From: an uncultured Thiodictyon sp.
GTDB taxonomy: Bacteria > Pseudomonadota > Gammaproteobacteria > Chromatiales > Chromatiaceae
Assembly: GCA_903837595.1 (NCBI GenBank)
Contig: CAILVI010000388.1
Coordinates: forward strand, 1-33,937
Length of the DNA: 33,937 bases
Direction: 5' to 3'
Shown: positions 1-33,937 of the stretch, piece by piece
Position numbering within the stretch: the first letter of the stretch is position 1
Layout: every line of letters begins with the position of its first letter
Notes under the pieces: generated by a model
The model's input: only the letters and a program-made list of their open reading frames with translations
What the model was told of the DNA's origin: nothing
Databases searched by the model: none
Translations under genes and position numbers: made by a program

Positions 1-678
1 AATCTCACCAACGGCCCCCAGGGCATCAACATGATCGACCCGGTGCGGATCGCGGGCAGCGCCCTGACCCGCCCGATCGAGGTCCTGGGACTCAAGCTCC
101 CCGGCACCCACACCCATTACTACCTCTTTCTCATCCTCACCCTCGGCGTGATCTTTGTGGCCCTGCGGCTGCAGGGGTCGCGCATCGGGCGCGCCTGGGC
201 GGCCATCCGGGAAGACGAGGTGGCGGCCGAGGCGATGGGCATCAATACCCGCAATCTGAAGTTGCTGGCCTTCGCCATGGGGGCGACCTTCGGCGGACTG
301 GGGGGCGGGCTCTTCGCCGCCTTCCAGGGGTTCGTAAGCCCCGAGTCATTCACCCTGATGGAGTCCATCATGATCCTGTGCATGGTGGTGCTGGGGGGCA
401 TGGGGCACATCCCGGGGGTAATCCTGGGGGCCATCCTGGTGACCATACTCCCCGAGCTGCTACGCTATATCGGCCCATTGCAGGAGGGGCTGATCGGGCG
501 GGTGGTGGTCGACCCCGCGGATCTGCGGATGCTGCTGTTTGGCGTCGCCCTGGTGGTCGTGATGCTGTTTCGGCCCCAGGGGCTATGGCCTTCGCCGGTG
601 CGGGCGCGTGAGTTGCGACCGGGGAACCCGGACGAGGTCCGTCAGGAGCAGGAGGCGCTCTATGACGCGCAGCGCTGA
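1..678 (+). CDS. livM: LivM, branched-chain amino-acid ABC transporter permease (5' end outside window)
   Basis: This is the C-terminal 225 residues of an inner-membrane permease of the LivM family, one of two membrane subunits that carry leucine, isoleucine and valine (or related amino acids) inward using ATP hydrolysed by LivG and LivF. The frame is open from the first base and reads NLTNGPQGIN, a typical mid-LivM stretch, so the gene starts upstream of the window. Visible signatures are several long hydrophobic segments and the cytoplasmic loop GRAWAAIREDEVAAEAMGI, which is the LivM coupling region that contacts the ABC subunits. The last codons overlap the start of livG by 17 bases, so the genes are translationally linked. 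The substrate cannot be settled from the permease alone; livJ/livK and livH would lie upstream. Confidence 0.93.
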   Translation, partial: NLTNGPQGINMIDPVRIAGSALTRPIEVLGLKLPGTHTHYYLFLILTLGVIFVALRLQGSRIGRAWAAIREDEVAAEAMGINTRNLKLLAFAMGATFGGLGGGLFAAFQGFVSPESFTLMESIMILCMVVLGGMGHIPGVILGAILVTILPELLRYIGPLQEGLIGRVVVDPADLRMLLFGVALVVVMLFRPQGLWPSPVRARELRPGNPDEVRQEQEALYDAQR

Positions 679-1459
679 GGGTGAACGGACACCGCTGCTC
701 GACGCGCGGGTGGTGACCAAGCGCTTCGGCGGGCTCACCGCCTTGAGCGAAGTCTCCCTCGCGGTCCACGCCGGTGAGATCTTCGGCCTGATCGGACCCA
801 ACGGGGCGGGCAAGACCACCCTGTTCAATTGCCTCAACGGGCTCTATCACCCCAGCTCAGGCAGCGTACACCTGGACGGTGTGCCCTTGACCGGACTCAA
901 GCCCCACGCGGTGGCGGCCCACGGGCTGGCCCGGACCTTCCAGAACATTCGGTTGTTCGCCAACATGAGCGTGCTGGAGAACGTGATGGTCGGACGCCAT
1001 GTGCGCTCGCGCGCCGGGGTCCTGGGGGCGGTGCTGCGGGGTCGGCGCACCCGGGCGGAGGAACGCTCCATCCGCGAGCGCTCGCTGGCACTGCTCGACT
1101 CCGTGGGGCTGGCCGGACGCGCGGACCAACTCGCCCGGTTCCTGCCCTATGGCGATCAACGCCGCCTGGAGATCGCCCGCGCGCTGGCTACCGAGCCGCG
1201 GCTACTGGCACTCGACGAACCCGCTGCGGGGATGAATCCGACCGAGACGCAGGCCCTCAAGGAACTCTTGGAGCAGATCCGCGGGCGCGGCGTGACCCTG
1301 CTGCTGATCGAGCACGATGTGCGCCTGATGATGGGGCTATGCGATCGGGTGGCGGTGCTGGACTATGGGCGCAAAATCGCCGACGGACCGCCGTCCCAGG
1401 TCCAGCATGACCCGCTGGTCATTGAGGCCTATCTGGGGGCCGGGGTGGGCACCCCATGA
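662..1459 (+). CDS. livG: LivG, branched-chain amino-acid ABC transporter ATPase
   Basis: A 265-residue ABC ATPase that powers the LivHM permease from the cytoplasmic face. The Walker A motif GPNGAGKT is at about residues 45-52. The signature region reads LPYGDQRRLEIARALA, the atypical LPYGxQ form characteristic of LivG rather than LSGGQ. Walker B is LLALDEPAAGM, followed by the H-loop IEHDV. The frame is open further upstream to 608, but the ATG at 662 is preferred: it follows the purine-rich stretch AGGAGCAGGAGG and gives the normal family length. It overlaps the end of livM by 17 bases, and its stop overlaps livF by 4 (ATGA), so the three genes form one operon. Confidence 0.95.
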   Translation: MTRSAEGERTPLLDARVVTKRFGGLTALSEVSLAVHAGEIFGLIGPNGAGKTTLFNCLNGLYHPSSGSVHLDGVPLTGLKPHAVAAHGLARTFQNIRLFANMSVLENVMVGRHVRSRAGVLGAVLRGRRTRAEERSIRERSLALLDSVGLAGRADQLARFLPYGDQRRLEIARALATEPRLLALDEPAAGMNPTETQALKELLEQIRGRGVTLLLIEHDVRLMMGLCDRVAVLDYGRKIADGPPSQVQHDPLVIEAYLGAGVGTP

Positions 1460-2166
1460 GCCTGCTCGAGGTCAAGGGCCTGGCGGTCCATTACGGCGGC
1501 ATCCGTGCAGTCAAAGGCATCGACCTGCGAGTCGAGGAAGGCGAGGTGGTGTGTCTGATCGGCGCCAACGGGGCCGGCAAGACCAGCAGCATGCGGGCGC
1601 TGGCCGGCCTGCTACCCGCTGCCGCCGGAACCATCCGCTATGCCGACTGCGAGATCACCGGGCTGCCGGTGCATCTACGCGCCCGGCGCGGAATCGCCAT
1701 GGTCCCGGAGGGCCGCGGGGTCTTCCCGCGCCTGACGGTGGCCGAGAACCTGCGCATGGGGGCCTATTTCCGCACCGATAAGACAGGCATTGCGGACGAT
1801 CTGGAGCGCGTCTACGGGCTCTTCCCGCGCCTGCTGGAGCGCCGCGCCCAGACCGGCGGGACCCTCTCCGGGGGTGAACAGCAGCTGTTGGCCATCGCCC
1901 GTGCACTCATGAGTCGTCCGCGGCTGCTGCTGCTCGACGAACCGAGCATGGGACTGGCCCCACTGGCGGTGCAGAAGATCTTCGAGACCATCCGGCTCAT
2001 CGCCGCCCAGGGCATGACCCTGCTGCTGATCGAGCAGAACGCCCGCCTGGCACTGGAGTCGAGCAGCCGCGGTTATGTCCTGGAGGGGGGGCGCATCGTC
2101 CACCAGGACGACTCGGCCGCGCTGCTGGCCAGCCCCAAGGTCCGCGCGGCCTATCTGGGGGCCTAA
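1456..2166 (+). CDS. livF: LivF, branched-chain amino-acid ABC transporter ATPase
   Basis: The second ATPase of the LivFGHM complex, 236 residues, the usual length. Walker A is GANGAGKT (about residues 35-42), the Q-loop region carries the family signature VPEGRGVFPRLTVAEN, the ABC signature is LSGGEQQLLAIARAL, Walker B is LLLLDEPSMGLAP, and the H-loop variant is IEQNA, as usual in LivF. The start codon overlaps the livG stop as ATGA. No hairpin with a T-run follows; the next 30 bases lead straight into the first copy of the chemosensory-flanking repeat, so livF is the last gene of the operon. Confidence 0.95.
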   Translation: MSLLEVKGLAVHYGGIRAVKGIDLRVEEGEVVCLIGANGAGKTSSMRALAGLLPAAAGTIRYADCEITGLPVHLRARRGIAMVPEGRGVFPRLTVAENLRMGAYFRTDKTGIADDLERVYGLFPRLLERRAQTGGTLSGGEQQLLAIARALMSRPRLLLLDEPSMGLAPLAVQKIFETIRLIAAQGMTLLLIEQNARLALESSSRGYVLEGGRIVHQDDSAALLASPKVRAAYLGA

Positions 2167-2182
2167 GTAACGAGTCAAAAAC

Positions 2183-2338
2183 AAGTTAAACACGATCGTT
2201 GTCGTTGTCGCCATTGTAATCGGAGAAGCGATGCAGTTTGGGGTGCGAGAGAATCCGGGGCGCCACGATAACCTCGATTGCGACAACGAGAACGACAACC
2301 ACAATGGCGCTATTTGTATTCATGGACTTGTTTAACTT
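2183..2338. repeat. Hairpin-forming intergenic repeat, copy 1 (upstream of chemosensory operon)
   Basis: A palindromic element between livF and cheR. Outer arms AAGTTAAACA (2183-2192) and TGTTTAACTT (2329-2338) are perfect inverted repeats. Inner arms built from GTTGTC/GACAAC units (about 2197-2210 and 2280-2299) can pair. The centre, AATCGGAGAAGCGATGCA (2218-2235) and CGAGAGAATCCGGGGCGCC (2246-2264) through to the right arm, recurs almost base for base at 9681-9752. Copy 1 has about 10 extra bases (GTTTGGGGTG) between the two core blocks. It has no convincing coding content and looks like a non-autonomous repeat of the REP/MITE kind. Confidence 0.85.
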
Positions 2339-2412
2339 ATCCCCATTGTCTTTTGTGCGATCTTTGTGCCTTTGTGGTACGGACTGCCGACGTCAGGACT
2401 AAGCACACAGCC

Positions 2413-3771
2413 ATGAAGCACCTGTTTGCTCACATTGCCCGCCACAGCGGCCTGCGCATTCCGGACGGCAGTCGGGAGCGCCTCGAGCAGCACATCCTCA
2501 CCCGGATGCGTGCCCTCCAGTTGCAGCGACCCGAGGACTTTGTGCATTACCTGCAACCCGGCACAGCGGGCCGCAGCGAAGAGCTGCACCTGCTGGCGGC
2601 CGTGTTGACCACGGGCGAGACCTTTTTCATGCGCGACGCGGGGCAAATGCAACTGCTGCGCGACACCCTGTTGCCGGCGCTGCTGGAGAGCCGCTCGCGT
2701 CAACGCAGACTACGGCTGTGGAGCACCGCCTGTTCCACCGGGGAGGAGGCGTATTCGCTGGCCATTCTGCTCCACGAACTGCTGGCCGGGCGCGACGACT
2801 GGCAGATTGACTTGTACGGCACCGACGTGAATCCGCAGGCACTGCGCCGGGCCACCACGGGGGAATATGGACCTTGGGCGTTTCGCGGTTGCGATGAAGC
2901 CTTTCGGCGACGCTACTTTGAACCACGCGGCGACCAATGGCGCTTGCAGACACGTATACGTGGGATGGTCAGGTTCATGCCGGGGGACCTGCTGCTCGAC
3001 ACCTTGCCCGCCCCCAGCCGCGGACTCGCCGAGCTGGACCTGGTTTTGTGTCGTAATCTTTTCATCTATTTGCAGCCAGAGGCCATTGCCACGGTCACGC
3101 ACAAGTTGGCCCACTGCCTGCGCGACGGCGGGATACTGCTGACCGGCCACGGCGAATTGCGCACGCAGGGTTGCGATCTGCTGCACACGCAGATGTACCC
3201 CCAATCGGTGGTCTACCGCAAAGGCCCCCCGGATACGCAGAGCGCGCCTATCCTGGCGCCACCACCATTGAGCCCGGTGGCTGCGCCAGGTTCCGCTATA
3301 GCGGCGAGCGTACCGTCACCGCAGCGCACGGCCAAGCCCTCGACACGCCCCTCCAGGCCGCTACCGCCCACCGCCGAGACTGACCCGCTGCTGGCCGCCT
3401 GGCGGCTGGCCGACGCCGGGTGTTTGCACGAGGCGCTCACCCACTGCCGAGGGCTGCTCACGCAGGACCCGATGCGACCCGAGCCCCATTTTCTGGCCGC
3501 GGTACTGTACATGGAGTTAGGCGACACCAGCACGGCACGCGAAGCGCTGCGCAAGGCGCTGTACCTGGCACCCGACCTGATTGCCGCCCATGTGCAGTTG
3601 GAGCGTCTGCAAGCCGGCGCCGACCAACCGCAGGCCGCACACCGGACGCGCGCCATCGTCGCCAGGCTGCTGGAAGACCTGCCGCCGGATGCGCGCGTGC
3701 CATTCCTTGGCGAGAGCCGCGCCGCGGAACTGGGCGCCCATTGGGCGCGCCTGCATGGTTTGGAACCTTAA
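2413..3771 (+). CDS. cheR: CheR-type chemoreceptor methyltransferase with C-terminal TPR region (WspC/FrzF-like)
   Basis: This 452-residue protein should transfer methyl groups from S-adenosylmethionine to glutamates on the cluster's receptor, setting its adaptation state. Seen in the sequence: an N-terminal CheR helical domain, TTGETFFMRD (about 66-75), the SAM-binding loop STACSTGEEAYSLA (104-117), and CRNLFIYL (213-220). A proline/alanine-rich linker (about 270-322) then leads to a helical TPR-like tail (325-400). CheR with a TPR tail is the architecture of WspC and FrzF rather than of flagellar CheR. The frame extends upstream to 2278, inside the repeat, but ATG 2413 fits the family start. 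It is the first gene of a five-gene operon; the next gene starts 20 bases downstream. Confidence 0.92.
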   Translation: MKHLFAHIARHSGLRIPDGSRERLEQHILTRMRALQLQRPEDFVHYLQPGTAGRSEELHLLAAVLTTGETFFMRDAGQMQLLRDTLLPALLESRSRQRRLRLWSTACSTGEEAYSLAILLHELLAGRDDWQIDLYGTDVNPQALRRATTGEYGPWAFRGCDEAFRRRYFEPRGDQWRLQTRIRGMVRFMPGDLLLDTLPAPSRGLAELDLVLCRNLFIYLQPEAIATVTHKLAHCLRDGGILLTGHGELRTQGCDLLHTQMYPQSVVYRKGPPDTQSAPILAPPPLSPVAAPGSAIAASVPSPQRTAKPSTRPSRPLPPTAETDPLLAAWRLADAGCLHEALTHCRGLLTQDPMRPEPHFLAAVLYMELGDTSTAREALRKALYLAPDLIAAHVQLERLQAGADQPQAAHRTRAIVARLLEDLPPDARVPFLGESRAAELGAHWARLHGLEP

Positions 3772-3791
3772 GCACCCCGCGCCCCACTGCC

Positions 3792-4784
3792 ATGGCCAAC
3801 CATCTGATTTTTGAGTTCAACACCACCCGTTATGCCATCGCGGCGGACGCCGTACGGACCATCTTCTGGCTGCCCGAACTCGCGCCGGTGCAAGACCTGC
3901 CGCCGTATTTTGTCGGCCTGATCAACCTGCACGGGGACGTCATTGCGATCGTCGACTTGGGACAGCGCTTTGGCCACCCCGCCAAGCCGTACCGACTGGA
4001 CCAATCGGTCATCTTGCTGGAACAAGACGGCTACGTGGTCGGCCTGGTCGCCGACGCGGTGCACGATCTGTTGGAGATTGCCCCCGCGGACACCGCTCCT
4101 TACGTGCAGTTGGAGCAGGATGACCCGAGCGGCCCCGCCTCGGTGATTGGCGGCACCCTGAAATGGCAAGACACCGTATTGATTCTGTTGGACTCTATCG
4201 CCTTGCTGCGGCTGGTGATGCAGGCGCCCGACGAGCCGTCGGCGACCACGCAACCCACCGACCGGTTTGCCGAGTTGACCGCGGCCCAGCGCGCGCGACT
4301 GCGGCAACGCACCCAGCAATTGGTCTCAATCGACGCGCCACTGGGCCAGGCCGGTCATGTGTATGCGTTGGTACGCATCGGCAACGGGCACTACGCCATC
4401 GCGCTGGAACATGTCGCTGAGTTCATCCACCTGGATACCTGCATTGCCATTCCCTGTTGCCCGCCCCACATCCTGGGGTGCGTGAACTTGCGCGGAGCCA
4501 TCTTGACCGTGATCGACCTGGCGCCCCAGTTGCAGGGCGCACCGTTGCGCGATTACAAAGATATCGTGGTGCTACGCCTGGACGAACAGCGCCTGGGACT
4601 GGCCGTACATCAAATCATCGACATTCAGACCTTTGAGGCAAACGCCCTCAGCCCATTGACCGGACAAGCTTATGGCCACCCGCAATGCAAGTGGATGCTC
4701 CAGCTTGATGACGGCGTGGCCGGCGTACTGGACGTCGATGCACTACTGCAACAAGGCCTGCTTGAAGTGAACGAGCAGGTTTGA
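3792..4784 (+). CDS. cheW: Tandem CheW-domain coupling protein
   Basis: A 330-residue protein made of two CheW folds in tandem. Domain 1 (about residues 2-140) begins [19 protein letters not shown] and contains [22 protein letters not shown]. Domain 2 (about 180-325) contains [21 protein letters not shown] and [21 protein letters not shown]. Both carry the LINLHG/VNLRG-type strand that contacts receptor and kinase. CheW proteins bridge chemoreceptor tips and CheA; Wsp systems use two separate CheW proteins (WspB and WspD), so this may be their fused equivalent (inference). There are no catalytic residues. The frame is open upstream within cheR, but ATG 3792 gives the usual CheW N-terminus and lies 20 bases after the cheR stop. 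Confidence 0.9.
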
Positions 4785-4815
4785 CCCCACCACCTATTTT
4801 TTTCGAGACCGCCGC

Positions 4816-6267
4816 ATGAAGTCGAAGTTCAAACTCTCTACCCGTATGTTGCTGGGCAACCTGATTCCCTGCGTCGTGTTCAGCGTGGCCGTGGCGGCGG
4901 TGTATCTGGAGAGCGTGGGTCTGCGGACAACCATCCTCGACACCCAACGGGCCGTTGCCATCGTCGAATACGGTATAAACCTGCAACTGCAAGTCGCGCA
5001 GATGCAGCGCATCGCCCGCGGTATCCTGCTCAAGGCCCAGGACGCCCATGTGGAAAGCCACGACAACAGCAAACATCAAGCCGAAGAGCTATTGCTCCAG
5101 CTCAAGCAACTGGTCAGAGACCCGGGCCAGATCGCCACGCTGAACCGCATGACCGACACCATCACGGCCATCGGCGAGCTCACCCGGAGTCAAGTCGAGC
5201 GCGTCAAGGCTGGACAGTTGGCCGACGGTCTAAAGGAATACCAAACCGGCAAGAGCGATGAACTCTACCAGGACTTCAATAGTCTGGCCACTGGGTTTTT
5301 CGCGCGTGAAAAGCAGATCGAGGAACAACTCAAGGCCCGCGGGACAGCCGCGGTGGCGACGGTTATCCAGGTGGCGGGCGGCGGTCTGGTGCTGGCCTTT
5401 GCGCTCTCGATGCTCACCGGCATCTGGTTGGCGCGCCGCACGACCGGCCACCTCAAGGAGCTGATTTCGGTGGTGGCAACATCCACCCACCAGATTGCGG
5501 CCAGCACCGAGCAGCATGAGGGCGCCATGACTGAACAGGCCAGCGCGGTCACCGAAACCACTGCCACCGTGGAAGAGATGGTGGCCACCGCCCGCATCAA
5601 TGCCGAGCAGGCGGAGTTCGCCACCCAGTCGGCCAATAGCGCACAAGTCACGACCCGCGAGGGACTGGAACTGGTGACACACAACGAAAGCGACATGGCC
5701 GCCTTGGAGAATACCATGAAAATGATTGCCCAGAAGATCATTGGCCTGTCGGAACAGGCGGGGCAGATTGGCGAGATTGCGCGGGTGGTGGGCGAATTGG
5801 CGGCCGAGACCAACATGCTGGCACTCAATGCCGCGGTGGAAGCGGCCCGTGCCGGTGAGCAGGGCAAGGGGTTCGCCGTGGTCGCCAGCGAAATCCGCAA
5901 ATTGGCCGACCAGAGCAAGAAGTCGGCGCAACGGGCCAACCAGATCGTGGCCGACATTCAAAAGGCGACCAACGGCATGGTCATGACCGCCGAAGACGGC
6001 AGCAAGACCACCCATGCCGCCGCACAAAGCGCACGCCTGGCCTCGGCGGCCTTTGAGCAGGTCATTCACCTGGCCGATGCCGTCGTCCAGAATGCGCAGC
6101 AGGTGTTGCTCAACAGCAAACAGCAGGCGGTGGCCTTGACTCAAATCGACATTGCGATGAAGAACATCAATAATGGTGCACGCGAAATGTCCACCGGCAC
6201 GGTCCAGATCCGCGATGGCATGACCAAGCTGTCCGCGGTCGCCGGTGAACTCAAAAAGATGCTGTAA
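4816..6267 (+). CDS. Methyl-accepting chemotaxis protein, membrane-bound, no clear HAMP
   Basis: A 483-residue receptor that should control the downstream hybrid kinase. TM1 is at about residues 11-30. A helical periplasmic domain of about 150 residues follows, resembling four-helix-bundle sensor domains, then TM2 (about 180-205) and a long cytoplasmic coiled coil. The signalling tip is unmistakable: [20 protein letters not shown] (327-346) followed by [18 protein letters not shown]. Only about 15 residues separate TM2 from the methylation helices, too short for a standard 50-residue HAMP. Glutamine/glutamate-rich stretches such as [16 protein letters not shown] are candidate methylation segments. 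The ligand is unknown. The start follows cheW by 31 bases, with a weak ribosome-binding site. Confidence 0.93.
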
Positions 6268-6276
6268 GGCTTGCCG

Positions 6277-8472
6277 GTGATAGAAGACCAAGAACTGCGT
6301 GACCTGTTCCGCGCCGAGAGCGCGGAACACCTGCAGCGCATCGAAGCGGGCCTGCTGCAACTGGAGCGCACGCCCGACGACGGCCCTTTGCTGGAAGAGG
6401 TGTTCCGCGAGGCCCATAGCCTCAAGGGCGCGGCCCGCATGTTGGGCCTGCGCGAGGTGCAGAACCTGGCGCACGCCATTGAGAACCTGCTGGGCGATGC
6501 GCGCGCGGGCAAACTGCGCATCAGCGCGGCCCTGGTGCCACCCCAACTGGCGACCTTGGATCAAATACGGCGCCTGGTGGCACACGCATTAGGCGATGAA
6601 CCAGCGCCGCCCCTCCCCGGGGCCGTCGCCGTGGCACCTGCGCCAGATCCGCCGCTGATCGCACCGACGCTGGCCTCACTTCTGGCCGACCGGGTCGCAA
6701 GCGCGGCAGTGCCTATTCCCCTCCCCCAGCCGGCGCCGACCGACCTGTGGAGCGCGGCGACCTCAAGCCCTGCACCGGCCTCGCCACTGCCCGATTTTCG
6801 CATTGACACCCTGCGCATTGAATCCACCAGGCTCGATGCACTGCTGCAACTCGGCGGTGAACTGGTGGTCGGCAAGGGACGCATGGCGCGCTGGCAAACC
6901 GAGCTGGATCAACTGCTGAGCCGCTGCGAATACCACCTCCGGGAACCGCAAAGAGGTGCCCAGGGCCTGGCCGCGGTAACCGCCGAACTGGAGCGTCTGC
7001 GCGGTCACATGGCGGGCGACAGCGCGCGACTCGCAACCGTGGCGGTACAAATCGAAAGCGGTATTCGCGCGCTGCGCCTGCTACCCATGGCCACGCTGCT
7101 TGATCTGTTCCCGCGCATGGTGCATGACCTGAGCACCGAACTCGGTAAACAGTTGACCTACAAGGTAGCCGGTGCGGCCACCGTGGCCGACAAACGCATC
7201 ATTGAGGAATTGAAGGCGCCGCTGATGCACCTGCTGCGCAACGCCATTGACCATGGCATCGAGTCGCCCGGCGAGCGGCGCCAAGCCGGCAAACCCGAGG
7301 CCGGCCTGATCGCGATTGTCGTCACCCAAAGCCCCGACGCGGTGCAGATCACCCTGAGCGACGATGGCCGCGGCCTGGACTTGGACGCCATCCGGGCGCA
7401 GGCGCTCAAGCAGCGGCTGCACACGCCCGAGGAGCTGCAAGACCTAACCGAGGCACAGCTACAAGCGCTGATTTTCCAGCCCGGGTTTTCCACCTCACGC
7501 ATCATCACCGACCTGTCGGGCCGAGGCGTGGGACTGGATGTGGTACGGGACACCGTAGAGCGCTTGCGCGGTTCACTCAAAATCATCTCAAAACCGGGCC
7601 AAGGCCTCACCATTTGCCTGCGACTACCCGTATCGCTCACCGCCACGCAGGCCATGCTGGTGCGCGAATGGGGTCAGACCTATGCCGTGGCATTCGAGGA
7701 CATTGTGTTCGTCACGCGCCTGCGGCCCGCGCAACTGCATACCCTGGAAGGCCGCCAGTGGTTTTACCGGGACCACCAGGCCATCCCCCTCGAGCGACTG
7801 GGGCTGCTGCTAGACCGCGCACCGCCGGCGCTGAAAGAAGACGAATGGTTGCACTGTTTGGTGCTGAAGGTGGACAACGACACCTTTGGGTTGGCGCTCG
7901 ACGAGGTGCTGGAAAGCGAAGACATCGTAGTCAAGCCCACCACCACACCGCTCGTGCGCGTGCGCAACGTCTCCGGCCTGGCGGTGCTCACGACCGGGCT
8001 GGTGTGCCCGGTGCTAAACCCCTACGACCTGCTGCGCAGCATGACCCGCAGCGCACGCAACACCGCCCCGGCGGCCACTGCCGCCGCTGGCGAAGCCGCC
8101 GCCGCGCCGGCCAAGCGCATCTTGCTGGCAGAAGACAGCATCACCACCCGCATGCAGGAGCGCCGCATTCTGGAGGCCGCCGGGTATGAAGTCGTCACCG
8201 CCGTCGACGGGCTGGACGCCTGGAACACGCTGACACTGCACCCGTTCGATGCGGTGGTATCCGACATTCAAATGCCCCGGATGTCGGGACTGGAGTTAGC
8301 CGAAAGGATACGCCGGAATCGGACGTTCGCCGAACTGCCCATCATACTCATCACGGCGCTGGCCAGTGAAGAGGATCGCCGCCGCGGCATGGAGGTCGGG
8401 GCCGACGCCTACATCAGCAAATCAGAGTTCGACCAGAGCCTGCTGCTGGACTGCCTGGCCCGCTTGGCCTGA
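6277..8472 (+). CDS. cheA: Hybrid chemotaxis histidine kinase, CheA plus C-terminal receiver (WspE/FrzE-like)
   Basis: A 731-residue kinase. Order: HPt domain with phospho-accepting His47 in EAHSLKGAARML; an Ala/Pro-rich linker (about 108-172) with no visible P2 CheY-docking domain; a dimerisation helix pair; the ATPase domain with N-box LLRNAIDHGIES, G1 box LSDDGRGLD and G2 box GRGVGLDVVRD; a CheW-like regulatory domain (about 450-590); and a receiver (about 614-731) with phospho-acceptor Asp663 in VVSDIQMP and Lys in YISKS. HPt-kinase-receiver fusion without P2 matches WspE and FrzE. The frame opens at TTG 6271, but GTG 6277 sits at better spacing from the AAGG at 6266-6269 and is preferred. 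It lies 9 bases after the receptor. Confidence 0.93.
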   Translation: MIEDQELRDLFRAESAEHLQRIEAGLLQLERTPDDGPLLEEVFREAHSLKGAARMLGLREVQNLAHAIENLLGDARAGKLRISAALVPPQLATLDQIRRLVAHALGDEPAPPLPGAVAVAPAPDPPLIAPTLASLLADRVASAAVPIPLPQPAPTDLWSAATSSPAPASPLPDFRIDTLRIESTRLDALLQLGGELVVGKGRMARWQTELDQLLSRCEYHLREPQRGAQGLAAVTAELERLRGHMAGDSARLATVAVQIESGIRALRLLPMATLLDLFPRMVHDLSTELGKQLTYKVAGAATVADKRIIEELKAPLMHLLRNAIDHGIESPGERRQAGKPEAGLIAIVVTQSPDAVQITLSDDGRGLDLDAIRAQALKQRLHTPEELQDLTEAQLQALIFQPGFSTSRIITDLSGRGVGLDVVRDTVERLRGSLKIISKPGQGLTICLRLPVSLTATQAMLVREWGQTYAVAFEDIVFVTRLRPAQLHTLEGRQWFYRDHQAIPLERLGLLLDRAPPALKEDEWLHCLVLKVDNDTFGLALDEVLESEDIVVKPTTTPLVRVRNVSGLAVLTTGLVCPVLNPYDLLRSMTRSARNTAPAATAAAGEAAAAPAKRILLAEDSITTRMQERRILEAAGYEVVTAVDGLDAWNTLTLHPFDAVVSDIQMPRMSGLELAERIRRNRTFAELPIILITALASEEDRRRGMEVGADAYISKSEFDQSLLLDCLARLA

Positions 8473-8492
8473 ATGAAAAAGAACCGCCACCC

Positions 8493-9575
8493 ATGACAGA
8501 TGTCCCGGAACAGAGGAGCCAACGCCGCATCCGCCTGCTGCTGGTAGAGGACTCGGCAACCGAATTGTATATGCTCAAGCGCCTGCTGAGCGCGGCGCCG
8601 GACATGGAGGTGGTAGGCACCGCCGCCGACGGGCGCGCCGCACTGACTCTGCTGCCGCAATTGCGGCCTGATCTCGTCATTACCGACTACCACATGCCGG
8701 TGATGGACGGCATGGAGTTCATCCTCAAGGCCATGCAGCAGCATCCCTGCGTGATTCTGGTATTGAGCGTGGCCGTGCAGTCATTCCATAAGGACAACAT
8801 CTTCCGGTTGCTGTCGGCCGGTGCCTTGGACGTGCTGGCCAAGCCGCTGGGCCACGATGGCGGCATCGGAGGCCGCGAGGCGCAAGAGTTGCTGGACAAA
8901 ATTCGCGCCATCGCTCAGGCCCCGAGCATGAGCCGGCGCTTGGCGGTAGCCGCACCAGCCGTCCGGCCGACCCCGGCGGACACCCCAGTCATCCCCTCAC
9001 CACTACGCAAACGCATCGAGCTGATAGCGCTGGGTGCCTCGACCGGCGGCCCGCAGGTATTGAACCGTATTCTGGAGCTGTTGCCCAAGACCTTCCCGGT
9101 GCCGCTCGTGTGTGTGCAGCATATCAGCCAGGGATTTCTGGACGGGATGCTGAGCTGGCTGCAGACTCAAAGCGCCTTGAAGCTGGAGCTGGCCCGGCCG
9201 GGCGAAGTGCCCCGACCCGGCACTGTGTATTTTGCCCCCGAAGGGCGTCACCTACTATTGGATGCCAACCGCCGCTTCAGTGTCGCGTCCTGTACCGCTG
9301 CCGACGTGCATTGCCCGCAAGTGGACCGCTTGCTGACCTCGGTCGCGCGCCACTATGGCGCCGCCGCGCTTGGGGTGTTATTGAGCGGCATGGGGCGCGA
9401 TGGAGCCGTGGGCCTTAAGGCCATGCGCGACGCGGGCGCACCCACCATCGCTCAAGACGCGGCCACCAGCGTCATTTTTGGTATGCCAGCCGTGGCCATC
9501 GAACTCGGCGCAGCCCAATACGTACTGCCCACCGACGAGATTGCCGCGATGCTGAGCCGCTTCGCCAGGCGCTGA
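8493..9575 (+). CDS. cheB: CheB, receiver-regulated receptor methylesterase (WspF-like)
   Basis: A 360-residue methylesterase/deamidase that removes the methyl groups added by the CheR of this operon, and is switched on by phosphotransfer from the kinase. The N-terminal receiver (about 12-125) has phospho-acceptor Asp65 (VITDYHMP) and Lys117. A linker rich in Pro/Ala (about 145-172) leads to the esterase domain with the catalytic set Ser183 (GASTGG), His210 (VQHIS) and Asp303 (GMGRDGA). All key residues are present, so the enzyme should be active. It is the last gene of the operon; the intergenic space after it contains the second copy of the flanking repeat. No stand-alone CheY is present in the cluster. 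Confidence 0.95.
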   Translation: MTDVPEQRSQRRIRLLLVEDSATELYMLKRLLSAAPDMEVVGTAADGRAALTLLPQLRPDLVITDYHMPVMDGMEFILKAMQQHPCVILVLSVAVQSFHKDNIFRLLSAGALDVLAKPLGHDGGIGGREAQELLDKIRAIAQAPSMSRRLAVAAPAVRPTPADTPVIPSPLRKRIELIALGASTGGPQVLNRILELLPKTFPVPLVCVQHISQGFLDGMLSWLQTQSALKLELARPGEVPRPGTVYFAPEGRHLLLDANRRFSVASCTAADVHCPQVDRLLTSVARHYGAAALGVLLSGMGRDGAVGLKAMRDAGAPTIAQDAATSVIFGMPAVAIELGAAQYVLPTDEIAAMLSRFARR

Positions 9576-9664
9576 GGCCGACAGTGCGTCAATCGCACGC
9601 AACGCAGCCTAAGGCGCGGTTCATTGAGTGAGTTAAACAGGTCCGTTAGGGGTTGTTCGCAGCA

Positions 9665-9754
9665 CCGTTGTCGTTGTCGTAATCGGAGAAGCGATGCACG
9701 AGAGAATCCGGGGCGCCACGATAACCTCGATTGCGACAACGACAACGACAACGG
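9665..9754. repeat. Hairpin-forming intergenic repeat, copy 2 (downstream of chemosensory operon)
   Basis: The second copy of the element seen at 2183-2338. The arms CCGTTGTCGTTGTCG (9665-9679) and CGACAACGACAACGG (9740-9754) are a perfect 15-base inverted repeat. The core repeats copy 1 with the same AATCGGAGAAGCGATGCA and CGAGAGAATCCGGGG blocks but lacks about 10 bases between them. AGTTAAACA at 9631-9639 matches the left outer arm of copy 1, but no right outer arm is visible. Short reading frames rich in Asp-Asn or Ser-Leu-Ser through this element are artefacts of the GACAAC units. It lies between the convergent cheB and HD-GYP genes, where it could also act as a transcription stop. Confidence 0.85.
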
Positions 9755-9811
9755 CTCTATTCAGAATCATATCAGGCGTTACACTTCGCGGCTTAACCGA
9801 TCTGCTTGGGA

Positions 9812-11050
9812 TCAAGCCACCTCCGGCGCCCACACGCCCTGGTCATGGATCGCGATAAAGGCATCCACCACGATCGGTTCAAACTTGATGCCGCGGCCCG
9901 CCTCAATCTCGGCAATGGCCACTTCAATACCCAGAGACCGGCGGTAGGGCCGCGAGGTGGACATCGACTCCACGACGTCGGCCACGGCCAGGATCTTCGA
10001 CTGCAACAGGATCTGATCGCCTTTGAGCCCCCCCGGGTAACCAGAGCCGTCCAGCCGCTCATGGTGCTGCAACACAATGTCGGCAATCGGCCAGGGAAAG
10101 TGGATATTCTTCAGAATGTCGTAGCCGGTCTGGGCATGGGTCTTGATGAAATTGAACTCCACCTCATCCAGTCGACTGGGCTTGGTCAGGATTTCGGCCG
10201 GGATGCGAATCTTGCCGACATCATGCACCACGCTGGCTATCTGGAGGCCCTCCAGATCATGCTCTGACAGCTGCAATTCCTTGCCAATCAAGACCGCCAG
10301 CCTGGACACCCGGCGCTGGTGACCGGAGGTGTAGGGGTCACGCATTTCCACCGTCGCGGCTATGGCCGTGACGGACTCGAGCAAGGTATCATGCAGCGCG
10401 TGGAAGTGCGCAGCCTCCTTTTTCAGCAGCATCTCCCGCTCAGCGCTCAATTTGCGTTCGTGCTCGATCAACGCGGCGGACTTCGTCTCCACCTCTTGCT
10501 GGAGTTTGCTGTTCAGCTCGGTGAGCGCATCCTGCGTGGATTGGAGCAGTTTGTTCTGCTCCAAGGCATTGCGATAAATCGACAGCAGCAAGTTCAACAT
10601 TTGCTGCGAGCCGGTGTTGACCTGAAACACCTCCCCGCCCAGTTGGGCCTGGAGCGGCAGCTTGCACTCCGCTGCCACTTGGCTCGGTTGATTCAGCGAG
10701 TCGCTGACCCGGCTGAGCAACAATGCGGGATCGTAGGGTTTAGTGACATAGTTATCGGCACCCGCATTCAACCCCCGCACCACATCTTGCACGTCGCTCA
10801 TGGCGGTCAGCAAAATCACCGGTAATGTGCGCAAGGCCGCATCAGCGCGAATGTGCCGACACAACTCAAAGCCATCCATCACCGGCATAGTGATATCGCT
10901 GATCAGCAGGTCGGGCCGCGCGGCTTGTGCCATGCGCAAACCCTCGGCGCCGTCGCGCGCCACGCGCACCGCGTACCCGGCATCGGCCAGCAGGCGCCTC
11001 AGCATTTCGGCCTGGATGCTGCTGTCTTCGACGATCAGAATGTGTGCCAT
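9812..11050 (-). CDS. Response regulator with HD-GYP domain (cyclic-di-GMP phosphodiesterase)
   Basis: A 412-residue regulator. The receiver (about 1-120) has the acidic pair in VEDS, phospho-acceptor Asp52 (LISDITMP) and Lys104 (TKPYD). A long helical, probably coiled-coil segment (about 145-215) joins it to the HD-GYP domain (about 220-400). That domain has EMRDPYTSGHQRRVSRLA, the metal-binding HD pair His276-Asp277 in HDVGKI, HHERLDGSGYPGG (329-341) and ADVVESMSTSRPYR. The family hydrolyses cyclic-di-GMP to pGpG or GMP. The N-terminal boundary is the ATG giving MAHILIVEDS; the frame runs on upstream without homology. It is convergent with cheB and is a plausible output protein for the neighbouring kinase, since Wsp clusters end with a receiver-GGDEF protein at this place. 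Confidence 0.92.
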   Translation of the reverse strand: MAHILIVEDSSIQAEMLRRLLADAGYAVRVARDGAEGLRMAQAARPDLLISDITMPVMDGFELCRHIRADAALRTLPVILLTAMSDVQDVVRGLNAGADNYVTKPYDPALLLSRVSDSLNQPSQVAAECKLPLQAQLGGEVFQVNTGSQQMLNLLLSIYRNALEQNKLLQSTQDALTELNSKLQQEVETKSAALIEHERKLSAEREMLLKKEAAHFHALHDTLLESVTAIAATVEMRDPYTSGHQRRVSRLAVLIGKELQLSEHDLEGLQIASVVHDVGKIRIPAEILTKPSRLDEVEFNFIKTHAQTGYDILKNIHFPWPIADIVLQHHERLDGSGYPGGLKGDQILLQSKILAVADVVESMSTSRPYRRSLGIEVAIAEIEAGRGIKFEPIVVDAFIAIHDQGVWAPEVA

Positions 11051-11440
11051 CGGTTGATACGTGCTGCTTTCTGGAATGGTGCCGAAGCGCAATGGCAATA
11101 CGTCACATGATGGAAGTTCCTTGGCAAACACCGCCTGCGCTCGCGCAATTCTACAACAGGCGCAGGTTCGGGTTCGCAAATGCCTGTAAAATAGTGGAAA
11201 CACTCACCCGGCGGCGCCCTCCTGCGGAGCGCGCCCGGGCCGTCGCCACCCCGGGTAGGCGGGCGTTCGGAGCCGCCACCCGACGCGGCGGACTTTACCG
11301 CCCCCGGGTCCAGGGCTTATGCTCCGCGTCCCGCCGCGGCACGCGACGCCGGGAAAACCGCCGAACCGCGTGAACCCCGTCGGACGGCCATGCACCCTGC
11401 ACCCAGTGGCCCTTGTCAGCCGCAACTTTAAGGCTTTTTG
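11051..11440. other. Divergent intergenic region between HD-GYP gene and yciB
   Basis: About 390 bases separating two divergent genes, so both promoters should lie here. The part nearest the HD-GYP gene is moderately AT-rich and holds a TAAAAT (11187-11192) facing yciB and, on the other strand, a TAGAAT-like hexamer near 11150; neither has a convincing -35 box. The stretch 11210-11370 is extremely GC-rich with several small dyads, such as CCCGGG/CCCGGG around 11236-11256, and no gene-like reading frame. AAGG at 11430-11433 serves as the yciB ribosome-binding site. Confidence 0.5.
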
Positions 11441-12115
11441 ATGAAAATCCTGTTCGACCTGCTCCCGATCGTCCTCTTTTTCATCGCCTACAAGGTGGCG
11501 GGCATCTACTGGGCCACCGGGGTGGCGATCACCGCTGCGGCACTCCAGTTCGCCTGGGTCTGGTGGCACCAGCACCGGGTGGACACGCTGCTGCTCGCGA
11601 CCCTGGGTTTGATCGTCGTCTTCGGCGGCTTGACGATTTTCCTGCACAACCCGATCTTCGTCATGTGGAAGCCGAGCCTGGTCAACTGGCTGTTCGCCGG
11701 CGCCTTCCTGGGCAGCCAGTGGATCGGCGAGCGCCCCCTGGTCCAACGCATGATGGGCCAGGCGGTGACGGTTCCGGCCGCCATCTGGCGCCGCCTCAAC
11801 CTGTCCTGGGCACTGTTCTTTTTCGCCCTGGGCCTGGTCAACCTCGTGGTGGTCTATTGGGCGACCGGCTTCTACCAGGCCCACCAGGCCTTGCTCCTGG
11901 CGAGCACCAAGGACACCATTGATCTGGCCAAGTGCGCCGACGAGTTCTCCGGGAATCTGCTGGCACTGTGCAACGATGCCCACACCCGCGAAGGCTACTG
12001 GGTCAACTTCAAACTGTTCGGCATGATGGGGCTGACCGTGCTGTTCGTGATCGCCCAGGCGGTCTATCTGGGACGCCACATCAAGGACGAACCCCAGACC
12101 GCGGATGCCGTCTGA
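11441..12115 (+). CDS. yciB: YciB/IspZ family inner-membrane protein (septation protein A) with an extra loop
   Basis: A 224-residue polytopic membrane protein of the YciB family, which affects envelope synthesis and septation through contacts with divisome and elongasome proteins in E. coli. Recognisable stretches are [18 protein letters not shown] at the N-terminus, [20 protein letters not shown], the [10 protein letters not shown] loop, and [20 protein letters not shown] at the end. It is clearly longer than the roughly 180 residues typical of the family. The surplus is about 35 residues between the last two membrane segments (about 147-182), containing two cysteines in [15 protein letters not shown] ribosome-binding AAGG lies 7 bases before the ATG. 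yciI starts just after its stop, as in many proteobacteria. Confidence 0.92.
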
Positions 12116-12116
12116 C

Positions 12117-12419
12117 ATGCTCTACGCCATCATCGCCACCGACCATCCCGCGAGCCTCACCGCCCGGCTCAGCGCCCGCCCCGCCCATCTGGAGCGGCTG
12201 CGGGCCCTCCAGGACGAGGGGCGACTGGTGCTCGCCGGCCCCCACCCGGGGATCGACAGCGCTGACCCGGGCGCGGCCGGCTTCACTGGTTCACTGGTCG
12301 TCGCCGAATTCCCAGATCTGGCGGCCGCGCAACACTGGGCCGGCGCGGACCCCTATGTCACGGCCGGCGTCTACGCGCAGGTGGAGGTAAAACCGTTCAA
12401 ACAGGTATTCCCGGCCTGA
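12117..12419 (+). CDS. yciI: YciI family protein
   Basis: A 100-residue soluble protein of the YciI-like family (ferredoxin-like fold, related to muconolactone isomerase-like enzymes); its reaction in this group is not known. Family features seen are the opening [38 protein letters not shown] with the conserved His and Asp proposed as active-site residues, [11 protein letters not shown], and [20 protein letters not shown]. The in-frame ATG at 12105 lies inside yciB; the ATG at 12117 matches the family start and follows the yciB stop by one base, so translation is probably coupled. The coding end overlaps a small perfect hairpin (12416-12435). Confidence 0.93.
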
Positions 12420-12435
12420 TCCCAACCGGGATCAG
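12416..12435 (+). terminator. Small hairpin at the end of yciI
   Basis: CTGATCCC (12416-12423) and GGGATCAG (12428-12435) form a perfect 8-base stem with an AACC loop, starting within the yciI stop codon. There is no T-run, so it may be a weak terminator, an mRNA 3'-end stabiliser or simply an attenuating hairpin ahead of the peptidyl-prolyl isomerase gene. Confidence 0.4.
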
Positions 12436-12500
12436 CGTCACGCCCGGATCGGCACCGGGCACCACTCACCCATCCTCTCCAACTTACGGAACTTCAAGCA

Positions 12501-13424
12501 ATGCTCAAGACGCGTGTGTCCTTCGTCATCGGCGCCCTGCTCGCCTCCGGAATTTGCCTGGCGGAAGACGCCAAACCGGCGGCCGCACCGGCCGCCCCCC
12601 CGGCCAACGCCAATATCGCCGTGGTCAATGGCGTCGCCTATCCCCTGGATCTCTTCCGTATGTTTTTCCTGGAGCGGTTGCAGGACACCCAGGGCCAGAA
12701 CAACCAGACCGACCCGGCCTTCCAGCAACAAGTGTTCAACGAATTCATGACGATGGTGGTCGCCGCCCAAGAGGCGCAGAAGCGTAAACTCCAGGACCTG
12801 CCGGAAGTAGCCCAAGCCATTGAAGTTCAACGCCTGAAGGTCATGTCCAACGCCGCCTTGGGCGCCATGGCCCAGGAACTCAAGGTCACGGATGACGAGT
12901 TGAAGAAGGCCTACGAGGAGGTCAAGAAGACCGCCGCCCGCACCGAATTCAAGGCCCGGCACATCCTGGTCAAGGACGAGGCCACGGCTAAGAAGCTCAT
13001 CAAGGACCTTGAAAAGGGGGCCGACTTCGGCGAACTGGCGAAGAAAAACTCAGAGGTGTCGACCGCCAAAACCGACGGTGGGGCGCTCGATTGGTTCGAC
13101 GCAAACCTGATGCCCAAGCCCTTCGCCGAAGCGGTCGCCAAGATGAAGCCCGGCAGCTATTCCAAGGAGCCGGTGCAGACCCAGTTCGGCTGGCATGTGA
13201 TCAACCTGCAAGAGACCCGCACCGCCGAACCGCCCAGCTTCGAGGACGCCAAACCCCAACTCACCGCCGTGGTGCAACGCCAAAAACTGGCCGTGGATGT
13301 CAACAAGCTGCGCGACGCGGCCAAGATCGAACTGAACGAGGACGTGGTTAAGGTGGCCCCCAAGACGGACGCCGCTGCACCTGCCGCAGCGGCGCCGGCC
13401 AAGAAGGACGAAGCAAAGAAATAG
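12501..13424 (+). CDS. Exported parvulin-type peptidyl-prolyl cis-trans isomerase
   Basis: A 307-residue periplasmic folding factor of the PpiC/PrsA/SurA superfamily. A signal peptide (1-21, MLKTRVSFVIGALLASGICLA) is followed by a likely signal peptidase I site before EDAKP; the cysteine is not in a proper lipobox, so a lipoprotein is unlikely. A helical chaperone-like segment covers about 40-145. The parvulin domain (about 150-240) has FKARHILVKDE, GADFGELAKKNSE, GGALDWFDANLMPKPFAEAV, and VQTQFGWHVINLQE, containing the conserved histidines and the FGWH core. A Lys/Ala-rich low-complexity tail ends the protein. It probably assists outer-membrane or periplasmic protein maturation. The tail faces htpX, also a protein-quality gene. 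Confidence 0.9.
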   Translation: MLKTRVSFVIGALLASGICLAEDAKPAAAPAAPPANANIAVVNGVAYPLDLFRMFFLERLQDTQGQNNQTDPAFQQQVFNEFMTMVVAAQEAQKRKLQDLPEVAQAIEVQRLKVMSNAALGAMAQELKVTDDELKKAYEEVKKTAARTEFKARHILVKDEATAKKLIKDLEKGADFGELAKKNSEVSTAKTDGGALDWFDANLMPKPFAEAVAKMKPGSYSKEPVQTQFGWHVINLQETRTAEPPSFEDAKPQLTAVVQRQKLAVDVNKLRDAAKIELNEDVVKVAPKTDAAAPAAAAPAKKDEAKK

Positions 13425-13429
13425 TCCCG

Positions 13430-13471
13430 CTCGCCGGTCCCTGTCTGACGGATCAGATGGGGACCGGCGAG
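13430..13471. terminator. Hairpin between convergent isomerase and htpX genes
   Basis: CTCGCCGGTCCC (13430-13441) and GGGACCGGCGAG (13460-13471) form a perfect 12-base GC-rich stem with an 18-base loop, exactly in the 52-base gap between two converging genes. No T-run follows on either strand, but its position fits a bidirectional transcription stop. Confidence 0.6.
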
Positions 13472-13476
13472 TACGG

Positions 13477-14370
13477 TCAATCTCGCCCAGACTCCAGCGC
13501 GGCGATGCGTACCTCCAGGGGCGGATGGCTCATGAACAGGGCCTGGAGCCCCTGGCCCATGCCGCCGCTGATACCGAAGGCGGCAAACTCCTGCGCCGGC
13601 AGGTCGGTGGTGGCGTGCCCCCGCTGCAAGGCGCGCAGGGCATCGGCCATCTGGCGCCGACTGGTGAGCCGCGCCCCCCCCGCATCGGCGTGGAACTCAC
13701 GGTAACGGGAAAACCACATCACAATCATAGTCGCAAGGAAGGACAACAAGACCTGCGCGACCATCGTCGCGATGAACGAGCCGATGCCTGGACCTGAGCG
13801 CTGATCGTTGGAACCGCGCAGTGCCTGGTCCACTACACTGCCGATGATCCGCGACAGGAACACCACGAAGGTGTTAACTACACCCTGAATCAGGGTGAGA
13901 GTCACCATGTCGCCGTTGGCCACATGGCTGATCTCGTGGCCGACGACGGCGGCCACCTCGTCCTTGGTCATGGTCTGGAGGAGCCCGGTACTCACCGCCA
14001 CCAGGGCCGCGTTGCGGTTCCAGCCAGTGGCAAAGGCGTTGGGCTCCGGCGAATCGAAGATCCCGACCTCGGGCATCCTGATCCCCGCCACCTGGGACTG
14101 ACGGGCCACCGTGTCCACCAGCCAGCGCTCGAAGGGGGTGCTCGGCTGCTCAATGACCTGCACACCCATGCCGCGCTTGGCCATGGACTTGGAGAGAAAC
14201 AGCGAGATAAGTGACCCGGTGAAGCCGATGATGGCGGACATCACCAACAGCGACGTCAGGTCGAGCCCGCCAGCGGCGTTGACGCCGGTCAGGCCAAGCA
14301 GGTTGAAGACCAGGCTGATGACCACCAGCACGGCCACATTGGTCGCCAGGAACAAAAAGGTTCGCATCAT
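13477..14370 (-). CDS. htpX: HtpX, membrane zinc metalloprotease
   Basis: A 297-residue inner-membrane endopeptidase of the M48B family that degrades damaged membrane proteins together with FtsH. Hydrophobic segments are at about 6-26, 38-60, 158-178 and 200-221. The zinc site is HEISH (145-149) with the third ligand supplied by the glutamate of REFHADAGGA (about 225). Length and N-terminus (MMRTFLFLATNVAVLVV) match E. coli HtpX, so the start at 14370 is chosen over an upstream in-frame extension. In E. coli the gene is Cpx- and heat-shock-controlled; I see no clear sigma-32 or CpxR site here. It converges on the parvulin gene. Confidence 0.95.
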   Translation of the reverse strand: MMRTFLFLATNVAVLVVISLVFNLLGLTGVNAAGGLDLTSLLVMSAIIGFTGSLISLFLSKSMAKRGMGVQVIEQPSTPFERWLVDTVARQSQVAGIRMPEVGIFDSPEPNAFATGWNRNAALVAVSTGLLQTMTKDEVAAVVGHEISHVANGDMVTLTLIQGVVNTFVVFLSRIIGSVVDQALRGSNDQRSGPGIGSFIATMVAQVLLSFLATMIVMWFSRYREFHADAGGARLTSRRQMADALRALQRGHATTDLPAQEFAAFGISGGMGQGLQALFMSHPPLEVRIAALESGRD

Positions 14371-14503
14371 AGTTGAGACTCCCGTGGATGGTTGCGAAGG
14401 CCTGCATACCATGCCCGCACCGGCGGTCAGCACGCAAGCCCCGGATTTGGCTTAGCACCCCGACAGAGGGGCGACATCACATCAGGCAGCTGAAAAAATG
14501 GGC

Positions 14504-14532
14504 TGGACAGGCGGCGAATCTGCGGGTATCAT
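14504..14532 (+). promoter_or_regulatory. Sigma-70 promoter of the tRNA operon
   Basis: TGGACA (14504-14509) and TATCAT (14527-14532), separated by 17 bases, match the consensus at 5/6 and 4/6 positions at ideal spacing. Transcription would start near 14539, about 31 bases before the first tRNA. An 11-base direct repeat TCGATTGATTC (14540-14550 and 14559-14569) fills the leader. Confidence 0.7.
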
Positions 14533-14569
14533 TTTCGTCTCGATTGATTCAGTTTGTGTCGATTGATTC

Positions 14570-14645
14570 GGGGCCATAGCTCAGCTGGGAGAGCGCAACA
14601 CTGGCAGTGTTGAGGTCGACGGTTCGATCCCGTCTGGCTCCACCA
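14570..14645 (+). tRNA. tRNA-Ala (anticodon GGC)
   Basis: A complete 76-base cloverleaf. The acceptor stem GGGGCCA pairs with TGGCTCC (one G-T pair), the D-arm is GCTC-GAGC, the anticodon stem CAACA/TGTTG encloses loop CTGGCAG with anticodon GGC at 14603-14605, and the T-arm has GGTTCGATCC. The discriminator A and encoded CCA (14643-14645) are present. It is transcribed with tRNA-Glu 64 bases downstream. Confidence 0.97.
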
Positions 14646-14709
14646 AATGCTGAAAATCTGGTACACCTATTTGGGAACCGGATTCCTTGATAAAAAGGGA
14701 ACAACTTCA

Positions 14710-14785
14710 GTCCCCATCGTCTAGAGGCCTAGGACACCGCCCTTTCACGGCGGCGACCGGAGTTCGAATCTCCGTGGGGACGCCA
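14710..14785 (+). tRNA. tRNA-Glu (anticodon TTC)
   Basis: A complete 76-base tRNA. Acceptor GTCCCCA pairs with TGGGGAC, the anticodon stem CCGCC/GGCGG encloses loop CTTTCAC with anticodon TTC at 14744-14746, the T-arm contains GGAGTTCGAATCTCC, and discriminator G is followed by an encoded CCA. It shares the promoter upstream of tRNA-Ala and is followed directly by an intrinsic terminator. Confidence 0.97.
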
Positions 14786-14794
14786 ATTGAAAAG

Positions 14795-14828
14795 CGGGTT
14801 GACCGGGAATACCGGGCAACCCGTTTTT
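14795..14828 (+). terminator. Intrinsic terminator of the tRNA operon
   Basis: CGGGTTG (14795-14801) pairs with CAACCCG (14817-14823), with an inner CCGG/CCGG pairing in the loop, followed immediately by TTTTT (14824-14828). It lies 10 bases after tRNA-Glu. Confidence 0.9.
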
Positions 14829-14862
14829 GCTATGCGCGCATGACTTCCATCTCCGCCCGGAA

Positions 14863-15390
14863 CTACTCGCTCGCCCAAGCAGATACTCCCAGCAGATACT
14901 CATAGACGACCAGATCCGCCGCCGAGAAGCAGCAAAAGACCACCTCTTGAATCCCCGGGTACCGCAGCACACCGTCCTGGACGGTCGCGACGGCGATCCG
15001 GGCGGCGGCGGCAATGGGATAGCGATAGATGCCGGTACTGATGCTCGGGAAGGCCAGGGAGCCCAGCGCGGCGGCCGCGGCAACCTCCAGGCAGCGGCGG
15101 TAACAGGCGGCGAGCAGTTCCGGCTCGCCCGCGGCTCCGCCCTGCCAGACTGGCCCGACGGTATGGATGACATGGCGCGCGGGCAGCCGGTAGCCGCGCG
15201 TGAGTTTCGCGTCCCCGATCGCACACCCCCCCAGCGCGCGACACTCAGTGAGCAACGCCGGCCCGGCGGCGCGATGGATGGCCCCATCCACCCCCCCGCC
15301 ACCGAGCAGCGACCCATTGGCCGCATTGACGATGGCATCGACCGCGAGGGTGGTGAGGTCGGCTTGAATGGCGCGAAGCGTCGCTGGCAT
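14863..15390 (-). CDS. Macrodomain protein (O-acetyl-ADP-ribose deacetylase-like, YmdB type)
   Basis: A 175-residue single macrodomain, the length of E. coli YmdB. Motifs are [27 protein letters not shown] (about 17-43, the ADP-ribose-binding loop with catalytic Asn/Asp), [14 protein letters not shown], and the second binding loop [12 protein letters not shown] (114-125). The family hydrolyses O-acetyl-ADP-ribose and mono-ADP-ribosyl groups on proteins or nucleic acids. The frame is open far upstream, opposite lpdA, but homology begins at the ATG at 15390. It is divergent from lpdA across 171 bases and ends close to the tRNA terminator. No ADP-ribosyltransferase partner is visible nearby. Confidence 0.93.
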
Positions 15391-15561
15391 GGTCTGGAAA
15401 CCGGGTCGAAGGTCAGTCAGCGCAAAATATACCAGAGGCCTGCGGCGGCGGCGGGCCTCAACGCGCCCCCCGTCCGACGCCCCATCGGTTAGGATTGGCG
15501 CAGTTCCCGCGGCCGCCGCGCACGGACCCTCGATCACTCCTTTGAGCCAAGCAGAGCAATC

Positions 15562-17022
15562 ATGAGCGAACCCATCCCAGCAGCAACCCCCGGCCAAACC
15601 CCGGCCCAGGGCCAGGACATCAGCACCGAGATTGCGATCATCGGCGGCGGACCAGGCGGCTACACGGCGGCGTTCCGCGCCGCCGACCTGGGTAAGCGCG
15701 TGGTCCTGATCGAGCGCTACGGCGCCTTGGGCGGGGTCTGTCTCAACGTCGGCTGCATCCCCTCCAAGGCCCTGCTGCACACCGCCGCCATCATCGAAGA
15801 GGCCAAGGCGCTGGGCGCGATGGGCGTGACCTTCGCGCCGCCGCAGATCGATCTGGACCAGATGCGCGCCGGCAAGCAGAAGGTGGTCGAGCGCCTCACC
15901 GGGGGGCTGGCCGCGCTGGCCAAGCAGCGCAAGGTACAGATCGTGACCGGCAGTGCGCGCTTCGAGGGTCAGCGCCGCCTGAGCGTGGAGACCCGCGAAG
16001 GCCGGATCGCCGTCAACTTCAACCAATGCATCATCGCCTGCGGGTCGAGCCCGGTGCGCATCCCGGGCTTCCCCCACGAGGACCCGCGGTTGATGGACTC
16101 CACCGGCGCCTTGGAGATCAGGGACATCCCGGGGCGTCTGCTGATCGTCGGCGGCGGCATCATCGGGCTGGAGATGGCGAGCGTCTACGCCGCCCTGGGC
16201 TCACGCATCGACGTGGTGGAACTACAGGACCAACTCATCCCCGGCTGCGACCTGGACCTGGTGCGGGTGCTGGAGAAGGCGATCAAGCCGCGCTACGAAC
16301 GCATCCTGCTTCAAACCAAGGTGGCACGCATGGACGCGAGCGCCGATGGCATCAAGGTCGTCTTCGAGGGCAAGCACCCGGGGGAGGCCACCTACGACAA
16401 GGTGCTGGTCGCGGTGGGCCGCCGACCCAACGGCAAGCTGATCAATGCCGAGGCGGCCGGGGTCACCGTGGACGCCCAGGGCTTCATCCCGGTGGACGCG
16501 CACCTGCGCACCAACGTACCCAACATCTACGCGATCGGCGACGTGGTGGGCAACCCCATGCTCGCCCACAAGGCGACCCATGAGGCCAAGACGGCGGCCG
16601 AGGTCATCGCCGGCCTGCCGGCCCTCTTCGACCCGCTCACCATCCCCTCGGTGGCCTATACCGACCCGGAGATCGCCTGGATGGGACTCACTGAGACCGA
16701 GGCCAAGAAGCAGGGGATCGCTTACGAGAAGGGCGTCTTCCCTTGGGCCGCGAGCGGTCGGGCACTTGGCATCCACCGGGAGGAAGGGCTGACCAAACTC
16801 CTGTTCGACCCGGAAACCCACCGCATCCTGGGCGCCGGCATCGTTGGCGTGAACGCCGGTGAACTGATTGGCGAGACCGTCCTGGCCTTGGAGATGGGCG
16901 CGGACATGGAAGACATCGGGTTGACCATCCACCCCCATCCGACGCTAAACGAGACCATCGGCATGGCCGCGGAGATGGCCCACGGCTCCATCACGGACCT
17001 GCTGCCGCCGAAGAAGAGGTAG
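15562..17022 (+). CDS. lpdA: Dihydrolipoyl dehydrogenase (E3)
   Basis: A 486-residue flavoenzyme that reoxidises dihydrolipoamide of pyruvate/2-oxoglutarate dehydrogenase or glycine cleavage complexes with NAD+. FAD-binding IIGGGPGGY is at about 26-34, the redox disulfide is [13 protein letters not shown] with Cys60 and Cys65, the NAD-binding fold has [17 protein letters not shown], and the second FAD motif is [18 protein letters not shown]. The C-terminal HPHPTLNE (457-464) supplies the catalytic His/Glu pair. It is E. coli-type, without a fused lipoyl domain; the first 20 residues are a low-complexity Pro/Gln/Ala leader. No aceE, aceF or sucB lies in the window, so which complex it serves is open. 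Confidence 0.96.
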
Positions 17023-17026
17023 GGTA

Positions 17027-17051
17027 GCCGGGGCGCTTGAGGCGCCCCGGC
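17027..17051 (+). terminator. Hairpin terminator after lpdA
   Basis: GCCGGGGCGC (17027-17036) and GCGCCCCGGC (17042-17051) form a perfect 10-base stem with a TTGAG loop, 4 bases after the lpdA stop. Only a short TT follows, so termination strength is uncertain. Confidence 0.7.
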
Positions 17052-17107
17052 TTGGTTAACACACAAAAGAGCAACGCGAGCCAGAGACGGGCCTTCTCCG
17101 GCGCTCT

Positions 17108-17133
17108 CGTGACACCGCTGCGGCGGTGTCACG
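17108..17133. terminator. Second perfect hairpin upstream of the mrr-like gene
   Basis: CGTGACACCGC (17108-17118) and GCGGTGTCACG (17123-17133) form a perfect 11-base stem with a TGCG loop, about 90 bases before the endonuclease gene. There is no T-run. It may be a back-up terminator for lpdA, a repeat end or an operator dyad. Confidence 0.45.
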
Positions 17134-17223
17134 CCTGTGTTAGTCGCTGTGCGACGCGAGGCATGCGGCCGGAGCTACGACCGAGATCAAAGACGACGCG
17201 CTGCTTACTGATTTGGAACAACG

Positions 17224-18084
17224 ATGGAAAAAATCAAAGGACCACAGTTTCTACGATTCTGCATTCCAATTATGGAGACGCTGCGCGAACTCGGTGGCTC
17301 GGGTCAACCGAAGGAAGTGACTAATGCCGTGCTGGAGCGCCTGCACATTTCCGAACAAGAACAGGCAGAAACAAATAAGAGCGGCAGTTCGCGCGTACGC
17401 AACCAGGTAGCGTGGGCACGTTTCTACTTAGCCAAAGCAGACATTGTCGACTCTTCACGGCGCGGGGTCTGGGCATTGACCGAGAAGGGACGTCACCGAC
17501 AACTAACCCCAAACATAGTATCAAGACTTTTCAAGGATATACACGCGACTACACGGACCACGGGAAATGAGAATGCGGCGGAAAATGAAGCCGATACCGT
17601 CCCCCCGACGGATCGTAGCGATGACACCGTAGATGCCAGAACCCTGCTGGATGTCCTGCGATCACTGTCACCCGGTGGGTTTGAGCGCGTGTGCCAACGA
17701 TTACTGCGCGAGTCCGGCTTTGAGCGGGTCGTTGTGACCGGCAAGTCCTGCGACGGAGGCATTGACGGCAATGGCATCTTGCAGGTCAACCCCTTTGTGA
17801 GTTTCACGGTTTTGTTTCAATGTAAGCGCTATGCTGGCGCGGTCTCGGCATCACAGGTGCGTGATTTCCGCGGAGCGATGATGGGACGAGCGGACAAAGG
17901 GATTATCATCACAACCGGTACCTTTACGACCGAGGCGATGAAGGAAGCAAGACGCGATGGGGCGCCACCCATCGAATTGGTAGACGGAGATACCCTGGTC
18001 AAGCTGTTCGAGCGCTTAGAACTGGGCGTAAGACCGAAGACGGTCTACGAAGTGGACGAGCCCTTTTTCGACGAATACCGCTGA
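17224..18084 (+). CDS. mrr: Mrr-type restriction endonuclease
   Basis: A 286-residue protein with the two-part build of Mrr enzymes, which cut methylated foreign DNA. The N-terminal winged-helix domain (about 5-95) has QVAWARFYLAKADIVDSSRR and GVWALTEKGRH. A polar linker (about 108-138) is followed by the nuclease domain (about 140-265), starting LSPGGFERVCQRLLRESGF. It carries the PD-(D/E)XK core with Asp181 (GGIDGNG) and Gln199-Cys-Lys201 (FQCKRY), then DKGIIITTGTFTTEAMKEA. All expected catalytic residues are present. No methyltransferase is beside it, consistent with a solitary type IV enzyme. Its base composition is visibly less GC-rich than its neighbours, suggesting horizontal acquisition. 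Confidence 0.9.
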   Translation: MEKIKGPQFLRFCIPIMETLRELGGSGQPKEVTNAVLERLHISEQEQAETNKSGSSRVRNQVAWARFYLAKADIVDSSRRGVWALTEKGRHRQLTPNIVSRLFKDIHATTRTTGNENAAENEADTVPPTDRSDDTVDARTLLDVLRSLSPGGFERVCQRLLRESGFERVVVTGKSCDGGIDGNGILQVNPFVSFTVLFQCKRYAGAVSASQVRDFRGAMMGRADKGIIITTGTFTTEAMKEARRDGAPPIELVDGDTLVKLFERLELGVRPKTVYEVDEPFFDEYR

Positions 18085-18318
18085 TGGCACTGTCAGCGCG
18101 CGTTGCAGGCCCCGCGAGAAGGCCGCGATCAGGGTACGGTTCGATTGTTAAGCAACCTTAACCATGATTCAGGACCATCGGCCGCCAGCGGTCAGGTGCG
18201 GCCCCCGGTTCCCCCGGAAAAACGTCTGATCTGAGCCACTTTCCCCCGTCCGATACGCCACCGTGCCCGCCTGGAGCCCCGCAATCACCAGAAATGCGCG
18301 ATGGCGGCTTCCAAACAC

Positions 18319-18348
18319 TTGTCTTACTTGGGGCGGACGCGCTATCTT
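18319..18348 (+). promoter_or_regulatory. Possible promoter upstream of argD
   Basis: TTGTCT (18319-18324) and TATCTT (18343-18348) match sigma-70 hexamers at 4/6 each with an 18-base spacer. The only support is sequence similarity and its place just upstream of the leader terminator. Confidence 0.4.
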
Positions 18349-18371
18349 TCGTCGCTTGGTGTTTCTGTCAG

Positions 18372-18410
18372 GGCGGTTTCCCGCGTCAAGGAACCGCCTT
18401 TTGTTTTTTT
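18372..18410 (+). terminator. Intrinsic terminator in the argD leader
   Basis: GGCGGTT (18372-18378) pairs with AACCGCC (18392-18398), extended inside by CC/GG, followed by TTTTGTTTTTTT (18399-18410). This is the strongest intrinsic terminator in the window. It sits only 46 bases before the argD start codon and 287 bases after the previous gene's stop, so it may control argD rather than just end the upstream gene. Confidence 0.85.
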
Positions 18411-18456
18411 GGACGCGGCACCTCGCGCGTCCCGGAGCCGATTCGGCAGGGCCTCT

Positions 18457-19635
18457 ATGAGCGAACCCTTGATGGCGACCTACAAACGATTGCCCGTGAC
18501 CTTCGCCCGCGGCGAAGGGGTGTGGCTGTGGGACGATAACGGCACGCGTTACCTGGACGCGCTGGCCGGAATCGCCGTGTGCGGCCTGGGCCATGCCCAC
18601 CCGGCGGTACGCGACGCCCTGTGTGAGCAGGCCGGGCTGCTGGTGCACACCTCCAATGTCTACCGCATCGCCGAACAGGAGCGCCTGGGCGCCCTGCTCA
18701 CTGCGCTCGCGGGCATGGACCGGGTCTTCTTCGGCAACTCGGGGGCCGAGGCCAACGAGGCGGCGATCAAGCTGGCGCGCCTCTACGCCCACCAGCGCGG
18801 CATCGAGAACCCGACCATCCTGGTGATGGAGAACAGCTTCCACGGCCGCACCCTGGCGACGCTGAGCGCGACCGGCAACCGCAAGGTCCAGGCCGGGTTC
18901 GAGCCACTGGTGCAGGGCTTCGTGCGCGTCCCGTACAACGACATCGGCGCCATCGAGACCGCCGCCGCGAACCGCAAGAACATCGTCGCCATCCTGGTGG
19001 AGCCCATCCAGGGCGAGGGCGGCGTCAATATCCCCGGCGACGACTACCTGCCGGCCCTGCGCCGCATCTGCGACCGCGAGGGGTGGCTCCTGATCCTGGA
19101 CGAGATCCAGACCGGCATCGGCCGCACCGGGCGCTGGTTCGGCTTCCAGCACACCGACATCGTGCCGGACGTGATCACCCTGGCCAAGGCACTCGGCAAT
19201 GGGGTCCCGATCGGCGCCTGCGTGGCCCGCGGGGCGGCCGCCGAGGTCTTCGGCCCCGGCACCCATGGCTCGACCTTCGGCGGCAATCCGCTGGCCTGCC
19301 GTGCCGCACGGGCGGTGCTGGAGACCATCACCGCGCAGCACCTGGTGGCACACGCCGCCACCCAAGGCACCGCCCTGCTCGACGCCTTCCGGGAGTCCCT
19401 GGCCGGAACGGCGGGGGTGGTCGCCATCCGCGGTCGCGGCCTGATGCTCGGGATCGAACTGGACCGGCCCTGTGCCGACCTGGTGGCACAGGCCCTGGCG
19501 GCGGGATTGCTGATCAATGTCACCGCGGAGCGGGTGATCCGGCTCTTGCCGCCATTGATCATCGATCAGGACCAGGCCGACCAGCTAGTGGAGGGCCTCA
19601 GCGCCCTGATTCACCGTTTCCTCACTGCCCCTTGA
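18457..19635 (+). CDS. argD: Acetylornithine aminotransferase
   Basis: A 392-residue PLP-dependent class III aminotransferase that converts N-acetylglutamate semialdehyde to N-acetylornithine in arginine synthesis (often also succinyldiaminopimelate in lysine synthesis). Motifs are [30 protein letters not shown] (91-108), SFHGRT (127-132), [24 protein letters not shown] with Asp215, and the PLP lysine Lys244 in [13 protein letters not shown]. The frame is open upstream to 18301 through the terminator, so the ATG at 18457 after an AGGG ribosome-binding site is the true start; it begins [14 protein letters not shown], as in relatives. argF follows 37 bases later. Confidence 0.96.
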
Positions 19636-19672
19636 GGGCGCGCTCGACCCATTCCCGGAGAACGGACCCGCG

Positions 19673-20599
19673 ATGCAAGCCACCCCGACCACCTGTCGGC
19701 ACCTCCTCTCGCTCACCGACCTGACCGCCGCCGAGATCCGCGCCCTGATCGCGCGGGCCATCGAACTGAAGGCCATGCGCCGGCGCGGGGAGGACTATCG
19801 CCCTCTGCGCCACCGCATCCTCGCGATGATCTTCGAGAAGTCGTCCACCCGCACCCGCGTCTCCTTCGAGGCGGGCATGGCGCAACTCGGCGGTCACGCC
19901 ATGTTTCTGTCGGCACGCGATACCCAGCTGGGGCGCGGTGAACCGGTCGAGGACGCCGCCCGGGTCCTCTCGCGCATGGTCGACGCGGTGATGATTCGCA
20001 CCTTTGAGCAGGAGACCGTCGAGCGCTTCGCGGCCTACTCGCAGGTCCCGGTCATCAATGGCCTGACCAACCGCCTGCACCCCTGCCAGGTCCTGGCGGA
20101 CATCCAGACCTATGTCGAGCACCGTGGTGAACTCCGCGGCCGGCGGGTGGCCTGGATCGGCGACGGCAACAACATGTGCCAGACCTACATGGAGGCGGCA
20201 CGCCTGTTGGATTTCGAGCTGCGCATCGGCTGCCCCGTGGGCTTCGAGCCGGACCCCGCCCTGCTGGCCTTGTACGCGGACCGCTGCGAGATCATGCACG
20301 ACCCCGCGGCCGCCGCCGCGGGGGCCGATCTCATCGCCACCGATGTGTGGGCCAGCATGCACCAGGAAGACGAACTGGCAACGCGCATGGCGGCCTTCGC
20401 CCCCTTCCGGGTCAACGAGGCGGTGATGGCCAACGCCGCGCCGGGCGCACTCTTCATGCACTGCCTGCCCGCCCACCGCGGGGAGGAGGTGAGCGCCGCG
20501 GTGATCGACGGCCCCCAGTCAGTGGTCTGGGATGAGGCCGAGAATCGGCTGCATGTGCAAAAGGCATTGCTTGAGTTTCTACTGGTACCCGCAGGTTGA
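19673..20599 (+). CDS. argF: Ornithine carbamoyltransferase
   Basis: A 308-residue catabolic/anabolic OTCase that condenses carbamoyl phosphate with ornithine to give citrulline. The carbamoyl-phosphate site [13 protein letters not shown] (54-66) and HPCQ (136-139), and the ornithine-side motifs WIGDGNNM (161-168), DVWASM (224-229) and [12 protein letters not shown] (262-273), are all present. The size is that of the monofunctional anabolic ArgF. It is co-oriented with and directly after argD, giving two arginine pathway steps in one operon. No terminator with a T-run is evident before the next gene. Confidence 0.96.
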
Positions 20600-20658
20600 G
20601 GCGGCCGCGCCTTTTGCACTGAAAAAGGCCTTACAACACATCGTAGCGAGGACGCCCC

Positions 20659-21339
20659 ATGAAACCATTAGCGCCGTTGCTGTGCGGACTGTGTGCTGCG
20701 CTACTGATTCCGTCGTGGGCGCAGGCCGAGACCCGTTATGTGACCGATCAGCTGGAGATCAGCCTGCGGGCCGGGGCTAGCACCCGCTACAAGGTCCTCA
20801 AGATGCTGCCGAGCGGCACGCCGCTCGAGGTGCTGGCGGTCAACCAGACCACCAAATACACCCAGGTCAAGACCCCGGACGGCACGGTGGGCTTCGTGCC
20901 GCAGGAGCTGATTCAGACCGAACCCGCGGCACGCAACCGCGTCCCCGAACTGGAGGCACGGCTGGCCCAGTTGCTACAGTCACCGGATGCGCTCTCCGCC
21001 CGACTCGCCAAGACCCAGGCCGAGCGGACCGATCTGGAGTCGCGTTACCAGGACCTGGAGCAGAAGAAGAATCTGCTGGAGCAGCAACTCGCGACGATTC
21101 GCCACGCCAGCGCGAACGTCCTGGAGGTCACCAGCGACCGCGAGCGCCTGCGGCTCCAGGTGGCGGATATGACCCGCGCCCAGGCCGACCTGGAACAGGA
21201 AAACCGCGATTTCAAGAACCAGACCAACCAGCGCTGGTTCCTGATCGGGGCCGGGGTCCTGATCGGCGGGATGCTGCTCGGCCTGATCCTGCCCCGCCTG
21301 CGCCCGGGGCGGCGCAAGAATACCTGGGGGTCGCTATAG
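20659..21339 (+). CDS. SH3b/coiled-coil membrane protein (TIGR04211, YgiM-like)
   Basis: A 226-residue envelope protein. A signal peptide (1-23, cleavage after AQA) is followed by a bacterial SH3 domain (about 24-92: YVTDQLEISLRAGASTRYKVLKMLPSGTPLEV, GFVPQELI), a long coiled coil (about 95-190, with repeated Glu/Gln/Leu heptads such as RYQDLEQKKNLLEQQL), and a C-terminal membrane helix (about 192-214) ending in Arg/Lys-rich residues. This is the TIGR04211 architecture, also seen in E. coli YgiM. The fold suggests binding to cell-wall material, with the C-terminus in the cytoplasm. The exact function is unknown. It lies 59 bases after argF on the same strand; a functional link to arginine synthesis is not apparent. 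Confidence 0.85.
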   Translation: MKPLAPLLCGLCAALLIPSWAQAETRYVTDQLEISLRAGASTRYKVLKMLPSGTPLEVLAVNQTTKYTQVKTPDGTVGFVPQELIQTEPAARNRVPELEARLAQLLQSPDALSARLAKTQAERTDLESRYQDLEQKKNLLEQQLATIRHASANVLEVTSDRERLRLQVADMTRAQADLEQENRDFKNQTNQRWFLIGAGVLIGGMLLGLILPRLRPGRRKNTWGSL

Positions 21340-21394
21340 CGCTGAGGGCCTCGATCATCGTCCCAGCCACCGATGTTAGGTTGCGGGGATTTTA

Positions 21395-21463
21395 GCCACG
21401 GAAGCACACCGAAAACACGGAAAAAGAGGAATGGTTCCGTGTCGTTCCGTGTGTTTCCGTGGC
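21395..21463. repeat. Imperfect palindrome GCCACGGAA ... TTCCGTGGC
   Basis: Outer arms GCCACGGAA (21395-21403) and TTCCGTGGC (21455-21463) are perfect. An inner AACACGGAA (21414-21422) can pair with TTCCGTGT at 21435-21442 or 21445-21452. The intervening bases are A-rich. It lies between the convergent SH3-protein and hypF genes, where such intergenic repeats often end transcription. The element resembles repeats scattered in many proteobacterial genomes. Confidence 0.7.
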
Positions 21464-21509
21464 AAGACTGCGACTGACTGCCGGCGCTCCAATCTTGCGA
21501 TGGGCGCAG

Positions 21510-23879
21510 TTACGAGCAAGGCGAAGGGTCACCGACCCAAGCCGCCGCAATTACCGCCTGGCCCAGGGCCAGACCACCGTCGTTGGCGGGCACCTGATGG
21601 TGGGTCAGGGGCTCGAACCCACGCCAGCGAAGGCGGTGGCAGACACCTTCCAAGACCAGCCGATTCTGGAAGACCCCGCCGGACAGCGCGACCCGCGTGA
21701 GCCCCTGGGCTCCCGCCAAGTCGGCGGCCAGGTCGGCCACGGCGCGGCAGAAACCCTGGTGGAACCGGGCGCTGATCTGCGCCGCCGGAACCCCGGCGGC
21801 CAGGTCGTCGAAAAGACCGGCCCACAGGAGGGCGGGGTCGAGCAGGGTGCAGCCATCGTGAGCGATGCGACCCCAAAGGTAGCCCGCTCCAGCGGTCTCC
21901 ATCGCCCCCACCGCCAGTGACTCTAGTTCAATGGCCGCCTGCCCCTCATAGCTGATCCGCTCGGCACACAGCCCCAGGGCCGCGGCCACGGCGTCGAACA
22001 GGCGCCCGGCGGAACTTGACAGGGGCGCGTTGAGGCGGCGCGCCATCAGGGTGCGGAGCATGGGCAGGGGCCGTTCGGCCAGTCGCCGGGTGAGCTCCAG
22101 ACCCGGCCAGCGGCGCCTGAACTCCTCCCAGCCCAGACACACCTCGATCTGCGCCACCAGGTTGCGCCAGGGCTCCAGGATCGCCCGAGTGCCGCCGGGC
22201 AGGGGGACCGGCCGCAGCCAGCCCAGGCGCCGATAGCCGCGATAGTCGGCCGCCAGAAACTCCCCGCCCCAGAGGGTCCCATCCGCCCCGTAACCCAGGC
22301 CGTCCAGGGCGATGCCCAGTACCGGCCCGCCGTCCAGGGGCCAGCCGTTATCGGCCAGGACGGCGGCGATATGGGCGTGGTGGTGCTGGACCTGGACCAG
22401 TTCCAGCCGCTGCCGGGCGGCCCGCTCCCGGCCGGTGAGACTCGCGCGATAGTCCGGGTGCAGGTCGACCGCGATTCGCGCCGCGCGGTGCTCAAACAGG
22501 GACTGATAGAGATCGATGGTATGCGCATACTCGCGGGCGGTGTGCGCCTCCTCCAGGTCGCCCAGGTGTTGCGTCAAGATCGCCTGAGCGTCACGCAGCA
22601 GGCAGACCGTGTTCTTGAGCTCACCACCCATCGCCAGGACCGACGCACAGTCGGCAAAACCCGGCGGCAGGACGAGGGGCGTCGGGGCGTAGCCGCGCGC
22701 CCGCCGCAACAGCCGCGGCGCCCCCTCCATCCAACGCACCACCGAATCGTCCACCCGGTTGACGATCGCCCGGTCGTGCAGCAGGGCGAAGTCGGCGAGA
22801 GCACCCAGCCGCATCAGGGCATCAGCATTGTCGATACACTGCGGCTCGTCGCTCAGGTTTCCGCTGGTCATCACCAGCGCCCGTTCCCAGTGCGCCAGCA
22901 ACAACAGGTGCAGGGGACTGTAGGGCAGCATGAAGCCCAGGGTCGATTGGCCGGGGGCGAGATCCGGCGCCAACGCCGCGGCCGGGGTTTCCGGCCGCCG
23001 CTCCAGTAGCACGACCGGCGCGGCCGGGCTCGCCAACAGTGCGGCCGCGCCGTCCCCCACCCGGCAATAGCGCCGGATGACCGCCAAATCCCTGGCCATC
23101 AGGGCGAAGGGCTTGCCGAAGCGCCGCTTACGGCGACGCAGTTCCGCCACCGCCGCGGCATCGGCGGCATCGCAGGCCAAGTGGAAGCCCCCGATGCCCT
23201 TGATCGCCAGAATGCGCCCCTCACCCAGCAGCCGCGCGGCCGCAGCGATGGCGTCCCCGGCGCCGAAGTCGGCCGGGTCCAGTTCCCGCCCCGCCCCATC
23301 CGCCAACCAGACGCGTGGACCGCAGGCCGAGCAGGCGTTGGGCTGGGCATGAAAGCGCCGGTCCGCAGGCTCCCGATACTCGGCGGCACAGGCCGGGCAG
23401 AGTCTAAAGACCGCCATGCTGGTATTGGCACGGTCATAGGGAATGGCGCGCAGGATGCTCAAACGCGGCCCGCAATGGGTGCAGTTGGTAAAGGGGTAGC
23501 GATAACGGCGATCGGCCGGGTCCAGGATCTGGGCGGCGCACGCGGCACAGGTGGCCGCGTCCGCCACCACACCGGTCTGCACGCCGGTGGCCGCACTTGC
23601 CAGGATCACGAACCCGGGCGGCTGCGGGGTGGGCACAACGATGGCGCTGGACTCGATGGCAGCGATCCGTGCCAATGGCGGGCAGTCCAGCCGCAGCCGG
23701 GCGCAGAAACGATCGAGCAGGTCAGGGGCGGCATCCGTTGCCGCCCAGACGCGGATCAGCACCCCCTCACCGTCATTGCGCACATCGCCACGCAGGCCGA
23801 ACTCCCGCGCCAGGCGCCAGACCATGGGCCGGAAGCCCACTCCCTGCACCAGGCCGCGCACACGAATGGCTGCACCCAT
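21510..23879 (-). CDS. hypF: HypF, carbamoyltransferase for [NiFe]-hydrogenase maturation
   Basis: A 789-residue enzyme that makes carbamoyl-AMP from carbamoyl phosphate and passes the carbamoyl group to the HypE C-terminal cysteine, the source of the active-site cyanides. Domain order: acylphosphatase domain (IRVRGLVQGVGFRP, 5-18), two zinc fingers (Cys111/114/133/136 and Cys161/164/183/186), a YrdC-like domain (about 200-390, KGIGGFHLACDA), and a Kae1-like domain with the histidine cluster QHHHAHIAAVLADNG (498-512), DGLGYGADGTLWGGEF and LSGGVFQNRLV. All motifs are intact. The start at 23879 matches the family; the frame continues upstream without homology. No other hyp or hydrogenase gene is nearby; it trails the unknown response-regulator operon by 19 bases. 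Confidence 0.96.
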   Translation of the reverse strand: MGAAIRVRGLVQGVGFRPMVWRLAREFGLRGDVRNDGEGVLIRVWAATDAAPDLLDRFCARLRLDCPPLARIAAIESSAIVVPTPQPPGFVILASAATGVQTGVVADAATCAACAAQILDPADRRYRYPFTNCTHCGPRLSILRAIPYDRANTSMAVFRLCPACAAEYREPADRRFHAQPNACSACGPRVWLADGAGRELDPADFGAGDAIAAAARLLGEGRILAIKGIGGFHLACDAADAAAVAELRRRKRRFGKPFALMARDLAVIRRYCRVGDGAAALLASPAAPVVLLERRPETPAAALAPDLAPGQSTLGFMLPYSPLHLLLLAHWERALVMTSGNLSDEPQCIDNADALMRLGALADFALLHDRAIVNRVDDSVVRWMEGAPRLLRRARGYAPTPLVLPPGFADCASVLAMGGELKNTVCLLRDAQAILTQHLGDLEEAHTAREYAHTIDLYQSLFEHRAARIAVDLHPDYRASLTGRERAARQRLELVQVQHHHAHIAAVLADNGWPLDGGPVLGIALDGLGYGADGTLWGGEFLAADYRGYRRLGWLRPVPLPGGTRAILEPWRNLVAQIEVCLGWEEFRRRWPGLELTRRLAERPLPMLRTLMARRLNAPLSSSAGRLFDAVAAALGLCAERISYEGQAAIELESLAVGAMETAGAGYLWGRIAHDGCTLLDPALLWAGLFDDLAAGVPAAQISARFHQGFCRAVADLAADLAGAQGLTRVALSGGVFQNRLVLEGVCHRLRWRGFEPLTHHQVPANDGGLALGQAVIAAAWVGDPSPCS

Positions 23880-23898
23880 GATGGTCGGCGACACCGTA

Positions 23899-24663
23899 TT
23901 AAAACGCCATCTTCGTTTCCCGCAGCGTGATCTCCAACAGGGCATGACGCCGTCGGGCGTCGGCAATCAGCGAATCCGTATCATCCTGGCTGATGGCAAA
24001 GAAGGTCTCGATAGTGTCGCGGATTTGCATCCCTTCCTGCACCAGCTCCTTGGGCATCAACTGCTCGAACTGGTCACGATACTTTCCCGTCAATAGATCA
24101 TCGATCGAGGCCCCTTGCAGCAACTGTCCATTGCCGTTGATCCAGCCCATTTCGAGCAATTGGGTAATAAAAGACGGCACCTGCTTGATTCCCGTAAGGG
24201 CCTTGATACCCTCGGCAATCTTGGCGGTAAACCGGCGACTTAGTTCCTTGGCGATCAGCTTGATAATCAATTTATCGAGGTCATCCTTCAATTCGCGATA
24301 CTGCGTTAAACTATTCCCCCCCTGCTGCGCCCGCTCCAACACTTCGCTAGGCACAATATGAATTGAAATCTCCATGACATTCTGCCCGCCGTCACAGACC
24401 TTAAATTGTATATCCATACTCAAACTCTCCATCTGACTGATCAGCTTGCGCCGCTCATGTGGAGAACTATTCGCCGTCAGCCGCTCACCATGCCGCTCCA
24501 TGTCCATAATCGTCTTGACCAGGCTGGAGCCCATTTTCGGGAAGAAGAGATTAGCAAAGCGATAAAGGGCGAGTAGCTTTTCCGTGGACACATTGTCCGC
24601 ATCAAGATAAATTGGTGAAAAAAGGATCGGGTCGGCGCTCAACAACGATGCTTTACGAAGCAT
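23899..24663 (-). CDS. Unrecognised 254-residue cytoplasmic protein in response-regulator operon
   Basis: I do not recognise this protein. It has no signal peptide or membrane segment. It begins with a mixed segment (LLALYRFANLFFPKMGSSLV), then a charged region ERHGERLTANSSPHERRKLI, and a strand-like stretch with alternating hydrophobics (SLSMDIQFKVCDGGQNVMEISIHIV, 81-104, paraphrased here by position). A helical Lys/Leu-rich part (about 120-160) and a Gln/Glu/Asp-rich helical C-terminus follow. It contains one cysteine, at about 90. The ribosome-binding site GAGG sits at good spacing before ATG 24663, and the upstream gene ends only 11 bases away. Base composition is less GC-rich than in hypF downstream. 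It probably works with its two upstream neighbours, possibly as their effector or scaffold (inference). Confidence 0.8.
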   Translation of the reverse strand: MLRKASLLSADPILFSPIYLDADNVSTEKLLALYRFANLFFPKMGSSLVKTIMDMERHGERLTANSSPHERRKLISQMESLSMDIQFKVCDGGQNVMEISIHIVPSEVLERAQQGGNSLTQYRELKDDLDKLIIKLIAKELSRRFTAKIAEGIKALTGIKQVPSFITQLLEMGWINGNGQLLQGASIDDLLTGKYRDQFEQLMPKELVQEGMQIRDTIETFFAISQDDTDSLIADARRRHALLEITLRETKMAF

Positions 24664-24674
24664 ATTTTCACGCC

Positions 24675-25298
24675 TCAGGCGTTATAAATGGTTCCGATAC
24701 TGCGGAATGGCAAGCGGTAAATGACATAAGAAACTGCGAAGTCGTTTTCTAGCATCTTATCCAGACGGTGCATCACCCCCATAAACACCAGCGGCAGCTC
24801 GCCCGGCTGCAGCGTACTGCCGATGCGATTCAAGATAAATTGATCGCGTAACGCCAGCAACCCGCGGCTCCTGCTCTGGTATTCCGCATTGCTCGCCGCT
24901 TGGTCAGCGCCCACATTATTCATCAGTAACTTATTGAGGAGATCATACTCCTGTATCAGTAAATCCATATCTTCCGTACCCTCGAGGATCGCCCCGCTCT
25001 CGATCAACTTGCAGATAAATGATAAATCCGGGCTACCACTTTCCGCCAGCCGTCTGGCTAATACGACTTCATTACTGCACACCGGCATCCCGTCATGATA
25101 AATGCGCGTATGCTCCCAGGAAATATTCAACTCTCCGATTTTTGCAGCAATCCCCTTCCACATCTCTTCAACTGCCGACACTCCCTTAGCAACTTGCCCT
25201 CTTCTTATCTTCTTGTTGCTCAAGATCGAATCTGTGCGCCCGGCGTCTTCCTGGGCATGCAGAATCGGAACATAGATCAGCCTTCTGTTTTCTTTCAT
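24675..25298 (-). CDS. Unrecognised 207-residue cytoplasmic protein in response-regulator operon
   Basis: I do not recognise this protein with confidence. It is soluble, with no signal peptide or membrane helix. Visible landmarks are RLIYVPILHAQEDAG near the N-terminus, WEHTRIYHDGMPVC (61-74), GSPDLSFICKLIESGA (88-103), a helical middle, and a C-terminal block GELPLVFMGVMHRLDKMLEN (166-185) followed by YVIYRLPFR. The FMGVMHRLD stretch, a strand ending in Met/His followed by a helix, resembles a nucleotide- or metal-site strand-loop-helix, but this is only an impression. The start follows the response-regulator stop by 17 bases with a GAAAGAG ribosome-binding site. The gene is less GC-rich than the window average, as is its downstream partner. 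Confidence 0.8.
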   Translation of the reverse strand: MKENRRLIYVPILHAQEDAGRTDSILSNKKIRRGQVAKGVSAVEEMWKGIAAKIGELNISWEHTRIYHDGMPVCSNEVVLARRLAESGSPDLSFICKLIESGAILEGTEDMDLLIQEYDLLNKLLMNNVGADQAASNAEYQSRSRGLLALRDQFILNRIGSTLQPGELPLVFMGVMHRLDKMLENDFAVSYVIYRLPFRSIGTIYNA

Positions 25299-25315
25299 CG
25301 CATCGACTCTTTCAG

Positions 25316-25693
25316 TTAAGGCATGAGCGCCTTGCCGATCACCTCTACCAAATCTGAATTTTCAAAAGGCTTACTCAAGTACTCACTGACATCCAGATCG
25401 GCCGCCTCCCTGATGGTATCGGGGCAGCCATACCCGGTCAGGATGACCATCACCACCCGCCCATCGTATTCGCGGATATTGCGCAAAGTCTCAATGCCAT
25501 CCATTTCCGGCATGCGCAAGTCCAGCAGAATCAGATCCGGGTCCTGTCGCTCATTGACCAGAATGCCGTCAGCACCATTGGAGGCAATGAAGACCTGATA
25601 ACCCTCGCGTTGCAGGACGTGCCGTATCAATGCCAGCAAATCCGGGTCATCCTCAATGATGAGTATCTTGCGATTCGTCAACTCTGCGCTCAT
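25316..25693 (-). CDS. Single-domain response regulator
   Basis: A 125-residue CheY-like receiver with no output domain. It has the acidic pair in LIIEDDPD (Asp15-Asp16), phospho-acceptor Asp58 in LILLDLRMP, Thr86 in ILTGYG and Lys108 in LSKPF, so it should be phosphorylated and switch. With no DNA-binding or enzymatic domain, it must act through a protein partner. The two unrecognised proteins encoded directly downstream (17- and 11-base gaps) are the obvious candidates. No histidine kinase lies next to it. The start at 25693 is taken from receiver homology (MSAELTNRKILIIEDD); the frame runs on upstream to 25765 without similarity. Confidence 0.92.
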   Translation of the reverse strand: MSAELTNRKILIIEDDPDLLALIRHVLQREGYQVFIASNGADGILVNERQDPDLILLDLRMPEMDGIETLRNIREYDGRVVMVILTGYGCPDTIREAADLDVSEYLSKPFENSDLVEVIGKALMP

Positions 25694-26163
25694 TGCTCTT
25701 CCCCCAAGTGATTTGGTTGCTTGCTGTCGCTGGTCATCTCCGGCCCACTGATAACACCGCCGCACATCGTAAACCCGGAGCCACCTTCCCCGCCCGCGCT
25801 TTCAATTCACGGGATAGGGACAGGCATTTCCAGTGTGCCAGGGCGAGTTCAGACGGGAGGATAGCCTTGATGCGGGTGGTCGGCAAGGTCGGCACCAAAC
25901 GGCACACGTTGCTCTGGCCGTGATCATCTTACCGATCACACCGCCCACCACAAGGCCGCTGGTTCACAAATCCTAAAGACTCCGGACCAATCGGGTTCGG
26001 GCTACCGACTTTTCGTTGCACCGACCGCTTGTCGTTGCCCGGCACAACCCCGACTATAATCCCCTTATGCCGGGATCGGATACCCGCCCAAGGTTGAGGA
26101 CTTCGCCGGCGACGGCCCAGTACCGACCGCCAACACCTGCCTGCGTACCGCTGCGGTTTCACT
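25694..26163. other. Divergent intergenic region between response regulator and RND operon
   Basis: About 470 bases without a gene I can support. Reading frames across it lack ribosome-binding sites and resemble no family. It should hold the promoters of both divergent operons. The best candidate is the perfect TATAAT at 26055-26060 facing the efflux genes; no clear minus-strand promoter was found before the response regulator. No MerR-, CopY- or CusR-type operator was recognised. Confidence 0.5.
26029..26060 (+). promoter_or_regulatory. Possible promoter of the metal-efflux operon
   Basis: A perfect -10 hexamer TATAAT (26055-26060) is preceded by TTGTCG (26029-26034) at a 20-base spacing, too long for unaided sigma-70 but like the stretched promoters that MerR-family metal sensors activate. 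Transcription would start near 26067, leaving a 97-base leader before the adaptor gene. No matching regulator gene or dyad is visible, so this is tentative. Confidence 0.35.
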
Positions 26164-27846
26164 ATGCATACCTTGCCCAAGTCACTCTTCGCCCTCTGCC
26201 TACTGGCCGCCGCTGCCGGCCTGGCCGGCCAAAGCGCCGCAGTCGAAGGCCCCGCCAGCCCCCCCCTGCACGTCCATGCGGCCATGGTCTATCAGTGCCC
26301 GATGCACCCGTGGATCAAATCGGACAAACCAGGCGAGCACTGCACCATCTGTGGCATGGAACTGGTCGCGGTGGCCAGTGAGGGCGGGGCCGTCGTCGAT
26401 CCGAACCTGGTCACACTCAACCCCGCTCAGGCCGCGGTAACTGGCGTGCAGACCAGCGAGGTGACCCGTGGGGCGCTCACCCGGACGCTGCGCGTCAGCG
26501 GGGTCATTGAGGATGACGACACCCGCCATCGCATCCTGGCCGCCCGGGTTCCGGGCCGCATTGAGAAGCTCCACGTCAACTATGTCGGGGCCGAGGTCGA
26601 GGCCGGGGCGCCGCTGGCCACCGTATTCAGTCCTGAGATGCTCACCGCCCAGCGTCAATACGTCGAGCGGATCAAGGCCGGGGCGGTCGCCACACCGCTG
26701 TCGGAGCGCGCGGGGGCGCGTGAACGCCTACTGGAATTGGGACTGACCGAGGAGGAGATCGGCATCCTGGAACACACCCTCAAGCCGACCGCAATGGTCA
26801 ACATCCGCGCCCCACTCTCCGGCACCGTGATCTCGCGCTCGGTCTACGAGGGCCAATATGTCAAGACCAATGATCCGCTCTTCGAGATCGGTGACTTTGC
26901 GCGGATGTGGTTCGTGTTCGACGCCTACGAACCGGACCTGGCCTGGCTGCGGCTGGGCCAGCACGTGGAGGTGTCCGTACCGTCCCAACCCGGCCAGGTG
27001 TTGACCGCCCCCATTACGTTTATCGACCCGAGCCTGAACGAGAAGACCCGCACGGCGCGGGTGCGGGTCACCCTGGAGAATCCCGAGCACCGACTGCGCT
27101 ACCGCCAGACCGCACAGGCGGTGGTGGCCGCAAGCTCGCTGGATGGCCTGCTGGTGCCACGTGCCGCCGTGCTTCAGCACAGCGGTCGGCCCATCGTCTA
27201 TGTCGACGCCGGGGGTTCCGGCTACCGGGCGCGCGAGGTGCGGATCGGTCGCGTGGGCGACACCAACGACGAGGTCCTGGACGGTCTGAAGCAGGGAGAC
27301 CGGGTTGTCACCCAGGCCGGTCTGATACTGGATTCGCAGGCGCAACTGGCCCATGCCGCGGTGGATGTTGCGGCGGCCGACCCGGCGGCCGTCACGCCCG
27401 CCAAGGTCGCCGCCGGCACGCCAGCGCATAACGAGGCGACCTACGCGCTGCTGCGCACCCTGGTCTTCGCCGCCGCGGATGCCACCACCGCCCTCGCCGC
27501 CGACGATTTGTCCGGCTACCAGAAGGGCCTGCCCGCGATGCGCACGGCACTTGCGGCCTATCTCGCGGGCTATGCCCCGGCCGCCCGCGGCGCCTTGGCC
27601 GCATTCACCGGCAAGCTGCCGGACGCCCCCGACCTGGACGCTGCGCGGCGTGACTTCGAGCCATTCAGTACCGCCGTCGCCGACCTGGCGCGGAGCGAAC
27701 ATCTCCAACACCGAGAAGAACTCTGGATCTACCAGTGCCCGATGAGTCCGGTGCTCGGTACCGCGCGCTGGCTTTCGCGTTCACATCACTTGCGCAACCC
27801 CTTCTTCGGCTCAGCCATGCCCGGGTGCGGAGACGAGGTGAAATGA
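26164..27846 (+). CDS. cusB: RND heavy-metal efflux periplasmic adaptor (CusB-like) with metal-binding domains at both ends
   Basis: A 560-residue periplasmic adaptor linking the inner-membrane pump encoded next to an outer-membrane channel. A signal peptide (about 1-26) is followed by a heavy-metal-binding domain YQCPMHPWIKSDKPGEHC-TICGMEL (43-66; Cys45, His48, Cys60, Cys63, Met65). Next comes the membrane-fusion core (barrel-sandwich, helical hairpin, beta-barrel; RIEKLHVNYVGAEVEAGAPL, IRAPLSGTVISRSVYEGQYV). The C-terminal domain (about 425-560) resembles DUF3347, ending YQCPMS ... HLRNPFFGSAMPGCGD with Cys525 and Cys555. These metal-binding ends favour copper/silver (Cus) rather than drug export. 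The pump gene follows after a 94-base gap containing a perfect palindrome. No outer-membrane factor gene is present in the window. Confidence 0.9.
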   Translation: MHTLPKSLFALCLLAAAAGLAGQSAAVEGPASPPLHVHAAMVYQCPMHPWIKSDKPGEHCTICGMELVAVASEGGAVVDPNLVTLNPAQAAVTGVQTSEVTRGALTRTLRVSGVIEDDDTRHRILAARVPGRIEKLHVNYVGAEVEAGAPLATVFSPEMLTAQRQYVERIKAGAVATPLSERAGARERLLELGLTEEEIGILEHTLKPTAMVNIRAPLSGTVISRSVYEGQYVKTNDPLFEIGDFARMWFVFDAYEPDLAWLRLGQHVEVSVPSQPGQVLTAPITFIDPSLNEKTRTARVRVTLENPEHRLRYRQTAQAVVAASSLDGLLVPRAAVLQHSGRPIVYVDAGGSGYRAREVRIGRVGDTNDEVLDGLKQGDRVVTQAGLILDSQAQLAHAAVDVAAADPAAVTPAKVAAGTPAHNEATYALLRTLVFAAADATTALAADDLSGYQKGLPAMRTALAAYLAGYAPAARGALAAFTGKLPDAPDLDAARRDFEPFSTAVADLARSEHLQHREELWIYQCPMSPVLGTARWLSRSHHLRNPFFGSAMPGCGDEVK

Positions 27847-27875
27847 GCCGGTCCTGTGATCCGCCACCGGCTCGG

Positions 27876-27904
27876 GTAGGGGCGGGTTTGAAACCCGCCC
27901 CTAC
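27876..27904. repeat. Perfect 14-base palindrome between cusB-like and cusA-like genes
   Basis: GTAGGGGCGGGTTT (27876-27889) and AAACCCGCCCCTAC (27891-27904) are perfect inverted repeats around a single G. It is GC-rich, has no T-run, and lies 29 bases after the adaptor stop and 36 before the pump start. This short motif is of the type dispersed in many proteobacterial and cyanobacterial genomes; here it interrupts an operon and could adjust the adaptor:pump expression ratio. Confidence 0.9.
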
Positions 27905-27940
27905 GGTGCCACCACACGGCGTTCCCGCGCGGGGTCCAGT

Positions 27941-30900
27941 ATGATTAACCGCGTCATTACCTGGTCGCTGCACAACCGCTTCCTGGTCATCAGCGGCTTC
28001 CTCGCACTCTGCGCCTGGGGCCTGTTCGCGCTCCAGCGCGTTCCCATCGACGCCATCCCGGATCTGTCGGAAAATCAGGTCATCGTCTATGCCGACTGGC
28101 CCGGGCGCTCGCCCCAAGAGGTCGAGGACCAGATCACCTATCCGCTGTCGGTTTCATTGCAAGGGCTGGCCGGTGTCAAGACGGTGCGGGCCAGCTCGAT
28201 GTTCGGCTTCTCTTTTCTCACGGTCATCTTCGCCGACAAGGTCGACGTCTATTTTGCCCGCACCCGGGTATTGGAGCGGCTCAATTCATTGGGCGACCTG
28301 TTACCGCAGGGGGTGATCGCGCGGCTCGGCCCGGACGCCACCGGACTCGGTTGGGTCTATCAGTATTACCTCGATGACGCCTCCGGCACCCAGGACCTGG
28401 GGTCACTGCGGACCCTGCAGGACACCGATATACGCTATCAACTCGCCGCCGTGCCGGGGGTGGCCGAGGTCGCCAGTATCGGCGGCTTCGTCCGCCAGTA
28501 TCAGATCGAGGTCTCCTCGCTCAAGCTCAAGCAATACGGCGCCACCCTGGGTGAGGTGATGGATGCGGTGAGCAGGTCCAATCTCAATGTCGGCGGTAAG
28601 ACGATCGAGGAGAACGGCGCCGAGTTCATCGTCCGCGGGGTCGGTCTGGTGCAGACGGCCGCCGACCTGGAACTGATCCCGGTGCTGCCGCGCAAGGGCA
28701 CCCCGCTGTATCTGCGAGATCTGGCCACCATCCAGATCGGCGGCGATTTCCGCCGCGGCGCACTGGATGTCAATGGCCGGGAGGTGGTCGGCGGCATCGT
28801 GGTCATGCGCTATGGGGAGAACGCCTACCGCGTCATTGCGGACGTGAAGGCGCAGATCTCGGCCCTCGCACCGGGTCTGCCCGCGGGGGTGCGCGTACTC
28901 CCCTTCTATGACCGCAGTGACCTGATCGGGCGCGCCATCGGCACGCTCAAGGATGCGCTGACCGAAGAGGTGATCCTCGTCACCCTGATGCACATCCTCT
29001 TTCTCTTCCATTTCCGCAGCATACTGATCGTCACCCTGCCGCTGCCGGCTTCCATCCTGATTGCATTCATCCTGATGGACCAATTCGGTATCCCGTCGAA
29101 TATCATGTCCCTGACCGGCATTGCGATTTCAATCGGCGTACTGGTCGATGCGGGCATCGTCATGACCGAGAATGTGATCCGTCATTGCGAAAGGGCCGAG
29201 GCAGCACTCAAGCGCCGGCTCGATGCCGCGGAGGTCTTTGCCCAGACCCTGACCGCCGCCACCCAGGTGGGGCGGCCCATGGTCTTCTCGATGCTGATCA
29301 TCATACTGGCCTTCGTGCCGGTGTTCCTGCTGACCGGGCAGGAGGGCAAGCTGTTCCATCCGCTCGCCTATACCAAGACCTTTGCGCTGATCGGGGCGAC
29401 GCTGCTCGCGGTGACGGCAGTGCCGGTCTTCTGTACCCTGCTCGTGCGCGGCCCGCTCAAACCGGAGAGTGAGAACTGGCTGATGAAGGGCCTGTTGCGG
29501 GTCTATGAGCCGGCGCTCGATTGGGCACTTGGACATCGCAAGACCGTCCTGGGGCTCGCGGCCACCCTGCTGTGCATTTGCATTGTCATCGCCTGGGGCC
29601 TGCCGCGGACGGTCAATGCCTGGCTGCCGGAGTCGGGTGCGCGCCATACCCAGGGGTTCGGCACCGAGTTCATGCCCACCCTGGAGGAGGGTTCACTGCT
29701 CTTCATGCCGGTCATGCTCCCGGCCACCGCGCTGACCGAGGTCAAGCGCATCGTGGCCTGGCAGGACCAGGTGATCCGCGTCCACCCGGCGGTCGCCACG
29801 GTGGCCGGCAAACTCGGCCGCGCAACTACCGCGACCGACCCCGCACCGGTGGAGATGATCGAGACCACCATCACGCTCAAACCGCGCGACCAGTGGCCGC
29901 CCGGGACCACCAAGGCTTCCATTATCAGTGACCTGTCGGCCCGCCTGATGGACCTGCCCGGTTATGTGCCCGGGTTTCTCCAGCCGATCGAGAACCGTAT
30001 CCTGATGACCAGCACCGGCATCCGCGCCCAGGTCGGGGTGAAGATCTTCGGCAACGACCTTGATGCACTCCAGCAGAAGGCGTTCGAGGTCGAGCGAGTC
30101 ATCAATCAGGTGCAGGGGGCCGTGGGTGTCGCGCCCTCCCGCGTGCAGGGCAAGCCCTACCTCGAAATCCAGGTACGCCGCGACCTGCTCGGCCGCTACG
30201 GGCTCAGCGTCCAGGAGTTGTTCCGTCAGGTGGAAGCCGGCATCGGCGGGGTCACCGTCGGCACCACCATCAAGGGCCGCGAACGCTGGCCGCTCCAGGT
30301 ACGGTTGGAGCAGGACGAACGCGGCGACATCGACAAACTCGGCGAGATCCCGCTCGCCACTCCCTCGGGTGCCACGGTGCAGTTGCGCCAGGTCGCCGAT
30401 CTCAAGCGCGTGGTCGGCCCCAACGAGATCCAGAGCGAGAACGGCCGCCTGCGGGTCTTCGTCCAGGCCAATGTGCGCGACCGCGATCTGGGCTCCTTCG
30501 TCGACGCGATCAAGGAGCGCATTGCCGCCGAGGTCACCCTGGCGCCGGGCATGACCATCGAATACTCGGGCCAATATGAGCAGCAGTTGCGCGCCCGCCA
30601 GACCCTGCTCTATGTCTTTCCCGCCGTCATCCTCATCATCTTTGCGACCCTGGTGATGACCTTCCGCTCGTTCGGGGAGGCAGCGCACGTCATCCTGGCG
30701 GTGCCCTTTGCACTCACCGGCGGCGTCTTGCTCCAGGCGTGGATGGGATTCAACTTCAGCGTCGCGGTGTGGGTCGGCTATATCGCCTTATTCGGCACGG
30801 CCATTCAGACCGGCGTCATCATGGTGACCTATCTGGAGGAGTCGGTGCAGGACGCCCGGCAGCGCCTGGGCCGGGCACTCACCCGCGAGGAGCTGATCAC

Positions 30901-31126
30901 GGCCGTCAAGGCCGGGGCGCGACTGCGACTGCGCCCCAAGGTGATGACGGTGGCCACCACCATCGCCTCCTTGACACCCATCTTCTGGCTCCAGCGCACC
31001 GGGGTGGAGATCATGCAGCCGCTGGCCACCCCGGTGGTCGGCGGGATGATCTCCAGCCTGGTGCATATCCTGATCGTCACGCCGGTGATCTTTCTGTGGT
31101 TACGGGAACGTCAGCGTCCCGCTTAA
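27941..31126 (+). CDS. cusA: CusA/CzcA-type heavy-metal RND efflux pump
   Basis: A 1061-residue inner-membrane proton-driven pump of the HME-RND family. The N-terminus VITWSLHNRFLVISGF, then PIDAIPDLSENQVIVYADWPGRSPQEVEDQITYPL, is diagnostic for HME pumps. The fourth transmembrane helix has SIGVLVDAGIVMTENVIRHCE with the Asp/Glu proton-relay residues. Two large periplasmic loops contain FMPTLEEGSLLFMP and ENRILMTSTGIRAQVGVKIFG. The last helices end TPVIFLWLRERQRPA. From memory of E. coli CusA, two of three copper-coordinating methionines align (in LLFMP and ILMTSTG), while the third position is Thr (codon 30254-30256). Copper/silver is favoured by the adaptor, but zinc/cobalt export is possible. 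Its TAA overlaps the stop of the opposite gene. Confidence 0.93.
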   Translation: MINRVITWSLHNRFLVISGFLALCAWGLFALQRVPIDAIPDLSENQVIVYADWPGRSPQEVEDQITYPLSVSLQGLAGVKTVRASSMFGFSFLTVIFADKVDVYFARTRVLERLNSLGDLLPQGVIARLGPDATGLGWVYQYYLDDASGTQDLGSLRTLQDTDIRYQLAAVPGVAEVASIGGFVRQYQIEVSSLKLKQYGATLGEVMDAVSRSNLNVGGKTIEENGAEFIVRGVGLVQTAADLELIPVLPRKGTPLYLRDLATIQIGGDFRRGALDVNGREVVGGIVVMRYGENAYRVIADVKAQISALAPGLPAGVRVLPFYDRSDLIGRAIGTLKDALTEEVILVTLMHILFLFHFRSILIVTLPLPASILIAFILMDQFGIPSNIMSLTGIAISIGVLVDAGIVMTENVIRHCERAEAALKRRLDAAEVFAQTLTAATQVGRPMVFSMLIIILAFVPVFLLTGQEGKLFHPLAYTKTFALIGATLLAVTAVPVFCTLLVRGPLKPESENWLMKGLLRVYEPALDWALGHRKTVLGLAATLLCICIVIAWGLPRTVNAWLPESGARHTQGFGTEFMPTLEEGSLLFMPVMLPATALTEVKRIVAWQDQVIRVHPAVATVAGKLGRATTATDPAPVEMIETTITLKPRDQWPPGTTKASIISDLSARLMDLPGYVPGFLQPIENRILMTSTGIRAQVGVKIFGNDLDALQQKAFEVERVINQVQGAVGVAPSRVQGKPYLEIQVRRDLLGRYGLSVQELFRQVEAGIGGVTVGTTIKGRERWPLQVRLEQDERGDIDKLGEIPLATPSGATVQLRQVADLKRVVGPNEIQSENGRLRVFVQANVRDRDLGSFVDAIKERIAAEVTLAPGMTIEYSGQYEQQLRARQTLLYVFPAVILIIFATLVMTFRSFGEAAHVILAVPFALTGGVLLQAWMGFNFSVAVWVGYIALFGTAIQTGVIMVTYLEESVQDARQRLGRALTREELITAVKAGARLRLRPKVMTVATTIASLTPIFWLQRTGVEIMQPLATPVVGGMISSLVHILIVTPVIFLWLRERQRPA

Positions 31127-32481
31127 TTCGCGCCCGCGGCCCGGACCGTCGCAATCCGCGCCCGCACCGGGATGTTCAGCGGTTTCTCCGGGAACACACC
31201 AGGCGTCTGGCCACGCAGATCGAACTCCAGATCGACTTGCGGCCGGAAGATCAGGGTATGGGTCGAGCCGCCGAAATGGAACATGCCGAGTTGCTCTCCT
31301 TTCTTCACCTGTTGACCGGGGTAGACGTTGATTTCGGTGGAAGAGACCTCCCCCATCCCGACGAACATCACGGCCATCAGGCCAATCGCCGGATGATCCG
31401 CTTGGATGAAAATCAGGGCGCGCGCGGCGACTTGCGTAAGGTAGCGTTGTGAGCCATTGGGATTGTACTGCTCAAAGCCGAGCGCATGCGCTGCCGCGTA
31501 ATAGGAACCATCGATCACCCGGGTCTTGACGATCCGGCCGCTGACCGGGCTGTGCCAGCGGTGATAACTAAAGGCGCTGAGAAACGCCTGATACACGGTC
31601 CCGCCCTCGAACTGTGCAGCGAGCGGATCGTCCGCCAGCATATGGGCTAATGAATAAGGCTGGTCCTTGATCCAGAACTGATCGCGCAGCTTCACCTGGG
31701 TGGCCAAGCGATAGGGCACCGACTCACAGGCATTGGCGATGACGCGATCGTCATCCGGGCTGGCCACGGGGCGACGGCCCTCACGAAAGACGCGGGTGAA
31801 AAAGTCATCCCATGATCCGAAGCCATAATAGGGCAGTTGCGGATCGGATACGAAATCCTGCACCAAGGTCGGCATGGCCGCGAGCGCATCCCGTCCCAAC
31901 CAGCCCGTCTTGGGATCGTCGCTGAGCGCAGTACGTGAATTCGGCGACCTCAGGTAGACCGCCCACTGGGCGAGGATCTTCTTCAATTGCCGATTGACCT
32001 TGTCGTTCAGGAAGGCAGTCGCACCGGCCGGCGTGCCCATGGCCCAGTTCACCATCGCATTGATCGGAAAGCCAGCCATACCGGTCTGATTGAATTCCGG
32101 GGCCTGGGTCAGTATCCGGTTCATCACTTGCAGCATCTCGCGATAGTCGCGCACCGCCGGATTGCCCGCCGGGTCCTTCTCATACCGCGGCTCATGCGGG
32201 ATCTGCTCGAACATCTGCGTAAACAGCATGAACAGTTCCGGGTCGTTTTCGATCAAGGCCCTGAACTCATCAATGACCGGCAGCAGCGGCGTCGTGTCAC
32301 CTTGATCACCGGTATGTTCAGCGAGCCGCTGGCGCACCTCCTGCAATGCCAGTTGATCCGCGTGCAGCCAGGCGCCCGCCTGCTGGGGTGCCGATGCACC
32401 CGCCACCGGGGGTTCGGCCCAGGCCATCGGCATGGCCAGGATGAGTGCCAGAATACCTGCCAGAGAGTATTTCGTTTTCAT
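31123..32481 (-). CDS. Secreted PsiD-like phosphatidylserine decarboxylase family protein
   Basis: A 452-residue protein with a clear signal peptide (about 1-22, cleavage near AWA-EPP). The N-terminal part (about 60-200) matches the PSDC-type domain found before the catalytic domain in PsiD-like decarboxylases (RDYREMLQVMNRIL, GFPINAMVNWAMGTPAG, GWLGRDAL). The catalytic domain has FGSWDDFFTRVFREGRRPV with the conserved Asp, VYQAFLSAFSYHRWHSPVSG with the catalytic His, and FHFGGSTHTLIF. In the last motif Gly405-Ser406 is the expected self-cleavage site generating the pyruvoyl cofactor. Family members decarboxylate phosphatidylserine or, in PsiD, tryptophan. Export to the periplasm is unusual for the family, and the substrate is unknown. 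It is convergent with the pump gene; the TTAA at 31123-31126 serves both stops. Confidence 0.9.
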   Translation of the reverse strand: MKTKYSLAGILALILAMPMAWAEPPVAGASAPQQAGAWLHADQLALQEVRQRLAEHTGDQGDTTPLLPVIDEFRALIENDPELFMLFTQMFEQIPHEPRYEKDPAGNPAVRDYREMLQVMNRILTQAPEFNQTGMAGFPINAMVNWAMGTPAGATAFLNDKVNRQLKKILAQWAVYLRSPNSRTALSDDPKTGWLGRDALAAMPTLVQDFVSDPQLPYYGFGSWDDFFTRVFREGRRPVASPDDDRVIANACESVPYRLATQVKLRDQFWIKDQPYSLAHMLADDPLAAQFEGGTVYQAFLSAFSYHRWHSPVSGRIVKTRVIDGSYYAAAHALGFEQYNPNGSQRYLTQVAARALIFIQADHPAIGLMAVMFVGMGEVSSTEINVYPGQQVKKGEQLGMFHFGGSTHTLIFRPQVDLEFDLRGQTPGVFPEKPLNIPVRARIATVRAAGAN

Positions 32482-32565
32482 CGTGAAATCCTGCGCTGGT
32501 TAAATCATTGAACACCGGGCGGCGATCACAACGCGACCGCGATCATCGTTCGGGCCACAGCAACA

Positions 32566-32669
32566 CCCTGGGAGCGCCGCACCCAAGTCGCGGCGAAACC
32601 TCGCAAGTCACCGCGGCATTGCGGTTTACTGCGAGGCAGGGCCGCGACTTGGGTGCGGCGTCCCCAGGG
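32566..32669. repeat. Long near-perfect inverted repeat (about 104 bases)
   Basis: The left arm 32566-32594 (CCCTGGGAGCGCCGCACCCA then AGTCGCGGC) and right arm 32641-32669 are reverse complements over 29 bases except for about two positions near the outer end. The inner part adds further pairing, CCTCGCA (about 32600-32606) with TGCGAGG (about 32630-32636) and CACCGC with GCGGTTT nearby, so the whole could fold into one long cruciform or hairpin. It has no coding content. It lies between the secreted decarboxylase gene and the truncated ATPase gene, a place typical for MITE-like elements. Confidence 0.9.
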
Positions 32670-32709
32670 TCGCGGCCAAGAGGATACACCCGCGGCCAAG
32701 CCCGCGGCA

Positions 32710-33746
32710 TCAGCCTCCGAACCCCTCCCGATAGCGTTTCAGCCAGTCCTCGAAGAGCGGCACGCGCAGGCGCCAGCGGCCGTCCTCTTCGATGACATAG
32801 CCGTGCTCGGCCAGCCGCGTCAGGGCCGCGCGGTTGGCGGGCGGGCGGCCAGCCAGGACGTCCTCCACACAGGCGCGGCAGCCGGGGGCGGTGCAGAACT
32901 CGTTCCAGAAGCGCTCCATGGCGGGAGACTCACGGTCAACCCCGCGGGCCAGGGCCTCGTCCAGGTCGGCCATGGTCATGGCCCGGCGCCCGTCGCGGTT
33001 GGCAATGTCCACCAGGTGTTTGCAGATGGTCTGGAGCAGGGCTGGGTGGCCGCGGGTGAGGTCGAACAGGCGCTCAGGGACCTCGGGCGGGTAGCGCAGC
33101 GACGGGACCGGCTGCGTGATCAGCCGCAGCGAATCCGCCCGCCACAGATAGTCCACCCGCAACCGCAGGGCCTGGACGAAGAATTCGGACCAGTCGGGGT
33201 GACGCAGTTCAGAGAAGGGCGTGGCCCCGGCGAACAGCAGACAGACCTGAGTCTGGTGCTGGGAGAAGCTGCGGATCGCCGCCAGCAGGCGCCGGCCCTG
33301 GTCCGGGTCCTGTGCCAGATAGCGGTGCAGGGTCTCGTATTCGTCGAAGGCCAGGATCAGCCGGCAGTGGGCGCCCTCGGCCGCCGCCGCGAGCCAGGGT
33401 TCAAGTTGCGCCCAGGCGGCGACCCAATCGTCCGGCGGGCCCCAGTCGTCCGGTTTCAGTTGCAGGGTCTCCGCCACGCGTCGCCGCAGGTCCTTGAGCC
33501 AGGCCGGGACCGAGGTCACCGCCGCCCCCTGCATGTCCTGGAAGACCACCCGGAACCCGGCCCCGAGCAGGGTCGGCAGGAAGTTCAGTAGACTGGTCTT
33601 GCCCACCCGTCGCTGGCCCTGGATCAGCAGGAGGGGCAACTCACGGGCGGTCAGCACCTCGCGGGTCAGCTCATGGCGCAGGTCGTCACGGCCGAGGAAC
33701 AGGTCCGCGTCCTGGCCCGGGCGCAGGGGTGAACCGGGGCGGTAGA
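32710..33746 (-). pseudogene. AAA-type ATPase (STAND/NACHT-like P-loop protein), 5' end lost to an IS insertion
   Basis: A P-loop ATPase of the kind with GQRRVGKTS (Walker A), LILAFDEYETL (Walker B with Asp-Glu), and a C-terminal winged-helix region (ALTRLAEHGYVIEEDGRWRLRVPLFEDWLKR). Related proteins are regulatory or defence NTPases. Coding homology continues upstream of the first possible start (GTG, 33657-33655) as YRPGSPLRPGQDADLFLGRD, the usual pre-P-loop segment in such ATPases, and stops abruptly at the IS end at 33747. Reading on into the IS hits TAG two codons later. The gene is therefore cut, and its true N-terminus should lie beyond the IS, outside the window. A shortened protein from GTG 33657 is possible but would lack the leading strand region. 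Confidence 0.8.
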
Positions 33747-33937
33747 CCTAGAAAGAGCAGTTGGACCTTGCCCTTGTTGACCTAACCTGATGAAATATTA
33801 GGGCAAGGAGGTGCGTATGAACGATCTTATCCTTCACCCTACGGGTGAAACCGAAACGACCGCGTTAGTGGCGTTCGCCGGCCCGGTTGCCGTGGACACG
33901 TTTGGTGGCAGGGTCCACGTTGAGTGGGACCCGCAGG
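33747..33937 (+). mobile_element. IS1380-family-like insertion sequence, left end (continues past window)
   Basis: The boundary at 33747 begins CCTAGAAAGAGCAG, resembling the CCTAGA-type terminal repeats of IS1380-family elements such as ISEcp1. It falls exactly where the ATPase coding homology stops. The adjacent bases GTAGA (33742-33746) may be the target duplication, but the other end is outside the window. A 9-base inverted repeat CCTTGCCCT (33766-33774)/AGGGCAAGG (33800-33808) precedes the transposase gene and covers part of its ribosome-binding site. Confidence 0.7.
33817..33937 (+). CDS. IS1380-like transposase, N-terminal fragment
   Basis: An open frame of 40 residues begins MNDLILHPTGETETTALVAF and continues ...VDTFGGRVHVEWDPQ to the window end. 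The FGGRVHVEWDP stretch is what I associate with the N-terminus of IS1380-type DDE transposases. A strong ribosome-binding site AAGGAGG (33805-33811) lies 5 bases before the ATG. The catalytic domain is outside the window, so family assignment rests on this N-terminus plus the terminal CCTAGA. Confidence 0.7.
   Translation, partial: MNDLILHPTGETETTALVAFAGPVAVDTFGGRVHVEWDPQ

Follow-up and report, generated by a model that had tools for sequence, protein, structure and literature searches.

Which output does a chemosensory array serve when the regulator gene beside it encodes an enzyme that would destroy, rather than make, cyclic-di-GMP? Chemosensory arrays usually steer movement or make the biofilm signal cyclic-di-GMP, and the best-studied array that acts on this messenger by phosphorylating a regulator of its own is Wsp with WspR, which produces it. 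The question arises from a 33,937-nt stretch (hereafter the window; positions 1 to 33,937 of contig CAILVI010000388.1, uncultured Thiodictyon sp.), where a cluster of chemosensory genes adjoins a gene for a receiver-HD-GYP protein. We favour, at a probability of roughly 0.68, the interpretation that this is a complete non-Wsp array with the receiver-HD-GYP protein as its dedicated output, such that the kinase-on state would lower cyclic-di-GMP.

Gene content of the cluster

The genes run in the order CheR, CheW-CheW fusion, receptor, CheA and CheB, followed by the HD-GYP gene (Table 1), and open reading frames and Pfam agree with an earlier, sequence-only reading on the place and domains of all six. 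The CheW units of that reading are real as domains but belong to one polypeptide rather than to separate proteins, an architecture common to most untruncated loci of the same CheA clade among the matches listed. TPR matches in CheR-TPR (E 1e-5 to 1e-4) fall slightly below the Pfam gathering scores, and HAMP was not matched by Pfam in the chemoreceptor. CheA carries Hpt His49 and receiver Asp665 and, as had been noted, gives no Pfam match to P2, having only a Pro/Ala-rich linker in its place; a class-specific CheA model was absent among the NCBIfam and Pfam matches listed. The array, with its receptor, tandem CheW, CheA-receiver and adaptation by CheR-TPR and CheB, is probably non-flagellar, and the presence of CheR-TPR with a multidomain response regulator in one cluster fits the ACF class.

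Because it is encoded on the minus strand and converges on cheB, from which 236 bp separate it, the HD-GYP gene is outside the che operon; its description as the adjacent regulator thus holds for its position beside cheB and not for the operon. No receiver output besides the HD-GYP regulator adjoins the window's cluster, and CheA was the sole histidine kinase that Pfam recognized in a scan of 26 ORFs of the window. The window does contain a lone receiver protein, so the statement that there is no CheY needs qualifying, although this protein is distant from the HD-GYP gene. A promoter and terminator scan of 2000-11500 gave counts not above shuffle expectation.

Table 1 Features of the chemosensory cluster and of the wider window.
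Feature	Position	Strand	Basis or remark
CheR methyltransferase with short C-terminal TPR	2413..3771	+	Pfam CheR, 1.1e-40
Tandem CheW-CheW coupling protein, single 330 aa polypeptide	about 3792..4784	+	Two Pfam CheW stretches
Membrane chemoreceptor, CHASE3-like periplasmic domain	4816..6267	+	Pfam MCPsignal, CHASE3
CheA kinase with C-terminal receiver, TTG start	6271..8472	+	Pfam Hpt, H-kinase_dim, HATPase_c, CheW, Response_reg
CheB methylesterase with receiver	8493..9575	+	Pfam
Receiver-linker-HD-GYP response regulator, predicted cyclic-di-GMP phosphodiesterase (P0006)	9812..11050	-	Pfam and alignments
Receiver+linker module of the HD-GYP regulator	10430..11050	-	Shared with receiver-HK and receiver-GGDEF proteins after CheB elsewhere
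Lone receiver protein	25316-25765	-	Some 14 kb away from the HD-GYP gene

A CheA lineage separate from Wsp

The component list is identical to that of Wsp, and the cluster had been called Wsp-like; as a statement of kinship this does not stand, since CheA clade, gene order and CheW architecture all differ. In a CheA tree of 37 hand-picked rows, P. aeruginosa WspE not among them, 15 tandem-CheW rows and 10 Wsp-order rows formed separate clades (SH-aLRT 99 and 100), with the window's CheA outside the WspE-type clade, and joining the four CheAs of the window's group to the Wsp-order rows was rejected under the model used (AU test, p-AU 2e-6). The label Wsp-order refers to gene order, which is full in six of the ten rows (L056, L064, L116, L120, L121 and L143); two others (L110 and L112) are without CheW matches and two (L130 and L135) are truncated where their contigs end. 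The synteny by which Wsp is recognized in passages of PMC8552884, a conserved wspA-wspF with two separate CheW genes, was not found in the window, and the linked regulator is a receiver-HD-GYP protein rather than a receiver-GGDEF protein (WspR) or WspH. According to the same passages, the Wsp output domain is exchangeable, being GGDEF in WspR and a histidine kinase in Burkholderia WspH, so an exchange of WspR for an HD-GYP regulator within a Wsp system would have a precedent (PMC8552884); with CheA placed elsewhere in the tree, the gene order different and CheW fused, we regard such an origin of the window's cluster as very improbable. Kinship with Wsp was accordingly rejected on tree, AU test and gene order.

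Relatives were collected by scanning genome contigs, the best 80 of 587 forming the taxonomic list. The lineage is sporadic, because only the window was found in a class-level sample of 369 genomes (E<=1e-125, three candidates scored per genome).

Linkage of the HD-GYP gene and the receiver-linker module

Conserved adjacency in related genomes, which the sequence-only reading had proposed as a check, was found in three of the four genomes whose CheA is at least 60% identical (the window's own, G000, included), in two orientations, and fails in the fourth. The entire arrangement recurs in a congener (G001, locus L045), convergent HD-GYP gene included; in G177 the receiver-HD-GYP ORF lies on the same strand, starts 15 bp past CheB and has an HK-REC gene next in line, abutting its stop codon. 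The fourth genome, G148 (CheA 60% identical), has no recognized output gene, HD-GYP included, beside its cluster; its receiver-linker module, encoded on a different contig, is joined to GGDEF-EAL with intact EAL motifs and a GADEF-type GGDEF. In G023 the module belongs to a receiver-HK encoded after CheB. G000 also has a second paralogue of the receiver-linker-HD-GYP type (63%), with HDVGN in place of HDVGK, on a 9-kb contig from which che genes are absent. Besides the linked HD-GYP genes, 20 stretches of 8-17 kb that bear other HD-GYP genes were retrieved from G000, G001 and G177, leaving out C20 and C46 of G177, and profiles found che or receptor genes in none of these 20; each of the ten other REC-HD-GYP loci retrieved from G000 is accompanied, within its stretch, by a histidine-kinase gene. 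The ten neighbourhood profiles were derived from the loci themselves, few sequences going into the one for HD-GYP, and included none for EAL; a neighbour with EAL alone would therefore escape notice except where Pfam was run on it. The arrangement is more than chance, as it recurs in G001 and che genes are missing from the 20 other HD-GYP stretches, and the link of the HD-GYP gene to the array is well supported. Plasmid spread of this gene was considered and rejected: five records matched only about residues 200-409, at less than 60% identity.

The receiver+linker of P0006 matches the post-CheB REC-HK proteins of Sulfuricella (L069, 6e-84), Magnetominusculus (L073, 2e-70) and the delta locus L071 (1e-50). 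In a 398-genome phylum sample, CheB was immediately upstream of or fused to the module at 22 of the 28 loci examined, which were drawn from 53 places outside G000 and come from 23 genomes, of which a single family accounts for 10; none of the 28 had an HD-GYP output. Within the family of the window's genome the module (E<=1e-35) was detected in 5 of 210 genomes, all five among the six that hold this CheA (E<=1e-130), and in 0 of the remaining 204, at thresholds picked after viewing the scores (14 and 5 candidates scored per genome for module and CheA); G055 has the CheA, with no module found at threshold. The receiver+linker tree unites five proteins (100/99) as sister to the Sulfuricella protein (95/97), with G177 basal, as it is among the four CheAs. 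The sister of the G148 module is the unlinked paralogue of G000 (97/87), and the G148 module may be an orthologue of that gene rather than of the linked one. Distances of CheA and module correlate (r=0.76 over 25 loci, a value that none of 2000 permutations reached; one module per locus, at L142 not the CheB-adjacent one, and the G000 paralogue left out), a correlation that common descent, instead of contact, may explain. The window's regulator shares the module and adjoins cheB, on the opposite strand, and since the module is mostly CheB-adjacent elsewhere and co-occurs with this CheA, a CheB-linked output slot is here filled by an HD-GYP domain.

An alternative interpretation is that the HD-GYP gene is a bystander with an unlinked kinase of its own and that the array signals otherwise. 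Its convergent orientation and own transcription unit, its absence beside the G148 cluster and the che-free contig of the paralogue are consistent with this, but we consider it unlikely because the linkage survives a change of orientation, the module mostly adjoins CheB, and within the family the module was confined to genomes with this CheA at the thresholds used. It is equally improbable, in our view, that a REC-GGDEF or REC-HK protein encoded elsewhere serves as the main output, which would leave the HD-GYP protein as a phosphate sink or as one output among several. Such multiplicity is seen at L071, which links REC-GGDEF, REC-HK and REC-HD-GYP among the matches listed, at L069, which links REC-HK plus GGDEF-bearing receiver proteins, and in the HK-REC gene of G177; moreover, homologues (38-43%) of the L068 REC-GGDEF occur in all four genomes searched (G000, G001, G177 and G148). 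However, the best of these, inspected one per genome in 8-13 kb stretches, were not near che genes: they lie beside hybrid-kinase genes in G000 (where, of three matches, only C375, covering the receiver, was inspected) and G001, inside a hybrid kinase-GGDEF protein in G177, and near a contig end without a recognized neighbour in G148; nor does another receiver output adjoin the window's cluster. A constant receiver-GGDEF partner, which by the earlier reading would have told against an HD-GYP output, was rejected on these four homologues, as none is linked in these genomes; the objection applies in part, in that related systems link a receiver-GGDEF (Gallionellales L068) or a receiver-HK (Sulfuricella L069, G023) and no HD-GYP gene adjoins the G148 cluster.

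A third possibility, to which we give slightly less weight, is that the HD-GYP domain hydrolyses 3'3'-cGAMP or mainly binds its ligand, so that the array does not set cyclic-di-GMP. The best PDB sequence match of the regulator is a cGAMP-specific phosphodiesterase 3 (5z7c), and in alignment Tyr240 replaces a Glu of 4mcw that we take to mark trinuclear sites. Against this, the remaining positions that we take to be metal ligands are kept, and the top NCBIfam match is to NosR, a family of receiver cyclic-di-GMP phosphodiesterases, albeit below its cut-off (196 against 400 bits). The HD pair (276-277) and the GYP motif are intact, as previously reported, with GYP at 337-339, and so are HH 329-330 and receiver Asp52 and Lys104; H244, H276, D277, H305, H329, H330, D358 and GYP are invariant across seven aligned proteins, and the metal and catalytic positions align with those of solved HD-GYP chains. 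The regulator's proposed role as output is upheld, probably as a dedicated one, by its linkage in related genomes and the mostly CheB-adjacent module.

Predicted signalling and comparison with known systems

From the observed gene content, conserved linkage, module homology, tree congruence and conservation of catalytic and phospho-acceptor residues, a signalling path can be proposed. The receptor would set CheA autophosphorylation at His49, and CheA would have three phosphate acceptors, namely CheB, the receiver of CheA itself and the HD-GYP regulator at Asp52. Phosphorylation of the regulator would relieve inhibition by its receiver via the linker and raise phosphodiesterase activity. With cyclic-di-GMP as the presumed substrate, kinase activity most likely lowers cyclic-di-GMP, a prediction from sequence. 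We caution that the original wording, that stimulus lowers the messenger, was overstated, because a stimulus may turn the kinase on or off; only the statement about kinase activity follows, and any direction of response to stimulus would be conjectural. The regulator may have originated by joining the receiver-linker of the CheB-linked slot, which a histidine kinase occupies in most relatives, to an HD-GYP domain, an order of exchange that we infer.

A broader interpretation is offered tentatively, as we think it somewhat less probable than not: in one non-Wsp lineage the CheA-cognate receiver-linker would be a plug-in socket for output domains, filled in the window's sub-lineage by two kinds of cyclic-di-GMP-destroying domains (linked HD-GYP in three genomes; the unlinked EAL protein of G148), and the array would be a dedicated cyclic-di-GMP-lowering device in a push-pull pair with a second array of the same genome, linked to an intact-GGEEF protein. 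If the main interpretation is true, coupling an array to a messenger-destroying regulator would let bacteria control dispersal or motility adaptively and with tuned gain, and the shared module would offer a handle, as output-domain swaps behind one receiver should rewire the array.

RpfC/RpfG and other two-component systems likewise place a receiver-HD-GYP enzyme under a kinase, but the RpfC/RpfG kinase is an ordinary hybrid kinase, not an array with CheW and adaptation enzymes. Among conserved-domain entries, cd00077 is presumably the HD domain. Passages of a survey of CheR-TPR clusters (Munoz-Martinez 2012, PMC3447774) list receivers fused to GGDEF, EAL, HK and 'metal-dependent phosphatase cd00077', and these ACF-class clusters resemble the window's in combining CheR-TPR with multidomain response regulators; the term HD-GYP is absent from the main text, section 9 calling the phosphatase class protein phosphatases, and, unlike here, module and lineage are not traced in those passages. 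Novelty is therefore moderate, receiver-phosphatase fusions in CheR-TPR clusters having been tabulated in 2012 (PMC3447774), although no description of a receiver-HD-GYP output of a tandem-CheW array was found in the portions of the open-licence literature searched. As described in passages of PMC3861689, CheA-Pch of Pseudomonas aeruginosa is similar in that a chemotaxis kinase lowers cyclic-di-GMP via a phosphodiesterase, but it belongs to flagellar chemotaxis machinery, and Pch, with GAF, PAS, degenerate GGDEF and EAL, is without a receiver; its authors thought direct phosphorylation by CheA unlikely. The window's array is like Wsp in uniting CheR-TPR, CheW, CheA-receiver and CheB with a multidomain receiver output, and unlike it in gene order, tandem CheW, CheA clade and an HD-GYP output of opposite predicted sign.

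Gene cluster and CheA lineage

The window is one whole contig (G000:C388) of a 7.8-Mb genome and carries five plus-strand che and receptor genes spaced 3–31 bp apart, with a receiver-HD-GYP gene lying tail to tail with cheB across 236 bp. Coordinates and motifs given for this cluster by the sequence-only reading were correct; its CheW units are present but fused in one protein, which it missed, and the HD-GYP regulator that it called adjacent is so, although outside the che operon on the minus strand, a point that it did not stress. The window CheA matched Hpt (AHSLKG, His49), H-kinase_dim, HATPase_c, CheW and receiver domains, and the domain search returned no match for P2.

Chemosensory genes and adjoining regulator in the window
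Feature	Position	Strand
CheR-TPR	2413-3771	+
Protein of two CheW domains (tandem CheW-CheW)	about 3792-4784	+
Chemoreceptor, CHASE3 match	4816-6267	+
CheA with C-terminal receiver	6271-8472	+
CheB	8493-9575	+
Receiver-HD-GYP	9812-11050	-

Upstream of cheR, three ORFs (31-2166) appear to resemble a branched-chain amino acid ABC transporter (permease and two ATPases). A lone receiver protein (25316-25765, minus strand) adjoins ORFs 24675-25298 and 23899-24663 (minus strand), neither with a match in Pfam or NCBIfam; G+C is 0.52 in its 2-kb bin and far higher (0.61-0.70) in the other contig bins. ORF 17224-18084 matches an Mrr-type restriction endonuclease, and ORF 14863-16077, which has a macro-domain match and ~230 extra N-terminal residues, overlaps another ORF and may have a later true start.

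Relatives came from a scan of named genomes, and neighbourhoods of the best 80 of 587, annotated with home-made profiles, included clusters in the Wsp order of receptor, CheW, CheR, CheW, CheA, CheB and receiver-GGDEF (for example Herminiimonas L116, Schauerella L143 and Methylococcaceae L120) as well as clusters that run CheR, CheW-CheW, receptor, CheA-receiver, CheB. This second order is that of the window, its congener G001, the related family genomes G177 and G148, Sulfuricella (L069), a deltaproteobacterium (L071), Magnetominusculus (L073) and many cyanobacteria; a Gallionellales locus (L068) adds an inserted receiver-GGDEF gene. The CheA of the window fell inside a 32-row clade (SH-aLRT 100) of a tree with 99 rows, and complete loci of this clade mostly have the second order, a few cyanobacterial loci being exceptions (L070 and L087 rearranged, L082 without che neighbours). 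A 37-row tree of rows picked by hand, adding G148 and G055, kept tandem-CheW and Wsp-order groups apart (support 99 and 100), and forcing the window’s four CheAs together with ten Wsp-order rows (full order in six, no CheW matches in two, two cut by contig ends) was 52 log-likelihood units worse (p-AU 2e-6). Because CheA clade and gene order both differ, we reject Wsp membership and find the earlier term ‘Wsp-like’, read as kinship, unsupported.

The receiver-HD-GYP regulator as probable output

Linkage, module homology, co-occurrence and tree congruence together indicate that the HD-GYP regulator is probably the output of the array. Four genomes, counting that of the window, have a CheA at 60% identity or more; the adjacency expected of related genomes was found in three of them and failed in G148. 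The gene is convergent with cheB in G001, as in the window (85% identity), and in G177 (72%) the two genes share a strand, the regulator’s ORF begins 15 bp past cheB and an HK-REC gene touches its stop codon; thus, linkage outlasted a change of orientation. By contrast, where G000, G001 and G177 have their other HD-GYP genes (13, 6 and 1 surrounding stretches, respectively), home-made profiles recognised no che or receptor gene in any of the 20 stretches. A histidine-kinase gene was present at 10/10 receiver-HD-GYP loci among the G000 stretches, and no histidine kinase other than CheA matched among 26 scanned window ORFs. In cyanobacterial clade loci L072, L074, L075, L076, L077, L101 and L128, a lone receiver gene convergent with cheB sits where the window has its HD-GYP gene, facing the same way.

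In L069, L073 and L071, the gene directly following cheB encodes a receiver-HK protein whose N-terminal part is matched by the regulator’s receiver-linker module (residues 1-215; E 6e-84 to 1e-50). A 398-genome phylum sample gave 53 module places outside G000, of which 28 were examined; CheB was immediately upstream or fused in 22 of these 28, with outputs of HK (25), GGDEF (2), none recognised (1) and no HD-GYP, these loci not being independent since they come from 23 genomes, 10 of one family. Among 210 family genomes, the module occurred in five, all within the six carrying this CheA (module E<=1e-35, CheA E<=1e-130, set post hoc; 14 and 5 candidates scored per genome), its output being HD-GYP in G000, G001 and G177, HK after CheB in G023 and GGDEF-EAL in G148.

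In a receiver-linker tree, the window, G001, G177, a G000 paralogue and G148 grouped (100/99) with a Sulfuricella receiver-HK as sister (95/97); G177 was basal, as it was among the four CheAs of the 37-row tree. Gallionellales and Sulfuricella were closest to the window’s group in the 99-row CheA tree, a grouping that the 37-row tree did not recover. CheA and module distances correlated (r=0.76, 25 loci; 0/2000 permutations reached that value), which shows co-inheritance, not contact. The paralogue (G000:C82:4866-6101, L046) is 63% identical, has HDVGN instead of HDVGK, lies on a 9-kb contig with no che genes recognised, and may differ in activity.

Predicted sign and outputs in relatives

The regulator’s receiver has Asp52 and Lys104; H244, H276, D277, H305, H329, H330 and D358 are invariant across seven aligned proteins, and, going by sequence, the closest solved relative is a 3'3'-cGAMP phosphodiesterase (5z7c). 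Most likely, phosphorylated CheA would phosphorylate Asp52 and the linker would pass activation on to the HD-GYP domain. A Desulfovibrio study of receiver-HD-GYP enzymes reports that isolated domains are more active than the full-length proteins, and cites a Pseudomonas enzyme whose active site is gated by the receiver (PMC4114195). The active kinase thus most likely lowers cyclic-di-GMP via a predicted phosphodiesterase, a claim that concerns kinase state, not stimulus.

This sign does not hold for the whole lineage, in which outputs are mixed: within 9 kb of CheA, HD-GYP and GGDEF genes each occur in 4/33 clade loci (window left out, many incomplete). Different outputs occur in the closest named relatives: receiver-GGDEF in L068, between CheR and CheW-CheW on a contig that stops after CheA, and receiver-HK after CheB in L069. 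One gene run of L071 has receiver-GGDEF, receiver-HK and a receiver-HD-GYP without the shared linker; G023 has receiver-HK after CheB and a PAS-HD-GYP gene upstream of CheR. G055 has the CheA and lacks the module at the threshold used. No output gene was recognised beside the G148 cluster (CheA 60%); its receiver-GGDEF-EAL protein lies on another contig (L186:8273-10204) among REC-HK, HK and CheB-CheR fusion genes, and, since its module pairs with that of the G000 paralogue (97/87), itself unlinked, orthology with the linked gene is doubtful. Since it has GADEF at the GGDEF motif and an EAL stretch aligning full-length with solved GGDEF-EAL proteins, this predicted phosphodiesterase too may destroy cyclic-di-GMP.

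G000 also has an array on C507 (L048), from another CheA clade, with a linked receiver protein bearing an intact GGEEF motif; thus, arrays of opposite sign may coexist in one cell. This type occurs in five genomes of the genus (L048, L053, L054, L059 and L060; motif checked in L048 and L060), in the order receptor, CheB, CheR (not called in L059), CheA-receiver, receiver, (Hpt)-REC-REC-GGDEF, CheW.

Comparison with known systems

As far as searches of open-licence literature show, the delimited tandem-CheW lineage, the receiver-linker socket and its occupation by an HD-GYP domain in one sub-lineage are new. We take cd00077 to be the HD domain. Receivers fused to this ‘metal-dependent phosphatase’ were counted among CheR-TPR clusters in a 2012 survey, by whose criterion the window system, having CheR-TPR and a multidomain response regulator, fits the ACF class (PMC3447774). 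The decrease in cyclic-di-GMP predicted here resembles that driven by a chemotaxis kinase in the known CheA-Pch system of P. aeruginosa, for which the authors doubted direct phosphorylation (PMC3861689). Wsp, recognised in print by synteny, is reported only from beta- and gammaproteobacteria, with output exchange already known inside it (WspR/WspH; PMC8552884); it has separate CheW genes and the receptor first, whereas the window array has a CheW-CheW fusion and CheR first.
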